Of a stretch of DNA of 64,000 bases, positions 1 through 64,000 are shown in pieces. The DNA lies in assembly GCA_016213405.1 (NCBI GenBank), contig JACRAM010000036.1, forward strand, positions 1 through 64,000. Direction: 5' to 3'. Under the pieces are notes generated by a model. The model did not search any database. It was not told the DNA's origin and worked only from the letters and a program-made list of their open reading frames with translations. The position numbers and the translations under genes were made by a program. The stretch is from Bacteroidota bacterium. Lineage in GTDB: Bacteria; Bacteroidota; Bacteroidia; Palsa-948. Each line of letters opens with the position of its first letter. The first letter of the stretch is position 1.

Positions 1-206
1 CTGACTTTAAAGAGTTTTAAAAAGAGTGAGGATTCTCTGTCTACGAACATACCTCAAGGGTTGTTTTGTAACGCATATTGCTCTCACTCTTTTTTTCTTT
101 TAGTTGCACTAGTTTATTTAATTTCGCAAACATACGAGTAAACAATAAAATTAAAAAGGCGTTCTGGATTTTCGGAATGCCTTTTTGTTTTGATGTCCGC
201 TTGCCT
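1..206. other. Intergenic region with inverted repeat
   Basis: No convincing gene is seen. AAAAAGAGTGAG at 19-30 is complementary to CTCACTCTTTTT at 83-94, which could be a large-loop hairpin or the edge of a repeat. A compact terminator hairpin follows at 153-186. Confidence 0.4.
153..186 (-). terminator. Rho-independent terminator, probably bidirectional
   Basis: The arms AAAAAGGCGTTC and GGAATGCCTTTTT pair around a short loop and are flanked by A and T runs. The hairpin lies just downstream of the leftward gene that ends at 207. Confidence 0.65.
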
Positions 207-2459
207 TTATTTTGTTTTTATCATTGTTTTTGTGTCGAGAGTTTTTCCGTTCAGAATCATAGAATAGGTATATGTTCCGCTTGGTAAATCTTGAGTGTCA
301 ATGCCAATTATTCCATAGCCGGTTTGAAGAATTTTTTCCTGCATGGTTCTGCCGAGCATGTCTATGAAAATAATTTTTGCAGCGCTGACATTTTCAGGAA
401 GGTAGTATGGAATCTCGGCATAGCCGGAGTTGGGATTTGGGCGGGCATCGCCTAAAACCGGAGCATCGGGAAGGGTGAGTTTTATTTTTTCGATTTCTGT
501 TTGAGCGTTTTCGTTGGTTTTTGTGTTTGTGCTGCAGCAATTATTTAGGGTTGACTGCATAGAAGCTAATTGCTGTTTCAAAGAATCATTGCTTGCAGAT
601 AATTGTTTGATGGCATTGATTGTTACATATAATAATGGACCGGAACTAAAACTATAAAGCTGTGTTTCTGTTAGGTCAGAAGTATCAAGCTTAGCCATAA
701 AAGTATCTACTGTATAAGGAGCAAACGGTTGTATTTGCTGTGCAATTATTCCAATATGTTTTCTTCCTGTTTCAGTGTTGGCTTTCCCGTTATATTCATA
801 GAAAACCGGATGAACATTTTTAATAACATTCAATCCATCAATAAATGCACTTGTGTCTTTTTTTAATCGTATATCTGAAAATTGCTGCCACGAACCGCTT
901 ATATTGTATGTTGTGCCATCATTTCCAACTTCTACCAAATCTGTACCAATGCTGTTATCAATGCGAAATGCAGTGGTTGAACTTGTTGAACCAGCTCCTT
1001 TCACATATAGTTTAGCACCGGTTGATCCCGCGCCTATTCCTACTCCCCCGCCTGTACCCTGGCATAAAACAACATTGGTCCATTCATCTGTAGCAATTGC
1101 AGCCAGACCTGACGAATTTATTGCATATAAAAGGGGTGTACTTGTATTGGTTCCTGCGCCTTTTATCAGCAGCTTTGCAAAGGGAGCAGTAGTGCCTATT
1201 CCCACATTTCCTGTGCCTGAAAAAGTCATATTAAAACCGCTGGCAAGGGCAACATCTGTATTTTGGACAAGTGTTCCTCCAAGTTGCACATTGCTTGCTG
1301 TGGGAGCAACTGTTAAACCGTTATTGGCAGTAACAATGCCGCCACCCGCACCACCGCCATCATTTACCAAGATTACATTGCCTGTTCCGTCAACGCTCAA
1401 ATATTTAGTTGCAGTAGTAACCGGAGTAAAAGCAGATGTAAGTTGTGTAAACTTTAATCCGCTGGCATTCGCGCTGACGGCATTAATTTCAAGTGAAGCA
1501 GTTGGAGCAGTGGTGCCGATGCCCACTTTAGTATCGGCTGTTGCGCCATTTATTCCATTAATGCTGCCCAGCACTAAAGAGTTATCCTGCGTTACGTAGG
1601 CATTGGAACCTATGGCAGCGGCATTATTAATAACATAGGTGGAATTAGCATTTGCTCCAATAATAACATTATCGTTTCCGCGGGTGGTATAGGCGGCATT
1701 AAAGCCAATATAAATATTTCTATCATCCGGAGCGAATACACCGCTGTTATATCCTGCGCTGCCACCCCCGAGAATAACATTATCATTCCCGAATTTATTA
1801 TTTACTCCGGCATTATAGCCACAAAAAGTGTTATACGTTCCTGTTGACGGAGGGACATTGTTTGCACCGGCACCGGGTCCGACAAAAATATTTGTAGGAA
1901 TTCCGTAATTAGCAAGTACAATAGCGGTATCAATATGATAACCCGACACAGCGGGCAGGGCAACATTTTTTACATTCACCGAGCCGTTCACATCTAATTG
2001 AACTAATGGGTTGGCGGTGGCAATGCCTACATTGCCGTTGGCGAGTATAGTTGCCTGCTGGGTGTTGCTGGTGAAAAAATTCATATTGCCGTTTTGCACA
2101 ACATTAAGCGATACATCATTTGTTGTGCCTACATTGCTGATACTAAATTTTTGTGTTCCTACTCCTGTGCCTGAAAACATACGCCATGCTTGCGTAGTGC
2201 TTGTTGGGGATTGTGTTCGAAAAACTTCACCTGTCTGAAAGCCGACTGGAAATAAATTAGTGTTGACGTGCAGAGCAGATAATGGTACATTTGGAAGTGT
2301 GAAATTTCCAATGCCAATTCCCCTTACAATACCAGTAAGTGCAGTACGACCATAAGTACCTCCTGTTCCTATTTCATAATTAAATTGAGCGGAAGAGAAA
2401 TTGCTGTTGCATAGCATCACTATCGTGATGCCGATTGCTAGTTTGATTGTGTTTTTCAT
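207..2459 (-). CDS. T9SS-sorted surface protein with S74-type intramolecular chaperone domain
   Basis: The 750-residue protein starts with a signal peptide (about residues 1-24). A long stretch follows with recurring GIGT(T/A)AP units typical of fibre-like proteins (for example VGIATANP, VGIGTTAP). Near residues 555-600, FSDIRLKKD and a later HIGIIAQQIQ match the Peptidase_S74 chaperone domain that trimerises phage tail fibres and then cleaves itself off. A type A T9SS sorting domain ends the protein (PNPNSGYAEI, DLPSGTYTY, then TKTMIKTK). Role inferred: an exported trimeric fibre or adhesin. Having S74 upstream of the sorting signal is notable, because S74 normally sits at the extreme C-terminus. 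No functional partner is visible nearby. Confidence 0.8.
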   Translation of the reverse strand: MKNTIKLAIGITIVMLCNSNFSSAQFNYEIGTGGTYGRTALTGIVRGIGIGNFTLPNVPLSALHVNTNLFPVGFQTGEVFRTQSPTSTTQAWRMFSGTGVGTQKFSISNVGTTNDVSLNVVQNGNMNFFTSNTQQATILANGNVGIATANPLVQLDVNGSVNVKNVALPAVSGYHIDTAIVLANYGIPTNIFVGPGAGANNVPPSTGTYNTFCGYNAGVNNKFGNDNVILGGGSAGYNSGVFAPDDRNIYIGFNAAYTTRGNDNVIIGANANSTYVINNAAAIGSNAYVTQDNSLVLGSINGINGATADTKVGIGTTAPTASLEINAVSANASGLKFTQLTSAFTPVTTATKYLSVDGTGNVILVNDGGGAGGGIVTANNGLTVAPTASNVQLGGTLVQNTDVALASGFNMTFSGTGNVGIGTTAPFAKLLIKGAGTNTSTPLLYAINSSGLAAIATDEWTNVVLCQGTGGGVGIGAGSTGAKLYVKGAGSTSSTTAFRIDNSIGTDLVEVGNDGTTYNISGSWQQFSDIRLKKDTSAFIDGLNVIKNVHPVFYEYNGKANTETGRKHIGIIAQQIQPFAPYTVDTFMAKLDTSDLTETQLYSFSSGPLLYVTINAIKQLSASNDSLKQQLASMQSTLNNCCSTNTKTNENAQTEIEKIKLTLPDAPVLGDARPNPNSGYAEIPYYLPENVSAAKIIFIDMLGRTMQEKILQTGYGIIGIDTQDLPSGTYTYSMILNGKTLDTKTMIKTK

Positions 2460-2471
2460 AGTTGTACGATT

Positions 2472-3444
2472 TTAATTTATAATGATTATCTTTTGAGTAA
2501 AAACTTTATCATCGATTTCAATCTTCAAAAAATAAACTCCTGCCAATAAATCTTCTCTATTTATTATTATTTTGCGACTTACGAATAAATATTTTTTTTC
2601 TTCATGCCCCCACATGTTAATAATACTTACAAAAGAATTATTCAACCCGCAATCGCAGTTAATTTCAATGTTTGAGGACTCATAAAATGGATTAGGATAA
2701 GTAAGAATACTGCCTTGTATATCTTGCTCTGCAATTCCGCCTGTAATAGAATCAGTGGATAAATATATATCGTCTATGTAATAATAAGCAGATCTGTCAG
2801 AAATAGTATCTTGCATTTGAATAATAGTGGTTTGAACATCGTCAAAAAATCTGCCAATGATGACATATTTATAAACAGAATCAGCAATAAAAGAACCCGA
2901 AATAGTTGTCCAATTCATTGTATCGGTAATCACATCAGTAGAATTAAGATGAGCAAAATTATTTATAGTAACCGGATTGGAAGGACCGTATTGAATGGTT
3001 GAAAATAACATCCCAATATTATTAGTGGCTTGATTGAAAGTATGATTTGTATCAAGTGCTAAATTTGTCTTAAAGGAAAAATAATATTTAGTGCCGATAG
3101 CAAGAGGAGAAAGTAATTGCGCACCAATATACTCTCCGAAATTTTGAGCAGGACTTTCATAAGTATAAATACCCGCATAAGCATTACCTGATGCTGCTTG
3201 CTGATACCCTCCCCAATTATATGGTACAGAAAACCAAGGTTGAGTAGAGCAAGAATTAAAATAATCTGGAGAACCAATATAATTGTAATTACTCCATCCT
3301 GTTGCAAAGTGTATTTGATTTTGGTCATAAGGGCAAGTATCAAACTGCTCAAAGGAGGGATTAGGCACAAGGTTTTGGGAAAAGCAAACGGCAGTAGGCA
3401 GTAAGCAAAAAGAAGAAAAAGAATATGTAAGAGAGTTTTTTCAT
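2472..3444 (-). CDS. T9SS protein of the NLVPNPSFEQ family; signal peptide out of frame
   Basis: The mature part reads LVPNPSFEQFDTCP and continues to a type A sorting domain (YPNPFYESSNIEI, then AGVYFLKIE). It is a close paralogue of the gene at 3445-4464 and of the N-terminal part of 33786-35012. A good signal peptide begins at ATG 3444 (MKKLSYIFFFFFLLTAYC), but that frame stops after 27 codons, and the mature domain is one base out of register. The open frame without the leader starts at about 3368 with GTG. Either a one-base frameshift disabled the gene or the assembly has a homopolymer error. The leader contains the genome-wide GCTTACTGCCTACTGCC repeat, a plausible source of the shift. 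Confidence 0.7.
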
Positions 3445-4464
3445 TTAAAGTTTTATGAATTTATTATTCCATATACCATTGACATTAATAAAATAAATTC
3501 CTTTTTCAAGAAAAGGAATATCAATGAGTAAACTTTTGCCTTCACTTTTTCTTTCAATAATTTTTCTGCCGTAAAAATCATAGATAGTTACCTCTGTCAT
3601 ATTTTTATCAGAGTTAATTTCAATAAAATCAGTTGCAGGATTCGGAAATACAAGAAAATTGAACTCATCTTCAATTTCTTTTATTCCTACATTGTTACTA
3701 CATGTTAATGAATCTGTGGACACACAAACATTGTCTATATAGTAATAACTATGGCAATCGGAAACACTAACACTATCTAAGTTTACAGTTGAAGTATCTG
3801 TATTTGCGTCATCAAAAAAGTTTCCTACCATAATATAGTTATAAGTAGAGTCGGCAATGAATGAGCCCGAAATCGTTACCCAATTAGCAGTATCCTTAAT
3901 AATAGAATCTGCATAAACATGAGCGAAATTATTTATTAGTGCCGGATTAGGAGGGGAATACACATCAGGAACAATATATGAAAAGGTAGAAAATTTAGCA
4001 CCTATTTTGTTGGCAGCAATACATACATCCGGATTTTTGTTTATAGTAAAACTGACTTGAAAAGAAACATAATATTTTTGCCCTATCATAAGAGGAGAAA
4101 TTAATTGCGTTCCCATAAATTCTCTTACATTGGGAGGTATGCCAGAGTAAGTAATTAATCCTGCATAGGCAACTCCATTTGCTGGATATTGGTGCCCCGT
4201 AAAATTATCTGGAACAGACACCCAAAAAGTATCACAAGCATTGAAATAATCAGGGCTGTTACCACACGTGAACCATCCTTGGGCTCTTTGAATTTGAGCA
4301 ACATCATCAGGACAAGTATCAAACTGCTCAAAGGAGGGATTAGGCACAAGGTTGATTTGTGCAAACAGCGAAAAGCGAAACAATACGAAAAATACGAAAA
4401 AGAAAAAAGAAGAAAGAAGTAAAGAAAAACGAGAGCGGAAATATTTAAGAGTAAAGTTATTCAT
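3445..4464 (-). CDS. T9SS-sorted NLVPNPSFEQ-family surface protein
   Basis: The 339-residue protein has a long hydrophobic signal peptide (about residues 1-35, ending FSLFAQ), then NLVPNPSFEQFDTCP. The central beta-rich region contains YYYIDNVCVSTDS, characteristic of this carbohydrate-binding-like family of Bacteroidota. The C-terminus is a type A sorting domain (FPNPATDFIEI, EKGIYFINV). It is tandem with its paralogue at 2472-3444, whose leader starts at its stop codon, so the pair is probably cotranscribed. The ligand is unknown; the role as an exported surface or secreted protein is inferred. Confidence 0.8.
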   Translation of the reverse strand: MNNFTLKYFRSRFSLLLSSFFFFVFFVLFRFSLFAQINLVPNPSFEQFDTCPDDVAQIQRAQGWFTCGNSPDYFNACDTFWVSVPDNFTGHQYPANGVAYAGLITYSGIPPNVREFMGTQLISPLMIGQKYYVSFQVSFTINKNPDVCIAANKIGAKFSTFSYIVPDVYSPPNPALINNFAHVYADSIIKDTANWVTISGSFIADSTYNYIMVGNFFDDANTDTSTVNLDSVSVSDCHSYYYIDNVCVSTDSLTCSNNVGIKEIEDEFNFLVFPNPATDFIEINSDKNMTEVTIYDFYGRKIIERKSEGKSLLIDIPFLEKGIYFINVNGIWNNKFIKL

Positions 4465-4847
4465 TCATAAAAGAGCGGTTGAGCAGATGATACAACAAAG
4501 TAACGCAAATTACTTTACTTGCGCAAGTTATACGGTGAGTTTATTTTCATCAGAGTCCTCAGACAAAGTCAGAGAGAACTATGAAACACCAAAAATTAGT
4601 TTTTAAAGTAACGTGAGTTCGGGTTCAAAATCAAAATCATCCGAAGAAAAAAAGAATAATCAATGTTCAATGTTCAATATTCGACTTTCAATGAAAACAA
4701 CAGCTTAGAGAATTGAACATTGATTATTGATTGTTGAATATTTGTATTGTTATTTGTTCCCGAACTCATGTTAAAGTACGTAAGCAGCTGCGAAAGTTTT
4801 GCAGCCCCCTCCTAAATCCTCCCTCATTTGGGGAGGACTTGCTATTT
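4465..4847. repeat. Intergenic palindromic repeat cluster
   Basis: There is no gene in this 383-base gap. AACGTGAGTTCGGG (about 4609-4622) and CCCGAACTCATGTT (about 4759-4772) form outer inverted arms. Inside, AATGTTCAATGTTCAATATT faces ATTGAACATTGATTATTG. A second GC-rich repeat follows at about 4803-4845 (CCCCCTCCTAAATCCTCC against GGGGAGGACTT), a member of the family that also occurs inside coding sequences elsewhere in the window. Confidence 0.6.
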
Positions 4848-5693
4848 TCAATTCTTAAAGAAGGTAAGCAGCTGTGATAATTTTGTTTTTAATTCCTTTC
4901 TGTTCACAATCATATCCAGAAATCCGTGCTCGAGAAGAAATTCTGAAGTTTGAAATCCTTTGGGTAGGTCTTTCTTGATGGTTTCTTTTATCACGCGCGG
5001 ACCTGCAAAACCGATGAGCGCACCGGGTTCTGCAATATGCAAATCGCCCAGCATGGCGAAAGAAGCGGTGATGCCGCCTGTGGTCGGGTCGGTGAGCAAA
5101 GAGATGTAAGGAAGTTTCGCATCAGATAGCAACGTGAGTTTGGCGGCTGTCTTTGCCAGTTGCATCAGGGAGAAAGCCGCTTCCATCATTCTTGCTCCTC
5201 CTGATTTTGAAATTATCACCAGTGGCACTTTATTCTCTATGCAAAAATCTATGGCGAGGGAAATTTTTTCTCCCACTACCGAGCCCATGCTGCCGCCAAT
5301 GAACGTAAAATCCATGCAGCAAATCACGAGTTCATTTCCATCCACTTTTCCGGCAGCGGTGGCGAGCGCGTCTTTCAATCCTGTTTTCTCCTGCGAATCT
5401 GCCAAACGGTCGGTATATTTTTTTGTATCGGAAAAATTGAGCGGGTCTGCCGAAGTAAGTTCAGCGTTGAGTTCCAGATATTCGTTATTGTCAAAAATAA
5501 TTTCAAAATATTCTTTGGAGCCGATGCGTTCGTGGTAGCCGCATTCCTGACACACATACAGGTTCTTGGAATGCTCATCAGCAGGCCGTATCTTTTTGCA
5601 TTGAGAACATTTATGCCAGAGACCTTCTTTGGTTTCTTTCTTTTCCCTTGTGCGGGTGGTGATTCCTTTTGCTATTCGTTTGTACCAACTCAT
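4848..5693 (-). CDS. accD: Acetyl-CoA carboxylase, carboxyltransferase subunit beta
   Basis: AccD works with AccA to transfer the carboxyl group from carboxybiotin to acetyl-CoA, giving malonyl-CoA for fatty-acid synthesis in the cytoplasm. The 281-residue length is normal. The N-terminal zinc ribbon is seen as CSQCKK followed by CQECGYHE (about residues 29-54). The crotonase-like carboxyltransferase core shows [28 protein letters not shown] and [12 protein letters not shown]. It stands alone here, without accA or the biotin carrier. A small palindromic repeat lies directly upstream. Confidence 0.96.
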
Positions 5694-5718
5694 AATTCAA
5701 TTTGAAAATTATTCAATT

Positions 5719-5858
5719 AGGACTTACGCAAAATGTACAATTCTTGTATTTCTCTGCGGTTCTCAGCGTCATTTTTCTCTGTGAACTCTGCGGTTAAAAT
5801 TTTTACCGCAGAGAACGCTGAGATTTTCGCAGAGAGCCGCAGAGTTTGCGTAAGTCCT
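5719..5858. mobile_element. MITE-like element with 14-bp terminal inverted repeats
   Basis: AGGACTTACGCAAA (from 5719) and TTTGCGTAAGTCCT (5845-5858) are perfect inverted ends of a 140-base, non-coding, largely self-complementary segment. The interior repeats CTCTGCGGTT and ACCGCAGAG. The interior motif recurs in the larger element at 7637-7867, so the two are related. Confidence 0.65.
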
Positions 5859-5919
5859 ATCAATTTGAAAATTTGAAGATGGGTTCGGGATTTCATTTTC
5901 AAATTTTCAAATTACCAAA

Positions 5920-6990
5920 TTAAGCAATCGTTATTTCTTTCGAAAGATATACATCCTGAATCGCATTCAGCAATTGAATTCCTTCTTTCATCGGCTTTTG
6001 AAATGCTTTGCGCCCTGAAATTAATCCGTGACCGCCTGCGCGCTTGTTAATCACAGCGGTGGTGACTGCTTCTGATAAATCACTTGCTCCTTTTGATTCT
6101 CCTCCTGAATTTATCAAACCGATTCTTCCCATATAACAATTCGCCACCTGATAGCGGCAAAGGTCAATCGGATTGTCGGATGTAAGTTCGGAATAAACTT
6201 TTGCGTGCGTCTTTCCGTAGTTGAGCGCGGTGTATCCGCCATTGTTTGTCGGGAGTTTTTGTTTGATGATGTCTGCCTGAATGGTTACTCCCAGATGATT
6301 TGCCTGCGCGGTTAAATCGGCTGAGTTGTGATAATCCACTCCGTCTTTTTTGAAAGCGGAATTTCTCAGGTAGCACCATAGCACCGTTGCCATTCCGAGT
6401 TCGTGGGCTTTTTCAAACGCCATTGCCACTTCGGTGATTTGACGTGATGATTCGGCAGAACCGAAATAAATGGTTGCTCCCACAGCCGCAGCGCCCATGT
6501 TGAATGCGCTTTCAACCGTTCCGAAGAGAATCTGGTCAAACTTATTCGGATAGGTGAGAAACTCGTTATGATTTATTTTTACGATGAAGGGGATTTTACT
6601 TGCGTACTTTTTTGAAATAATGCCCAGCACTCCAAACGTAGAAGCCACCGCATTGCAACCGCCTTCAACGGCTAACCTGACAATATTTTCCGGATCAAAG
6701 CAAGCGGGATTGGGAGCGAACGATGCGCCTGCAGAATGTTCAATTCCCTGATCAACGGGAAGAATGGAAAGGTAACCTGTGCCGGAAAGCCGGCCGTGAT
6801 AATAAATCTTTTTCAGGTTGTCCATCACCTTCACGCTTCGGTTGCTGGAAGAAAAAATTCTGTTTACAAAATCTCCACCGGGAAGGTGCAACTGCTCTTT
6901 GGTGATTCCCTTGCAGGTGTGATTCAGAAGTTTATCGGCATTGGCGCCAAGGAGTTCGGTGAGTTTTGACGGGGCTACTGCGGTTGACAT
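5920..6990 (-). CDS. Class I fructose-bisphosphate aldolase (DhnA/FbaB type)
   Basis: The enzyme cleaves fructose 1,6-bisphosphate to dihydroxyacetone phosphate and glyceraldehyde 3-phosphate through a lysine Schiff base. The translated frame can be extended upstream to 7077, but ATG 6990 ([15 protein letters not shown], 356 residues) gives the usual length and sits about 28 bases after a good -7 box at 7018-7025. Recognisable blocks are [33 protein letters not shown] and [18 protein letters not shown], typical of DhnA-type aldolases. The gene is transcribed alone, divergently from the NlpC/P60 gene. I leave the symbol blank because fbaB and fba usage varies. Confidence 0.92.
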
Positions 6991-7017
6991 GGTTATATAT
7001 TTTTTGTTAAAGGGAGG

Positions 7018-7025
7018 CAAATTTA
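7018..7025 (-). promoter_or_regulatory. Bacteroidota -7 promoter box for the aldolase gene
   Basis: On the minus strand the sequence is TAAATTTG, an exact match to TAnnTTTG, 28 bases before ATG 6990. No strong -33 TTG element was confirmed. Confidence 0.6.
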
Positions 7026-7116
7026 AGAAATATTGGCAAGTGATTATCAACATTCTTCGCTTGAAAACAGAAAACACTTTGCTTTTTTTGAAAATCAGTT
7101 GAAGTTACTTTTACCT

Positions 7117-7632
7117 ATGAGGTTTTCCAGAAATTATTCTTTGCTGATTCTTGCGCTGATTTTTTGTTCCTGCGGAACGAGGAAAAGCACCACAAACGGT
7201 TCGTATAAAACCATTGAAGAAAAATACACTCAGCTTCTCGGAGTAAGCAAGGAAAACATTTCCAACAAAAAACTTTACTCGTTCATTGATGAATGGTATG
7301 GGGTGAAATATAAATACGGTGGCAAATCAAAAAGCGGTGTGGATTGCTCCGGGTTCGCCACCATTCTTTTCAAAGAAATTTTCGGAAAAAATATAATGGG
7401 TTCATCGGCTTCCCTCTACCATCAATGCACCGCCATTTCAAAAAAGGATTTACAGGAAGGAGATTTGGTATTCTTCAGGATTGAATCGAAAGAAATCTCT
7501 CATGTCGGAATTTATCTTCAGAACAATAAATTTGTTCACGCCACTACCAAAGCGGGAGTGATGATTGATGATTTGAATGAAGAATATTACAAGAAATATT
7601 TTGAGGGAGGCGGAAGAATTAAGCAACCATAA
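7117..7632 (+). CDS. NlpC/P60 family lipoprotein, peptidoglycan endopeptidase
   Basis: The likely start is ATG 7117 (MRFSRNYSLLILALIFCSCG), because it gives a 171-residue protein with a lipobox-like FCSC leader; the longer frame from 7033 adds no recognisable sequence. The NlpC/P60 domain covers about residues 50-165. Its catalytic cysteine is in VDCSGF, with histidines in SHVGIYL and FVHATT. Family members cleave gamma-D-Glu-diaminopimelate bonds in peptidoglycan stem peptides. Outer- or periplasmic-membrane anchoring is inferred from the lipobox. Confidence 0.9.
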   Translation: MRFSRNYSLLILALIFCSCGTRKSTTNGSYKTIEEKYTQLLGVSKENISNKKLYSFIDEWYGVKYKYGGKSKSGVDCSGFATILFKEIFGKNIMGSSASLYHQCTAISKKDLQEGDLVFFRIESKEISHVGIYLQNNKFVHATTKAGVMIDDLNEEYYKKYFEGGGRIKQP

Positions 7633-7636
7633 ATTA

Positions 7637-7867
7637 CTGAATCACTGATGTTACGCAGAAAAGCAATTAACCCCGTAGGATAGTATTTCCTGATTTGTAC
7701 CAAATTCCAGAATTGATTATCCAACGGGGTTAACCGCAGAGAACACAGAGAAAACAACACGCGGAGAGCCGCAGAGAAAATGCAATCTTGTATTCTCAGC
7801 GGTTCTCTGCGTAAAACCTCAGCGAACTCTGCGGTAAAAATGTATTTGCGTAACATCAGTGATTCAG
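7637..7867. mobile_element. 231-bp MITE-like element with perfect 21-bp terminal inverted repeats
   Basis: CTGAATCACTGATGTTACGC (starting 7637) is mirrored exactly by the sequence ending at 7867. The interior is highly palindromic, with several (A/G)CCGCAGAGAA and TTCTCTGCGG units and a second inner pair (AACCCCGT and ACGGGGTT). It has no coding capacity. Its right end supplies the last codons and stop of the T9SS gene at 7856-9073. Confidence 0.75.
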
Positions 7868-9073
7868 CAATTTTCCCCGTGAAAGAATTTTTCCATCTGA
7901 TTCAATAGAGTAAAAATAAAGTCCGTTTGAAAGATTACCACGCTCAATTAGTAATCGGTTGTCGGTAATCGGTAACCGGTAAATTTCTCTTCCATAAACA
8001 TCATACATTATAAACGCTCCACCGATAACCGATGACTGATTGCCGATGACCTCAAGTGCAGTTGATTCTGAAAACGGATTGGGATAAACAATTATTGCAG
8101 ACTCTTGTGATGATTCAGAAACTGATACGGTTGAAATGCAGGAAACGCAATTGGTATCCTGATAATACAATCCTGCAACCAGTAAATTATAGCAGTCGGA
8201 TCCTAATCCATCGGCAGAAATAAAACTGGTGGTTTGTCCCGGCATTACAGCCGTATTAATGAAATCAAAATTCCAGAAGTCGTTAGAAAAATTAGTTGTT
8301 GTAACCCCATTCAGTGTAGAAGTATGAAATCCTCCGTTTATATTTGCCTGCATATCTGAAACAATTAAAAACGCATTGGCAAAAGAAGAACTGTCGCAAG
8401 CAATAAAATCAGCCAATGTATCACTCAGCGGGTTAAGATAGCCGTTGAATGATCCGCAGCCCATGTTGCCATCGTCAATCACTAACGTTCCGGAATACGC
8501 TGCGCTTGAATCTCGGTAAATAATTAACAGAGTGGCGCCATCAACTTCCCAGTTGGGGTTGGTAAACCCCGTTATGTCAAAACTATATAAGCCGTTGCCG
8601 GAAATAGTGGTTGTTACATCCGCCCGGTAAACCGCAGAACCGACTTCCGCCCAGCAAACATCTCCGCTGATACCCACCGGAGAAAGATTGTTGTAAATAG
8701 TGTTTCCGCCTGAAGGATTGGTTATGTTTACGGTGGTGACAGGAGCGGTTGCAGATTGATACGAAGCGCAATACCACAAAAAAGCTTTGTCAATACTAAC
8801 TGATGAAACAGGAAGACCAGAAATCGTAATGGCAGAAGGCAGTCCGGTGCCGTTTGCATTAAAACCATATCCCTGCGTTCTTGTTTCAATCAAAACAGAA
8901 CCCTGCACATAGTTCAAGCCGCAACCGAAATCGTTGTATGCTTTCCCGAGGAAATTATTTCCTCCAAGAGGCGACAGGCTGGTGGGGTTTTTATTTTCAG
9001 GAGAAGGAAGTCCGTTCTGGGAAAATCCAACAGTCACAAACAGGCAAGCCGACAGGAGAAAAACAATTTTCAT
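7856..9073 (-). CDS. T9SS-sorted surface protein (DUF3344-like N-terminal region)
   Basis: The 405-residue protein has a signal peptide (MKIVFLLSACLFVTVGFSQ). A long beta-rich domain follows with GYGFNANGTGLP, GDVCWAEVGSAVYRADVT and NPNWEVDGATLLIIYRD. The same domain opens the 882-residue protein at 13051-15699, so the two are paralogous there. The C-terminal type A sorting domain contains YPNPFSESTALEV and NGLYFYSIESDGK. The final residues (LLNH) and stop are encoded by the end of a MITE-like repeat, so the native C-terminus may have been replaced. Confidence 0.8.
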   Translation of the reverse strand: MKIVFLLSACLFVTVGFSQNGLPSPENKNPTSLSPLGGNNFLGKAYNDFGCGLNYVQGSVLIETRTQGYGFNANGTGLPSAITISGLPVSSVSIDKAFLWYCASYQSATAPVTTVNITNPSGGNTIYNNLSPVGISGDVCWAEVGSAVYRADVTTTISGNGLYSFDITGFTNPNWEVDGATLLIIYRDSSAAYSGTLVIDDGNMGCGSFNGYLNPLSDTLADFIACDSSSFANAFLIVSDMQANINGGFHTSTLNGVTTTNFSNDFWNFDFINTAVMPGQTTSFISADGLGSDCYNLLVAGLYYQDTNCVSCISTVSVSESSQESAIIVYPNPFSESTALEVIGNQSSVIGGAFIMYDVYGREIYRLPITDNRLLIERGNLSNGLYFYSIESDGKILSRGKLLNH

Positions 9074-9117
9074 TTTCTTTATTAGAGTTTATTCCGATTA
9101 AGGATTGTATAATGAAA

Positions 9118-9223
9118 TGGGTACAGATAACGGATTGTTACAGATGTACAGAAATACAAATCCATACAGATTCGCATCAATTTGTATTTCTGTAAATCTG
9201 TATGGTTTCGTTATCTGTACCAT
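9118..9223. repeat. 106-bp near-palindromic intergenic repeat
   Basis: ATGGTACAGATAACG (9118-9132) pairs with CGTTATCTGTACCAT (9209-9223). Inner segments also pair (CAGAAATACAAAT with ATTTGTATTTCTG, then CCATACAGATT with AATCTGTATGG), so nearly the whole unit can fold on itself. It may be a MITE or REP-type sequence; no gene is present. Confidence 0.6.
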
Positions 9224-9255
9224 AATTTTCTACTGTTTCTTATTCGGAATATTAT

Positions 9256-10335
9256 CTATTCTATTATTAATTTCCCCGAAGAAATAATCTGCGTGTCATT
9301 TTCAAGTCTGTAAAAATAAATTCCTGCATGAAGCCCGTTGCGGTAAAAAGTAAATTCATCAGCGTTCATCTCAATAGTTGCTTTTCTTACTTCCCTGCCA
9401 AACATATCTACGAGAGAAAGTGAAAAAGGTTTGCTTTGTTCCTTCAGGTTGTTTATTGAAAAAACTGCCGATGCAGTAAACGGGTTGGGAGAAATATTCA
9501 CTTGATGGAATTGTTCTGAAACAGCATTGACCGAATTGGGGATGCAGGCAAAAGAGTTCAAAGAAAAAAACACGCCTGAGTCATAAATCTGATCTCCGGC
9601 ATCGGCAATGGCGTATTTATAGTGGTAGGATTGAGAAGGAATAACCGGAAGCGATTTGAAAATCAGTTGCGTGAAGCCATCGTATTCTACAGTGGAATTT
9701 GAATCTATGGTGCAGTTGTCAATGTAATAAGAGCAATTCGTGCAGGGACCAGATGTGGGGCACAGCGTTCCGTTATTCACATTGTTGATTGAAACGGGTG
9801 TGGTCGTTGATGGAATCATCGTCATATTATATCCACTGTATGCCGGACCGGAAGGATTAGGACCCGTTACAAAAATTCCATACGCATCATTAAAACCTGA
9901 ACCCACAAATTCAGGATATTCATCTGAACCAAAAACAAATTTAATAAACATAGTATCGCAATCGGCTATAGCATCAAACTCAAGAATGCACACATCGTTG
10001 GTTGCCAGCGGCTCTATCGTCATTAAATCGGGGTCATTAAATGTAATGCCATTTGCTGTGGAGATACTGCTCTGAAGATTGGGACCCACCGCGTTGATTA
10101 CACTTCCTGTTGTGAGTAAAACTCCTGAACCTATACCGATGTTTGAATTAGAACCGTTAAATGTTCCGCTGGCGCCAGCAGGACAATTAATAATTGCATT
10201 GGATACACTGATACCGTTGCCAGCTAATTTAGCAGCAAGAGTGTCTGCATTGCTTTCAACCATCACCTGCAACTGAGAAAATAAATTGCCGGCAAACAAC
10301 AAAGAGGAAAACAGAAAGGTGAAAAAATGTTTCAT
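9256..10335 (-). CDS. T9SS-sorted choice-of-anchor L domain protein
   Basis: The 359-residue protein has a signal peptide (about 1-20), then a choice-of-anchor L domain. Its marks are GVLLTTGSVINAVGPN, FNDPDLMTIEPLATNDVC, FVFGSDEYPEFV and NDAYGIFVTGPNPSG. The C-terminal type A sorting domain has SPNPFTASAVFSI and AGIYFYRLEND. It is a paralogue of the N-terminal half of the 774-residue protein immediately upstream (10393-12717), so tandem duplication followed by loss or gain of the SprB repeats and a switch of sorting-domain type is likely. Its exact role outside the cell is unknown. Confidence 0.8.
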   Translation of the reverse strand: MKHFFTFLFSSLLFAGNLFSQLQVMVESNADTLAAKLAGNGISVSNAIINCPAGASGTFNGSNSNIGIGSGVLLTTGSVINAVGPNLQSSISTANGITFNDPDLMTIEPLATNDVCILEFDAIADCDTMFIKFVFGSDEYPEFVGSGFNDAYGIFVTGPNPSGPAYSGYNMTMIPSTTTPVSINNVNNGTLCPTSGPCTNCSYYIDNCTIDSNSTVEYDGFTQLIFKSLPVIPSQSYHYKYAIADAGDQIYDSGVFFSLNSFACIPNSVNAVSEQFHQVNISPNPFTASAVFSINNLKEQSKPFSLSLVDMFGREVRKATIEMNADEFTFYRNGLHAGIYFYRLENDTQIISSGKLIIE

Positions 10336-10392
10336 TTGATTAAGATTAATCCCGCGAAGATAGTTTGTTACAGCGATGGAAGGAAAACAAAT

Positions 10393-12717
10393 TTACTTTA
10401 CCATGGTCACATTTCCGATATACTTATGTTGCCGGTCGTAAATATCAGTAATAGTTACTTTCCAGACATACACATCTTCCTGTACCAGAGTGCCCGATCG
10501 GTTTTTCACTTTGCCGTTCCATCCGGTGTTGATGTCATTGGATTCAAAAACTTTATTTCCCCATCGGTCAAAAATCATGATGTTGAATGTTTTAATGTTG
10601 GTGCCTTCTCCCTTAAACAGTTCATTGAAGGCATCATTATTCGGAGTAAAGGCGCTGGGAATATAAAAGGTGTAGGGCGCTTCCACTTTCAGGCATTTAA
10701 CAAGCGTGTCTGCGCATATTCCGGTGGGGTCAGAAACAATCTGGGTGATGCAGTAAATGCCCGGGTCGGTATATATGTGCGATGGATTCTGTATCACAGA
10801 ACTATTGTTCGCGCCTGAAGAGGTATCGCCAAAATTCCAATTCCAGAGGGCAGGGTTTCCGGTGGAGCCATCCAGAAACAATACAAACGGGTCGAGCGTT
10901 GAAATCACTTCAGAAGGAAAATAAAAACCTGCCACAGGAGGCAATCCTCCCGCAACCAGAACAGATTGCTGCTGGGTGCATCCGTTGGCATCTATTACAA
11001 TAACATTGTAAGTTCCTCCACCCAGATTAATGGCGGTGGGCAATGTTTGAGCAGGAGATGTATTCCACATATAAGTGTATGGAAGCACTCCTCCAGAGGA
11101 GGTTACGGTAGCAGTGCCGTTCTGCACTCCGCAGTCGGACGGGGTTGAACTTGTTGTTACTGCCATTTGGGTAGGTTGTGTAATGGTTGCCGTCTGCGTA
11201 AGGGTGCATCCGTTGGCATCGGTAATCGTTACAATATAATTTCCGGCAGAAAGATTATTTGCTGTTGCGCCTGCCTGTGCGGGTGTTGTGTTCCATGAAT
11301 AATTGATCGTTCCCGTTCCTCCGCTTCCGCTGGCGGTGGCTGAGCCATTGTTTCCCCCATTGCAGCTTACATTGGTGGTGGCGGTAACGCTTCCGGTAAT
11401 GGCTGGCGGCTGAGTTACAGTAAGCGTGGCAGTTTGCACGCAGCCCGCTGCATCGGTAATCGTGCAGGTGTAATTGCCAGAAGGTATATTTGAAATAGCG
11501 GGAGTGGTTTGAACCGGATTGACGCTCCATGCATAGGTATAAGGCGCTGTGCCGCCTGTTGGATTAGTGATAGAAGCGCTGCCGTTATTATTTCCAAAGC
11601 AAGTAGCATTTACAGGAGTTGCTGTTACGCTGAAACTTACTCCGCCACCCAGTATAGTAACTGTTTGTGTTCCGGTCAAACATCCGTTAGCATCAATGGC
11701 TGTAACGGTGTATGTTCCGGGTGAAAGACCGGTTGCGGTTTGCGTGCTCTGTGCCGGAGTGGTGCTCCACACATAAGCATATGGCGCGGCTCCTCCTGTA
11801 ACACTTGTCACCGTTCCGGTTCCGTTATTTCCCACACAGGTTGCATTTTGTGATGAGGCGGTTACTGTAAGAGAAGTGGCGCAGACCAACGATTGCATGG
11901 CAAAAAATACGCCTGTATCATAAATATGGTCCAGCGCATCGGCAACAGCAAGTTTGAAATGATAAGAACTACAAGGGACTACATTGAGCGTAACAGTAAT
12001 GGGCGAAGTGAAGCCATCGTATTCAACCGTTGTTCCCGAACAGTTATCTATATAGTAAGCGCAATTGGTACAAGGTCCGGTGGGCGGACCGGGACAGGCA
12101 TAATTTCCGTTATTCACATTATTGATTGAAACGGGTACCAAAGAAACAGGTATGCGCGCCATATTATATCCTGTGTAATTAGGACCGGAAGGATTGGTTC
12201 CGGTAACAAAAATTCCGAAAGCATCATTGAATGAGTTGACAAATTCAGGGTATTCATCCGAGCCAAATGCAAACGTAAATGCAAGAGTGCTGCAGGTGGG
12301 CACCGCATCAAACTCCACAATGCAAACATCATTTATTGCATTCGGATCAATAAGCATCAGATCCGGGTCGTTAAAGGTAAACTGATTATCTACACCTGAA
12401 CTGCCACCAATATTAGGACCCACCGCATACATAATATCTCCGCTTGTAAGAAGTATTCCTCCCGGAATGCCTATGTTGCTGGATGTGCCGACAAATGTTC
12501 CGGTGGGATTATTAGCAGGACTGGCTAAACTCGGGCAATTCATTGTTGCGCCTGAAACTGTAACGCCTGCTCCCGCCAGTGTTTGAGCAAGCTGTGTTGG
12601 GTTATTATTGGCAGTAACCTGAAGCTGGGCAAAAAGCAGCCCCTGCCCTAAAGGGAAAAGAAAGGGCAAGAAGAGAAAAGAAACTATGAAAGCAGATATG
12701 GAAAATGGAGTTTTCAT
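10393..12717 (-). CDS. Large adhesin-like protein: choice-of-anchor L, SprB repeats, PKD, gliding-type sorting domain
   Basis: The 774-residue protein has a signal peptide containing an in-frame GC-rich repeat (see 12639-12656). The choice-of-anchor L domain follows (about 40-280, FAFGSDEYPEFV). Next come about four SprB-like repeats with the pattern C.G...GSATASGSGGTG...Y.W and ITDANGCT (about 290-590), then a PKD domain (WNWNFGDTSSGA). The C-terminal type B gliding-motility domain has SAFTPNNDAFNELFKG and VYVWKVTITDIY. This architecture matches surface adhesins exported by T9SS. It lies in tandem with paralogous genes on both sides. Confidence 0.85.
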   Translation of the reverse strand: MKTPFSISAFIVSFLFLPFLFPLGQGLLFAQLQVTANNNPTQLAQTLAGAGVTVSGATMNCPSLASPANNPTGTFVGTSSNIGIPGGILLTSGDIMYAVGPNIGGSSGVDNQFTFNDPDLMLIDPNAINDVCIVEFDAVPTCSTLAFTFAFGSDEYPEFVNSFNDAFGIFVTGTNPSGPNYTGYNMARIPVSLVPVSINNVNNGNYACPGPPTGPCTNCAYYIDNCSGTTVEYDGFTSPITVTLNVVPCSSYHFKLAVADALDHIYDTGVFFAMQSLVCATSLTVTASSQNATCVGNNGTGTVTSVTGGAAPYAYVWSTTPAQSTQTATGLSPGTYTVTAIDANGCLTGTQTVTILGGGVSFSVTATPVNATCFGNNNGSASITNPTGGTAPYTYAWSVNPVQTTPAISNIPSGNYTCTITDAAGCVQTATLTVTQPPAITGSVTATTNVSCNGGNNGSATASGSGGTGTINYSWNTTPAQAGATANNLSAGNYIVTITDANGCTLTQTATITQPTQMAVTTSSTPSDCGVQNGTATVTSSGGVLPYTYMWNTSPAQTLPTAINLGGGTYNVIVIDANGCTQQQSVLVAGGLPPVAGFYFPSEVISTLDPFVLFLDGSTGNPALWNWNFGDTSSGANNSSVIQNPSHIYTDPGIYCITQIVSDPTGICADTLVKCLKVEAPYTFYIPSAFTPNNDAFNELFKGEGTNIKTFNIMIFDRWGNKVFESNDINTGWNGKVKNRSGTLVQEDVYVWKVTITDIYDRQHKYIGNVTMVK
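12639..12656. repeat. GC-rich palindromic repeat in frame within a signal peptide
   Basis: GCCCCTGCCCTAAAGGGA is identical over 18 bases to the copy at 21583-21600. Here it encodes PLGQG inside the leader of the 774-residue adhesin. In the other gene it is read in a different frame. Confidence 0.7.
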
Positions 12718-12849
12718 TTATTCTATAGTTTGTATGCGTGCCTTTTCTTTAACTTTTTTTATGTCATCGGGCATTTATGAGTGCTTGTTAGGTGTTTTTA
12801 GCCATGATATTTGAATTTTTGTGTTAATTTCATCACTTCTGGTACCGTA

Positions 12850-12996
12850 GGGACATCCCTTTGTATTGAAGGGAACACCCTTTGTATTGAAGGGAACACC
12901 CTTTGTATTGAAGGGAACACCCTTTGTATTGAAGGGACATCCCTTTGTATTGAAGGGACATCCCTTTGTATTGAAGGGAACACCCTACAGGTTGTA
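12850..12996. repeat. Tandem array of a 21-bp repeat, six full copies plus a partial one
   Basis: The unit GGGAACACCCTTTGTATTGA(A) is repeated with exact 21-bp spacing from 12850. The core alternates between GGGAACACCC (units 2, 3, 4 and 7) and GGGACATCCC (units 1, 5 and 6). Each core is a tiny GGG/CCC palindrome. The array lies in the 333-base gap between two leftward adhesin genes; I see no gene in that gap. Confidence 0.9.
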
Positions 12997-13050
12997 TTTG
13001 CTTCCCTGCGGGTTGTATTTTTCACTATTCGGTTTATAGTCATTAGTTCT

Positions 13051-15699
13051 TTACTTTACCATACTCACATGCCCGATGTATTTATGCTGTTTTCCATTGG
13101 TATCAACAATTTCCACTTTCCATACATACACATCTTCCTCAACAATATCGCCTCTGCGTTTCACTTTTCCATCCCAATTGCAATTGGGTGCAAGCTGGGG
13201 CTCGCCATTGGTCTGGCATTTCCATATCAGGTTTCCCCATCGGTCAAAAATCCATATCTTATATTCTTTGATATAGGTTCCCATGCCGGTGAACATTTCG
13301 TTGATGCCGTCACTGTTTGGAGTGAATGCGTTGGGAATGTAAAAAGTAAACGGGGCTTCCACTTTTATGCAGTGAATGGTGGTGTCTCTGCAAACGCCTC
13401 CGGCATCGGCAATAATCAGGGTGATGCAGTAGATTCCGGTATCGGAATAGGTGTGAATGGGATTTTGCTGAATGCTGGTAGTGGGGTCGTTTGAATCTCC
13501 GAAATTCCAGAACCAGGTATAGGCATTTGTGGAAATATCAAGAAAGTAAATGGAAGCATCGAGCAAGCTAACCGTGTCGGGGTTGTTTAAGAAATTGGCA
13601 ACAGGTGGTCCGGTGCTCGGAACGGTTACAGACATTTGCATGTTGCACCCGTTGGCATCGGTTACCACCGCATTGTAAGTTCCGGCAGGAACATTCGTTA
13701 ATGTTTGAGAGGTTTGAGCCGGATTAACTCCAAGCCATAAATAAGTATAGGGCGCTGTTCCGCCTGCGGCAGTTGCGGTTGCGCTGCCATCTGAAATTCC
13801 GCAGGAAGCAATGGTAGTGGTATTTGATAGGGTGATGATTGCCGGCTGAGTAATGTTCACTGTTTGAGGATTGGTGCATCCGTTGGCATCGGTTACAATA
13901 ACATTGTACGTTCCTGCAGAAAGTCCGGTTGCCGTTTGTGTGTTTTGCCCTGTTGGAGTCCAGCCGTAAGTATAGGGTGCAGTGCCTCCTGCGCCACCGG
14001 CAATTGCACTTCCATCAGTGCTATTAAAACACAAAGCGTTATTCACTACCGATGCAGTGGCTGTTAAAGCGGTGGGTTGAGTGATAGTGACAGAAGCGGT
14101 TTGTGTGCATCCATTGGAATCGGTGATGGTTACACTGTAGGTTTGAGCGATGAGATTGGAGATGGCAGAAGTAACGCTGCCGTTGCTCCATGCATACGTA
14201 TAAGGCGCAGTGCCTCCTGATGGAGTTGCGCTGGCAGAGCCATTACTGCTGCCAAAGCACAGGTCATTTATTTGTGCCGGAGTTACAGAAACCGTGTTCA
14301 TGGTAAGCGGCACCGTGGTGGTATAGGTGTTGCTGCAGCCCGATGCATCGCTCACGGCAACCGAGTAGGTGCCCGATGCCAAGCCGGTTACAGTGGTGGT
14401 GGTGTTGGCAGGAGTTATCCATGCATAGGTATAGGGCGCTGCTCCTCCCGAAGCCGTTAACGTGGCGCTTCCGTTGCTGGCAGTGCAAATGGATGGAGTA
14501 GTTGTAAAGCTTACGTTGGGTCCAACAGAAGTGGAAATGGAAAATGTTTGAACGGTGGAACATCCAACAGCATTGGTAACGGTGGCGGTATAACTTCCGG
14601 CAGCCAGATTGCTTATGGATGTGGTGGTGGCTCCTGTGCTCCACAAATAAGTGAAAGGCGGTGAAGTGCCCGATGCCACAGCCACAGCCGAGCCATTGGG
14701 ATTTCCGCAAGTGGAATTGGTAGGAGTAACGGTTAGAGAAATGGCAGAAGGCGTGCAGGTGGTGCAGGTGGTGGTTTGGTAGTAAAGTCCTATCACGCCA
14801 AAAATATAACAATCAAAACCCAATCCGTCTTCCGTAAACTGCGCAGTGGTTTGCCCTGCAGTAACGGATGTATTGGTCTGATCAAAGCACCAGAAATTAT
14901 TCGGGTAATTGGCAGTTGCTCCGTTCAAAGTAGCAGGATGCTGACCTCCGTTAATATTTCCCTGCATATCTGCCGCAATTGCAAATGCAGATGCGTTATT
15001 TGATGCGGCACACACATTAAAACCGCTCATGGTCTGGCTTTGAGGATTGGCATAGCCATTAAAAGAGCCGCAAGCCATGTCGCCATCATTTATAATAATC
15101 GAACCTTGATAGGTTGCACTGAGATCGCGGTAAATAATAAAAAGGGTAGCTCCATCAACTTCCCAGTTGGGATTTGAAAAGCCGGTAAGGTTAATTGTGT
15201 ACACACCGTTTCCGGAAATATTGGTTGTAACATCTGCACGGTAAACGGCAGTGCCGGTTTCCGCCCAGCAAACATCTCCGCTCGTCCCTGCCGGTGTAAC
15301 GTTATTATAAACATTGTTCCCGCCAATCGGATTGGTAATATTCACTGACGTGGTTGGTGCCGAGGCAGATTGATACGAGGCAAAATACCAAAGATATGCC
15401 TGCACAATAGTATTACAGGCAGGAAGACCTGTAATGGTAATAGTAGTTGGCAATCCCGTACCATTGGTATTGAATCCATATCCCTGTGTGCGTGTTTCAA
15501 TCAATTGGTCTCCGTGAACATAATTTAATCCGCAGGCAGAGTTGTTGTAGATTTGACCAAGCGAACCATTTCCGTTCAGCGGATTGACAGACTTTTTGTT
15601 AAATGGATTTCCGCAAGCGCCAGGACCAGGCACATTACTTTGAGCAAACAAATTGGCACTGATGGATAAATAAAAAACCAGGAAAAAAAGTTGTCTCAT
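13051..15699 (-). CDS. Large adhesin-like protein: DUF3344-like domain, SprB repeats, PKD, gliding-type sorting domain
   Basis: The 882-residue protein has a signal peptide (about 1-19), then the DUF3344-like domain shared with 7856-9073 (GYGFNTNGTGLP, NPNWEVDGATLFIIYRD). About five SprB-like repeats follow (about 330-690), with the signature ACxxxxGSATATAAGGTAPYTY and VTDANGC. A PKD domain (WFWNFGDSNDPTTS) and a type B gliding-motility sorting domain (NAFTPNSDGINEMFTG, EDVYVWKVEIVD) end the protein. SprB-like repeats occur in the mobile adhesins of gliding Bacteroidota; whether this organism glides cannot be judged from this window. Confidence 0.85.
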   Translation of the reverse strand: MRQLFFLVFYLSISANLFAQSNVPGPGACGNPFNKKSVNPLNGNGSLGQIYNNSACGLNYVHGDQLIETRTQGYGFNTNGTGLPTTITITGLPACNTIVQAYLWYFASYQSASAPTTSVNITNPIGGNNVYNNVTPAGTSGDVCWAETGTAVYRADVTTNISGNGVYTINLTGFSNPNWEVDGATLFIIYRDLSATYQGSIIINDGDMACGSFNGYANPQSQTMSGFNVCAASNNASAFAIAADMQGNINGGQHPATLNGATANYPNNFWCFDQTNTSVTAGQTTAQFTEDGLGFDCYIFGVIGLYYQTTTCTTCTPSAISLTVTPTNSTCGNPNGSAVAVASGTSPPFTYLWSTGATTTSISNLAAGSYTATVTNAVGCSTVQTFSISTSVGPNVSFTTTPSICTASNGSATLTASGGAAPYTYAWITPANTTTTVTGLASGTYSVAVSDASGCSNTYTTTVPLTMNTVSVTPAQINDLCFGSSNGSASATPSGGTAPYTYAWSNGSVTSAISNLIAQTYSVTITDSNGCTQTASVTITQPTALTATASVVNNALCFNSTDGSAIAGGAGGTAPYTYGWTPTGQNTQTATGLSAGTYNVIVTDANGCTNPQTVNITQPAIITLSNTTTIASCGISDGSATATAAGGTAPYTYLWLGVNPAQTSQTLTNVPAGTYNAVVTDANGCNMQMSVTVPSTGPPVANFLNNPDTVSLLDASIYFLDISTNAYTWFWNFGDSNDPTTSIQQNPIHTYSDTGIYCITLIIADAGGVCRDTTIHCIKVEAPFTFYIPNAFTPNSDGINEMFTGMGTYIKEYKIWIFDRWGNLIWKCQTNGEPQLAPNCNWDGKVKRRGDIVEEDVYVWKVEIVDTNGKQHKYIGHVSMVK

Positions 15700-16158
15700 A
15701 ATGTTTAGTATATAAAAGATATTTTGTTTTGGTGTGATAAACAGAGCATCTTTTATTTATACAGGCAGGTCGTGTTTTAAAGACTCATTTACTTTAGATT
15801 CCTAACTTACACAAAAATATAAAATAATATTGGTTCACATAGCGCAATCAAACCCTATTTATTCACAAAAAATCAATAAAATTTATTCTCTACTCAGGAA
15901 AGACGCAGATAGGGTGAAAAGGTTGCTTCTAATCTGGTAAAAAGTTCCAAGTCCCAAGTCCCAAATTCAAAGTTTCAAGGAACAGTCAAAGAAAATGCAA
16001 TGGCTGGTATCTTGGGACTTTGTGCTTGATACTTGGTTCTTGAGACTTCAGTCATTTTTCTAACTCAGCTCGCGCATGTATTAGGCAGACGAGCTTCCGA
16101 AGGAAAGGAATTTCTTTCTCCTATAATTTTATACATTTGCCACCCCAAAAAAATCCCG
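15700..16158. other. Long intergenic region with an inverted repeat and a promoter
   Basis: This 459-base gap has no gene. AAGTCCCAAG (15949-15958) is a perfect inverse of CTTGGGACTT (16011-16020), inside a larger diffuse palindrome from about 15943 to 16050 rich in CCAAGTCCCAAG-type words. The right end carries the promoter of the peptidase gene. Confidence 0.5.
16132..16139 (+). promoter_or_regulatory. Bacteroidota -7 promoter box for the prolyl oligopeptidase gene
   Basis: TACATTTG matches TAnnTTTG exactly, 20 bases before ATG 16159. That implies a very short leader. No clear -33 TTG was seen. Confidence 0.6.
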
Positions 16159-18306
16159 ATGAAAAAGATTTTCTTCTGGCTTCTGGCTTCTGGCTTCTGG
16201 CTGTTTGTTGCCTGCACATCAACCATTAACCATCAGCCATCAACCATTGCTCATCTCCCCTATCCTCAGACAAAAAAAGTGGATACTACGGATGATTATT
16301 TCGGAACAAAGATTGCTGACCCGTATCGCTGGCTGGAGGATGATAATTCTGAAGAAACAAAAAAATGGGTGGAAGAAGAAAATAAAGTCACGGCTGATTA
16401 CTTAGGAAAAATTCCGTTCCGCCAACAGATGAAAGACCGTCTCACACAAGTCTGGAACTTTGAAAAAATGACTGCACCTTTCAAGCGCGGAAAATATTAT
16501 TTCTTCTATAAGAATGATGGCTTGCAAAATCAAAGTGTGCTGTATGTTCAGGAAGGTTTAAGCGGAACTCCAAAAATTTTGATTGATCCCAACACGCTTT
16601 CTGCCGATGGAACAACTGCTCTTGCGGGTGTGAGCGTTCGCCAGGATGGAAAATATATTGCATACAATCTTGCCAAGTCGGGATCTGACTGGAATGATAT
16701 TGTAACGATGGAAATTGAAAGCGGAAAGGTGTTTTCCGATACGGTTCATTGGGTAAAGTTCTCTAATGCGGCATGGCAAGGAGAAGGGTTTTACTATAGT
16801 ACATATCCTGCGCCAACTTCTCACACCTATTCGGAGAAGAATGAAAACAACAAAGCGTTCTTTCACAAACTCGGAACAAAACAAAGCGAAGACAAAATTG
16901 TTTACGAAGACAGCAAACGCCCGGATGTTGGCTGGTCAATGAATGTAACTGATGACGGAAAATATATGGGACTCTGGGGAGCGAAAGGCACGAGCGGAAA
17001 TTGTTTTGCGGTGAAAGAAACCAATGCACCGAACTGGAACTGGGTAGATACCGCTTTCAAAAATGAATTCAATCTCATAGATAATATCGGGAATATGCTA
17101 TTGGTTCTCACGAACTACGAAGCGTCTAACTGGAAAGTAGTTTTGGTTGATCCCAAAAATCCTCAGCCCGCAAACTGGAAAACAATTATTCCCGAAGGAA
17201 AAGATTTTCTGCAGGGAATTTCTCTCTGCAACGGAAAAATTGTTGCAACCTATCTTCACGATGTAGCCAGCAAACTTTTAGTTTTTGACATGGATGGAAA
17301 AATGGAAAAAGAAGTGGCGGTTCCTCCGCTCGGAGTGGTTGGTTTCAGCAGTGAGAATAAAGAGAGCGTTGCATTTTATTCTTTCACCAATTACATCACG
17401 CCTGCTTCCATTTACAAATACAATATCAGCTCAAATACTTCCGAAGAATTTTTCAAACCGAAAGTTGATTTCATTTCTTCCGATTATGAAAGCACGCAGG
17501 TATTTTATCCGAGTAAGGATGGAACAAAAATTCCCATGATCATCACGCACAAGAAAGGAATTCCGATGGATGGAAATAATCCTTGCTTCCTTTATGGATA
17601 TGGCGGATTTAATATCAGCGTAACTCCATCGTTCGTAACTAACTCTGTTGCGTTTCTTGAAAATGGTGGTGTGTATGCAGTGGCAAACATGCGTGGTGGA
17701 AATGAATACGGTGAAGACTGGCACCAAGGAGGAATCATCTGCAACAAGCAAAATGTGTTTGATGATTTCATCGCAGGCGCGGAATATTTAATCAAAGAAA
17801 AATATACTTGCTCGCAAAAACTGGCGGTGCATGGTCGTTCCAATGGCGGATTGCTTGTTGGCGCAGTGATGACTCAGCGTCCTGATTTAATGAAGGTAGC
17901 TTTGCCCGGAGTTGGTGTGTTGGACATGCTTCGCTATCACAAATTCACCATCGGATATTACTGGGCGTCTGATTATGGAAGAAGCGATGACAAAACACAA
18001 TTTGAGTGCCTCGTAAAATATTCTCCGCTTCACAATGTGAAAGAAGTAGAATATCCCGCTACGATGATCACCACTGCCGACCACGATGACAGAGTTGTTC
18101 CAGCACACTCATTCAAGTTTGGCGCAACCATTCAGGAAAAAAATAAAAGTTCAAATCCGATTCTGCTTCGCATTGATTCAAAAGCAGGACATGGTGCAGG
18201 CAAACCTACTTCAAAACAAATTGAAGAGTGGGCGGATATATGGAGCTTTGTGTTTTATAATCTGGGGATGGAATTAGGGAGCAGAAAAAATGGAATAGTG
18301 GAATAA
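16159..18306 (+). CDS. Prolyl oligopeptidase family serine peptidase (S9A)
   Basis: S9A enzymes cleave peptides after proline. The frame is open from 16033, but ATG 16159 (MKKIFFWLLASGFWLFVACTS) gives a lipoprotein-type leader and the standard length, 715 residues. The N-terminal beta-propeller starts after PYPQTKKVDTTDDYFG and DPYRWLEDDN, a hallmark of the family. The catalytic domain has the nucleophile in HGRSNGGLLVGAVMTQRP, an Asp in TADHDDRVVPAHSFKF and a His in AGHGAGKPT. A periplasmic, membrane-anchored location is inferred. The gene stands alone. Confidence 0.95.
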   Translation: MKKIFFWLLASGFWLFVACTSTINHQPSTIAHLPYPQTKKVDTTDDYFGTKIADPYRWLEDDNSEETKKWVEEENKVTADYLGKIPFRQQMKDRLTQVWNFEKMTAPFKRGKYYFFYKNDGLQNQSVLYVQEGLSGTPKILIDPNTLSADGTTALAGVSVRQDGKYIAYNLAKSGSDWNDIVTMEIESGKVFSDTVHWVKFSNAAWQGEGFYYSTYPAPTSHTYSEKNENNKAFFHKLGTKQSEDKIVYEDSKRPDVGWSMNVTDDGKYMGLWGAKGTSGNCFAVKETNAPNWNWVDTAFKNEFNLIDNIGNMLLVLTNYEASNWKVVLVDPKNPQPANWKTIIPEGKDFLQGISLCNGKIVATYLHDVASKLLVFDMDGKMEKEVAVPPLGVVGFSSENKESVAFYSFTNYITPASIYKYNISSNTSEEFFKPKVDFISSDYESTQVFYPSKDGTKIPMIITHKKGIPMDGNNPCFLYGYGGFNISVTPSFVTNSVAFLENGGVYAVANMRGGNEYGEDWHQGGIICNKQNVFDDFIAGAEYLIKEKYTCSQKLAVHGRSNGGLLVGAVMTQRPDLMKVALPGVGVLDMLRYHKFTIGYYWASDYGRSDDKTQFECLVKYSPLHNVKEVEYPATMITTADHDDRVVPAHSFKFGATIQEKNKSSNPILLRIDSKAGHGAGKPTSKQIEEWADIWSFVFYNLGMELGSRKNGIVE

Positions 18307-18795
18307 TGGAAGTTTGGAATGTTGGAAAATACAAATACAATGATTGCGGAAAGAAAAAACATCAATCGCGGTTATAAGAAACTGGAAGTTTGGCAGGATG
18401 CAATTGAACTTTACGTTGTTGTTTGCAAAATATTCAGCAAACTTCCTTATGATTTGATGAAAGTTAAATCAAACAGCATTGACGCTTCTCACAGCATTTC
18501 AAGAAACATCAGCGAAGGATATTGCCGAAAAGGACTAACTGAATATTTAAATTTCTTGAATTACTCTCTTGGTTCGTGTGGCGAATTACACACCTGTTAT
18601 TACGCTTGTTATAAAGCAACTCAAATTTCAGAAATTGAATTTGAAGAATTAGATATGCTTCATTATAAAGTAGAAAATAAACTAATCAGATTAATAGAAT
18701 CATTACAGAAAAAAAAGAAAGACGGAGATTGGGATGATAGTTTTGCAGGCAATTAGCCAGCATTCCATTATTCCAACATTCCAACATTCCGATTT
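18289..18795. repeat. Inverted repeats flanking the four-helix-bundle gene
   Basis: On the left, about 18291-18316, TGGAATAATGGAA and GGAATGTTGG occur. On the right, about 18759-18789, the complements TTCCATTATTCCA and CCAACATTCC occur. The arms match well but imperfectly and enclose just the gene at 18340-18756, so gene plus flanks look like a discrete unit. Confidence 0.55.
18340..18756 (+). CDS. Four-helix-bundle protein (S23 / 23S intervening-sequence protein family)
   Basis: The start at ATG 18340 (MIAERKNINRGYKKLEVWQD) gives 138 residues, close to the family norm of about 120. The family signature is clear: YKKLEVWQDAIELY near the N-terminus, then the central SHSISRNISEGYCRK and a YSLGSCGELHT segment. 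These proteins were first found in 23S rRNA intervening sequences and form pentameric four-helix bundles; their role is not settled. No rRNA is nearby. The gene is bounded by inverted repeats (18289-18795), suggesting it moves or duplicates as a unit. Confidence 0.88.
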   Translation: MIAERKNINRGYKKLEVWQDAIELYVVVCKIFSKLPYDLMKVKSNSIDASHSISRNISEGYCRKGLTEYLNFLNYSLGSCGELHTCYYACYKATQISEIEFEELDMLHYKVENKLIRLIESLQKKKKDGDWDDSFAGN

Positions 18796-18799
18796 CCTC

Positions 18800-20347
18800 A
18801 TGACCGACCAATTAAAACTCCGATGGGTAATGATATTCAGCACGCTGTTTATCCTGCTGAATACTTTTTTCATTGCGAAAGAGATGTATTGGTTCATGAT
18901 TCTTCCTGTTGTGCTTCTTGCCGTGCTCACTGCTTTTATCGCACTGGATATGCTGATGCTGGTAATTGTTTTTCTCACACCTCTCTCCGTCATCCTTCAG
19001 CAATCCGATTTTGGCGTGGCGATTTCTGTTCCAACAGAACCATTGCTTTTCGGGGTTATGGTAATCTACATTATCCGGTTATTTTACGAAGGACAAGTGG
19101 AAAAGAAAATTTTCTTTCATCCGGTTACCATCGCCATCCTTATCAACCTCACATGGATTTTTTTTACCTCGATTACCAGTTCATTGCCTTCCGTGTCGTG
19201 GAAGTTCGTTCTGTCTCGCTTGTGGCTTGTCGTACCTTTTTATTTTGTCGCGCTTCATTTGTTCAAGGAAAAGAAAAATATGCGAAGGCATATCTGGCTT
19301 TACTTGATTTCATTTGCCATCGTTATCATATACACGCTCATTAATCACGCTATGGATAATTTTTCAGAAGCTGCCGCACATATTGCCATGAATCCTTTTT
19401 ATAACGATCATACTTCTTATGGCGCCATGCTTGCCATGTATTTGCCTCCGCTGATATTTTTTGTGTTTGAAGCCCCTTCCCTAAAGGGAGAAAGTGGGAC
19501 GGGGAGAAAGCGAGAAAGTGAGAACTCTGACACTCGCACACTTTCACACTCTCACACTTTCACTTATTCTCCCTTTAGGGATTTAGGGCATGGCGGGGGG
19601 CGAGGTATCAGGTATTTTGCTTTCTTACTTCTCTTAGTTTTCATCACCGGTTTAATTTTTTCTTATACACGCGCGGCATGGCTGAGTCTGATTGGCGCTT
19701 CGGGTGTGCTGGTAATTTATCTTCTGAGAATCCGCCTGATTCCAATTCTTATAATGATAGGAGGATTAGTTGTACTGTTTTTTATTTACCAGCAGGAAAT
19801 AATGATAAATCTTGAATCGGGCAAATATAAAAACACCCGTAACAGAGATATTGAACAGCGGCTTCAATCTATTGCTAACGTTACTACTGATGCTTCCAAC
19901 ACCGAGCGTTTCAACCGTTGGTCTTCGGCAATGCGGATGTTCCGTGAAAAACCATTTTTCGGCTGGGGACCCGGAACCTATCAGTTCCAGTATGCGCCTT
20001 TCCAAATTTCTTCTGAGAAAACACAAATCTCCACCAACTTCGGAGAGAAAGGAAACTCGCACAGTGAATACATTGGTCCGCTCGCTGAATCAGGTGTAAT
20101 CGGAATGCTTTCTGTTCTTGGAATTATTATCACCGCTCTTCTCACTGCCGGAAAATTAATTTATCATTCACCGGATAAAAAGACGCGCGTCTTCGCCATG
20201 GCGATTGTTCTCGGACTGATAACTTACTTTATTCACGGCACGCTGAATAACTTTTTGGATACCGATAAAGCGGCCGCCCCGTTCTGGGGATTTATTGCCA
20301 TGCTGGTGGCGATGGATGTTTCGGAAAAACCAATGGTTAATGACTAA
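18800..20347 (+). CDS. O-antigen ligase / Wzy-type multi-spanning membrane protein
   Basis: The start at ATG 18800 (MTDQLKLRWVMIFSTLF) gives 515 residues and about 10-12 hydrophobic spans. Family marks are FSYTRAAWLSLIGA (the conserved periplasmic loop start), then RFNRWSSAMRMFREKPFFGWGPGTYQFQ and NSHSEYIGPLAESG, with the conserved His. Such proteins ligate or polymerise surface polysaccharide in the inner membrane. About residues 224-270 are a charged, low-complexity insertion encoded by a GC-rich palindromic repeat read in frame (19472-19609). The 3' end overlaps the convergent T9SS gene by 11 bases. Confidence 0.88.
   Translation: MTDQLKLRWVMIFSTLFILLNTFFIAKEMYWFMILPVVLLAVLTAFIALDMLMLVIVFLTPLSVILQQSDFGVAISVPTEPLLFGVMVIYIIRLFYEGQVEKKIFFHPVTIAILINLTWIFFTSITSSLPSVSWKFVLSRLWLVVPFYFVALHLFKEKKNMRRHIWLYLISFAIVIIYTLINHAMDNFSEAAAHIAMNPFYNDHTSYGAMLAMYLPPLIFFVFEAPSLKGESGTGRKRESENSDTRTLSHSHTFTYSPFRDLGHGGGRGIRYFAFLLLLVFITGLIFSYTRAAWLSLIGASGVLVIYLLRIRLIPILIMIGGLVVLFFIYQQEIMINLESGKYKNTRNRDIEQRLQSIANVTTDASNTERFNRWSSAMRMFREKPFFGWGPGTYQFQYAPFQISSEKTQISTNFGEKGNSHSEYIGPLAESGVIGMLSVLGIIITALLTAGKLIYHSPDKKTRVFAMAIVLGLITYFIHGTLNNFLDTDKAAAPFWGFIAMLVAMDVSEKPMVND
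19472..19609. repeat. Palindromic repeat inserted in frame within the O-antigen-ligase-like gene
   Basis: GCCCCTTCCCTAAAGGGA starts the unit and TCTCCCTTTAGGGATTTAGGGC closes it; arms AGAAAGTG and CACTTTC words lie between. It adds about 45 residues, mostly Ser, Thr, His, Arg and Gly, within what should be a membrane-proximal loop, without breaking the frame. Confidence 0.75.
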
Positions 20348-21782
20348 TGACTAATTTCTTTATTGCAACTCCTGCGTTTGTTTTTACCCCGTTGGATAAA
20401 TATCCTACGGGGTGAAGTTGAAGAAAATAAATTCCATTCGGAACAGCAAGATTAAGGATTAAGGATTTAGGGTTAAGGATTTTTTCGGAATACATTTTCT
20501 CTCCCATTACATTGTAAACTTCAATGTTGTTCATCTGCACATTTTCAAATCCGCTCATCTGCACATTGAAAACTCCGTTGCTGGGATTAGGATAAATGAG
20601 AATATTACCATTTGCCGATGAGCTTTCATCAATCGCTGAGTACAAAGTATAATTGCTGTAGTCAATTCTCCAGTAATTTCTTACAGCCATCAGCCATTGC
20701 ACCCAATCTTGTATTATATCCTGTGTAATATTATTATTGGCATCATAAGCAAAGATGTTTTTGTATTCATAGTCGGTAACCCATGCGCTGGTTTGCCATA
20801 CTTCAGATAAGTAGTCAGTATTGTTTGCCTGCGCATCGTAGGTGTAGGTGTCGCGATAATCATTATCCCAGGAAGCGCCATTCCATATCTGTGCAGTATA
20901 ACTTTGGATGAGTGAAGTGTTTAAATCGCCTGTCCATTGATACCAAACAATGTTTATGTATTGAGTGTCAATATCCCAAGTGGTGACATTCCATGAATAA
21001 TCAATAGCAGAAATTATTACTCCGCTGCTGTAAGTTAAGTCCTCTTTCCATGAATTATCCCAACTGCTGGTGGTAGTATTCCAATTCTGACCGATATACT
21101 GTATCAACTGATTATTTACATTATACGTGTCGTTCTCTTTCCATGAATTATCCCAACTGCTGGTGGTAGTATTCCAATTCTGACCGATATATTGAATCGG
21201 ATTGTTGTTTATATCGTAAGCAGAAAGTTGCTGGTAAAAATTATCCCAACTGCTGAGCGAGGTGTTCCAGTTTTGTATTGTTTCCTGAATCAGGTTATTG
21301 TTTGCATCGTAAGAATAATTAGTTCTCGACATATTATCCCAAGCGCTGCCATTCCAGTATTGCCCAAGTAGCTGAGTCAGTTTTGCATTTGCATTGTAAG
21401 TATAAATGGTTTGCCAGAAAAGTCCCGAAGAGGAATAGGTCTCTTCGAGTGTAACATCTCCGTTGATGTTGTAGGATGAAAGAACGCTGTCGTTAAACAT
21501 CCATGAACTGCTGATGGTATCCCATCTTGATTCAATTCTTTTGCCCGGCTGCCAGATGGAGTTGGGAGTGGGAAGAGAAGTTGCCCCTGCCCTAAAGGGA
21601 GAAAGTGAACTGGTGAGAGAGTGGGAAAGTGAGAGAGTGCGCACCTGCACACTTTCTCCTTGTCTCACTTTCTCACTTTTGCTTTGAATTTTCTCAAAGA
21701 AAGGAGAATGTTTTTTTTGCTGTGCGAAAACTAATTGAGAGAATAAAAAAACTGCAAGCGGAAGAAGGAAGAATTTTTTCAT
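20337..21782 (-). CDS. T9SS-sorted protein with tandem YDANNN/NWN repeats
   Basis: The start at ATG 21782 (MKKFFLLPLAVFLFSQLVFAQ) gives 481 residues with a clear signal peptide. About eight degenerate repeats of roughly 30-40 residues carry Y(D/N)xNNxLxQxIxQNWN and SSWDN. Two copies are nearly identical in DNA (about 21050-21100 and 21140-21190). A type A sorting domain ends it (YPNPSNGVFNVQMSG, NGIYFLQL). Residues about 30-62 come from an in-frame palindromic repeat (21583-21680). The repeat type recalls RHS/YD-like extracellular proteins; the ligand is unknown. Confidence 0.8.
   Translation of the reverse strand: MKKFFLLPLAVFLFSQLVFAQQKKHSPFFEKIQSKSEKVRQGESVQVRTLSLSHSLTSSLSPFRAGATSLPTPNSIWQPGKRIESRWDTISSSWMFNDSVLSSYNINGDVTLEETYSSSGLFWQTIYTYNANAKLTQLLGQYWNGSAWDNMSRTNYSYDANNNLIQETIQNWNTSLSSWDNFYQQLSAYDINNNPIQYIGQNWNTTTSSWDNSWKENDTYNVNNQLIQYIGQNWNTTTSSWDNSWKEDLTYSSGVIISAIDYSWNVTTWDIDTQYINIVWYQWTGDLNTSLIQSYTAQIWNGASWDNDYRDTYTYDAQANNTDYLSEVWQTSAWVTDYEYKNIFAYDANNNITQDIIQDWVQWLMAVRNYWRIDYSNYTLYSAIDESSSANGNILIYPNPSNGVFNVQMSGFENVQMNNIEVYNVMGEKMYSEKILNPKSLILNLAVPNGIYFLQLHPVGYLSNGVKTNAGVAIKKLVISH
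21583..21680. repeat. Palindromic repeat inserted in frame near the N-terminus of a T9SS protein
   Basis: The 18 bases at 21583-21600 are identical to 12639-12656, and CCCTAAAGGGAGAAAGTG at 21590-21607 is identical to 19479-19496. The unit encodes a Ser/Arg/Thr-rich linker just after the signal peptide. Confidence 0.7.
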
Positions 21783-22024
21783 GCTAGTTGAGTTAAGATG
21801 AAACAAAGGTAAAAAGTTTTAAGGTTCTTTACTTTTCCCTCTGATTATTTTTGTAATCTTTTCCGAAACATTTATTTGAAACCAATGCTCTGATCCTTCA
21901 ATATCTTTTATTTTTATTTGTGGTCATTGCGGTTACAGCCAGATATAATTATAAATAAAACCGCACTCCATTTCCCCACTCCGCCCACTTTTTGAACAAC
22001 ATGAGAAACCAAAACCTAAAAACA

Positions 22025-22059
22025 AAAGCGCCAGTTTCTACTATGAAACTAGCGCCTTT
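22025..22059 (-). terminator. Terminator downstream of a tRNA-Phe remnant
   Basis: AAAGCGCCAGTTTC and GAAACTAGCGCCTTT pair with one internal mismatch around a six-base loop. On the minus strand the stem is followed by TTTTGTTTTT. It is the natural terminator of the tRNA whose 3' part lies at 22070-22112. Confidence 0.7.
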
Positions 22060-22069
22060 ATTTTACCTG

Positions 22070-22112
22070 TGGCATCTACTGGAGTTGAACCAGTGACACA
22101 CGGATTTTCAGC
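22070..22112 (-). other. 3' fragment of tRNA-Phe (GAA), probable attachment site
   Basis: On the minus strand the sequence runs from the anticodon loop (CTGAAAATCC, anticodon GAA) through the variable loop and a perfect T-arm (ACTGG TTCAACT CCAGT) to the acceptor 3' strand (AGATGCCA). The 5' half is absent: upstream bases do not form a D-arm. A 3' half kept next to its own terminator is what a tRNA-targeting tyrosine recombinase leaves at the far end of an integrated island. The island would then extend rightwards, with the restored tRNA at its other end. No integrase is seen in the window. Confidence 0.7.
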
Positions 22113-22236
22113 CTGTCATTGGTCAGCAAATGCCGATTATTTTTAAATATCTCGCTGCAAATATACACATCCCACTCCATATACATGCATTTTCCCCACT
22201 CAATTCCCCACTCCGTTCCCCACTTCCTTTTGAGTT

Positions 22237-22962
22237 TTATTTTGGTCGGAATATTGGGCTTATTTGTTTCACTAAAAGACGACCTTCTCCCTCTATTGGC
22301 TTGGCAAATGTTTCTTTCAGGCATTCTATAATCTTATATTTCTGCAAACGCTTTAAAAGATTAATGTCTGCAAATTCGTACCAAGGTTCTGTAGTACTGT
22401 ATTCTTCTCCGTTATGTTTCACCTTTACATTTCTGGGCTTAAAAAGCTTCTTTGGTGGCAAAACATCTTTGTTATCGCTGATCAGAAAAAGTTGAAGATG
22501 TAATTTTTCCTTTTCATCTTTGATAATACGGGACTTCAAAATAGATTGCTTAATATACTTATTTAAATCTGCACCTTTAATATTGAAATACGAAGCAAGT
22601 TCATGTTTTGAATACCAACTTTGCTCGTTTTTTGCAACTGACCCAGGTATTACTTTTGCGTTAATTGCTTTTTGGCAAGTCATACATTTTAATCCATATT
22701 TATCAAACCATGAATTCCCTTCTGGAGCAGAGCCGCCACATATTTGACAAGAATAACCTTTGCGATCAAAAGAGAAACCTTTGGGATTTTCCTTAAGTAA
22801 TTCTTGTCTTCTCTGTTCTTCCATTCCTACCTCGACCATAATGTGCGCTAATCGCTCAATATCCCACATGGCATTTTTCGCTTCCTCCCACGTAAATTCC
22901 CGACCATGATCTTTTTCGAGAATATTTTTTATGTTTTTAATCTTTTCTTCTGAAAATTCCAT
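22237..22962 (-). CDS. Hypothetical zinc-ribbon protein
   Basis: The 241-residue protein was not matched to a named family. Residues about 68-98 hold two CxxC pairs (CQICGG and CMTCQK), suggesting a zinc ribbon. A possible helix-turn-helix lies around WYSKHELASYFNIKGADLNKYI. The C-terminal part is basic and mixed alpha/beta. The ribbon and HTH point to nucleic-acid binding, but this is inference. It is the first gene inside the tRNA-Phe-associated region. Confidence 0.6.
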   Translation of the reverse strand: MEFSEEKIKNIKNILEKDHGREFTWEEAKNAMWDIERLAHIMVEVGMEEQRRQELLKENPKGFSFDRKGYSCQICGGSAPEGNSWFDKYGLKCMTCQKAINAKVIPGSVAKNEQSWYSKHELASYFNIKGADLNKYIKQSILKSRIIKDEKEKLHLQLFLISDNKDVLPPKKLFKPRNVKVKHNGEEYSTTEPWYEFADINLLKRLQKYKIIECLKETFAKPIEGEGRLLVKQISPIFRPK

Positions 22963-23068
22963 ACTAATTTATTTTATTGGAGTTAGAAAAAATAATGCGC
23001 CATTATATAAAATAAAGTATTCTCTTGTCAAAAAAATATGGATATTATGGTGTTCCATTCGGTTCATT

Positions 23069-23848
23069 CTATTTGCCAGCTAATAAACTTGCGATAAGTT
23101 GTATCATCAACTCTTTTTCATTTGGATTGCTTTGCGCCACGAGCAATGCTACTGCTACTAAAGCATTATCATTTATTTTTAACTCGCCATTGGATTTAAA
23201 ACGATATTTGTTTTTTTCAAGGAACCAAATAAATAAAAATGCTCCGATTCGTTTATTTCCATCAGAGAATGGGTGGTTTTTAATAATGAAATATAAAAGG
23301 TGCGCTGCTTGTTCTTCGATAGAGCGATATAAATATTCTCCGTTAAAACTTTGTACGATATTTCCTAAAATCCCTTTGAAACTATCGTCCTTTTGATTAG
23401 CAAATAAAGATGAGGTTTCCTTTTTTGTAAAGAGATATTTTTTCAATTCTGCAATGGCAGTAACAGCATCATTGTAATTTATTTCATATGTGACATTGCC
23501 GTTGGTTTCTGCCTGTAAATTATTGCTGTCATATCGCTGAAGTAAATTAAAGCTTTTAGCATAATCAGAAATAACATCGTACAATTCTTTGTCTTCACTT
23601 GATGGTCTTTGCTGAATGGATTCAAAATATTCTTTATCCCCATCATCGCCTGAAAGCCACCATTCAAGATTTTTCGCTCGCTGAGCAAGAACTCGCAATT
23701 CCTTTTGTAAAGAAGTTATTTCATTAACTACTATTTTTCTCTGCTGCTCGGTAAGGTCGTTATTATTAAATTCTATTTTCTTTGCTTCTATTTCTTCAGC
23801 AAGCCATTCTAATTTTTGATATCCGTATTCTAAACTTCCCCCGCTCAT
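23069..23848 (-). CDS. Fic/DOC family protein
   Basis: Fic enzymes transfer AMP or another phosphate-containing group to target hydroxyls. The 259-residue protein has a coiled-coil N-terminal half (about 1-70) and a Fic core. The catalytic motif HPFSDGNKRIGAFLF (about residues 193-207) is a full HPFxxGNKR match, preceded by an SIEEQAAHLLYFIIKN helix. I did not find an obvious inhibitory (S/T)xxxE(G/N) motif or a separate antitoxin gene. The arrangement resembles the stand-alone Fic proteins found in bacterial accessory islands near restriction or defence genes. Confidence 0.88.
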   Translation of the reverse strand: MSGGSLEYGYQKLEWLAEEIEAKKIEFNNNDLTEQQRKIVVNEITSLQKELRVLAQRAKNLEWWLSGDDGDKEYFESIQQRPSSEDKELYDVISDYAKSFNLLQRYDSNNLQAETNGNVTYEINYNDAVTAIAELKKYLFTKKETSSLFANQKDDSFKGILGNIVQSFNGEYLYRSIEEQAAHLLYFIIKNHPFSDGNKRIGAFLFIWFLEKNKYRFKSNGELKINDNALVAVALLVAQSNPNEKELMIQLIASLLAGK

Positions 23849-24199
23849 ATTTTATTTTTTTTAATCATGTTCCTGCTAAGAGCTTTTCTGATGATTTTTC
23901 TAATGAGCGTAAAAGTATTGAATTTTTATGACTGCTTTTTATTTCTAAATCTCGCCATTTTGGCGAGATAATGGCGAGATAAAGATTGATAGGTTCTCAG
24001 CTTATTACTTATTACTGTTTTTTCTATCCCGACACTTATCGCGACACAATGTCGCGATTAAAAGTTTCGGTTTCGTGACAACATTATTATCACGAAGTTA
24101 TTTTCCGCATAGACACAATGTCCATGCAGATGTCCATGCACCGTTCTCAAGTATGTAATCATCATGGACATTTTGTCCATGAGAATGTCCATGAAGTAG
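23849..24199. promoter_or_regulatory. Intergenic cluster of 21-bp perfect palindromes
   Basis: This 351-base gap has no gene but three different perfect palindromes of the same geometry (9-bp arm, 3-base spacer, 9-bp arm). They are ATCTCGCCA-TTT-arm at 23949-23969, ATCGCGACA-CAA-arm at 24038-24058 and TCATGGACA-TTT-arm at 24162-24182. Extra half-sites lie nearby (TGGCGAGAT at 23972-23980; TGTCCATG three more times between 24117 and 24193). A looser TTTCGTGA/TCACGAA pair lies at about 24070-24096. They could be operators or a REP-like array. Confidence 0.6.
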
Positions 24200-25261
24200 T
24201 TAGGGTTTAAGCAATGAAGTAGCATGATACCAGTAAAAGAAAGCCTCCGGGTTGGATTTTTTGAGCTTGTTTAGTTTCGTATTAAATGGGGATGCAATTA
24301 TAATTTCAGTAATATCTGCTGGCGAACCGTAACGTTTGATCTCTGCTATATCCTTCTTGATTAGAACCGACAGGTATGCTGCTTTTGATGCATGGGTTAT
24401 CGCCTTTTCAATATGAAAGTTTTCCGAAATAATAAAGTTCACTATGTTTTGAATTCCCGTTTGCAGTTCGGAAAAATTTCCTTGCCCATCCTGCCCGCGC
24501 AGACTCAGGCATAAGGAGGTTTGATAAATATCTTCAAGAATGGATTCGTGTGTAAGTTCAGTAAGCTCACGATAGGCAAGTTCTGTTTTCCCGATTTGAT
24601 TAAAAATACTTTTTACACTTGCCATATTGTTTATCTGATCAAACAAATTGCCTATGTCATACAACTGCTTTATGATTTCAATTTCTTTTTCTGAATTATA
24701 TCTTACCCCGGTTGTATTAGGAGCATAAGCCGTCAACTTGTCTCCAAGAATCGCTTCTTCAGCAGGGATTCTTGTGGTTAATTTTTTGCCATCGGTTTTA
24801 ATGAATGGCGATTTTATTTCTGTTTCCTTGAGCAATTTGCCATAAGGATTTTTTTCAAATAGAATATCAAGAAGTACATACTCTTCCTTTGCGCGGGTAT
24901 TTGTCACCGGAGAATAGAAGAATTTGTAATGCGCTTTGCTGATTTTTGATTTGGTTTTTCTTTCCTGCTCTTTGAATCCGGTAAATTCTTTTTCCTTAAT
25001 AAGTTTCTCAAATAATTTTTCAAGGTTTTCCGGCTTCTTATCCATGATAATATCAATGTCAATCGATAATCTTTTTATCTCAGGAAGCAATAACATTAAT
25101 GCAGTACCTCCTTTGAAAATAAAATCAAGCCCGGATTCTTTTAATCCTTCCAATAATGTTAACGCGCGAATTACTTTCTCTACAAGAATTTCGTCAGCAT
25201 TATTATGCGCTTTTGCGACTTTTTTAATCCAATTGGACGTATGGCTTTCTTTATGTATCAT
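24200..25261 (-). CDS. Nucleotidyltransferase AbiEii/AbiGii-type toxin
   Basis: AbiEii proteins are the toxins of type IV toxin-antitoxin or abortive-infection systems and transfer nucleotides to tRNA. The 353-residue protein has FIFKGGTALMLLLPEIKR with LSIDIDIIMD (about residues 43-73), the GGTAL...DxD nucleotidyltransferase signature of the DUF1814 group. A later PAEEAILGDKLTAYAPNTTG segment is also typical. It lies 18 bases downstream of its putative antitoxin in the same direction. Confidence 0.88.
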   Translation of the reverse strand: MIHKESHTSNWIKKVAKAHNNADEILVEKVIRALTLLEGLKESGLDFIFKGGTALMLLLPEIKRLSIDIDIIMDKKPENLEKLFEKLIKEKEFTGFKEQERKTKSKISKAHYKFFYSPVTNTRAKEEYVLLDILFEKNPYGKLLKETEIKSPFIKTDGKKLTTRIPAEEAILGDKLTAYAPNTTGVRYNSEKEIEIIKQLYDIGNLFDQINNMASVKSIFNQIGKTELAYRELTELTHESILEDIYQTSLCLSLRGQDGQGNFSELQTGIQNIVNFIISENFHIEKAITHASKAAYLSVLIKKDIAEIKRYGSPADITEIIIASPFNTKLNKLKKSNPEAFFYWYHATSLLKP

Positions 25262-25279
25262 TCTTATATTCGAAAAGGT

Positions 25280-26023
25280 TTAGTGAATCACCCCTAATTT
25301 CAGGTGTTGAATATAGGCATCTATTTCTTCTTGCTTCCCTCGCCTGAATGCGTAACGATGGAGTGTGCTGAGGTTTACGGTATATTTCTCAAATGCATTC
25401 TCGAAAATATTTTGCATTTCCTTCCCTTGAAAAGTTGAATATATCACCTTATCACAATAAATATCTACCAGTATTTTTTCGATAGCCGGGCTCATTACCT
25501 CATAAATATCCTGTATGGGAGATTCCGAGATAAGATTTTTTACAATTATTGATTCCCTTTTCCCCGCTATATAATTATGAAATATTTCTGCTCCGGGATT
25601 CAGATAAACATTTTTGTATTTTTCTTTTATGAAATAGAAAACGGATTCCGATGCATCTTTATCAACCTCCACTATCAGATTAAATATCCCCGGCTGATGA
25701 ACCATAAACTCGTTAAGAGTTGAAGTATGCCAAATGCATGTACTGGCATAAGGAAATTTTTCATGTATAGTAGTGTAAATCTTTTTTGTCAGAGGAGTGA
25801 TGGTGGGAATAAAAATAGTTTCCTGACCTAAACGGTACATGCCTTGCCCAATTCTATGCAACACTCCCATTTTTACAAGGCGGTAAACTCTCGAACGGAG
25901 TGTTTCATCAGGAACATGAAGTTCGTAATGCACATAAAACCTCCTTACCTCTGCCGCAGTAAAATGATTAGCTCCGGTAAACGCCTGTTTTAATAGTGTT
26001 ATTTTAAGCGGATCCTGTGTCAT
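25280..26023 (-). CDS. AbiEi-like antitoxin / transcriptional regulator
   Basis: The start at ATG 26023 (MTQDPLKITLLKQAF) gives 247 residues; the longer frame runs back through the promoter. The N-terminal winged helix-turn-helix (about 10-60: HFTAAEVRRFYVHY, TLRSRVYRLVKMGVLHRIGQGMYRLG) is typical of AbiEi-type antitoxins, which repress their own operon and neutralise AbiEii. The remaining domain matches DUF6577-type AbiEi relatives by appearance only. The gene precedes abiEii in the standard order, and perfect palindromes overlap its promoter. Confidence 0.8.
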   Translation of the reverse strand: MTQDPLKITLLKQAFTGANHFTAAEVRRFYVHYELHVPDETLRSRVYRLVKMGVLHRIGQGMYRLGQETIFIPTITPLTKKIYTTIHEKFPYASTCIWHTSTLNEFMVHQPGIFNLIVEVDKDASESVFYFIKEKYKNVYLNPGAEIFHNYIAGKRESIIVKNLISESPIQDIYEVMSPAIEKILVDIYCDKVIYSTFQGKEMQNIFENAFEKYTVNLSTLHRYAFRRGKQEEIDAYIQHLKLGVIH

Positions 26024-26044
26024 GGTACTAATTTTTAGTAAATA

Positions 26045-26052
26045 CAAAGATA
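26045..26052 (-). promoter_or_regulatory. -7 promoter box of the AbiE operon
   Basis: TATCTTTG on the minus strand matches TAnnTTTG exactly, 22 bases before ATG 26023. It overlaps the edge of the long palindrome at 26050-26097. Confidence 0.7.
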
Positions 26053-26186
26053 TAAAACAATCGGCAATAAACAATAATATTGCCGATTGTTTTATATTAT
26101 GAAATTGATATATTTTATAATACATTGATATTTAATGTATTATAAACAAATTAAACATTCGGCAATATATGTATAAATTGCCGAAT
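26050..26186. promoter_or_regulatory. Operator region with three palindromes upstream of the AbiE operon
   Basis: A perfect inverted repeat has 20-bp arms (26050-26069 and 26078-26097, core CAATCGGCAATA) and an eight-base spacer. A second, TAATACATT/AATGTATTA, lies at 26118-26142. A third, ATTCGGCAAT/ATTGCCGAAT, lies at 26157-26186 and repeats the CGGCAAT half-site of the first. The position over the -7 box suggests cooperative autorepression by the AbiEi-like protein. Confidence 0.75.
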
Positions 26187-26381
26187 ATTTCATTCATTAT
26201 AAATGCAATGTGTCATAACGCACGCACGATACCTGTATGTGTCGAAAAAATATGCGGGCATATAGCCGCTCCTGCTTCCTTCTCTCCCACCGGGAAGCAC
26301 AAACATCTTCACGGCAATGAAAGAGGGATTTGAAAAGAGTAAGATTTTGAGTTGAAGACATTCAAAGATTGAATAACTCCG

Positions 26382-26885
26382 CTACTTTTCAAAAAACATA
26401 TAATAATATTCTGATAAATCATCGTGAAATCCCCATCCGATGCCGCTTGTGTCGTCCATTATTTCTTTGCATCGCTGTTTAAAATGATTTTGAAGTCCAC
26501 TTTTCTGAATAAATGCACCTGCATCGTGAAACATTCCTGATACGCTGTTGTAAAACGGCTCGTTTATATCTCCATAATTATTTGTGTATTCAACGCCACA
26601 TTCCACATACCGTAGCATCACATCAGCCAATCTTTCTTCAGGAGGTGATAATTTTTTAAAACCGTTCACTTCGCTGCGCGCTTCTCTTAGCCGCGGGTCC
26701 TGCCCGAATGGCGGATTGAACAACTTGTGTATTTTTTTCTTCACTTTATCCGCTTGAGCGTTGCTTTGCGGGTTTAAAGTAAATTCATAATAGGTTTTTA
26801 CTTCGGGATATTTTTTATTCAGTTCCAGTATTTGCTCAATGAGTTGTTCTTTACTGAACTGCTGAAGGTATTTTTTTAATGACAT
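26382..26885 (-). CDS. Hypothetical protein, 167 residues
   Basis: No family was recognised. The N-terminus KYLQQFSKEQLIEQILELNKKYPEVKTYYEF resembles the alpha-helical start of DUF6155-type proteins. The rest is alpha-helical and acidic (PPEERLADVMLRYVECGVEYTN). It lies 24 bases after the SEC-C gene in the same direction, so the two are probably cotranscribed. The upstream side (26126-26381) holds only the AbiE operators and no gene. Confidence 0.6.
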   Translation of the reverse strand: MSLKKYLQQFSKEQLIEQILELNKKYPEVKTYYEFTLNPQSNAQADKVKKKIHKLFNPPFGQDPRLREARSEVNGFKKLSPPEERLADVMLRYVECGVEYTNNYGDINEPFYNSVSGMFHDAGAFIQKSGLQNHFKQRCKEIMDDTSGIGWGFHDDLSEYYYMFFEK

Positions 26886-26909
26886 GGCTAAAATTTAAGG
26901 CGTATAATG

Positions 26910-27968
26910 TCATTTCCCGTGACACTTTTTGTATTTTATTCCGCTGCCGCAAAAACAACGGTCGTTTCTTCCAAGTTTCTGTTCGCTTCTTTGAATAGGA
27001 ACTGGCTGAGTTATTTCCTCGTAGTCGTCATATTCATTTTCATCGTTGTATGATTCATCGCTGTCATTATCACGATTATCTTTCTCAATTCTTTTCAATA
27101 TATCTCCGTATGCCTGTTCAATAGTTTCAATTTCTCTTTTAGCATGGCTGCGGGTACGATTTATTTCCTTTTGCACCTCTTCATAGTCACCCGCATAATT
27201 TTTATTGGCTATATTGTCATCCAGCATTTGCTTAATCAACGGTAGTAATTCTGTTGCCTGCAAATCGAGGCAGACACCAATCAGTGAGCCGTTCATATCA
27301 GAATCAATCAGATTTTCTATTTGGCGATTGTCAATATAGAATTGGATCAACTTACGCACCCAATCAACCGCATCCTGTTTCGGAATCATTTCATGCAGCG
27401 CAAGTTGGTTTACCGCTTCATGCACGGCAGTTCTTGCCCATGTATAGCGTCCTGTTTCTTTCATAAAAGAGTTGAGGCGTTCCAGATTATTGCTTCCGCA
27501 TAAAGCAACTACCGACCAGATATCTTCGGTTAACATATCGCCTAACCAGTATTCCAGAAACTCCTCGCTTTGGCTGAGAAAATCCAATACCACCTCCAAC
27601 GATTCGTTTGCTTTCAGTTCGCGCAGGAGGAACAAAGTGTGAAGGGCAAACCAGTTGTGTTTATCTTCCCAGTCGCTTTTGCTGAAAAGATGATAGCGGG
27701 CAATACCGTCATACACCACCGCATTCAAATCTTTTAAAAGCGTTTCGCGGGGCAATGCTTTTATTTCTTCTATGTATTGCAAGGGGATTTCATATCCGTA
27801 TTCGTATAGATATTTTATTTGCGGATGAATGAAAACAGGCGGCTCTGTGGTTTCTTCAACAACTTTTTTTGGCGTAACCGTTACACTTATGCGATTTCTG
27901 TTTTCTTCTGCCCAACGCTCCGTGAAGTTCATCATGTTGCGCTGCATTTGGTCTAATGTAAGATTCAT
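26910..27968 (-). CDS. DUF1186-like protein with C-terminal SEC-C motif
   Basis: The 352-residue protein has a helical repeat-like region (about 40-260: [40 protein letters not shown]), which resembles DUF1186. An acidic linker follows. The C-terminus [20 protein letters not shown] is a complete SEC-C zinc-binding motif, as at the end of SecA. SEC-C proteins outside SecA are of varied or unknown function; some bind ribosomes or protein partners. Possible operon with the flanking small genes. Confidence 0.75.
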
Positions 27969-27982
27969 GCGGATAATTATTT

Positions 27983-28288
27983 TTAGTTCTCTCTTGTTAA
28001 TAATTGCGGGGATACATTCCAGTATCCTTCATTTCCGGTTTTAACAGAAGCAGTTTTATGATTGAGGCGCGTAATGATTCCTGTTCGCTTCATTCCGTCT
28101 TTTCCCTGCCATGCAACACGATCTCCCACATTGAATTTTGACATGGATACAAGCGCACCTGCTTTCTGAATGGTACGTATTCTGTCAACCACCATTTTAT
28201 TTAAAATGGTAAGTTCATGAAAAGACAAGCCGTTCAGTACCGGCTCAAATTTTCGGATGATGACGTTTGTATTATCCAATTCAGACAT
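27983..28288 (-). CDS. Small hypothetical protein with SH3/KOW-like segment
   Basis: The 101-residue protein has a helical first half ([39 protein letters not shown]). The second half resembles a small beta-barrel ([34 protein letters not shown]). Such GDRV...G.V....TA.V folds occur in nucleic-acid-binding KOW-like domains. Its function is not known. It lies 14 bases upstream of the SEC-C gene. Confidence 0.6.
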
Positions 28289-28315
28289 GGTTGATTATTT
28301 TTAAGTTGCGTTATT

Positions 28316-28504
28316 TTATTTGCTTATCCAATGATTCCAAATCGTGAACGCATCAATAGTTCCCTGTGAAGCTTTTATGCTGCTCAATTTTGAATAGGCA
28401 ATTATACTGATATGCTCTCCGGCTTCAATTTCAAGATCAAAATCATTCTTCATAAATCCTTCTTCATCGCTTGCAAGCCCTACAATTTTGATTTCTTTTA
28501 GCAC
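28316..28504 (-). CDS. Small hypothetical protein, possibly a fragment
   Basis: This is a 62-residue frame starting with GTG at 28504. No motif was recognised. It could be the first gene of the leftward group that includes 27983-28288, or a chance frame. The promoter-like TATATTTG at 28527 points the other way. Confidence 0.35.
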   Translation of the reverse strand: MLKEIKIVGLASDEEGFMKNDFDLEIEAGEHISIIAYSKLSSIKASQGTIDAFTIWNHWISK

Positions 28505-28526
28505 CTTTTAAGATAAAGGAAATTTG

Positions 28527-28534
28527 TATATTTG
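28527..28534 (+). promoter_or_regulatory. -7 promoter box for a possible small RNA
   Basis: TATATTTG matches TAnnTTTG. Transcription would start near 28541, at the base of the structured segment described next. The -33 region is AT-rich without a clear TTG. Confidence 0.45.
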
Positions 28535-28537
28535 TTT

Positions 28538-28656
28538 AAGCGGAGAGAGGAAAAACAAGCATTACCCAACTTTAGTAGGTTTCCAAAACCTACTATAAGC
28601 CACTTGTTTTTCTGCGATTCAGCTTCCAAAACTGAATTTCTTTCCGCTTTTTTATT
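28538..28656 (+). ncRNA. Putative structured small RNA with three-way junction and terminal U-run
   Basis: An outer stem joins AAGCGGAGAGAG (from 28538) to TTTCTTTCCGCTT, followed by TTTT. Inside are a 9-bp stem AAAAACAAG/CTTGTTTTT capped by a 10-bp stem TAGTAGGTTT/AAACCTACTA, and a separate 6-bp stem ATTCAG/CTGAAT. Both inner hairpins carry the same TTCCAAAAC word at their tips. A promoter box precedes it and the end looks like an intrinsic terminator. Alternatives are a MITE-like palindrome or part of a mobile element end. Confidence 0.5.
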
Positions 28657-28845
28657 TGATAAATACATTTTATTGGATATTACGGACTAATTGACCCCCT
28701 CGTTTCATTTTAAAGTGACCCCCTTGTTTCGCTCCAAACTGACCCCCTTGTTTCGGAGCAAATTGACCCCCTGATTTTATTCATGCAGATGAGTGGTTAA
28801 ACCCATGATTCATTTTTTATGCTGCACATTGCACATAAAAAAAAC

Positions 28846-29737
28846 ATGGCAAACAAACTCATCGCAATGAACAAAATTAAACAAATCATCCGGCTCTACA
28901 CCCAGAGCAAAGGAGCAAAATTTATCAGCAGGCACACAGGCGTTTCACGCAACACTGTGAAGAAATACATCCACAGGTTCCGCGAAACACGCCTGACGTG
29001 TCAGGACATAAACGAAATGAGCGACCAGCAGATAAGCGAGATCTTCGGGAAACCACCGCTTATAAAAGAACCATCAAAACGGTATCAAGACCTGCGGGAG
29101 TTTTTTCCTCATATAGATAAAACACTTCGTAGAAAAGGTTTTACAAGAGAAAAACTCTGGAAAGAATATTTAGAAAAACATCCCGATGGATACCGTTACA
29201 CGATGTTTTGCATGTCTTATTCTGCATGGCGCAAGAAAGTAAATCCGGTGATGCACATGGTGCATAAGGCGGGAGACAAGATGTATATTGATTTTACCGG
29301 AGCAAAATTACAGATAGTGGATCCACATACCGGGGAGATACAGGATGTGGAAGTGTTTGTTGCAATACTTGGCTCCAGCCAGCTCACGTATGTAGAAGCC
29401 ACTTACAGTCAGAAGAAGGAAGATTTTATATCTGCCTGCGAAAATGCACTGCATTATTTTGGAGGCGTGCCGCAGGCTATCGTACCGGACAATTTAAAAT
29501 CAGCCGTAACAAAAAGCAGCAAGTACGAACCAACCCTCAATGAAGCGTTTGAGGATTTTGCAGATCATTACCAGACAACATTGCTTCCCGCTCGTCCCCT
29601 CCGTCCCAAGGATAAATCATTAGTGGAAGGCATTGTGAAAATAACGTACAATAAAATATATACCAATCTCTCTACAGACCTCCGTACTTCTCTTGCCGAT
29701 TTAAATGCAGACATACGCCCCCTGCTGGAAGTATTAA
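28846..29737 (+). pseudogene. istA: IS21 transposase istA, 5' part (split by IS200-type insertion)
   Basis: ATG 28846 (MANKLIAMNKIKQIIRLY) starts the N-terminal HTH (SRHTGVSRNTVKKYIHRF). The DDE catalytic core follows: MYIDFTGAK, VPDNLKSAV and KSLVEGIVK. The frame continues 56 bases into the inserted element and stops at 29793. Joining 29737 to 30301 restores EVLNNGQMQGRIYSRREQ without a frame break, giving a 518-residue IstA from this start. As it stands the protein lacks its C-terminal third. Confidence 0.88.
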
Positions 29738-30300
29738 ACTACCACCTGCGAAGCAGGTGGATTTATTTTAAAACCAACTCTAAAAGAGTTTAAACTCATG
29801 ATTATCCTTTTCGTGTTTCTTTTCTTCCTCTTCCTGATACTTCACGTACCTCTTTATCATTTCCTCATTGATTCCAATCGTGTTTACAAAATAACCTCTC
29901 GTCCAGAAATGATTGCCCCAATATGGTTTTTTCTTCAGTGCGGGATAGCTCTTGAACAATTTTATCGCCAACTTTCCTTTCAAAACCCCCATATACTCCG
30001 AAACAGAAATTTTGGGTGGAATCGAAACTACCAAATGAATATGATTGATTTGCACATTCATTTCTTCCACAATTACATCCTTCCATTCACTCAACATCTT
30101 TATGTCATGCTCCAACAAAGTTTTTATCACTCCAGTCAAAATGCGAAATCGATACTTCGGAACAAAGACTATATGATAATCACATTTATAAACTACATGA
30201 GACAGTTTTCTGTATTTCATGTAACTAATCTACAAACTTTACGGCATAGCCAAACTCACATTACCACCGTCAAAGACGGTGGATTTCTAAGTCAAATTAA
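29738..30300 (-). mobile_element. IS200/IS605-type element inserted in istA
   Basis: Its limits are set by restoring the istA frame; the flanks are TTAA on both sides. Each end carries a small hairpin: CCACCTGCGAAGCAGGTGG at 29742-29760 and CCACCGTCAAAGACGGTGG near 30264-30282. Subterminal hairpins recognised by TnpA are characteristic of the family. There is no target-site duplication, as expected. Only tnpA is present, so it is of the IS200 type. Confidence 0.88.
29780..30220 (-). CDS. tnpA: IS200/IS605 family transposase TnpA (HUH Y1)
   Basis: The 146-residue protein matches the family length. The HUH motif is NHIHLVV (about residues 58-64) and the catalytic tyrosine is in MIKRYVKYQEEEE near residue 125. 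HHFCxW-type features are replaced by GNHFWTRGYFVNT, normal for this family. The enzyme moves single-stranded circles by 5'-phosphotyrosine chemistry. The gene looks intact, so the element may still be mobile. Confidence 0.93.
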   Translation of the reverse strand: MKYRKLSHVVYKCDYHIVFVPKYRFRILTGVIKTLLEHDIKMLSEWKDVIVEEMNVQINHIHLVVSIPPKISVSEYMGVLKGKLAIKLFKSYPALKKKPYWGNHFWTRGYFVNTIGINEEMIKRYVKYQEEEEKKHEKDNHEFKLF

Positions 30301-30965
30301 ATAACGGGCAGATGCAGGGCCGGATATACAGCAGAAGAGAGCAATTTGAAGAAATAGAAAAGAAAACATTGCAGGCATTGCCGATGCACCGCTACGAATT
30401 TAAACGGCAAGCAGTAGTAACGGTAACGAAATACGGGCATGTGTGCCTGAGCGAAGACAAACACTATTACAGTGTACACTTCACGTACATAGGAAAGAAA
30501 GTGACGCTCATTTACACAAAGACATCCGTTGAGATTTACCATAAGTACGAACGCATTGCCCTGCATCAGCGCATTAAGGGTGAGTTCAATTATACCACGG
30601 TTGCGGACCACATGGCTTCTACACACCGCTTTGTAAGCGAATGGTCAGCCGAAAAATTTACCAGCTGGGCAGCATCCATCCATCCTGATGTAAAGATTTT
30701 TATTGAACGTATCCTTGAAAAGAAACACCATCCCGAGCAGGCATATAAATCCTGCATTGGTGTCTTAAGTTTTGTAAAGAAGGTAGGTAAGGAAAGATTA
30801 ATCAATGCCTGCCAACGTGCGCTTGATTATGAATATTACAACTACAAGATCATTCAAACCATTTTGGAAAAGGGTCTGGATAATGACAATGAAACATCCT
30901 CTGCAAGCTCGCAGTTAGAAATGCCCCTGCATGATAACATACGGGGAGAAAATTATTACGAATAA
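30301..30965 (+). pseudogene. istA: IS21 transposase istA, 3' part
   Basis: The reading frame continues that of 28846-29737 after removal of the IS200-type element (NNGQMQGRIYSRREQFEEIEKKTLQALP). It ends with a coiled, acidic tail. Without the HTH and catalytic core it cannot act as a transposase. Confidence 0.85.
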
Positions 30966-30996
30966 AAATAAACAGTAACCAATAAAACACAATCAC

Positions 30997-31743
30997 ATGA
31001 ACGAAAAAACCTTAGAGAAAATGAAACACCTGAAATTCTTCGGAATGCACAGGGCGCTGCGCACAACCATCGAGGCTGGACAAATGAACCGGTACACACC
31101 CGATGAAATGGTCGGCTTCCTGGTAGAATCCGAATGGGACGACAGGCAAAACCGGAAAGTTGAACGTGGACTGAAAAACGCAAAGTTCCGCTACAAAGCC
31201 GGCATTGAGAGCATTATTTACAACAGCAAGCGGAACATTGAAAAGAATGATGTACATCGCTTAGCTGACTGTACTTTTATAGAGAACAAACAAAATATTA
31301 TCGTCACAGGAAGCACGGGTGTCGGCAAGAGCTATCTTGCATCTGCGCTCGGACATCAGGCTTGTATGAACGGCTACAAGGTCGTCTATGCAAATACAGC
31401 CAAACTTATAGGAAAACTTAAAATGGCAAAAGCCGATGGCTCCTACGTTCGTGAACTGCTCAAAATAGAAAAACAGGATTTACTGATCCTTGACGATTTT
31501 GGAATACAGCCCTTAGATGCACAAGGAAGATCCTCTCTGATGGAAATCATCGAGGACCGTCACGGAAAAACGTCAACCATCATCACCTCACAGGTTCCGG
31601 TAAAGCAGTGGCATGAAATTATTGGAGAAAAAACTATTGCCGATGCAATTCTTGACCGCATTGTTCACGATGCACAGCGCATCGAACTTAAAGGCGAATC
31701 CATGCGTAAAAGAAAAACAGATTTGGAAACAAATGAAGAATAA
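30997..31743 (+). CDS. istB: IS21 helper ATPase IstB
   Basis: The 248-residue AAA+ ATPase acts with IstA in target selection and strand transfer. Walker A is GSTGVGKSYLASALG (about residues 101-115) and Walker B is LLILDDFG (about 164-171). An N-terminal IstB-type helical region precedes them. The gene is intact and lies 31 bases after istA. Confidence 0.93.
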   Translation: MNEKTLEKMKHLKFFGMHRALRTTIEAGQMNRYTPDEMVGFLVESEWDDRQNRKVERGLKNAKFRYKAGIESIIYNSKRNIEKNDVHRLADCTFIENKQNIIVTGSTGVGKSYLASALGHQACMNGYKVVYANTAKLIGKLKMAKADGSYVRELLKIEKQDLLILDDFGIQPLDAQGRSSLMEIIEDRHGKTSTIITSQVPVKQWHEIIGEKTIADAILDRIVHDAQRIELKGESMRKRKTDLETNEE

Positions 31744-31843
31744 ATACCTTTGTATAAATATTTAAACTAACAATCACTCTCTGCCAGTAATGAAATCAGC
31801 GGTTAACTCATGGGGGTCAATTTACTCTGAAACAGAGGGGTCA

Positions 31844-32027
31844 ATATGTCTGAAATATCCAAATAGGTGTAAGGAAGAGTTCCGCCAAAAGGCGTTGCTG
31901 TCATAGTGCCATCGCAGTTTCCATTGCAGAGTGCATTTGTTGTCGATAAAGTTACGGAGCATTGGCTAAATGAATTGAACGCCCAACCCATGCACATGGC
32001 TGTCGTGAAGAGTAGATATTTTTTCAT
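31844..32027 (-). pseudogene. 5' remnant of a SprB-repeat T9SS gene truncated by IS21
   Basis: The signal peptide MKKYLLFTTAMCMGWAFNSF is followed by the start of a SprB-like repeat (CSVTLSTTNALCNGNCDGT, then PFGGTLPYTY). The frame then runs into the IS21 end and stops at 31803. No continuation is found on the other side of IS21, so the insertion was accompanied by loss of the rest of the gene. Confidence 0.8.
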
Positions 32028-32077
32028 TGTTGTTTGTTTTATTGTTAAGATGCAAAGTAACTGTCAAAGGTTGCGTG

Positions 32078-33616
32078 TCAGTTATCCGCGATAATCAATT
32101 TATCCGTTGCTAAAGTTTTATCACCTTCAGTCAAGCGAATGAAATACAATCCGCTTGGTAAATTGTCTCGTTGCAATTTTATTTCCTGACCTGAAATATT
32201 TTTTATTTGTTTTACTTGTTGTCCGTAGGAGTTGTAAACCGTGAGAGTTGTGTTTCTGAAAAGAATGTCTGATTGCAAAGTTGTCGAGGAAGAAAAGGGG
32301 TTGGGTGAAATGGTTACTATATTATTTATAGAAGTAATTGTTTCTATTGCAACAATAGAAGCACAAAGAACACTGTCATAGGATGGAGCATAAGTTGTTA
32401 TTGAATAAGTATTCATTGCTCCTAGTGTTCCAGTAATTTGCGGAATGTTTGAAGATGTAACTGTAATAATATTAACATTTACAGGCGCATTGTTTTCGTT
32501 GCATCCGCTAACACCTAATGAATCGGTTTTTATTAAATAACCATCTGCGGGGTCTCCAGGGAAAACATAGGCATCAATATCTCCAAGAATCAAATATCCA
32601 CCGTCCCTTGTTTGGATAGCATCACGACCATAATCACCATATTGTTTGCCATATATCCTTGATAATATTAAGTTGCCAATGCTGTCTACTTTTAAAAGCA
32701 AAGTGCTACCACCAGAGCCAAAACTAGATTCACCAGCACAAATGTAACCTCCATCATTTGTTTTGTTTATTGAATAAATATTTTCATAAGAAATTCCATA
32801 TGCTTTTGACCAGAGAACATTACCATTAATATCAATTTCCATTAAACTGGCTGGACCAAATCCAGCACTTGCTTGACAAGCTAGTAAAAAATTACCATTA
32901 GTTGTCTGTATAATGGAATATGCGTTGCCTGCTCCATAATCCTTGTGCCATAAAATATTTCCAATAGAATCCATTCTTACGAGCATTTTACCATTAGAGA
33001 AGTCTCTTCCTGTAAGTAAAAACCCACCGTTACTCGTTTGAATAATATCATAGGGAGACTCATTCGCTCCAGTTTGTCCAAAATATTTTGTCCACAATAG
33101 ATTACCTGAAGAATCTGTCTTTACAATATACGCATCAGGATTACCATTCCCAATTTTTATACTGCCTGCAAGTATATATCCACCATCATTAGTTTGGGAA
33201 ATACTGCCAAACGCTTCCGATGATGAAGTATCACCATACACTTTTGTCCAAAGTAAATTCCCATTACTATCGGTTTTGATTAAACAGCCGTCATTATTGT
33301 TTGAAGGCAATGATATGCCTCCAGCAATAATAAATCCACCATCCGAGGTTTGTAAACAATCAGCAGGTTTCACATACTGCCCCGTTCCATAAGTTTTTGT
33401 CCATAACCAAACATTATTTGTGTCGTACTTGGACAGATACGCACCAAAAATTTCATATGTAAAAGATATATATTCATAGGGAGGATATTTGCTTTGAAGA
33501 ACTTTTCCAAAAGCATTTGGTGGCTGTAAAATTCTCTGAAAAGTAACTTGTGCCTGTGCTTGCTCAACTGTCAAAGTGAGAGAAACTGCCGAGAAAATGA
33601 GTAGATATTTTTTCAT
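32078..33616 (-). CDS. T9SS-sorted beta-propeller-like protein with DGGY repeats
   Basis: The 512-residue protein has a signal peptide (MKKYLLIFSAVSLTLTVEQAQAQ). About eight repeats carry (Q/K)TxDGGY(I/L)(L/I)AG and DSxGNLLW(T/S)K(x)YG, about 45-50 residues apart. This pattern is common in Bacteroidota secreted proteins that model as beta-propellers. The type A sorting domain is ISPNPFSSSTTLQSD, then SGLYFIRLTEGDK. The function is unknown, presumably extracellular. Confidence 0.8.
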   Translation of the reverse strand: MKKYLLIFSAVSLTLTVEQAQAQVTFQRILQPPNAFGKVLQSKYPPYEYISFTYEIFGAYLSKYDTNNVWLWTKTYGTGQYVKPADCLQTSDGGFIIAGGISLPSNNNDGCLIKTDSNGNLLWTKVYGDTSSSEAFGSISQTNDGGYILAGSIKIGNGNPDAYIVKTDSSGNLLWTKYFGQTGANESPYDIIQTSNGGFLLTGRDFSNGKMLVRMDSIGNILWHKDYGAGNAYSIIQTTNGNFLLACQASAGFGPASLMEIDINGNVLWSKAYGISYENIYSINKTNDGGYICAGESSFGSGGSTLLLKVDSIGNLILSRIYGKQYGDYGRDAIQTRDGGYLILGDIDAYVFPGDPADGYLIKTDSLGVSGCNENNAPVNVNIITVTSSNIPQITGTLGAMNTYSITTYAPSYDSVLCASIVAIETITSINNIVTISPNPFSSSTTLQSDILFRNTTLTVYNSYGQQVKQIKNISGQEIKLQRDNLPSGLYFIRLTEGDKTLATDKLIIADN

Positions 33617-33785
33617 TCTGGAAGTTATTAAGGTCGCGTTTATGTGTAAAGATGCCTATCTGTCTGGAAAGGTTGCATTTCCTTTGCTAAAATTACCAAA
33701 AACCAAGATAAAATAATAAGTATGTAACACACATTTCTCATCTTGTAAAAGAAAAACAGGAAAACAATTTTTAAATGCTTTCCGC

Positions 33786-35012
33786 TTATCTTATCAACGA
33801 AATATTCCCCTTCTGAAAAATTTCTTTCCCATCATTCATTATTGCCTTGAGGTAGTAAACATAAACTGCGGTTGGTGCATTTTTTCCATCCCATCCCATG
33901 TTTTGCTCACTACTTTCAAATACTTTCTCTCCCCAGCGATTGTAAATTTCTAAATGCATTTCTTTTATTGAACCCTTGACATACAGCATATCATTTTGTC
34001 CATCTCCATTCGGTGAAAAGGCGTTTGGAAAAAAAAGTGTTGTTTCAGGAGATACTGGCGTGGGAGTTACAAACACAGTAACAGAATCTGTATCATTACC
34101 GCAGGCAAAAGAATCGCTCACGACAACATAATAAGTTGTTGTCGTATTGGGTGATGTAACCGGAGTGGAACAAGTTGTACAATTTAATCCTGTAGAGGGA
34201 TACCAATTATAAATACCACCACCGCTTGCGTTGAGTGTGGTATTTTGCCCCTGTACAATTGAAACATCTGTCCCTGCATTTGCTGTTACTGATGGAGTTA
34301 CGGTAACATCATCAATATAATAATAATTCGCATAAGCATTTCCAGTTGGATGAAAATTTACAATTGTTGTACTATCATTTAGATAGAAATTTCCTATGGT
34401 CATAAACTGCTCCCCACCGTTGGCAATAAAATCATCTGTAATCAATATCCAATTCAAAGTATCAGAAATAACATTTCCCTTAGAATTATTAATCTGGGGA
34501 ATAAATGGGAGGTTAGAATAATTAGGGTCACTTTGTAATATACTGTTATTTGAAAAATATGCCCCAATCATATCAATTGCAAAAACCGCTTGATCGCCAA
34601 ATGACACATAAAAACTAACACAATATTTTTTCCCCGCTGTTAAAGTATCGACCAACTGCACTTCAAGGTATTCTCTTCCTTCAGTTAGCGGAGGCCAGCC
34701 ACCGGGATTAAATCCTGAAAATCCAGCATAACTGACACCAGTTCTTGCATATTGATAGCCGACAACATTTTGAGGAGCACTAACAAAAGGATTTGTAGAA
34801 CATGGATTATAATAATCCGTGCTGCTTGAATTTGTTGTATTACCTCCTCCATTATTTGGTTGAAACCACGGAACGGCATAATATATTTGACTGACATTAT
34901 TGGGGCAAGTATCATACTGCTCAAAACTATAATTAGGAACTAAGTTTTGAGAATAGAGATTATTAAAGCCACTAAGAAAATAATACAGTAAGATGTAAAG
35001 CGCATTTTTCAT
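33786..35012 (-). CDS. NLVPNYSFEQ-family protein with Ig-like and gliding-type sorting domains
   Basis: The 408-residue protein has a signal peptide (about 1-21), then NLVPNYSFEQYDTCPNNVSQIYYA, the domain shared with 3445-4464 and 2472-3444. An Ig-like unit follows (VTANAGTDVSIVQGQNTTLNASGGG, TTTYYVVVSDSFACG). The C-terminus is a type B gliding-motility domain (NAFSPNGDGQNDMLYVKG, VYVYYLKAIMNDGK). The same N-terminal domain is therefore attached to two different sorting-domain types in this genome. Confidence 0.82.
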   Translation of the reverse strand: MKNALYILLYYFLSGFNNLYSQNLVPNYSFEQYDTCPNNVSQIYYAVPWFQPNNGGGNTTNSSSTDYYNPCSTNPFVSAPQNVVGYQYARTGVSYAGFSGFNPGGWPPLTEGREYLEVQLVDTLTAGKKYCVSFYVSFGDQAVFAIDMIGAYFSNNSILQSDPNYSNLPFIPQINNSKGNVISDTLNWILITDDFIANGGEQFMTIGNFYLNDSTTIVNFHPTGNAYANYYYIDDVTVTPSVTANAGTDVSIVQGQNTTLNASGGGIYNWYPSTGLNCTTCSTPVTSPNTTTTYYVVVSDSFACGNDTDSVTVFVTPTPVSPETTLFFPNAFSPNGDGQNDMLYVKGSIKEMHLEIYNRWGEKVFESSEQNMGWDGKNAPTAVYVYYLKAIMNDGKEIFQKGNISLIR

Positions 35013-35026
35013 CCTGTAAAAAAATA

Positions 35027-35061
35027 AAACAGGAAAACAATTTACAACTGTCTTCCTGTTT
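35027..35061 (-). terminator. Terminator downstream of the chimeric T9SS gene
   Basis: AAACAGGAA (35027-35035) pairs with TTCCTGTTT (35053-35061). On the minus strand it is followed by an AT-rich, T-containing stretch, 17 bases after the stop of the 35078-37831 frame. A similar partial sequence (AAACAGGAAAACAATTT) recurs near 33752. Confidence 0.55.
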
Positions 35062-35077
35062 CTTTTACTTTATTGAT

Positions 35078-37831
35078 TTATTTCGTTACTGCGAGTTTGT
35101 TCGTCACTTCAAGTTGCCCGTTAATAATTATTTTATATAAATATATTCCCGAATATATGTCGGTTGTTGAAACAGAAACTTTATTTTCTCCCGGCACAAG
35201 CACATAACTGCTTATTTTATTTCCTATCACATCGTAAATTTCCAATGCGCCCGTTTCATTTTCTTCAAGCTCTGTTTCATATACCGCGCCATCTGATGTG
35301 GGATTAGGATACATTATGCCCACATTATCAATAGTTACAGGCATTTCCACCTCTTCTGAAAATCTTGCACTCAGAGGAGCGAAATCATTTACATCAATTC
35401 CAAGCATTACACGCGCATCGTAAACCCCAATGCCACCGGACAAAGGATTTTGCAACGCGATATTCTGCAAAGCCGCAGAATCAGCCGGGCTAAACGCATC
35501 AATATCATTCGCCCAACTGCGCAGAAATACATCATGAACTGTTTTATGATTCTGTTCTATCAGGTTATCAGCAGATATGCTGTTATTGACAATCGCTGCA
35601 TTGGAGAAATCATTCCTGGATATAAACTCCCGGGTTTTTTGTATCTTGCCCATGTTGGTATTCATCATGCTGTCATGAAAATTCTGAAGCACCGTATCCT
35701 CCGGTGTGCCAAGCAAATGCAGCAGTATAGTATCTTTTCTTATTTCTGACAGCGCAGTTTGCTTTGCCATAAACTGCATCTCAAAAGATGCCTGATTTAA
35801 GGGGGGAGTATTTTTTGCAATTTGCCCCAAAAGCTGATAGTTACATAATTGTGGAGGGAGGAAACAAGGATTACTGCAAGCATTAGTAGAAGGTACAGGT
35901 GGTGGTATAAGAATTGTATTGAATGGACTAATGATTTGGGGTTTATAAGGCAAACTGGAACTTTGAACATACCATGTCCTTTGTGTGTTAAAAATCCCCT
36001 TTACATCTGCATCTCTTCCAGCGAAAACATTCCATTGATTATCTGACGCAGAGGATGTAGTTCCCTGGTTTCCAATATCAGTATTTTCAAGGGTAACTCC
36101 TCGTTGGTTTAAATTAAGAATATTGCATTGAACAGTACTAGAAGGAAGATGATTGCCAAAGCAGCGAATGCCTGTTCCTGTTCTGTCAATTTGATTATTG
36201 GTTATCTGTGAAGTAGGACTGATGTCGGCAGATATTCCAAAAAGTTGAGTAGTGTAACTAGGTGTAGGATTATTATTGCCGTTGCGCTGTACAAGATTTT
36301 GGTTGATTGTAGCCCCTGTGGTGTTTTCTAAATGTATGCCGTATGAAATGAAAGAAGGAATCGAAGGAAGATAATATATTTTGTTCAAACTGCCGATATT
36401 GGCAGAAGGAATATTGGTGCCCCAGATTCCATTTTGAATGTTCTTAATATTGTTATTATGAACATAGGTGGAACCAGGAGATATGATTGCATTTTGCATT
36501 CTTATTCCTGTCTGTTTGTTTGCATTGCCTCCATTAATCGCATTAAATCCAATATCAATGGTACAGTTGTTTGTTTGTAACGTTTGAATTGCATTACCAC
36601 CAAAAGTTGATGCACCAAAATTTGTTATGGTATTATTGGAAATTGTTGCTGTGGTGTTGTTACTGGATGAAAAGAAAATACCATTTCTGACATTGGTCAG
36701 TTTGTTTCCCTTTATCAATACAGTTTTTCCATTAGTAGTTGTAACCCTGATAGAATTGGAAGGAATAATAGAGGAAGAATTAATATTAGTTAAAATATTA
36801 TTTTGCACATCCACATTAATATTCTGCTGGGCAAATATTGCATTCGAACAAACCTGTATGGTACATTTTTGCGTTGCAACAATACCGCCAACAGTCAGTG
36901 TGCGGTTTGGATTTCCTGTAGGATTTCCTGTAGCATGAATGGCAAATCCCACCGGAGGTGGATTACATTGACTGCCAGAGCAAGTTCCCAAAGCGCAGCA
37001 AATGGGTATTGCGACAATAGAAGTTTGTTGAATGTTATTAAATAAGTCATTAATGACGTTGACATTACTATTGGTGCTATGAATGCCTATATCCATATTA
37101 TCAAATAAATTTTTATTTGAAGCTCCTGTTATTCCTATGGTGATTGCATTTACATCTGTAATTTCAAATCCGCGAATAGTTCTGATTCCACTATGAGGAC
37201 TTATGAGTAATCCGCTACAAGTAAAGTTCGAACCTTGAATAGTGGCAGGTGTAAGTGCAGAAGTAGATGTTTGAACGACTACATGCTGATAATTTCTATC
37301 AAGTGTGGAATTTTCTATATGGAAAACCCCTCCGTTTGTAGAGAACACAGCATTTTGTGCATCTTGAACACGCGATCCAGCCTGTAATCGCTTTGCATAT
37401 TCTTTGGAAAAGTTTTTTCTTTTTCTTGCGAGCGATACTTCCTTAGAGTTGTCTTTACCAAATCCCCATGAGGTTACCATCCCGGCAAATCCCTGATTCG
37501 TTAAAGTCCAAAACGCCCATCCGCGTTTCACATCGGAGAACATATCAGGATGCTCATACACCACTCTCGCGTTTTTAAATAACTCACGGCTGTGAAGCGT
37601 AGACCGGATTTCTTTTTCCAATGCAGGGAATTTTGTCTGCACCACTTTGTAAAAATTTATCACTTCTCCGTTTTTGTCATTAATCACCTCCGTTTCTGAT
37701 TTCGGTTTGGCAAAGAATAATGCTCCTCCTCCGAAGAATGGCTCACAATACAATGTATGCGGAGGAATAAGCGACAATAGAATTTTCACCATTGTCTGCT
37801 TTCCCCCGTAGTATGTGATCGGTGTTTTCAT
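35078..37831 (-). CDS. Chimeric frame: Dam-type methyltransferase N-terminus fused to a T9SS beta-helix protein
   Basis: The 917-residue frame has two unrelated halves. Residues 1-150 are the start of a D12-class adenine methyltransferase. From about residue 151 (AGSRVQDAQNAVF, base about 37381) it is a right-handed beta-helix surface protein with many N/I/T-rich repeats (for example NTTATISNNTITNFG). It ends in a type A sorting domain (YPNPTSDGAVYETEL, SGIYLYKIIINGQ). The fusion is in frame, but there is no signal peptide, so the beta-helix part could not enter the T9SS route. It marks the left junction of the phage-like block, or an assembly chimera. Confidence 0.8.
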   Translation of the reverse strand: MKTPITYYGGKQTMVKILLSLIPPHTLYCEPFFGGGALFFAKPKSETEVINDKNGEVINFYKVVQTKFPALEKEIRSTLHSRELFKNARVVYEHPDMFSDVKRGWAFWTLTNQGFAGMVTSWGFGKDNSKEVSLARKRKNFSKEYAKRLQAGSRVQDAQNAVFSTNGGVFHIENSTLDRNYQHVVVQTSTSALTPATIQGSNFTCSGLLISPHSGIRTIRGFEITDVNAITIGITGASNKNLFDNMDIGIHSTNSNVNVINDLFNNIQQTSIVAIPICCALGTCSGSQCNPPPVGFAIHATGNPTGNPNRTLTVGGIVATQKCTIQVCSNAIFAQQNINVDVQNNILTNINSSSIIPSNSIRVTTTNGKTVLIKGNKLTNVRNGIFFSSSNNTTATISNNTITNFGASTFGGNAIQTLQTNNCTIDIGFNAINGGNANKQTGIRMQNAIISPGSTYVHNNNIKNIQNGIWGTNIPSANIGSLNKIYYLPSIPSFISYGIHLENTTGATINQNLVQRNGNNNPTPSYTTQLFGISADISPTSQITNNQIDRTGTGIRCFGNHLPSSTVQCNILNLNQRGVTLENTDIGNQGTTSSASDNQWNVFAGRDADVKGIFNTQRTWYVQSSSLPYKPQIISPFNTILIPPPVPSTNACSNPCFLPPQLCNYQLLGQIAKNTPPLNQASFEMQFMAKQTALSEIRKDTILLHLLGTPEDTVLQNFHDSMMNTNMGKIQKTREFISRNDFSNAAIVNNSISADNLIEQNHKTVHDVFLRSWANDIDAFSPADSAALQNIALQNPLSGGIGVYDARVMLGIDVNDFAPLSARFSEEVEMPVTIDNVGIMYPNPTSDGAVYETELEENETGALEIYDVIGNKISSYVLVPGENKVSVSTTDIYSGIYLYKIIINGQLEVTNKLAVTK
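37382..37831 (-). pseudogene. Truncated Dam-type (D12 class) DNA adenine methyltransferase
   Basis: The start MKTPITYYGGKQTMVKILL and YCEPFFGGGALFFAKP are motifs X and I of D12-class methyltransferases. The helical target-recognition part begins (GWAFWTLTNQGFAGMVTSWG), but the frame switches to the T9SS protein before the catalytic DPPY motif. The fragment should be inactive as a methyltransferase. It follows the RadC-methyltransferase gene in the same direction with only a GC-rich repeat between (about 37839-37861). Confidence 0.85.
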
Positions 37832-37870
37832 ACAGCCCCTCCCGACCTCCCCGAAGGGGAGGAGAATGGA

Positions 37871-39424
37871 TTACGCAGCTTTATTAAAGTTTAATTGTTT
37901 CAGTTCCTTTATTAATGAATCTATCTCCCTTCCCTTCAGGAAGGGTTGGGGATGGGCTCTTTCAATATTTTTCTCAGCAATTTTGCAGTAAGATTTTTTT
38001 CCTTCTATGCCGATGAACTTTCTTCCAAGTTCTATGGCTCTTACGCCTGTCGTGCCTGTTCCGCAAAAGGGATCCAGCACGATTCCATTTCTCGGGCATC
38101 CGGCAAGAATGGGCTTTGTAATCAGTTCTCCGTTAAAGGCTGCGTAATGTTTCTCATGATTCGGCTTGGTGGAAATGCTCCAATAGTCCGTCACGTCTCC
38201 CGGATTCTTACCGAGCGGGTTCAGCTTTATCTTTTTTCTTTTTCCTCCTCCCTTGATTCCTTTTCCAAAAGGTCCCTTTGGATTTTTTGGATCTCCTCCG
38301 TAAGCCGTCATGTCGTAATTGACTCGCTCGATGGAAGATGCTTTGTAAGGAGCGCGCACGGCATCCAAATCGAAATAATAATCTTTCCTTTTTACTAGCA
38401 GAAAAATATGTTCGTGCTTTTTTGAAAAACGGTCTCGCACGCTTTCGGGAAGGGAATTGGGTTTTGCCCAGATGATGTCGTTGCGTACAATCCATCCCCG
38501 CTTGGCGCACCCGATGGCGAAGCGATGGGGAATTAACGTAAGTGATTTATGCAAAAGTTTATTTTTCTTGTGATTGTTGGCAATCTTGGGAGCAGCTTCC
38601 GCTTTTCTCATTTTATTTTTCTTCGCTTCTTTCAAATCCTGCCCGCTTCCGTTTCCGCTTCCGAAAAAACTATCGCCAAGATTCACCCATACTGTTCCTC
38701 TCGGTTTTAGCACACGCTTGATTTCATCCATGAGCAGGTAGAGATTGTCGAGGTATTCCATATAGGTGGGCTCCAGCCCCCATTGTCCTTTCCATCCATA
38801 ATCCCTGAGCTGCCAGTAGGGAGGTGAAGTAATCACGCAGTCGATGCTTTCGTCAGGAAGGTCTTTCATTACCCCCAGCACATCTCCGCAGAGAATGGAA
38901 TTTGCGATAAGTTTTTTATGAATACCGTCCAACCCGTACATCATTCCCTGATCAGCGAATGAAAAATATTCTGTCGGAGTAACAATGATATGGTCAAGTA
39001 AATCAACTTCGAGCAGTTTTCCAGCTTGTTTTAGCCTGTTGGTAATCTCCCTGTCCGCTACACTTGGTGAAATATTTCCGCTGGGATGATTGTGCGCTAC
39101 AATGATGGCGCTTGAAAGAGATTTTACGGCAATTGAAAAAATAAGTTTGGGATCTATGACTGTTCCGCTTACTCCTCCCGTGCTGAGATGATAATACCCG
39201 ATGATGCGGTTCATGCGGTTGAGATAAAGCACTACGGCATGCTCTCGGACATTAATTTCATCCTTGCCGATGACTCTCCGGACAAATTCAGCCACTTCAC
39301 CGGGCTGGGTGACTTTACCATGGAACTTTTTTTCCGAAGGGTTAAAAATAATTTTCACTTCGGGAATATTTTTCTCGAGAACAGAACCAAGTCCGGCATC
39401 TTTCCTATACAATGCTCCGTGCAT
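37871..39424 (-). CDS. RadC/JAMM domain fused to a beta-class DNA methyltransferase
   Basis: The first part (about 45-170) is a RadC-type JAMM domain: VREHAVVLYLNRMNRIIGYY, then AHNHPSGNISPSVAD with the HxH...D metal site. The second part is a DNA methyltransferase with motif IV TSPPYWQLRDYG before motif I LDPFCGTGTTG, the order of beta-class N4-cytosine or N6-adenine enzymes. I chose ATG 39424, which leaves 13 bases after the previous gene; ATG 39478 is possible but overlaps it by 41 bases. The C-terminus includes an in-frame GC-rich repeat (HPQPFLKGR). RadC domains are frequent on mobile elements, and the fusion suggests phage- or plasmid-type anti-restriction or repair. Confidence 0.85.
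   Translation of the reverse strand: MHGALYRKDAGLGSVLEKNIPEVKIIFNPSEKKFHGKVTQPGEVAEFVRRVIGKDEINVREHAVVLYLNRMNRIIGYYHLSTGGVSGTVIDPKLIFSIAVKSLSSAIIVAHNHPSGNISPSVADREITNRLKQAGKLLEVDLLDHIIVTPTEYFSFADQGMMYGLDGIHKKLIANSILCGDVLGVMKDLPDESIDCVITSPPYWQLRDYGWKGQWGLEPTYMEYLDNLYLLMDEIKRVLKPRGTVWVNLGDSFFGSGNGSGQDLKEAKKNKMRKAEAAPKIANNHKKNKLLHKSLTLIPHRFAIGCAKRGWIVRNDIIWAKPNSLPESVRDRFSKKHEHIFLLVKRKDYYFDLDAVRAPYKASSIERVNYDMTAYGGDPKNPKGPFGKGIKGGGKRKKIKLNPLGKNPGDVTDYWSISTKPNHEKHYAAFNGELITKPILAGCPRNGIVLDPFCGTGTTGVRAIELGRKFIGIEGKKSYCKIAEKNIERAHPQPFLKGREIDSLIKELKQLNFNKAA
37926..37957. repeat. GC-rich palindromic repeat in frame in the RadC-methyltransferase gene
   Basis: CCCTTCCCTTCAGGAAGGG and a following GGGGATGGGC belong to the same loose repeat family as the copies at 43488-43520 and 43561-43615. 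It encodes part of the C-terminal tail after the last methyltransferase motif. Confidence 0.55.
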
Positions 39425-39437
39425 GATTTTAACCTGT

Positions 39438-39641
39438 TTAAGTTGTGTTAAGGTCAGGCGAGTTGTTATTGTCGTCATCGTCCTTTTCAAATGCTTTGGC
39501 AATGGCTTCCCCGATGACCGCACCGAAAAAACCACCGATCATTACGAACGGCACGGCATCTTTCTCGGCATGCTTCGCATAGAGGTAGCTTGCCAGCGAT
39601 GCGACAAGAGTGGCGGTGGATACAATTAATTTTTCCTTCAT
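39438..39641 (-). CDS. Small glycine-rich membrane protein
   Basis: The 67-residue protein has two hydrophobic segments (LIVSTATLVASLASYLYA and VPFVMIGGFFGAVIGEAIA) and an acidic, Asp/Asn-rich tail. The GxxxG-like spacing suggests helix packing in a membrane. It lies at the end of the lysis-like group, 3 bases from the coiled-coil protein gene. It may be a holin-like or virion-membrane protein; no family was recognised. Confidence 0.6.
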   Translation of the reverse strand: MKEKLIVSTATLVASLASYLYAKHAEKDAVPFVMIGGFFGAVIGEAIAKAFEKDDDDNNNSPDLNTT

Positions 39642-39644
39642 GGT

Positions 39645-40295
39645 TTATCTTTTTCCTGTAAGCATATCATGAACTAAAAATCCTGTCAAGACCATCGCTC
39701 CACATACAAGCAGGCGGGACCGGAAGGTTTTTTTTCGGAGTTGTTTGCTTGCTTCGTTCAGATTATCTGCAAGGGTTTTCTGCTGCTGAAGTGAATTATC
39801 CAGCAGATTTTTCATTTCAGAATAACTCTTTTCGCAAATACTGAAAGAAGAATCCCTGTTTTGAACCTGTGCAGTTAGAAGGACAATCGTGCTGCCGCAT
39901 AAACTGTCGCGTTCTGTAGATTGCACAAGCAGATTTGTCACTTCTGATTTTAGTGAATCACAGTATGCCAGTTTGGAAGCGGTGTCGGTTTCAATTTTTT
40001 GTTTTTCAATCGTAGCATTAATTTTATTCTGAAGCGCAAACACTTTTGATTTGGATTTCTTCAGTTTCTCCTTAGCATACTTCACAGCAAATTCCAAACT
40101 GTCGTTTTCCCGAAGAAGCAGATGCACAGTCTGCCGGTATTCGTTGTCAGTTTTCTCTTTTTGTTTCTGAATGATTGTTATTTTCTTTTTAGTGACATCC
40201 TGTTTTGCAGGCGGTGTCTGCTCAGGCGTAACAAGGTTGTAGGTGCTGAGGGTAATCAGTGTAAGAATCATTAATAAGCCGATAAGTTTTTTCAT
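39645..40295 (-). CDS. Coiled-coil protein with N- and C-terminal membrane segments (spanin-like)
   Basis: The 216-residue protein starts with a hydrophobic segment (MKKLIGLLMILTLITLSTYNL). A long Lys/Glu/Gln-rich coiled coil runs from about 35 to 185. A C-terminal membrane segment follows (LLVCGAMVLTGFLVHDML). The start overlaps the holin-like gene by 4 bases (ATGA), so translation is coupled. Position next to a holin-like gene and an amidase resembles Rz-type spanins, but two membrane segments are atypical. An internal bridge between membranes is inference. Confidence 0.6.
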   Translation of the reverse strand: MKKLIGLLMILTLITLSTYNLVTPEQTPPAKQDVTKKKITIIQKQKEKTDNEYRQTVHLLLRENDSLEFAVKYAKEKLKKSKSKVFALQNKINATIEKQKIETDTASKLAYCDSLKSEVTNLLVQSTERDSLCGSTIVLLTAQVQNRDSSFSICEKSYSEMKNLLDNSLQQQKTLADNLNEASKQLRKKTFRSRLLVCGAMVLTGFLVHDMLTGKR

Positions 40296-40564
40296 GGTTG
40301 TTTTTCGTTTTGATTGTTAAGGTTTGATTTTGCCTGCCCGTCCGGCAGTCGGGTTTTTCGTTCAATAGAGTAACCGAAGCATCCTGCTCCCACCAAACTC
40401 ACAAAGGAGTAGAACATATATTCGGGAACTACAATTCCAAAAAACTGTTCTCCAATCCAGCTGATAATGGTGATCGCTACAAAGACCAGCGTGACCACTT
40501 CCCGCAGGTTGTAGCTTCCGTCCTTGTCTTTGAGAATTTCTTCCAGAAAGTTTTTCTCGTTCAT
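40292..40564 (-). CDS. Holin-like small membrane protein
   Basis: The 90-residue protein has a polar N-terminus (NFLEEILKDKDGSYNLREV) and two transmembrane segments (VVTLVFVAITIISWIG and MFYSFVSLVGAGCFGY), then a charged tail with two short repeats. The size, topology and neighbourhood (amidase, coiled-coil spanin-like protein) fit a phage holin. No named holin family could be assigned. Confidence 0.6.
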   Translation of the reverse strand: MNEKNFLEEILKDKDGSYNLREVVTLVFVAITIISWIGEQFFGIVVPEYMFYSFVSLVGAGCFGYSIERKTRLPDGQAKSNLNNQNEKQP

Positions 40565-40579
40565 CGGGTGAATTCTTTT

Positions 40580-40780
40580 TTACCAGATGAGCCCCATCAG
40601 CCATTTGAAAAACCCCTTTCGGTTGGGCTGAATCGCAACAACAATGTTGATGTTGGTGATGCTGATCACATCGCCCTGTGGTTTTGGAGAAGGAGCGGGT
40701 GTTTGGGCAATCGTGTGAAGAACGATTTTGAAAATATTCTCCATGAAATTGTTTTCTGTTTTTCTGTTTTTTGTTTCCAT
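40580..40780 (-). CDS. Small hypothetical protein with C-terminal hydrophobic segment
   Basis: A 66-residue frame; an internal start (MENIFKIVLHTIAQ, 40744) is also possible. It has a proline-rich middle and a short hydrophobic end (GFFKWLMGLIW). Its place in the operon, between the L,D-transpeptidase-like and holin-like genes with short gaps, supports a real gene. Its function is unknown. Confidence 0.45.
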   Translation of the reverse strand: METKNRKTENNFMENIFKIVLHTIAQTPAPSPKPQGDVISITNINIVVAIQPNRKGFFKWLMGLIW

Positions 40781-40804
40781 TGGTTTTTTGTTTTTTGGTT
40801 GTTA

Positions 40805-41467
40805 TTAATTGTGATCGTATTCGTTGTATGCCCATATCCCGAGACCGAGCGTCAGCGTTCCGATGAGAATTCTTCTCAAACTTTCCCTGCGTATCGCCCT
40901 AAAGTCAATCAGCGTATAGGTGAAGTTGTTTCCGTACAGTTTCCGGTGCCTCTCGCAGAGTTCCATAAACTCGTAAAAGTTCTCTGCGTTTTCAAAGACC
41001 TGGCATCCTGCGGAAAATTTTTCGATGAATTTTGTTTTTCCCTGTGCGAGAGCACGGTGAATGTTGATCCCGAAAACTCCCGTCAGCTTCGTTCCGTTCA
41101 GAAAATCGAGATAAGCGTTGCGGTCGTAATCGCGGAGAATGGTTACAGGTTTTTTCTGAACAAGGGCTTTATACTTTCCTTTATGCAGCCCGATTTCATA
41201 CGCATCTGCGTATTGCCCCTGTGCGAGTATGGCTGTGCCCTGCGGTTCGGTTGGGTTTTCCAGCCAGTAGGTGCCGGGGTCAGTAGTTGCTTTATATATA
41301 TGATAGTTCCATTTACCATTTGTTGTTCTGTAGAACACATGTATCTCATCATCGAAACGATTCGCGAGAACGCTTTTTGAACGAAGCCCCACGATGTTGA
41401 GTTCGTAAGGGCGCGTGTGAAGCGTAAACTTTTTCCTTCGGAGTATGGATTTCATGCGCGAGAGCAT
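40805..41467 (-). CDS. L,D-transpeptidase-like (YkuD-type) protein
   Basis: The 220-residue protein has GVFGINIHRA followed about 14 residues later by FSAGCQVF, which resembles the YkuD H...SxGC active site with a catalytic cysteine. Beta strands before it (YELNIVGLRSKS, DEIHVFYRTTNGKWNYHIY) fit that fold. A C-terminal hydrophobic segment (ILIGTLTLGLGIWAY) would anchor it. YkuD enzymes form or break 3-3 peptidoglycan links. Next to an amidase and a peptidoglycan-binding protein, a role in local wall remodelling during particle entry or exit is likely, though not proven. The start overlaps the previous stop. Confidence 0.65.
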   Translation of the reverse strand: MLSRMKSILRRKKFTLHTRPYELNIVGLRSKSVLANRFDDEIHVFYRTTNGKWNYHIYKATTDPGTYWLENPTEPQGTAILAQGQYADAYEIGLHKGKYKALVQKKPVTILRDYDRNAYLDFLNGTKLTGVFGINIHRALAQGKTKFIEKFSAGCQVFENAENFYEFMELCERHRKLYGNNFTYTLIDFRAIRRESLRRILIGTLTLGLGIWAYNEYDHN

Positions 41468-41940
41468 CAGGCAGCGAGATTTTGTTCTTCTTCGCCCTCA
41501 TCATTCTGCTTGGTCAGAACATCGGGAACATAATTCTTCAGCCATTCCCTAACATCGAAACTCGGACATGCTTTTTTCACTTCAGGAAAATCCCTGTGTC
41601 CGAGAATCTTTGCCTGCGGATATTTCTGTGATAACTGAAAAAGTTTTTGGAACATGGATTCCTTCTGTGCATCCGTGCGGTTGTCAATGGGGTTATTGTC
41701 TTTATCAACTCCCCCGATGTAAGCGATGTGGATGCATTCTGCATTATGCCCGTATGCACCGTAACTTTTTTGGGCTTCAGCAAGCAGCTTCACTATTTCT
41801 CCGCTTCGCTTGATGATGTAATGGTAGCCCGGTGTGTCTCCCCATCCGCGCTCTTCTTTCCAGAATTTTTTGATTGCCTCCAGCGTAGCCGAAGGCGGTG
41901 TGGCGGTGCAATGCACCACGATAAATTTTATGTTTCTCAT
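41467..41940 (-). CDS. N-acetylmuramoyl-L-alanine amidase (amidase_2 / T7 lysozyme type)
   Basis: The 157-residue enzyme cleaves the bond between MurNAc and the stem peptide. Zinc ligands are visible: His in FIVVHCTATP (residue 10), His in ILGHRDFP and the Cys in ACPSFDVREWL. GYHYIIKRSGEI and HIAYIGGVDKDN are typical of phage endolysins such as T7 lysozyme. There is no signal peptide, consistent with a holin-dependent endolysin or a virion-borne hydrolase. The start overlaps the upstream stop by 4 bases (ATGA). Confidence 0.92.
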   Translation of the reverse strand: MRNIKFIVVHCTATPPSATLEAIKKFWKEERGWGDTPGYHYIIKRSGEIVKLLAEAQKSYGAYGHNAECIHIAYIGGVDKDNNPIDNRTDAQKESMFQKLFQLSQKYPQAKILGHRDFPEVKKACPSFDVREWLKNYVPDVLTKQNDEGEEEQNLAA

Positions 41941-42836
41941 AGATGTTTTATAGTTTTTGTTTCGACTAAAAAATTTTCTCCGTTGTTTTCAAAAGCGGTG
42001 TAGCCGTCCCGTTCGGTGATTTCTGTTCCGAGAATCATACCCGCAGGAACTTTTATTCCTTCGCGGGGACTTTTCCAAACCACTGTTTTTTGGTTGGTGA
42101 TGATAGCGGGACCTTCAATGCCCGAAAGCGACCATTTGCTTCCGTCATACTTCAGTCCCATGCGCGAGAACTCCAGCCGTATCTGCTGTTTCTGCTTGTC
42201 ATCTGAAAAACTGTCAAGCAGCCCATTCACTAAGGTTTGCCTTACTCCGCGAAGCGGATATTTTTTGAACTCTTCGCTCGCGGCAGAATAATCTTCTCTG
42301 CTTTTCATTCCCCGAAGCGTGAAGAGAACCTGTGCAAGATTTTTATTCACGGCATTTTTATAGAGCGTTTTGGCTACTTCGGAAGCGTTGATGGCATTTC
42401 CTTTAGTCAGCACGTTGAAGGTGCTGTCATCAATTTCTTCCGGCAGATTCAGTTTCTTCAGCGCATTCACTGTTTCGCTTCCGAAATCTCCGTCCGCACC
42501 GTACTTGGGCAAAATTCTTTTTCCGTACTTGGCGATGAGTGACTGCTGAAGCGTTTTCACTTTCGCTCCTTTGCTCCCTTTCTTTAGAGGAAAATCATCA
42601 TTGCGGGGAGTAGTGTTAGAAGGAAGAAAAGAACTCTGCTGAGGAGGAGAAGGAATTTTGAACGATGAATCGTCTTCCTGTTCTTCTTCCTTTTTAGCAC
42701 GCCTTGTTTTCCACCACTGCCATCCGAAATATCCCCCGATACCGGCAACCGCAGTTCCCAGCCCGAAGAGAATAATGCGTTTCTTCTTTTTCTTTTTATC
42801 CTCAGAACTAATTGTCTTTTCGTTTTTCATTTTCAT
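41937..42836 (-). CDS. Membrane-anchored peptidoglycan-binding protein with SH3-like end
   Basis: ATG 42836 (MKMKNEKTIS, 299 residues) overlaps the upstream stop as ATGA, so I prefer it to the longer frame. After a lysine cluster there is one transmembrane segment (about 21-42). A peptidoglycan_binding_1 domain follows (LKKGSKGAKVKTLQQSL, GADGDFGSETVNALKKL; about 84-130). Residues about 151-225 are helical with a spacing that weakly recalls an annexin repeat lacking GTDE. The end (about 240-299) looks SH3-like. It probably ties the particle or its membrane to the cell wall. Confidence 0.8.
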   Translation of the reverse strand: MKMKNEKTISSEDKKKKKKRIILFGLGTAVAGIGGYFGWQWWKTRRAKKEEEQEDDSSFKIPSPPQQSSFLPSNTTPRNDDFPLKKGSKGAKVKTLQQSLIAKYGKRILPKYGADGDFGSETVNALKKLNLPEEIDDSTFNVLTKGNAINASEVAKTLYKNAVNKNLAQVLFTLRGMKSREDYSAASEEFKKYPLRGVRQTLVNGLLDSFSDDKQKQQIRLEFSRMGLKYDGSKWSLSGIEGPAIITNQKTVVWKSPREGIKVPAGMILGTEITERDGYTAFENNGENFLVETKTIKHL

Positions 42837-43552
42837 GCTTTTGGTTTTGAAGCGATAATTTTTATATATGGGAGATATTCCCACGCTTCGAGTTCGCCTT
42901 TCAGATCATCCAGCATATTGCTGTTATAAAGTTTCCAGTAGGCTTTTGCTGTTTCAAGAAAAGCAGCCTGCGAAGGAATTTCTGTGAACACCGCTTTGAC
43001 GGCATCTTCATCCGTACCGGGGAAGGGACCATACGTTTTATCAAAAGCAGACTTGAGCCGCTTCGCCCATTCTTCGTACTGCTTGCCGGAATCGACAGGT
43101 TTTCCTCCTTTCTTCTCCGGCTTGCTGGCGATGATGGAAAGCATTTCATTGTACTGGGTGCTTTGCAGTTCATCGCTCATGTCATTGAACAAATTAGAGT
43201 TGTACAATTTTTTATAGGACTTCGCCACTTTGTTCATTTCTTCTTTGCTCGGAATTTCCCTCAATGCCTTTCGGAGTTTTTCTGTGTCTGTTCCAGGCCA
43301 TCCGTCATTTTCAAATGCCATTTTGACCTGCTTCGCCCATGTCGCGGGCGTATTTTCTTCCAACGTTTTATTTTCTTCTTTGTTAGCAATGCCTTTTCGC
43401 ACGATATGCCTTCCGAGAAAAAAACTTCCTGTCAGCACAACTATGCTTCCCAATCCGTAGAGGATTTTTTCTTTGAGCGTAAATGATGCCCCACCCTCGC
43501 CCTCCCCATTGGGGAGGGAACTATTTTCTCTTATTTGTTTTGTCGCATTCAT
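42833..43552 (-). CDS. Membrane-anchored protein with two annexin-like repeats
   Basis: The 239-residue protein has one transmembrane segment (about 28-50) and two about 75-residue repeats (about 72-143 and 161-234). Each has (F)PGTD at the start (86-89, 178-181), a KLYNSN(L/M) segment and an acidic residue about 41 positions after the Gly (E128, E220). In repeat 2, GTDEDAVKAVF and LYNSNMLDDLKGEL parallel the GTDEE...LFGRDLLDDLKSEL pattern I recall for annexin A5, including the calcium-site residues. Annexins bind acidic phospholipid via calcium. In this operon a membrane-contacting role is plausible. The N-terminus carries an in-frame GC-rich repeat. Confidence 0.75.
   Translation of the reverse strand: MNATKQIRENSSLPNGEGEGGASFTLKEKILYGLGSIVVLTGSFFLGRHIVRKGIANKEENKTLEENTPATWAKQVKMAFENDGWPGTDTEKLRKALREIPSKEEMNKVAKSYKKLYNSNLFNDMSDELQSTQYNEMLSIIASKPEKKGGKPVDSGKQYEEWAKRLKSAFDKTYGPFPGTDEDAVKAVFTEIPSQAAFLETAKAYWKLYNSNMLDDLKGELEAWEYLPYIKIIASKPKA
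43488..43520. repeat. GC-rich palindromic repeat in frame near the N-terminus of the annexin-like protein
   Basis: CCCTCCCCATTGGGGAGGG is a near-perfect palindrome and encodes SLPNGEGEGG at residues 12-21. A related intergenic copy with GGGGATGGGC lies at 43561-43615. Confidence 0.6.
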
Positions 43553-43617
43553 TTTTTTTTCTCCCTTCCCTTGGACAACCGTAGGTTGCGACCGCAGGTC
43601 AGTTGGGGATGGGCTTT

Positions 43618-43797
43618 TTATACTCCCAACTTTTGTTTTGCAATAGCCAGCTTGATGGGATTGCTCACCACCTCGGATAATTTTTGCAGTTCCTTTGCGC
43701 TGAGTTTGGAAGAAAGCACAGCAAGCGATTTCATTTTGGAATCGGCTTCCGATTCGGCAGACGCTTCGATGGTTAGGTCGTAGTTAAATTTTTTCAT
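43618..43797 (-). CDS. Small protein, paralogue of the next gene upstream
   Basis: The start at ATG 43797 (MKKFNYDLTIEASAESEADSK) gives 59 residues; the longer frame begins inside the neighbouring gene. It shares MKKF(N/Y)YDL(T/S)(I/F)EA with the 101-residue protein at 43835-44140. It ends VSNPIKLAIAKQKLGV, a helical tail. The two look like duplicated small virion or scaffold proteins. No family name is known to me. Confidence 0.65.
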   Translation of the reverse strand: MKKFNYDLTIEASAESEADSKMKSLAVLSSKLSAKELQKLSEVVSNPIKLAIAKQKLGV

Positions 43798-43834
43798 AAA
43801 ATGATTTTTAATCGGTTGGATATTTGAAAAAGAC

Positions 43835-44140
43835 TTATTCTTCTTTTGGTTTGTCATGCAGTCCAAGCAAATCCGCTATCGCATCTATGCTGTCAGCGTC
43901 CTGCGTCATGTGCTGAAGTATTTTTCCTACCGTTTCAATTTTTCGCGCAAAACACATAAGTTGTATTTCTTCTTTAGTTGAACTTCGTACATTTTGAAGT
44001 GGAAGTGGTTGATCCTTCAACCCGTTTGTTTTTAAATCTGCGATGCATTTGGGAAGAAGCTGTTCGAGAGAAAACACTTTCATCTCTGCCTCTTTCTCCG
44101 ACTGTGCTTCAAAGGATAAATCGTAATAGAATTTTTTCAT
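43835..44140 (-). CDS. Small hypothetical protein, paralogue of 43618-43797
   Basis: The 101-residue protein starts MKKFYYDLSFEAQSEKEAEMK, matching the N-terminus of the next small gene. The remainder is helical and acidic (FARKIETVGKILQHMTQDADSIDAIADLLG). It lies 3 bases from the coiled-coil protein gene, so it is in the same operon. The function is unknown. Confidence 0.65.
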   Translation of the reverse strand: MKKFYYDLSFEAQSEKEAEMKVFSLEQLLPKCIADLKTNGLKDQPLPLQNVRSSTKEEIQLMCFARKIETVGKILQHMTQDADSIDAIADLLGLHDKPKEE

Positions 44141-44142
44141 GA

Positions 44143-44955
44143 TTATTTTTGTTGTTGGGATTCTTGTTTTAGGTTCAGCATAGAAGCAACCGTTTTGATG
44201 TTCTCTGTATTCTCCCCCAGCGCATTCACGATGTCGAGAACGGCTGCCATCTGTTCTTCATCGAACTGATCTTCCAGTGCGCGGATAAATTCGAGGTGGC
44301 GTTTGTCTTCTTCGGAAAGCGTATTATTTGTCTCAGCAGTTTTTTTCTGAAAGGTGGTTTCTCCTTTTTTCTCTTCTGAACCCGAGAGTGTTTTTCCGTC
44401 TGAAGATTTATTCCCGAGAAAGTGAGGAAGCACCTCTTTGATCAGGGTATTTCCCAAATCCTTCATATCATCGCCTTTCCCTTTTTCTTCCAGCTGCCTG
44501 GTGAGAATTTCTATATAGTTTTCCGCTTGCTGTAATTTTTGGTTCGCGGTTTCGAGTTCTTTTTTTACTAGTTCGGCATCCCATCGTTCTTTTGCCACGG
44601 TTACCTGCTCGGTGATTTGTGTTTTAATGTCCTCTGTTCCACTTAAGAGTTCCGCTTTCTTCGGCTCTTCTTTTTTTTCTTCTTCAAGCAAAAAAACATG
44701 GCGGCTCAACGGGCGGGGAGATTTTGCGGAAGTGGTGTATATCTGAACCACGACTTCCTTCACATCGTCATAGAGGTATTCTTCATAGGTGTCAAAATCA
44801 TCGAGGCTGTTGGTCTTTTCCACCACTTTGAGATTGTCCACATGGATTTCATAGTAGCGCGGGCTTCCTTTGATGGCTTTGCCTTCGAGGAACTGTTTTA
44901 TTTTTTCCAGTTTGATGGGATCGTACTTTTCTATTTTCTCGTATGGTTTTTCCAT
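44143..44955 (-). CDS. Hypothetical coiled-coil protein of the phage-like operon
   Basis: ATG 44955 (MEKPYEKIEKYDPIKLEKI) is preferred over a TTG nine bases upstream, giving 270 residues. The N-terminal half is mixed alpha/beta (YYEIHVDNLKVVEKTNSLDDFDTYEEYLYDD, VVVQIYTTSAKSPRPLSRHVFLLEEE). The middle is a coiled coil (about 135-170), and the C-terminus is acidic and helical (ALEDQFDEEQMAAVLDIVNALGENTENIKTVASMLN), similar in style to the end of the 101-residue protein that follows. It could be a scaffolding or minor structural protein; this is inference. Confidence 0.65.
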   Translation of the reverse strand: MEKPYEKIEKYDPIKLEKIKQFLEGKAIKGSPRYYEIHVDNLKVVEKTNSLDDFDTYEEYLYDDVKEVVVQIYTTSAKSPRPLSRHVFLLEEEKKEEPKKAELLSGTEDIKTQITEQVTVAKERWDAELVKKELETANQKLQQAENYIEILTRQLEEKGKGDDMKDLGNTLIKEVLPHFLGNKSSDGKTLSGSEEKKGETTFQKKTAETNNTLSEEDKRHLEFIRALEDQFDEEQMAAVLDIVNALGENTENIKTVASMLNLKQESQQQK

Positions 44956-44964
44956 TTTTCTCAA

Positions 44965-45282
44965 TTATTTTTTCGGTATCACCTGTATGAATCGCAGGTG
45001 ATTGATCGTGGATGAATAGTTTTTAACGATGATTTCTCCCTGATGCTCGTACTGCATTTTGTTCGCGTTCTGAAAGCTAAGGTCAAATACACCTGTCTCG
45101 GAAGAAACGCTCACATCGTCTGCATCTTCACCGAGAAAGTAGAACTGGTTGTAGGCAGAAATGATTTTCGTTTCCAATGGCTGAAGAGCGAGGTGTTCTA
45201 TTCGCGGCACATAGTTTTTTCCGATTCCCAGTTCTTCCATCCGCTGGGGGATGATGTATTCGAGTGCGATTTCGATTGTCAT
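44965..45282 (-). CDS. Small beta-rich structural protein candidate
   Basis: The 105-residue protein has a short helical start (MTIEIALEYIIPQRMEELG), then alternating strands (LQPLETKIISAYNQFYFLG, VSVSSETGVFDLSF, GEIIVKNYSSTINHLRFIQVIPKK). It ends in a hydrophobic strand, as do the three preceding proteins of the operon. A small jelly-roll or other virion beta-sandwich fold is my guess. Confidence 0.6.
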   Translation of the reverse strand: MTIEIALEYIIPQRMEELGIGKNYVPRIEHLALQPLETKIISAYNQFYFLGEDADDVSVSSETGVFDLSFQNANKMQYEHQGEIIVKNYSSTINHLRFIQVIPKK

Positions 45283-45330
45283 TTTCTTTTTTGTATTTTT
45301 TCTTTTTGCCTATTGCCAATTGCCTACTGC

Positions 45331-45900
45331 TTACTTTTCAATCGCGTACCATACATACACATTCACCCTGTAATTAAAATCATGTCCCCGCTCTTCTCCG
45401 AACCTATCGCGGTACGTTCCGCTCAGCACGTAGGAATTATCATCCACCAGAACGAGGTCTTCGAGGAATTTTTCTCCGTGCGTAAAAACCTGCGGTCTCC
45501 AAAAACCGGTTTGAGAGAAATCTCCGTAGCCTGCATTCGCATCCGTGAGTTTCACATCGGTGGAGTAGAATAAATTCGAGGGACCGTGGCTTTGCAGCCT
45601 CAGTTCCCCGGCAATCGGAGTGTGGCGGAAGAAAAGCCCTCCTGAAGGAGCTACTGCCGCGAAGGGTGGGTCTATTCCTGCAAAGGGTACTCCCGCTATC
45701 GCTATTGCCGAACCCGGCAGGGGAAAACCAGGCGTTACAACGGCTCTTCCGGCAGGCGCTCCTGCTAATCCTTCGATGCCTTTCACCGTAGACTCGATGC
45801 CGATAATTTTTTTTGCATCGGAAGGAAGTTTTATCTGAAAAGAATTTATTTCTCCTTTCTTCGTCACGGGCACCGTATGTATGATTACTTTTTCTTTCAC
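45331..45900 (-). CDS. Beta-rich structural protein candidate
   Basis: The 189-residue protein begins with strands (KVIIHTVPVTKKGEINSFQIKLPSDAKKIIGIES). It has a Gly/Ala/Pro-rich central loop (about 45-85), then LRLQSHGPSNLFYSTDVKL. It ends NYRVNVYVWYAIEK. The register N-terminal (K..F.(L/I)..D...(V/I).GI.S) and C-terminal (YRV..Y...(A/C)(I/E)) echo the 127-residue neighbour, so they look paralogous. Capsid-type single jelly rolls are one explanation. An intergenic CCTACTGCTTAC repeat abuts its stop codon. Confidence 0.6.
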   Translation of the reverse strand: MKEKVIIHTVPVTKKGEINSFQIKLPSDAKKIIGIESTVKGIEGLAGAPAGRAVVTPGFPLPGSAIAIAGVPFAGIDPPFAAVAPSGGLFFRHTPIAGELRLQSHGPSNLFYSTDVKLTDANAGYGDFSQTGFWRPQVFTHGEKFLEDLVLVDDNSYVLSGTYRDRFGEERGHDFNYRVNVYVWYAIEK

Positions 45901-45911
45901 CGCAGAGTTAT

Positions 45912-46295
45912 TTATTGCATTTCTGTTTTTTCACAGAGGAAATAATACGACACGCGGTAGGGCCGGAAGAAGGTGAGTTCGTTGGGCACATCCTTGAAAT
46001 CCACTTTGATGCTTTTGTTGCCAGAAGACACATCGCCCAAATCATAATACCTTGCATTCACATCCGAGTTGACTCCCGCCATCAGGCGTTTGCTCTCGTA
46101 GTTATCGGGAAAAAATTCCTCGCGGTTGATTTCAATACGCTGTTCGCCCCGTGCGTAAAGCAAATCATCGCGGCTGCTGGAAATTCCCACGCCTTTGACC
46201 GTGGTAATGTCTTTGTCTAATTCAAAAGTTTTGGAGAACGTTTTATTCTCCTGCGTGACATCGAGGTCAAATCGTTTATGTACAATCTTGCTCAT
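45912..46295 (-). CDS. Beta-rich structural protein candidate
   Basis: The 127-residue protein runs KRFDLDVTQENKTFSKTFEL, TTVKGVGISSSRDDLLYARG, SIKVDFKDVPNELTF, then FRPYRVSYYFLCEKTEMQ, which is mostly beta strand. It lacks a signal peptide or membrane segment. It resembles the 189-residue protein immediately downstream and may be its paralogue. The gap between the two genes is 11 bases. Confidence 0.6.
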   Translation of the reverse strand: MSKIVHKRFDLDVTQENKTFSKTFELDKDITTVKGVGISSSRDDLLYARGEQRIEINREEFFPDNYESKRLMAGVNSDVNARYYDLGDVSSGNKSIKVDFKDVPNELTFFRPYRVSYYFLCEKTEMQ

Positions 46296-46402
46296 AGTTT
46301 TTTCTTTCTTGGTTCTTGGTTTTGATTTTAAAAATTGGGAGCGGCAGAAGCAGTTGCAATTTTATTTTTTGCTTACTGCCTTCTGCCTGTCTGCCCATCT
46401 CC

Positions 46403-47134
46403 TTACGGAGTCGTCATCGTTCCGTGCAGTCCTGCCCACACATTTGTGTTTGCTGCGATTCCGTCCATCGTTCCGAGTTCGAGCGTAAGCTCCACCAGGA
46501 TGTCATCGTGAATCAGGCGCGGGTTGGCGAGTTTGTAATACCCTGAAGTCACGCTGTGGAAGTTGCGGGTTTTGAAAACTTCATTGCTGGTTCCATCGGG
46601 GATCAATTGCTTTTTATTCGCCTTGAGTCCGAATTCCCCGTTGGCAATCGCTGGAAACATCTCGATGAGGTCATAAGGTGCAGCCATCATTTTGTCGGGG
46701 GTTGCATCCGCAGAAACTCCTGCCAGCAAAATGATTCCGCTCACCAGCATCGCTTGGTTCTTCGGGAGTTTCGCGTTGGAGATGTTCCTCAAGCCCGTTT
46801 GCTTGTCGTCCTGCGTTTCAAACATCTTGATGGTTTTGCTCGTCACGGGTTTGATGGAGTAGATCACCGTGTCCGCGAGGCGCAGTTCTCCTTTTCGCAG
46901 CCCTTCCTGAATGTGCTTTGGCAGTTCGGAAAAATGTTTTTCCATTTCAGCGCGTGAGCCGCGGCTCGCAGGAGGAAGTGCCGCGAGTTTGTTCACGGTG
47001 CGCTGCCGTTGCAGCGGGTTCATTTTGCGGAGTGCGCCAAGAACTTCACCGAGAAGTTCATCGTTGTCTCCGTCCAGTCCAATCAAGGCTCCCTGATTGG
47101 TGTACTGTTCAGTTGCTTCTAATTGTTCTAACAT
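46403..47134 (-). CDS. Candidate major capsid/coat protein (unrecognised family)
   Basis: The 243-residue protein has a helical N-terminal arm (about 25-85, ALRKMNPLQRQRTVNKLAALPP) and a beta-rich remainder (LADTVIYSIKPVTSKTIKMF, PKNQAMLVSGIILLAGVS, DILVELTLELGTMDGIAANTNVWAGLHGT). No motif for an enzyme is visible and there is no signal peptide. It heads the run of four small beta-rich genes. As the largest soluble beta protein in the structural section it is the best capsid candidate, but I did not recognise it. Confidence 0.5.
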   Translation of the reverse strand: MLEQLEATEQYTNQGALIGLDGDNDELLGEVLGALRKMNPLQRQRTVNKLAALPPASRGSRAEMEKHFSELPKHIQEGLRKGELRLADTVIYSIKPVTSKTIKMFETQDDKQTGLRNISNAKLPKNQAMLVSGIILLAGVSADATPDKMMAAPYDLIEMFPAIANGEFGLKANKKQLIPDGTSNEVFKTRNFHSVTSGYYKLANPRLIHDDILVELTLELGTMDGIAANTNVWAGLHGTMTTP

Positions 47135-47270
47135 GGTTGTTGGTTTTTAGTTGTTATTGTTTTATTTTTTTCTTTTTAGTCAAGGCTTACGCTGAATTTG
47201 CCTTCGCAGATTAATTGTTTGCCGTATTTTCTTGGATTTCTTTTGCCTACTGCTTACTGCCTACTTCTTT

Positions 47271-47930
47271 TCAGTAGTTCCTTTCAGTTGGATCCAACGC
47301 TCCCATTTCTGAATCGGAATCAGGAGAACCTTTCATTTCCTGTTTTTGAATGAACTCCTCTCCGCTTTTCGCAACAAGTTTTTCGATAGTGTCCATTGCG
47401 CTCATGTCGGGTTCTTTTTCATCTGCTCCTTCGAGTACTTTTTTCTCTTCCGAGGGATGAATGAAATACTGCACTTCGCCCACACCGTTTGTGCCTTCTT
47501 TTTTCTCATCATTCTTTTCTTCCTTTTTCTTCCCCTTCAACACTTTATCCAGCCATAATTTTTGCTGAATGTTTTCTTTGAAGGAAAGCACGCGCTCTTT
47601 CGCGCCTTCGAGCAAATCCTGTTTATCCTCCGTGCCGTTCACGCCCGGTTTCTGATACGTGCCGGAAGCCATCATGCCGAGACCGAAGATGGAAGCGAGA
47701 CGGCTTTTGGTATAATGACCTATGCCCGTGATCACCGCTCCGACTGCGAGGGATGCCCTGCCGAGCGCCGCTCCCACGACTCCACCACCGAGCGCACCGA
47801 CCACAACATCTTTCACCGTTTCAATCGCGGTGTTTTTCAAATCACCTTTTGTCTCGAGGTCTTTGGTGATGCCTCCAAGCAGTTTTTTCTTCTTTGCTTC
47901 TTTTTCGTATGTGTTGGTTGATTTTTCCAT
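47271..47930 (-). CDS. Glycine-zipper membrane protein of the phage-like operon
   Basis: The 219-residue protein has a basic N-terminus and a hydrophobic, Gly/Ala-rich stretch (about 37-92: VVVGALGGGVVGAALGRASL, GLGMMASG) with GxxxG spacing, as in glycine-zipper membrane proteins. The C-terminal half is highly charged (Lys/Glu) and ends in MGALDPTERNY. It may be a virion-membrane or pore-like protein. It lies between the transglutaminase-like and coat-candidate genes. Confidence 0.6.
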   Translation of the reverse strand: MEKSTNTYEKEAKKKKLLGGITKDLETKGDLKNTAIETVKDVVVGALGGGVVGAALGRASLAVGAVITGIGHYTKSRLASIFGLGMMASGTYQKPGVNGTEDKQDLLEGAKERVLSFKENIQQKLWLDKVLKGKKKEEKNDEKKEGTNGVGEVQYFIHPSEEKKVLEGADEKEPDMSAMDTIEKLVAKSGEEFIQKQEMKGSPDSDSEMGALDPTERNY

Positions 47931-48012
47931 GTCGCTTGGTTTTTAATTTTGATTTTAATTTTTTTATATTTTTATTTTTTTACTGTCTACTGTTTATTGT
48001 CTACTTCATTCC

Positions 48013-49620
48013 TCAAACGAGTTCCACATTTTTCTTTTTGTCCTTACTGTCATGTTTCTTTTTCTTTCCCTTCAATCCTGAAAGTGCGGGCTGCGGGGAA
48101 GTATTTTTTTTTGGTTTGGTCACGTAGCGGTACCCGGCATAGAGCAGGCTCAGACCGATGACTCCCCCGATTCCCCACAGCGTTGGCTTGAGCCATTTTT
48201 TATTGTTTGCCCAGAATCCTTTTGGTTTGCTTCCATCGCCCGAATCTTCTCCGCTCCCGTCTGTTTTTGCAACTTCTTTTTTGTTGGTTGAAGAATCAGT
48301 TCCATCTTCTTCGATAGTCAGAGCGGTATCATCTGATTTTGAAGCGGGAAGATGTTGCGCCTGTTCTGCTACAGCAGCATCTTCTTTTTCTGTGTTCTCA
48401 AAATCTTCCGAGCCTTTTTCTTTTTTCGGAAAAATATTTCCGATGCCTTTGAGAAGCCCCGCAATAGCAGCGAGCACTCCTGTGGCAGAAGCGATTGTAG
48501 CAGCCGTCACAGGTTCTCCGAGTTCACCGAAGCCCTCAAACCCTTCCATGCCTTCCACGTTTTCGGATGTATAGATGTCTTCTCCGATAAGCTGGGGAAG
48601 AGGAGTGCGTTCGTTCATCTCGAACACCGTCCCTTCCGGCATATATCCGAACAACCCCGCCACTTCTTTATTCTTGTTTCCTTTTCCTGTGAGGATTGCT
48701 TTCTTGAGGTTTTCCTGTTTTCCGCCTGCACCGTAGAAAATCTTTTCCAGTTTGTCTTTTATCGTTACGAGTTTTTTCCATTTACTGATGTCTCCGCCCT
48801 GTTTCTGCAGTTCCGCTTCGCTGGCATATGCCCACTTGATGCGCTGTGCGATTTTGAAAATGTTGAGTTTCATCGAAGCGAGTATCCCGTTGCGAAGCAT
48901 GACGGTTGCGGGATTAAGTTTATTGGTGGCGTGAAGGACTTTTTTGAAAAATCCTTTTCCCTTCCCTTTTGCTTTCCCCTTTTTTCCGAGTCCGTCAAAG
49001 TCGTCCCCATCGTAGGGTTCTTGCAACTGGGTCTCGCTGAATCCGTCTAAGTAGTGTAAGTCCATTTTTGTGTCTTGTTTTTCTGTGTATGGTTCTTCGT
49101 AATCGAATTTGTCCACCACGCAGTCGAGCGTGATGTAGTTGAATCCTGTTCCGCTATCAGCGGGATTTTCTGTCCGCACCACCGGATAGATGTGCTGGAA
49201 GTAGTTGTTTTTGTACTTCGTTATCCGCAGTACAATGCTGCCGATATCCACATCGCAGTTGAGCAGCAATCCGCAGATGGTGACTGTGTAACAATCGCAA
49301 TCCACCCCGCGAAATCGGTCATGCCATAACCGCGCGGGAGAACGGACCTGTTCCAGCCCGGCTTCGTTCTTGTGATAGCGGACGTGCGTGTAGATGAACT
49401 CCCATATATTCCGGCATGTTTCATAAACTGTTTCTCCTTTTAGTTGCTCTGCAATTTTTTCTGTCTGCCATTTTGTTTCCTGCACGACTTTCGGAATGAA
49501 CTTCACCGTATCGTCAACAGTCGCTCCGCGCTTCACCGTTTTCTCGGTGAGGTTGGGCTTGGGAAACAGTTTGTCATATTCCTTTCCCTCGCATATGTAT
49601 CTTTCTTTCTTAGCCTGCAT
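48013..49620 (-). CDS. Transglutaminase-like protein with C-terminal membrane anchor
   Basis: The 535-residue protein has a transglutaminase-like cysteine-peptidase fold at about 65-170. A Cys-His-Asp triad can be proposed in the right order: FRGVDCDCYT (C108 or C110), YFQHIYPVV (H143), ITLDCVVD (D166). A Lys/Gly-rich linker (KGKAKGKGKGFFKK) precedes a helical region. Next comes GEPVTAATIASATGVLAAIAGLLKGIG and finally a transmembrane segment (LWGIGGVIGLSLLYAGYRYV) with a basic tail. It could process or cross-link virion proteins; this is inference. It overlaps the LEA14-like gene by 11 bases. Confidence 0.75.
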   Translation of the reverse strand: MQAKKERYICEGKEYDKLFPKPNLTEKTVKRGATVDDTVKFIPKVVQETKWQTEKIAEQLKGETVYETCRNIWEFIYTHVRYHKNEAGLEQVRSPARLWHDRFRGVDCDCYTVTICGLLLNCDVDIGSIVLRITKYKNNYFQHIYPVVRTENPADSGTGFNYITLDCVVDKFDYEEPYTEKQDTKMDLHYLDGFSETQLQEPYDGDDFDGLGKKGKAKGKGKGFFKKVLHATNKLNPATVMLRNGILASMKLNIFKIAQRIKWAYASEAELQKQGGDISKWKKLVTIKDKLEKIFYGAGGKQENLKKAILTGKGNKNKEVAGLFGYMPEGTVFEMNERTPLPQLIGEDIYTSENVEGMEGFEGFGELGEPVTAATIASATGVLAAIAGLLKGIGNIFPKKEKGSEDFENTEKEDAAVAEQAQHLPASKSDDTALTIEEDGTDSSTNKKEVAKTDGSGEDSGDGSKPKGFWANNKKWLKPTLWGIGGVIGLSLLYAGYRYVTKPKKNTSPQPALSGLKGKKKKHDSKDKKKNVELV

Positions 49621-50155
49621 GCGCTTGCTTTTTGAGAGTGACCGTTTCCTTTTTGCTGTAGGGAAACCATTTTTTAATCCACGGAATGATCCTTTTCCAT
49701 ATTCCCTGCTTGTTTACTTTCCAGTTGGGGTCAACGCTGGAGATGGTATTCACCTCCATCTTCACCGCATCCCCGCTTACAAGAGACTGAGCCAGTGCAG
49801 CACCGATGGAGAAAATTCCGAGCAGAGGAACTTGGATCATTATTTTCCCGATCCTTGCTTCTCCGTAAGGAGGGACATCGATGTCCCTGTTGACGACCTG
49901 CGAGGTGCCGATGACGGCATCCTGATAAATCAGTTTCACGAACGGATACTTGATCTTCAGCCCTGTGCCGGTGGGATTTTTCAGGGTGGAATCTACCCGC
50001 AGCGTCACGTTCTTAAGGTCGAGTTTGTGAACCATTACAGTGGTTACTGTTTCCAGTTCCTTGCCGGTTCTTCTCAATCGCAGTGCGTAAGACGCGCCCG
50101 CGATGAGCCCTCCACCGATGCTTGCTCCGACTAATATTTTTTTAAACAGTCCCAT
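49610..50155 (-). CDS. LEA14-like (WHy domain) protein with N-terminal membrane segment
   Basis: The 181-residue protein starts with a hydrophobic segment (LVGASIGGGLIAGASYAL). A single LEA14/WHy-type beta domain follows: KLDLKNVTLRVDSTLKNPTG, LKIKYPFVKLIYQDAVIGTS, DVPPYGEARIGKIMIQVPL. The LEA_2 signature (NPTG...(L/I)......(V/L)...G) is clear. The domain is usually found in stress proteins; here it is likely exposed next to a membrane in the particle or envelope. It overlaps the transglutaminase-like gene. Confidence 0.78.
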   Translation of the reverse strand: MGLFKKILVGASIGGGLIAGASYALRLRRTGKELETVTTVMVHKLDLKNVTLRVDSTLKNPTGTGLKIKYPFVKLIYQDAVIGTSQVVNRDIDVPPYGEARIGKIMIQVPLLGIFSIGAALAQSLVSGDAVKMEVNTISSVDPNWKVNKQGIWKRIIPWIKKWFPYSKKETVTLKKQAHAG

Positions 50156-50231
50156 TATTTCATAAATACAGATTCAAACAGATTATTTTCGGGTTCAGAC
50201 GGATTTATTGTGCGTTTAAATCTTTATTCAT

Positions 50232-50423
50232 TTACTTTCTTTTTATTCTTCCGCTGATGAAATCGGTTGTGAGTTTAAAAACCATCCATATGATTCCACC
50301 GACTGCCGCTTTCATCGCATACTCCGCCAGCCCCGAGTAATCGAGGTTGGCGAAGAGGATGGCTCCGGTGAGAAAAATGCTGGAGCTGTCGGTATTGGTG
50401 GGATGATTTGTTTTCACTTCCAT
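50232..50423 (-). CDS. Small membrane protein
   Basis: ATG 50423 (MEVKTNHPTNTDSSSIFL) gives 63 residues; the open frame continues to 50591 but runs into the next gene. There are two hydrophobic segments (SIFLTGAILFANLDYSGL and AAVGGIIWMVFKLTTDFI) and a basic tail. It resembles virion-membrane or holin-like proteins, but no family is assigned. Confidence 0.6.
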   Translation of the reverse strand: MEVKTNHPTNTDSSSIFLTGAILFANLDYSGLAEYAMKAAVGGIIWMVFKLTTDFISGRIKRK

Positions 50424-50562
50424 TTTTTGTTTGCGTCTAAAGCGGTTCTTGTCCTGATTCAAGCACAAAGGTCTGGCGATTTTAGTTCTCACTTTCCGGG
50501 TTCTCGGTGATGAGCAGGGTTGAAAAAATATTTCACGGGATTTTTTGGGTTTGGAAACTTTT

Positions 50563-50793
50563 TCAGACAGAGATTTTTTTGGGGATTCCAAACGTTTGGA
50601 AGATGAACTCCACTTCGTTCACGTTAAAAAGTTTCTTCCATTTGTTTTTGAAAAGCGTGTCGTAATCAAGCAGCCAGGTGCGGAGCGTTGCAGGAGAAAT
50701 TTTATACAGTTCACAGAGTTCTTTCTTGGTGTAAGGACGAATCTCAATCGTTGGTCTTTTGTCGCTGCTGGGGTTTTCTGTAGTTTGTGTCAT
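50563..50793 (-). CDS. Small HTH (DUF4248-like) protein
   Basis: The 76-residue protein has IEIRPYTKKELCELYKISPATLRTWLL, a helix-turn-helix typical of DUF4248-type small proteins in Bacteroidota mobile elements. It then has VNEVEFIFQTFGIPKKI. It is a paralogue of the 79-residue protein at 52036-52275. It probably regulates or helps assemble complexes on element DNA. It begins 2 bases after the preceding stop. Confidence 0.75.
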   Translation of the reverse strand: MTQTTENPSSDKRPTIEIRPYTKKELCELYKISPATLRTWLLDYDTLFKNKWKKLFNVNEVEFIFQTFGIPKKISV

Positions 50794-50795
50794 GA

Positions 50796-51353
50796 TTAGA
50801 GTTGGTATTGATAGTTGAATAATGTGTTTGAAAAAATCTGCAAAAGGTCGAATTGTTTTTGTTCGATCAGGCGCATGCAGTACCTGCGGACCACGTAATT
50901 GTCTGCGGTGTCGAGGAATTTGAGCATCCCTTCCGCAAGCGTGGCGGTTCCTTTATTATAATGAGGAACCGTCCTGCGCTGCTCTTTTACTTCTTCCAGC
51001 CATTTGGCGGTTCCAGCAAATCCGTATTTGAAATGGATGTTCAGCCAGTCGCTTGGCTTGGGGACATACCTTCCGAATTTTCTGGAGATATACCGCTTGG
51101 CAAGGCAGATGCGTTCAATGATGTCTTTGAATTGCTGGCGGTAGTTCGGATTTCTCTCGAAGTGCGCGGAAATTAACCTTCGGAACTCTTGTTCTTCCTT
51201 TTCAGAGAATTGTTCGTTGTTCCAAAATGCGCTTTTGGCGGCCAGCCATGACATTTCGATCAGCATTTTCTTTTCTTTTACCTGGGCGTTGATGGGAATA
51301 ATCTTCGCTGGTTTTTTTTCGTGTGGCATTGCCACGGTTGCATGTGTACTCAT
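50796..51353 (-). CDS. Hypothetical protein, first gene after the repeat-rich leader
   Basis: ATG 51353 (MSTHATVAMPHEKKPAKII) gives 185 residues; the longer frame adds 12 residues without clear support. The protein is helical and basic (FRRLISAHFERNPNYRQQFKDIIERICLAKRYISRKFGRY, DNYVVRRYCMRLIEQKQFDLL). No family was recognised. It is the first gene of the leftward structural operon, directly after the repeat-rich 51540-51645 region, which would suit an early or replication-linked role. Confidence 0.6.
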   Translation of the reverse strand: MSTHATVAMPHEKKPAKIIPINAQVKEKKMLIEMSWLAAKSAFWNNEQFSEKEEQEFRRLISAHFERNPNYRQQFKDIIERICLAKRYISRKFGRYVPKPSDWLNIHFKYGFAGTAKWLEEVKEQRRTVPHYNKGTATLAEGMLKFLDTADNYVVRRYCMRLIEQKQFDLLQIFSNTLFNYQYQL

Positions 51354-51539
51354 GATAAATTGTTTTTTATAATTGTTTTTTGATTTCACGATACAAAGGT
51401 GCGACAGCGGAGCGGCATGCTTTCCGAATTCAGTATCATCTCAAACTATCTTTGAGCATCTTAACTACAATCGCACTTTTCTAAAGGATGGGGAACTTTC
51501 AGGAAGTATTTACTCTAGGACAAAATCAGCCATGCCTCA

Positions 51540-51645
51540 AGCAATACCGAATGCGACAGTCATGCAACAGTGATGCAGCCAGCATGCAGCAGTGATGGCG
51601 CATGCATGGAGCAGCCATGCATGCAGGATGGAGCAGGGATGCAGA
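51540..51645. repeat. ATGCA-rich direct and inverted repeats upstream of the phage-like operon
   Basis: GCATGCATGG (51600-51609) and CCATGCATGC (51615-51624) form a perfect 10-bp inverted repeat around AGCAG. Around it GCAGTGATG and CATGCA(G/A) words recur about six times, all in a 100-base stretch of distinctly non-random sequence. This lies in the 293-base gap before the operon and could be an operator, promoter or replication origin. No gene is present there. Confidence 0.6.
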
Positions 51646-51646
51646 T

Positions 51647-52039
51647 TTAATCTGTAATCTGCTTTACTCTCCAGTCAAAATAGTTAACAGAATTTCGCAG
51701 GTAACTATCTTTCAATTCCAACGCTTCGTTTTTTACCTTTTCAGCAATGAATCTCCAGTATTTTTTCTGCAAATTCTTTTCCGGAGTACTGAGCGTTTTA
51801 TATTTTCTTTTGAGCGCATAACCGAACTGTGTCATATTTTCGACCAGATAATCGTAACGCGTGTTGTCTTTTCGTGTAAAATACGGAACAAACATGGTTT
51901 GCAGTTTTGCTTCCAATGATTGATTCCATTTGACGAAAGATGTGCGTTTATTCTCGCTCAGAGAAATTTTATCTGCAAACTCCGAAGAAATTTTCAGCAA
52001 TTCTTCTGTAGTGAGTTTGGGTTTGATAATTGTACTCAT
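51647..52039 (-). CDS. Hypothetical protein, 130 residues
   Basis: The protein is helical and basic (TTEELLKISSEFADKISLSENKRTSFVKWNQSLEAKLQ, GYALKRKYKTLSTPEKNLQKKYW). No motif was recognised. Its start overlaps the stop of the small HTH gene by 4 bases (ATGA), indicating coupling. Confidence 0.6.
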   Translation of the reverse strand: MSTIIKPKLTTEELLKISSEFADKISLSENKRTSFVKWNQSLEAKLQTMFVPYFTRKDNTRYDYLVENMTQFGYALKRKYKTLSTPEKNLQKKYWRFIAEKVKNEALELKDSYLRNSVNYFDWRVKQITD

Positions 52040-52275
52040 GCTGCGGATTTTTCGGGTTTGTATTCGTCTTTAAGAAACACATTCGGATAGCCGAGTTTTT
52101 CAAAAATGATTTTTACCTGGTTCACATTGTAATACCAGCCGCGTTTTTTGCCGATCAGCGGTTCGAACGGTTCGATCATGGTGAAGAAACAGCGCGGGCT
52201 TACTTCATACAGGATGGCTAATTCTTTTTTGCTGTAGGGCTTGATCTCTGCCCTTGTTGTTTTTGATTGATTCAT
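52036..52275 (-). CDS. Small HTH (DUF4248-like) protein
   Basis: The 79-residue protein has AEIKPYSKKELAILYEVSP, matching the IRPYTKKELCELYKISP of 50563-50793. A later NVNQVKIIFEKLGYPNVF also aligns. It is a likely DNA-binding accessory or regulatory protein. It lies 35 bases downstream of the XRE/ImmA regulator. Confidence 0.75.
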   Translation of the reverse strand: MNQSKTTRAEIKPYSKKELAILYEVSPRCFFTMIEPFEPLIGKKRGWYYNVNQVKIIFEKLGYPNVFLKDEYKPEKSAA

Positions 52276-52310
52276 TGCATTTCATAGATTATATAGTTAG
52301 ACATTATTTT

Positions 52311-53387
52311 TCATTCTCCATACCGACTCATGAAATCTTCTTCTCCAAGGTGCAGGGATGCTGCCATTTCCTTGACGGAGAATTTATGAGCGTTTTTATA
52401 TTTTGTGATTAAGTCTCTCATAAGTTTTGGTTTCTCCTGCGGGAAATCCAGTTCAGGAGGTTCGCGCCTGCGAATCTGCATTTGATTGAACTGCTGAAGC
52501 AAATATCGTTTCTGGTTATCCGTAAGAAATCCCAAGTCCGCAGCCCTGAATAAAAGCGACTGCATGGACACTTTCCATTTGCGCTTTAGTTCCCCGAGAA
52601 GAGGGACAGTTATATCTTTTTCTCCGCCAGAGGACGGATCCCGACCTTGTCGGGAAAGGTCTTTTTTAATCTCGCTTTCAGGAAGCAGGAACCCGGCAGC
52701 GAACATATTCGCTTCGTGTGATATATCCCTGTCAAACGAGGGCATTGTGCCGGTATGCATTACCAAATGCCCAAGTTCATATGCTAAACTGAACCGCTGC
52801 CTGTCTGCAAGATGAAGTTTGTTCACGCAGATTACCGGAAGTTTGTCTTTTGTGAAAATCGTCCTGCTGTCCACACGTTCTGTGCCAAAATCGAATGAAA
52901 TGACTATGATCCCGTTCTCCTCAAGCAATTCGGTCAGGTTTTCCACGGGACCCTTGGGCATCTTCCAAAACTTGCGGAGTTGTTTTGCGACTTGCTCGGT
53001 AGTTTCGTGCTTCTTTAAATCCAGAACAGGCACATTGACTTCTTTGAGTTTTAGTTTTTCAGATATGCTTTCGATATGCAAACGGTAAAGATTGATCTGC
53101 GCTTCGAGCGGAACAAGAACTTTTGCTGATACGTGGTCGCGCTTGCGGTAGTTCAAACTCATAGGAATGTATGCTTCGCCTTCCTGATAAAAGAAATCGG
53201 CAGGATATTTTAAGAGTTTGCTCATTTTGCCCAACGTTTCTTCGGATAAGGTTCTGCTGTCTGTTTCAACTTTGCAGATGAACGTAGGAGAGGTGCCGAG
53301 TTTTTCGGCAATATCTTTTTGAGAGATACCTCTTGATTCTCTTGCAAGGACAACCATCTTGGGGTTGATTTGTATTTCGGGCGGCAT
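52311..53387 (-). CDS. XRE regulator fused to an ImmA/IrrE-type domain with altered metal site
   Basis: The 358-residue protein has an N-terminal HTH (ARESRGISQKDIAEKLGTSPTFICKVE) and a central ImmA/IrrE-like metallopeptidase region (about 165-255). In this family the motif is HExxH; here it reads RFSLAYELGHLVMH, so Tyr (codon TAT) replaces the first His. Histidines follow in HTG and DISHEANMFAAGFLLP. The protein may be a catalytically weakened or DNA-damage-sensing switch for the downstream leftward genes. It is divergent from the TAC operon, with an AGTATTA/TAATACT palindrome between. Confidence 0.82.
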   Translation of the reverse strand: MPPEIQINPKMVVLARESRGISQKDIAEKLGTSPTFICKVETDSRTLSEETLGKMSKLLKYPADFFYQEGEAYIPMSLNYRKRDHVSAKVLVPLEAQINLYRLHIESISEKLKLKEVNVPVLDLKKHETTEQVAKQLRKFWKMPKGPVENLTELLEENGIIVISFDFGTERVDSRTIFTKDKLPVICVNKLHLADRQRFSLAYELGHLVMHTGTMPSFDRDISHEANMFAAGFLLPESEIKKDLSRQGRDPSSGGEKDITVPLLGELKRKWKVSMQSLLFRAADLGFLTDNQKRYLLQQFNQMQIRRREPPELDFPQEKPKLMRDLITKYKNAHKFSVKEMAASLHLGEEDFMSRYGE

Positions 53388-53419
53388 AGTGAGCGGTTCG
53401 TGTTTGTAAATGCAAAGGA

Positions 53420-53437
53420 AGTATTATTTGTAATACT
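53420..53437. promoter_or_regulatory. Operator-like palindrome between divergent operons
   Basis: AGTATTA-TTTG-TAATACT is a perfect 7-bp inverted repeat, 33 bases upstream of the XRE/ImmA start. It is a plausible binding site for that regulator or for the HigA-like antitoxin. Confidence 0.5.
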
Positions 53438-53524
53438 GACAATATAAATGACAAAATTATTTTGATTGATAAAAACACTCACAAAAAATTAATCTTTAAG
53501 TTAATTATTGAATCAAAAAATTAA

Positions 53525-53532
53525 TACATTTG
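53525..53532 (+). promoter_or_regulatory. -7 promoter box of the TAC/TerY operon
   Basis: TACATTTG matches TAnnTTTG, giving a start near 53539 and a 55-base AT-rich leader before ATG 53595. No strong -33 element is visible. Confidence 0.5.
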
Positions 53533-53594
53533 TACAATTATGCTTAAAATTTGTTAAATTTTAATTTTAAATAATAATATAAGTTAATCTATAA

Positions 53595-54134
53595 ATGAAT
53601 ATCTTTGCTATACTGGAGGGCTTTAAGGAATATGAGTATGTGAAGTATTATACTGTGCGGTTAATTAAAGATGAACAAAAAGATGAATCAAATGAAGCGG
53701 ATAAATTTTATAAGATATATCGCGACCCGGCACATTCACATCATTCAGAATACAAAATTATTTTGAAAGTTATTGATGCAATAGGATATCATTACCGAGG
53801 TGCTGAACCATATTTGTTCAGGTTCGAAGATAAAGCAGATGCTCTGCCGCCTCCGAGAAAGAGTGCAAAAAATATTTTAGACATTGAAATAGTAATGCAT
53901 TCGGAACTTCGGTTATACTGCATAAGGTTATCGAATGAAGTAGTTGTATTATTAAATGGTGGAGTAAAAACAAGAGACCAAGCTTTGAATTGCCCAAATG
54001 TTTCTGGGCATTTCAGGTTTGCTCAAACGATTGCAAAATTGATTGACGATTTAATTGCAAGAAAGGAAATTCGAATTGAAGGAAAAGAAATAATAAACGA
54101 AACAGGTGAAGAAGAAATAATTTTTTATAACTAA
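53595..54134 (+). CDS. HigB/Gp49-like toxin of a toxin-antitoxin-chaperone module
   Basis: The 179-residue protein is long for a HigB toxin. A RelE/HigB-like core is suggested by ELRLYCIRLSNEVVVLLNGGVKTRDQA and FRFAQTIAKLIDDLI. The N-terminus (residues 1-70) is an extra polar region. Such toxins are ribosome-associated mRNA endonucleases. It is followed 10 bases later by an HTH antitoxin and then a SecB-like gene. The family call is by pattern and context, so moderate. Confidence 0.65.
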   Translation: MNIFAILEGFKEYEYVKYYTVRLIKDEQKDESNEADKFYKIYRDPAHSHHSEYKIILKVIDAIGYHYRGAEPYLFRFEDKADALPPPRKSAKNILDIEIVMHSELRLYCIRLSNEVVVLLNGGVKTRDQALNCPNVSGHFRFAQTIAKLIDDLIARKEIRIEGKEIINETGEEEIIFYN

Positions 54135-54144
54135 AAAGCAATTT

Positions 54145-54570
54145 ATGCCAAGTAAATTTCATGATGAAGAAGTATCCCGCATCTCTCCCAAAGAAAGGGC
54201 ATTGATGGTGAAATCTCTTGAGATAATTTCTCAGGTTCATTCCATCCTTGACCAGCGTGGGATTACTCAGAAGGCATTAGCGGATATGCTCAAAATTAGT
54301 CCTGCAGCAGTAAGCCAAATGCTTATTCCTGGAGGAAATTTAGAATTAAATACTGTTGTGCGATTGGAAAATATTTTATGTGAAACTATTTTGACAACAC
54401 CCGATAAAGTTGCAGCATTATTAGAACAAAAAAAATCACCTGAATGGAATTGGGTACGGGAAAAACAAAAAGTTGAACCGTACTCTCCCCTGAGAGTATC
54501 CTACGTTTCTTCTGAACCCAAATCTTTCGATATAAATATTGAAATCAAAAATTTTAAAAAACATGGATAA
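54145..54570 (+). CDS. HigA-like XRE antitoxin with C-terminal extension
   Basis: The 141-residue protein has an HTH (about 25-75: QKALADMLKISPAAVSQML, LELNTVVRLENIL). After it comes an about 50-residue tail with WNWVREKQKVEPYSPLRVSYV. In TAC modules the antitoxin carries such a chaperone-addiction tail that the SecB-like protein must bind to keep it folded. That role is inferred from the order of genes here. It overlaps the next gene by 8 bases. Confidence 0.75.
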   Translation: MPSKFHDEEVSRISPKERALMVKSLEIISQVHSILDQRGITQKALADMLKISPAAVSQMLIPGGNLELNTVVRLENILCETILTTPDKVAALLEQKKSPEWNWVREKQKVEPYSPLRVSYVSSEPKSFDINIEIKNFKKHG

Positions 54571-55000
54571 TATAAATATAGAAACAGACAAAATAGAATA
54601 TCTCAACGTTCAGATTTTAAAAGCTGAAATAAATAATTCAACCAAAACCCCATTGCAGAGAGGAGATGATTTTAAATTAAATTTTTTATTTAAGGCAGTT
54701 GATTTATATAATCTTGAAAAACAATTTATTCGTGTTATTATAAATGCAAATATCATTGTAATGAAAAACGAACACGAATTAAATGCAGGAGCAAAATTTG
54801 AAATTGATAATTATTTTAGTTACCCTGATCTGCAAAAGTTTACTTCAAAAGAAACAGAAAAAGTTCTTGTTAAATCAGAATTTGCAGCGGTGGTTAAGGG
54901 ACTTGCGTATTCAACAGCGCGCGGGATAATTTATTCAAAACTTGCAGGAACTTTTTTGGAAGGGACAATTCTTCCTGTTAAAATGTCTACGGAGGTATAA
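54563..55000 (+). CDS. SecB-like chaperone of a TAC module
   Basis: ATG 54563 (MDNINIETDKIEYLNVQILK) gives 145 residues, the size of SecB. The C-terminal region AYSTARGIIYSKLAGTFLEG followed by TILPVKM parallels the PYAREcI...RGtFPqL.L.PVNF region of SecB, and the N-terminal half has the expected beta-strand pattern. In TAC systems this chaperone stabilises the antitoxin. The overlap with the antitoxin gene suggests coupled synthesis. A longer start at 54539 is possible. Confidence 0.8.
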   Translation: MDNINIETDKIEYLNVQILKAEINNSTKTPLQRGDDFKLNFLFKAVDLYNLEKQFIRVIINANIIVMKNEHELNAGAKFEIDNYFSYPDLQKFTSKETEKVLVKSEFAAVVKGLAYSTARGIIYSKLAGTFLEGTILPVKMSTEV

Positions 55001-55031
55001 AAAATAAACTAAAAAAATAACACTATTCACT

Positions 55032-55709
55032 ATGTCACTTCACGATTTTACAGCCGAATCACCCGATAACTATGAACAAAAATGTTGCTGCGCTCTTGTT
55101 CTTGATGTTTCGGGTTCTATGGAAGGAGCACCTATCAGAGAATTAAATGAAGGGCTTCGGGAATTTTATAAGGATATTCAAACAGATTCAACTACTGCTA
55201 ACCGCCTTGAGGTAGCGGTAATAGAATTTAGCGATGAAGTTAAAACCTTAATTGAACCAAGCTTGGCTTCAAAATTCAGAATGCCTACGCTTACCACAAA
55301 GGGAACAACAAAATTGGTTGATGGCGTAAGAGAAGGAATTAAAGTAGTTCAAAGTCGTAAAAACTGGTATAAGAAAACCGGACAACCTTATTATAGACCT
55401 TGGGTGATTTTGATTTCGGATGCTGCACCGGATGAGGGACAGGATATTTCTGGTTTAACGCGGGAAATTAGAACCGGCATGAGCAATCGTGAATTTTTCT
55501 TTTTTGCTCTTGGTGTTCAGGGCGCTGATATGAATATGTTGAAAAATATTTCGGATCCTTCAATGCAAGCCGCAAAACTTCAAGGATTAAAATTCTCAGA
55601 ATTTTTTAAATGGTTGAGTGCGTCAATGACTACAGTAACTCATTCTAAAGATGGAGACAAAGTAAATCTTCCTAATCCTGCGGAATGGATGATTGGCTTC
55701 TCAATTTAA
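55032..55709 (+). CDS. TerY-like von Willebrand factor A protein
   Basis: The 225-residue protein is almost entirely one vWA domain. The MIDAS motif is complete: VLDVSGSMEG (about 23-32), LTTKGTTKLVDG (Thr) and ILISDAAPDEGQD (Asp). TerY proteins form a triad with a PP2C phosphatase and a kinase (TerY-P) in tellurite-resistance-related and defence loci. Here it is the first gene of exactly that triad, 31 bases after the SecB-like gene. Confidence 0.88.
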   Translation: MSLHDFTAESPDNYEQKCCCALVLDVSGSMEGAPIRELNEGLREFYKDIQTDSTTANRLEVAVIEFSDEVKTLIEPSLASKFRMPTLTTKGTTKLVDGVREGIKVVQSRKNWYKKTGQPYYRPWVILISDAAPDEGQDISGLTREIRTGMSNREFFFFALGVQGADMNMLKNISDPSMQAAKLQGLKFSEFFKWLSASMTTVTHSKDGDKVNLPNPAEWMIGFSI

Positions 55710-55734
55710 TTTATGAAAATATGCACAAGTGGTC

Positions 55735-56997
55735 ATGGGAAAAAAATGGTTAAAGTCGGTTGTTCAATTTATGAAAAAGAAAAAGTTATTTATTCCGGTT
55801 ATCAAAAATAAAAAACGAAATACTAAATCGGAAGAAATTTTATTTGAAGAAAAAACAGATGTAGCAAATGAAACGATTGAACCTTTCTCCATTGATTCGG
55901 AAAAATTATCCATAAAAAAAGTTGAGAAAAATCTAGCTCCAGTTACCGAAGAAAAGCAAGAAAAAAAACTTCCTGTAGAGCCGAATAAGCAAAAACCAGT
56001 AACAGATTCTGATAAGATAATTTCTCCTTCCGAAGAAATTTCTTCATCGCAAATAGAAGAGAAATCAATAGCTCCTGCAGTTAAAACGGAAGAAGTAATT
56101 GCGCCTGTAAAATCATTCTCAAATAATTTTACGTCTGCCGAAAAAAATTCTTGGTTCGTAGTTTCCGCTTCATCCATTGGAAAAACACATGTTAAAAGCA
56201 ATATTCCTTGTCAGGACAACCACTACTGTGAAAGCATTGATAGTAATTGGGGCATTGCTATTTGCTCTGACGGAGCGGGAAGCGCGGAAAATTCGCAATT
56301 GGGTTCTAAGCATGTTTCAAACGAAATAGGAGTGGCTTTTTTTAAACAGTTAGTCATTAAAAACGGCTGGAATAAAAATAATATTTTGCCTTCGCAGGAA
56401 GAATGGAGCTCCGCAGCCCGCGAAGGATTTAAACAAATTTTTAATTCGCTTGAAAAATCGGCTGATGAAAAGAAAATTAAACTTAATTCTTTGGCGTGTA
56501 CGATAAATGTCATTATATATTCTCCTATCGGTTTACTTGTGTCGCATATTGGCGATGGAAGAGCGGGCTATTGCAACGAAAAAGGAGAATGGAAATCTTT
56601 AATCAAACCTCACAAAGGGGAGGAAGCGAATCAAACAATATTTATTACTTCAGATAGATGGATGAGTGACTTGAACTTTACAATGTCAGGTGTTTCTGTT
56701 CCCGAAAGCAATGTTGTTGCTGAAAAACCAACAGCTTTTACCATGATGACAGATGGTTGTGAATTTTATGCATTCGAATGCAGTAATATGGATGCGACAA
56801 CAAATAAATGGAATGATCCCAATTTGCCCTATCCCAAATTTTTTAATCCGCTTGCGGCTCATTTAAAATCTATGGTGCAAAATAATATTGCTGTTAGAGA
56901 TGCTAATTTAAAATGGGAAAAATTTATTGAGGAGGGAATTGAGGGATTAAAAAATGAACCAGATGATAAAACCATGATTCTCGGAATACTGATATAA
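55735..56997 (+). CDS. PP2C-type protein phosphatase of the TerY-P triad
   Basis: ATG 55735 (MGKKWLKSVVQFMKKKK) gives 420 residues; 55729 is the alternative. A low-complexity Lys/Glu/Ser-rich region covers about 20-135. The PP2C fold follows: PCQDNHYCESI, ICSDGAGSAENSQLGSK, VSHIGDGRAGYCNEKGEW, TMMTDGCEFYAFEC and NEPDDKTMILGIL carry the metal-binding acidic residues. It presumably reverses phosphorylation by the downstream kinase. The N-terminal extension may be a regulated target. Confidence 0.9.
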   Translation: MGKKWLKSVVQFMKKKKLFIPVIKNKKRNTKSEEILFEEKTDVANETIEPFSIDSEKLSIKKVEKNLAPVTEEKQEKKLPVEPNKQKPVTDSDKIISPSEEISSSQIEEKSIAPAVKTEEVIAPVKSFSNNFTSAEKNSWFVVSASSIGKTHVKSNIPCQDNHYCESIDSNWGIAICSDGAGSAENSQLGSKHVSNEIGVAFFKQLVIKNGWNKNNILPSQEEWSSAAREGFKQIFNSLEKSADEKKIKLNSLACTINVIIYSPIGLLVSHIGDGRAGYCNEKGEWKSLIKPHKGEEANQTIFITSDRWMSDLNFTMSGVSVPESNVVAEKPTAFTMMTDGCEFYAFECSNMDATTNKWNDPNLPYPKFFNPLAAHLKSMVQNNIAVRDANLKWEKFIEEGIEGLKNEPDDKTMILGILI

Positions 56998-56998
56998 T

Positions 56999-57952
56999 AT
57001 GGAATATCTCTACACCTCTTCTTATAATCAAATTCAAATCGATTCTGCGCGTGTAGGAAATTCGGGAGGAGAGGGGTCTGTCCATAGAATCATTAATTCT
57101 TCAATTTATCCAAATCATTGCGTAAAAAAATTTTATCAGCAAAAAAGAACGGATTCAAAACGGAGAAAGATTGAATATATGATTCGGAATGTACCGGATA
57201 ATTTGAAAAATGATTTTTTTATTCTTTGCTGGCCCCAAGATATAGTTCATGATGCAAATAGGAATTTTATCGGTTTTATTATGCCTCTTGCCTTTGGTGG
57301 AAGTGAGAAGTTGTATGAATTTACATTGACACCGTTCCCTTCGAAATATGGACATGCATGGATTAAGTTTGATCGTTCAAATCAAACAGGAAGAAAAAAT
57401 CTCTACAAACTATGTTGTAATATTTGTTATGCGGTAGCAATGATTCACCATACAAATAAATATGTCTTTGTCGATTACAAACCCCAAAATATTCTTGTTA
57501 CAGATGAAGGAAAAGTTTCGATAATCGATATGGATTCCTTTCAGGTTTCTTCTACAGGTGTACGATTATTTCCAGGAGATGTGGTCACACTTGAAAATGC
57601 TCCGCCCGAATCCAAAACATTAAACCCCTGCACGGAATGCATTTTACCGAATTGGGATAGATTTTCTATGGCAGTTTCATTTTATCAAATTCTGTTAGGC
57701 ATTCACCCTTACGCTGCAAGTGCAAACGGACAATACGCTAATCTTGGATCGCTACAGGAAAAAATACAAAATGAACTTTTTATTTACGGAAAAAAATATG
57801 AACACTTAACCTTTGTTCCCCCGCCTCATAACCTGTTTTGGCATCTTCCTATTTCAGTTAGAAATCTTTTTATGAGGGCATTTGATACGACTCCTTCTAA
57901 TAGACCAACAGCAGAAGATTGGTACCGTTCCTTCTCAGAAGAGATTAAATAA
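56999..57952 (+). CDS. TerY-P type Ser/Thr protein kinase
   Basis: The 317-residue kinase starts 1 base after the phosphatase stop. The Gly-rich start is VGNSGGEGSVHRI, the ATP-site Lys is in HCVKKFYQQ, the catalytic loop is YVFVDYKPQNILVTDEG and the metal loop is VSIIDMDSFQVSSTG. DMD in place of DFG and IDMDSFQ are characteristic of TerY-P kinases. No transmembrane or sensor domain follows, so the input is likely through TerY or the chaperone. Confidence 0.9.
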   Translation: MEYLYTSSYNQIQIDSARVGNSGGEGSVHRIINSSIYPNHCVKKFYQQKRTDSKRRKIEYMIRNVPDNLKNDFFILCWPQDIVHDANRNFIGFIMPLAFGGSEKLYEFTLTPFPSKYGHAWIKFDRSNQTGRKNLYKLCCNICYAVAMIHHTNKYVFVDYKPQNILVTDEGKVSIIDMDSFQVSSTGVRLFPGDVVTLENAPPESKTLNPCTECILPNWDRFSMAVSFYQILLGIHPYAASANGQYANLGSLQEKIQNELFIYGKKYEHLTFVPPPHNLFWHLPISVRNLFMRAFDTTPSNRPTAEDWYRSFSEEIK

Positions 57953-57986
57953 AATATAATCTCTTTCGAAGTTATTTTTTGAAAAC

Positions 57987-58847
57987 GTGAAGAAAAATAA
58001 AATAAAGAAAAGAATCCGTATCCCGCCAAAAACGAGGAAAAAACTTTTAGATAAAAATTTAGGGGTTTGCTGTGTATGCAAAGAACGCGACATAGGAATA
58101 AACTTTCATCATTTAGATGAAGACCCATCCAACAATGAGGAAGAAAATCTTGCTGTGTTGTGCGTCAAGGAACATGATATGCATCACCGCCCCAAAGCAT
58201 ATGCATTGAAACATTTGGAACTTGGGATGAGCAAAATCAGAAAATACAAGCACCAGTGGGAAAAAACAGTTCAGGAAGCTAAATCCACAAGTCCTAAAAT
58301 AATTGCCGTATTAAACATTTATGGCAGTCGCAAGAGTATTCATTCGGTTCGGTTTCTTGTTCAGGATATTAATGGAAAAATAATATATCAACGTTTATAC
58401 CATCTGCTTACCGGATCACCGGACCAATGGACAGATGATATTATAGAAGAAGTTTCATGGCTTGGGAAGAATGTAAAACTCTCTATGATTAACAAACCGC
58501 TTAAAGTAGAATATTGTCCTTGTTGCTCTACTTCACTTTCCAATACCTTAGATAAAAATGCAGCTATTCATTTAACTGCTAAGGATTGGAAAAAGGAATC
58601 GAGTGGAAGCATATACATCAATCCGAAATTTCCTGCTGTTGCTTTTATTTTATCCTATCGAAATGAAATTTTATATAAAGCACATCTGCACAATTGCAAT
58701 GGAACCCATCTTCACTTTATGACTGATAAATACGAAGAAAGAATTCCTATAAAGAAAAAAGCAAGCACTATAATTCAAGCAGCAGAAATAATGCAAAAGG
58801 TAATAAGTACATGGGATCCGGGCAAAATCTTTATTGGTACACAATGA
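57987..58847 (+). CDS. HNH-motif protein at the end of the TAC/TerY operon
   Basis: The start is GTG 57987. The 286-residue protein has a basic N-terminus (MKKNKIKKRIRIPPKTRKKLL), then a metal-finger HNH unit: GVCCVCKERDIGINFHHLDEDPSNNEEENLAVLC and EHDMHH. Later CPCCS and CNGTHLHF add possible metal ligands. It may cut nucleic acid as the effector of the operon. Its stop falls at the right junction with a truncated surface-protein gene, so its own C-terminus could be altered. Confidence 0.75.
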   Translation: MKKNKIKKRIRIPPKTRKKLLDKNLGVCCVCKERDIGINFHHLDEDPSNNEEENLAVLCVKEHDMHHRPKAYALKHLELGMSKIRKYKHQWEKTVQEAKSTSPKIIAVLNIYGSRKSIHSVRFLVQDINGKIIYQRLYHLLTGSPDQWTDDIIEEVSWLGKNVKLSMINKPLKVEYCPCCSTSLSNTLDKNAAIHLTAKDWKKESSGSIYINPKFPAVAFILSYRNEILYKAHLHNCNGTHLHFMTDKYEERIPIKKKASTIIQAAEIMQKVISTWDPGKIFIGTQ

Positions 58848-61800
58848 AGGATTAAAATCCGACCCAACGGACGATAAAGCCAATTATATTTATGGTGAAA
58901 AGGAATTGTGGTATGTTGATTCTATAGTTTCAAAAAATTACATTGCTGTTTTTGAAAAGGAAAACAGGGAAGACGGTTTTGGTGTAGATGATGAAAACGG
59001 AAAAGTGGCGACATCGAATCCCATGCAACTGCTTAGGAAAATATCTCTGTTCACTTTACGTGAGTTCCGTAAAAATCCAAATGCTGTCCCAATCAAAGAA
59101 GTGCATTTTGATTATGATTATTCACTTTGTCCTGGTGTTCCTAATAATAATAGTGGTACTGGAAAACTCACATTGAAAAAAGTTTTCTTCACTTATCAAA
59201 ATTCTAAAAAAGCGCAGTTAAGTCCGTATGAATTTGAATATAATGGCAACAACCCCGCCTATAATATAAAATCGTATGATCGATGGGGAAACTTTAAGCA
59301 GAATAATGGGCAGACAGGTCCCTTACAAGCATTTAACGCTGCTGAATTCCCATACGTTGAGCAGATTGCTTCAACCCCAGCATTAGCGCAAGCAAATGCA
59401 GATGCAAATTTATCAGCATGGAATCTTACAGATATTCTTCTTCCATCAGGCGGAAAAATAAAAGTCAATTACGAAGCGGACGACTATGCTTTTGTACAAA
59501 ACAAACCTGCTATGCAAATGTTTAAAATAATAGATGCTAAATCCACTCCTACATTGAGTACTGTTTTAACTAATCCTCATCCGGTTCAATTAGATGATTT
59601 AGTGAATAAAAATTATTATTTATTTTTTGAATTGCAGCCAGGATTTACAAGCTCAACAGATATCGGAAAATACTTTGAAGGAGTTGATAAATTATATTTC
59701 CGATGTCTCGCGCACTTTGACCCAATTAATCAGAATATGTATGATTATGTATCGGGCTATGCGAATATTCAAAGTTACGGATGGGATAATACAAGCGGAA
59801 CTCCAGTTGGTTGGGTGAAATTAGTACCTAAAGATTTGGGCAAAATTGCAGCCGCACAAGATTTCAATCCCATAACACTTGCAGCACTCCAATTTGGCCG
59901 CTTAAACATGTCAAGATTCATGTGGAGTCAGCCCGGTGTAGGTGCTAATCCAACTTTAGGAAAATCATTTCTAAATGCACTTGTTAATTCCGATTTTTTA
60001 AAAAACATAAAAGATGCTGTTGAAGGTCCCAATTTTGCATTGTGGGATCCAACATCAACGTCAGGGAATAAGTGCCATGAAATTGTTGTCAATAAATCTT
60101 TCTTTCGTCTCAACTGTGTGACCAAGAAAAAATTCGGAGGAGGATGCCGTGTTAAGAAAATTGAGATGAGCGATGAGTGGAACAATATGGGTACGCAAAT
60201 GAAAACCTTCCAGTACGGACAGGAATACAAATACACATTACCGGACGGCACAACATCATCCGGAGTTGCGTCTTATGAACCGCAATTAGGAGGAGATGAA
60301 AATCCATGGCGGATGCCGGTAGCGTTTTCTGATGAAAAACTTCTTGTTCCCGATGATGAGCATTACATGGAAACACCGTTTGGAGAATCGTTCTTTCCAT
60401 CTGCCTCTGTGGGATACAGCAGGGTAGTCGTACAGAATCTTCAATACACAAACGTGAACCGGCACGCAACAGGAAAAGTCGTTCACGAATTTTATACTGC
60501 GAAAGATTTTCCTACCATACCAAACATGACCGGAATGGATCACAAGCAGGAAAAAACCGATAAGTTCAGCATCAGTTCTTTATTTAAGGTCAAGGCGAAA
60601 GATTATATGACTGCTACGCAAGGATTCTCGGTTGAGTTGAATGACATGCACGGAAAGCCAAAGACGCAGAGCGTTTATCAGGAAGATAATACAACCGCAA
60701 TCAGTTCTGTAGAATACAAATACAAGGCAACTCCGTACGGAGTGGGAAGTTTCCGTCTAGATAATTCGGCAACCGTAATTGATCCGCAAGGAAATGTTAA
60801 ACCGGCAACCATAGGGGTGTTTTTCGACATGGCTGTGGACATGCGGCAGGAAAGAACCGAATTAAATTCTTTTACGCTTATGATTAATGTAGATATCTTC
60901 ATGATTACTCCTATCCCTGTTCCTGTTCCTATTCCCATGGTCTGGCCTTCCAGCACTGAGCAGATAACTCAATTCAGGAGTGCAACCACTACCAAAATCA
61001 TTCAGCGTTTTGGTTTGCTGGAAGAAACTATTGCGAAAGATTTGGGCTCAACAGTTTCAACTAATAATCTCGCTTACGATTCTGAAACTGGCGAGATATT
61101 ACTCACCCAAACCACTACTGATTTTAATGACCAGGTATTTACTTTGAATTATCCTGCGCATTGGTATTATGATGGAATGGGGCAGTCATACAGGAATCTT
61201 GGATTTACAACCACATCATCTGTTAGTTTTAGTGCAGGACAAGCAAGCATTCAAAATGCATCCAAGTATTTTGTTCCGGGAGATGAGCTGAAAGTAGGCA
61301 ACACCAAAGTTTGGGTGGTTGAAGTTTCGGGAAACAGCATTAAAGTTTTATTAAAAAATGGGCAAGCTTTTTCGGGAAGCGGCACTGTGAAAGTGATACG
61401 TTCTGGAAGGAAAAACATGGCAGGCACCACAATGGAAAGTGCTACGTTGCTTTCTAATCCTCTGACTAATTTCAAGAACAATCTTTTTGATAATGTGTTG
61501 CAGGCATCTGCCATTGAGTTCACTGACAGGTGGCGCACATTCTGTGATTGTTTCAATCCTCCTTCTCCACCAATCATTGCTTCCACTAATCCTTATGTAG
61601 TTGGAACAAGAGGAAACTGGAGAAAGAAAAAATCCCTGCTGCATCTTGCTGGCCGCTCGCAAAGCAATTACGATAACAACACTAACATCCGCATTGATGG
61701 CGTATTCACTTCTTTCCGTCCTTACTACCGATTGAACAGCAACCAGTGGCAGATTGATGAAAAGGACTGGACATTCACTTCAGAAGTTACTGAGTTCAGT

Positions 61801-62319
61801 CCGTTCGGGCAGGAACTGGAAAATGTGGATGCGCTCGGACGTTTCTCTGCCGCAACATTTGGATACAGGCAAACACTACCAACATCTGTAGCTGCCAATG
61901 CAAAATACAGAGATATAGGATTTGACCACTTTGAAGATTACGGATTCAGCCCTTGCGCGGATAATCATTTTAAGTTTCCGAATATTTCTGATACTACAAG
62001 CACACAGTCACACACCGGTCGTTATAGTATCAAAGTAAGTAATGGTTCATCAGCAACGATGATTAAAACACTGGAAGTATGTAATCCACACACTTGCATT
62101 CTTAATATTACTAAAACTATTATTTCTACCAGCACTTCTGAAATTAACGTGTCAAATGGCATTGCTCCTTTCCAGATAGATTGGAATGTTATACAGGGAA
62201 ATCCGATTGTCAACTCTAATGGGAATAATCTTACGATTACTGGAACGGGTTGGACAGTTGAAATAATAGTTCTTGACGCATCGGGATGTAAGACAACAAA
62301 AATTTTCACTCAACCATAA
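58834..62319 (+). CDS. T9SS-associated Rhs/YD-like surface protein, N-terminus missing
   Basis: The frame of 1161 residues begins (TTG 58834) with LVHNEGLKSDPTDDKANYIYGEKELWYVDSI, clearly the inside of a longer protein; there is no signal peptide. It continues with NPAYNIKSYDRWGNFK, typical of large Bacteroidota repeat proteins with SYDRWGN-like words, and ends in a SprB-like unit (ISTSTSEINVSNGIAPFQIDW, DASGCKT). The missing 5' part coincides with the end of the TAC/TerY operon. The usual gene order with 62363-63352 suggests an original operon of surface proteins. Confidence 0.75.
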   Translation: MVHNEGLKSDPTDDKANYIYGEKELWYVDSIVSKNYIAVFEKENREDGFGVDDENGKVATSNPMQLLRKISLFTLREFRKNPNAVPIKEVHFDYDYSLCPGVPNNNSGTGKLTLKKVFFTYQNSKKAQLSPYEFEYNGNNPAYNIKSYDRWGNFKQNNGQTGPLQAFNAAEFPYVEQIASTPALAQANADANLSAWNLTDILLPSGGKIKVNYEADDYAFVQNKPAMQMFKIIDAKSTPTLSTVLTNPHPVQLDDLVNKNYYLFFELQPGFTSSTDIGKYFEGVDKLYFRCLAHFDPINQNMYDYVSGYANIQSYGWDNTSGTPVGWVKLVPKDLGKIAAAQDFNPITLAALQFGRLNMSRFMWSQPGVGANPTLGKSFLNALVNSDFLKNIKDAVEGPNFALWDPTSTSGNKCHEIVVNKSFFRLNCVTKKKFGGGCRVKKIEMSDEWNNMGTQMKTFQYGQEYKYTLPDGTTSSGVASYEPQLGGDENPWRMPVAFSDEKLLVPDDEHYMETPFGESFFPSASVGYSRVVVQNLQYTNVNRHATGKVVHEFYTAKDFPTIPNMTGMDHKQEKTDKFSISSLFKVKAKDYMTATQGFSVELNDMHGKPKTQSVYQEDNTTAISSVEYKYKATPYGVGSFRLDNSATVIDPQGNVKPATIGVFFDMAVDMRQERTELNSFTLMINVDIFMITPIPVPVPIPMVWPSSTEQITQFRSATTTKIIQRFGLLEETIAKDLGSTVSTNNLAYDSETGEILLTQTTTDFNDQVFTLNYPAHWYYDGMGQSYRNLGFTTTSSVSFSAGQASIQNASKYFVPGDELKVGNTKVWVVEVSGNSIKVLLKNGQAFSGSGTVKVIRSGRKNMAGTTMESATLLSNPLTNFKNNLFDNVLQASAIEFTDRWRTFCDCFNPPSPPIIASTNPYVVGTRGNWRKKKSLLHLAGRSQSNYDNNTNIRIDGVFTSFRPYYRLNSNQWQIDEKDWTFTSEVTEFSPFGQELENVDALGRFSAATFGYRQTLPTSVAANAKYRDIGFDHFEDYGFSPCADNHFKFPNISDTTSTQSHTGRYSIKVSNGSSATMIKTLEVCNPHTCILNITKTIISTSTSEINVSNGIAPFQIDWNVIQGNPIVNSNGNNLTITGTGWTVEIIVLDASGCKTTKIFTQP

Positions 62320-62362
62320 ATTATAAAAGAAAGAAATCATGTTTAGAAATAATATTTATGCC

Positions 62363-63352
62363 ATGAAAAAATATCTTTTTCTACTAATGCTTTTTTTTAT
62401 TAGTAGCGGTTGGATAAATGCACAACCAGTAGCGCCTAACACAATATGTAGCGAAAACATACCTTTTTGTACAGATGATTTTATTGACCAAATCAGTTCT
62501 GTTACCCAACCATGTTCTTCTTCTGGTACGCTTCCGTTATGGTATTCGTTTAATTATGTTCCTACTAGTACACCAGGTATAAAAGTTCAAATCTCTGGAT
62601 CTGGTGCAAGTTTATTATCATATACTCTTTATGGACCATTTACTTCCTTAAAAAATTGTTCTCTACTCACCAATTCTGATATTTTTTCTAGTTCTACTAC
62701 ACCATCACAGTTCTATAATATTCCGGTATCTTCTAACCCGGGATTTTATTATATTTCATTAAATGCAAATGGATGTGATTTTGCAATAAATTTCTTGCAA
62801 TTAAAAGGGTTCTTTATTTGTCCGACAACCGATACTATACCCTGTGAAGACTGCATCGGTTCCTTCGCACCTTTCCAAGACAGCACTTATCTTATCAGCG
62901 CATGGGTGAAAGAAGGAAATGCCCCTCCTATAAAAACATCTTACACAATTCCGCAATTGTTTTTGGAATTTCCTCTTAGTACTCCATGTAGTCCCTGCAC
63001 AACTACTTTAGGACCATTTACACCCTCAGGAGAAATAATTGACGGCTGGCAGAAAGTGGAAGATAAATTTAAAATTCCACTTAATGCTGTAAAAATCCAA
63101 ATAAAACTTGACTGCGGATCAGGTGCAGGGGACTGCTTCTTTGACGACATCCGCGTGTATCCATTTAAGGGAAGCATGAAATCATACGTATATGACCCTG
63201 TTAATTTACGTCTGGTTGCGGAATTGGATGAACGGAATTATGCGACCATGTACGAATATGACGAAGAAGGGAAACTTACCCGCATCAAAAAAGAAACTGA
63301 ACGCGGAATAATGACGATACAAGAAACAAAAACAAGCGTGAAGAAAAAATAA
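62363..63352 (+). CDS. Secreted protein with YD-repeat-like C-terminus
   Basis: ATG 62363 (MKKYLFLLMLFFISSGWINAQ) gives 329 residues with a signal peptide. The N-terminal part is Cys-rich and beta-type. The C-terminus has MKSYVYDPVNLRLVAELDERNYATMYEYDEEGKLTRIKKETERG, an Rhs/YD-type unit often found with the large surface protein upstream. No sorting domain is present, so it may be a partner. Confidence 0.75.
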   Translation: MKKYLFLLMLFFISSGWINAQPVAPNTICSENIPFCTDDFIDQISSVTQPCSSSGTLPLWYSFNYVPTSTPGIKVQISGSGASLLSYTLYGPFTSLKNCSLLTNSDIFSSSTTPSQFYNIPVSSNPGFYYISLNANGCDFAINFLQLKGFFICPTTDTIPCEDCIGSFAPFQDSTYLISAWVKEGNAPPIKTSYTIPQLFLEFPLSTPCSPCTTTLGPFTPSGEIIDGWQKVEDKFKIPLNAVKIQIKLDCGSGAGDCFFDDIRVYPFKGSMKSYVYDPVNLRLVAELDERNYATMYEYDEEGKLTRIKKETERGIMTIQETKTSVKKK

Positions 63353-63384
63353 TCTCGATAGTTATCGGGACGAAAAACAAAAAA

Positions 63385-64000
63385 ATGAAACGCCTATTAT
63401 ACTTATTGTTTTTTTCTGCTGCGGCAGTTTGTATGTCTTTTTTTCCGGAGCGTGCATGGAAAAATATAACGCGAGATGAATTTGAAAAAGCGAGTACTCT
63501 GCTTGAAAGTTTTTATTCAAAGTACACCATTCTTTCAATGACAGTAACACATGCGTCCTATAAAAATTATACAACTGAAGTTCCATACGAGCAGGTGACA
63601 GGATATTTCCGCATGAATAAAAACAGTTATCACAATTTCCTGATGGGAGTGGAGACCCTCCAGAATGAAAAATTCAAAATCACGGTTGATTCCTCCCGGA
63701 AACTTATCCTTGTCAAAAACCCTGATAACTTAGGCGAAGGAGGAATAAAAGACATAGTGAAATTCAATTATGAACTTTCGCATTCTTATATCACGGGTTA
63801 TAAAACTACTGACGTAAAAAGCGGTAAAATATACCGTGCAGAGTTTAACGAAAAACTGCCATACACAGCATACGAAATGGACATAAGCGATGAGGGCTTG
63901 CTGCGCCAATTAGTAATTTATTACAGAGAGGAATATCCAAGCGATGCGGCAGATGAAAAATCTGTTAAAACAAAACCGCGTTTGAGCATTACATACAGTC
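63385..64000 (+). CDS. Exported hypothetical protein, continues past the window
   Basis: The frame opens at ATG 63385 (MKRLLYLLFFSAAAVCMSFF, signal peptide) and has no stop before the window end, at least 205 residues. SYKNYTTEVPYEQVTGYFRMNK suggests an outer-membrane lipoprotein-carrier-like fold (LolA-like), but this is uncertain. It follows the surface-protein genes in the same direction. Confidence 0.65.
   Translation, partial: MKRLLYLLFFSAAAVCMSFFPERAWKNITRDEFEKASTLLESFYSKYTILSMTVTHASYKNYTTEVPYEQVTGYFRMNKNSYHNFLMGVETLQNEKFKITVDSSRKLILVKNPDNLGEGGIKDIVKFNYELSHSYITGYKTTDVKSGKIYRAEFNEKLPYTAYEMDISDEGLLRQLVIYYREEYPSDAADEKSVKTKPRLSITYS

Follow-up and report, generated by a model that had tools for sequence, protein, structure and literature searches.

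An in-frame methyltransferase/beta-helix chimera as the probable scar of a deletion at the edge of a Bacteroidota provirus

A stretch of 64,000 nucleotides from a Bacteroidota bacterium (the window in what follows) contains a long minus-strand open reading frame that starts as a DNA methyltransferase and finishes as a protein of the type IX secretion system (T9SS). Is such a frame a working fusion gene, a product of incorrect assembly, the natural edge of an inserted element or the mark of a deletion? The first-pass annotation of the sequence described an in-frame chimera of a D12 methyltransferase and a T9SS beta-helix protein with a switch at about residue 151, and took it to be either a recombination junction or a misjoin. 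The Pfam matches and homologue alignments described here confirm the chimera, and a real deletion junction is now favoured, a misjoin being less likely. The locus comprises:

35078..37831, minus strand: chimeric open reading frame, D12 methyltransferase at residues 1 to ~151 and T9SS beta-helix protein at ~155-917 (Pfam and homologue alignments)
37383..37831, minus strand: 5' part of the D12 methyltransferase gene, FGGG kept and DPPY lost (Pfam, homologue alignment)
37370..37382, minus strand: breakpoint interval between methyltransferase-like and beta-helix-like sequence (DNA and protein alignments)
35078..37369, minus strand: 3' part of the beta-helix gene with the T9SS C-terminal sorting domain (comparison with contig C127, Pfam)
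33786..35012, minus strand: host CHU_C protein and native neighbour; its counterpart after the C127 beta-helix gene shares 36% identity with it
37837..37869, plus strand: REP-like dispersed repeat between the RadC-methyltransferase and D12 genes, with 89-97% similar copies on several other contigs
37871..39535, minus strand: RadC-JAB / N4-N6 methyltransferase fusion, which also lies directly upstream of D12 in intact copies (C6, G013)

The frame encodes 917 amino acids and has no internal stop. Its PF02086 match (residues 7-125, 8e-16) covers just positions 1-128 of the 253 in the profile, and the methyltransferase part scores below the NCBIfam dam cut-off. At the other end Por_Secre_tail (PF18962) is matched above cut-off at residues 840-914, and the second part also has a weak match, below cut-off, to Pfam Beta_helix (E 3e-4). 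In the same genome and 60 relatives, strong methyltransferase homologues cover residues 1-151, with a few reaching 160-172, and are themselves complete frames of about 265-315 amino acids; beta-helix homologues begin to align at residue ~146-155 and come from longer frames. Alignments made with C6, G013, G006, G049 and C127 put the end of methyltransferase-like similarity at ~37382 and the start of beta-helix-like similarity at ~37370-37375, so that the junction itself stands but lies on, or slightly beyond, the left border of the span 37380-37400 first given for it. Across it GC3 passes from ~0.45 to ~0.2-0.3. Chance falls far short of explaining the switch in homology, but it could by itself explain the retained frame.

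Both halves are broken, as had been proposed. The first is related to the D12-class (Dam-like) N6-adenine DNA methyltransferases (PF02086, PHROG_56), with ~75% identity to intact proviral homologues over an N-terminal half that retains the SAM-binding FxGGG region (FGGG; CEPFFGGGALFFA). It differs from them in ending at ~151 of ~285 residues, without the C-terminal half and without the catalytic DPPY, a motif that was seen in all six aligned homologues and falls past the break. The second half resembles the T9SS cargo beta-helix proteins of C127 and C70 in its C-terminal sorting domain, its putative, weakly matched beta-helix repeats and its CHU_C-type neighbour. Unlike these it has no signal peptide: compared with the C127 homologue, whose N-terminus looks signal-like when inspected by eye, the first ~130 residues are gone and methyltransferase sequence stands in their place. 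Export through Sec precedes type IX secretion. Because it has neither DPPY nor a Sec signal, the fused product would most likely be inactive as a methyltransferase and remain unsecreted, judging from what is established for D12 enzymes and type IX secretion.

On either side of the junction the genes stand in their native order. In C127 a protein of ~330-400 amino acids comes after the beta-helix gene, matching the order to the left, and the succession of RadC-methyltransferase and D12 to the right is that of C6 and G013. Both sides also hold sequences with further copies on many contigs elsewhere in this genome. Among these, T9SS sorting-tail coding DNA at 32074-32320 is ~70-80% identical to copies in many other contigs and is thus a strongly multiplied cassette. 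An IS21-type IstB helper ATPase gene is found at 30997-31743, ~5.6 kb left of the junction. GC content, ~37% before the junction, reaches 42-48% in the block that begins there and returns to the host level, 33%, at ~53.5 kb. To the right of this block, three consecutive genes (55032-57952) would, as read from their sequence, encode a VWA-domain protein, a PP2C-like phosphatase and a protein kinase, a possible TerY-P-like triad.

The block runs from 37.38 to ~53.4 kb, and from the repressor to the D12 methyltransferase its genes are in the same order as in about 20 further members of a single provirus family. Beyond the genes given above it contains:

39645..43552, minus strand: membrane and lysis module with transmembrane proteins, PHROG_3000, amidase, peptidoglycan-binding and annexin-like proteins
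43618..45900, minus strand: conserved small provirus proteins p82, p101, p273, p105 and p189
45912..46295, minus strand: conserved 127-aa protein adjoining the putative capsid gene
46403..47134, minus strand: putative jelly-roll capsid protein, 243 aa, the most conserved protein of the family
47271..50155, minus strand: p219, transglutaminase-like protein (similar to gp34 of Salisaeta icosahedral phage 1) and LEA-like protein
50232..53387, minus strand: early/regulatory end with HTH proteins and an M78-type repressor, the usual right end of the family

Family members share the order repressor and HTH, LEA-like, transglutaminase-like, p219, the 243-aa protein, p127, p189, p105, p273 and annexin-like; then come peptidoglycan-binding protein, amidase, PHROG_3000, membrane proteins, methyltransferase genes, an AAA ATPase and, in several copies, a serine integrase. 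The present copy is a collinear member of the family represented by C6, G013 and G049, and at the junction its ATPase, terminal genes and integrase end are absent. Several other copies have a single giant protein of 1600-2100 amino acids in place of the separate methyltransferase genes (L100-L107, large frames of 1700-2131 aa). The other near-complete copy in this genome, on C6, carries a transglutaminase-like gene broken into two frames (L055, 3651-5234) and no integrase was seen adjoining it; this copy, too, may be in decay. An L[SN]G processing motif was suspected in the element proteins and dropped, the enrichment being too small.

The fate of D12 in these other copies proved informative. 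Among 33 such genes 30 are full length (275-290 aa), two run off the end of a contig and a single one is a fusion with the downstream ATPase; a D12 that ends at residue 150 occurs only in the present copy. The fused case, in another provirus (L222, 17908-19944), is an in-frame product of 678 amino acids. Wherever a copy with D12 extends far enough, the ATPase gene comes next, followed by small genes and, in several, a serine integrase beyond. As intact copies continue past D12, the junction is better seen as a scar that removed the end of the element than as its natural end. The earlier proposal that it defines the left end of the foreign block therefore holds for what remains of the block, and fails for the element as such. 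The full methyltransferase and beta-helix genes were also searched for, as had been suggested: the 3.65-Mb assembly contains distinct paralogues but neither the missing 3' part of D12 nor the ATPase belonging to this copy nor the beta-helix 5' part. Beta-helix paralogues lie on the short contigs C127 (3.0 kb) and C70, D12 paralogues on C6, C50 and C59, and the ATPase on C6 only.

We consider it probable, at roughly 0.7, that the junction arose when one deletion, ~3 kb or longer, joined two genes on the same strand, the D12 gene of the provirus and a beta-helix gene of the host. The size is based on C6 for the remainder of D12, the ATPase and p404, and on C127 for ~390 bp of the beta-helix gene. 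Before the event, the D12 end of the provirus would have pointed towards a neighbouring T9SS beta-helix gene of the host; since both genes read on the minus strand, one simple deletion suffices. This deletion would have removed the 3' half of D12, the ATPase and terminal genes, including any integrase and the attachment end, and the first ~390 bp of the beta-helix gene. What was left of the two genes would then have been joined in frame by chance, and the fused product would have started from the D12 start codon. Since a frame is kept in one such event in three, selection need not be invoked. Loss of the element end should ground the provirus. A single deletion, taking place in a living cell, is most likely the route by which this arrangement arose. 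Some observations count against the deletion reading: the frame is free of decay, the exact junction is absent in other genomes and viral contigs, and the undeleted state was not seen. An open frame without signs of decay implies that the event was recent or that the join is artificial. DNA searches of genomes of the same genus found neither the flanks nor any synteny or undeleted locus. The junction is comparable to the deletion fusions between phage and host genes known from decayed prophages, sharing with them the loss of terminal genes, the joining of unrelated genes and a product that is likely dead; it differs in that the frame is kept and the undeleted parent is not seen.

If the join is artificial, a provirus end and a beta-helix gene from different places, organisms or strains of the sample were wrongly connected by the assembler. 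The genome is in 127 contigs, with paralogues of both genes scattered over several of them (C127 and C70; C6, C50 and C59), and the fusion is seen nowhere else, all of which would suit a misjoin. However, the 25-mer at the junction occurs nowhere else in the genome, even when up to three mismatches are allowed, and hence there is no repeat to guide a wrong join inside this genome. A chimera of two species is made less likely by repeats of this same genome on either side of the junction, REP-like in the provirus and T9SS-tail copies in the host DNA, and the missing halves are on no orphan contig. A misjoin would also need to have hit upon the right strand and frame. Furthermore, at a true dispersed repeat the assembler stopped rather than joining through. 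This repeat, ~138 bp long, occupies bases 1-138 at the left end of C36 and is found in a dozen other contigs, mostly at their ends. Taken together, these points make a misjoin unlikely, though it deserves to be kept in mind. The dispersed sequence itself is probably the end of an insertion element, and another copy (C59, 9635-9772) breaks a further D12 methyltransferase at residue 18. The resulting overlap of C59 with C36 was considered as a second chimera and rejected, as it consists of the repeat found at many contig ends.

The shift in GC and gene content at the junction could also be expected if the element had simply integrated into the beta-helix gene, by insertion or site-specific recombination, and the junction were its attachment end. 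We regard this as very unlikely, given that intact copies run beyond D12 with the ATPase, more genes and often a serine integrase, and that the 5' part of the beta-helix gene is neither at the other end of the block nor anywhere else. Nor do the element ends in relatives bear long direct repeats; when the flanks of intact elements were scanned for long attachment repeats, none turned up, as expected if the serine-integrase cores used are short. It is more improbable still that the frame is a selected fusion gene in which the methyltransferase N-terminus serves as a working module of a surface protein. Its 917 open codons would fit such a gene, but without a signal peptide the T9SS sorting domain should be unable to act, and the architecture is confined to one genome. 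Homologues with the same fusion, which would have spoken for a genuine gene, were sought in the same genome, in the relatives and among the 33 D12 genes of other copies, and none was found; the one fused D12 is joined to its own next gene. The exact junction sequence had no match in GTDB contigs or IMG/VR, where records of this genome may be missing. A deletion thus remains our preferred reading of the locus.

What kind of provirus was truncated is suggested by its 243-aa protein. This protein has no match in Pfam or PHROG, none among 50,697 phage records and a single one in IMG/VR (2.9 million viral contigs), and yet it was found at 144 loci in GTDB contigs. Among the best 80 of these loci, 79 have titles naming a Bacteroidota taxon and one says just 'bacterium'. 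It was matched in 35 of 395 sampled genomes of the host's class, and the carriers include cultured strains of Chitinophaga, Puia and Niastella, among them Puia dinghuensis, Chitinophaga eiseniae and a Niastella sp. An AlphaFold2 model built from 58 sequences (pLDDT 75), which replaced a useless one from two sequences (pLDDT 31), has an N-terminal helical part followed by a beta-rich domain. Among solved structures its best matches are viral jelly-roll capsid proteins (EhV-201, 1.6e-4; SPV1, 3.5e-4; FLiP penton, 8e-4), with TM-scores of 0.2-0.5, at most about 0.5. The best match in BFVD is to I1ZBH9 (2.5e-6), a 211-aa protein without a name, which we suspect to be a protein of Salisaeta icosahedral phage 1 (SSIP-1). 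A profile search of PDB sequences returned only noise. On the basis of the model, the 243-aa protein is predicted to resemble viral jelly-roll capsids and is presumed to be the capsid protein.

Other genes point to the same phage. The transglutaminase-like protein of the family matches the structural protein gp34 of SSIP-1 at 2.7e-12 and the AAA ATPase, deleted in the present copy, matches the structural ATPase gp40 at 4e-13, both E-values being for a search space of 34 proteins. In one copy a large protein is 45% identical over 188 amino acids to the giant structural methyltransferase gp43. The capsid family has no significant sequence match among the SSIP-1 proteins (best gp45, E 0.06). SSIP-1 is a tailless membrane phage, barely like anything known in sequence, with capsid proteins that are thought to be of the single-jelly-roll type (PMC6356626, PMC6260650, PMC4958249); in 2019 it was described as having almost no similarity to GenBank sequences (PMC6356626). 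Its genome is circular and 43.8 kb long, whereas the family elements are ~20-25 kb and integrated. With the gp34, gp40 and gp43 matches and a predicted jelly-roll capsid, a temperate, tailless and SSIP-1-related nature seems likely. The block may well be a copy of a large and largely unrecognised family of such jelly-roll-capsid viruses across Bacteroidota, distant relatives of SSIP-1, and the family is apparently missing from phage collections.

The fusion is best viewed as an ordinary scar of provirus decay, and its annotation as a bifunctional protein is unwarranted. What makes it valuable is the grounded provirus to which it points, a copy from a common family. If the members of this family are tailless membrane viruses, SSIP-1 would gain temperate relatives in culturable strains.
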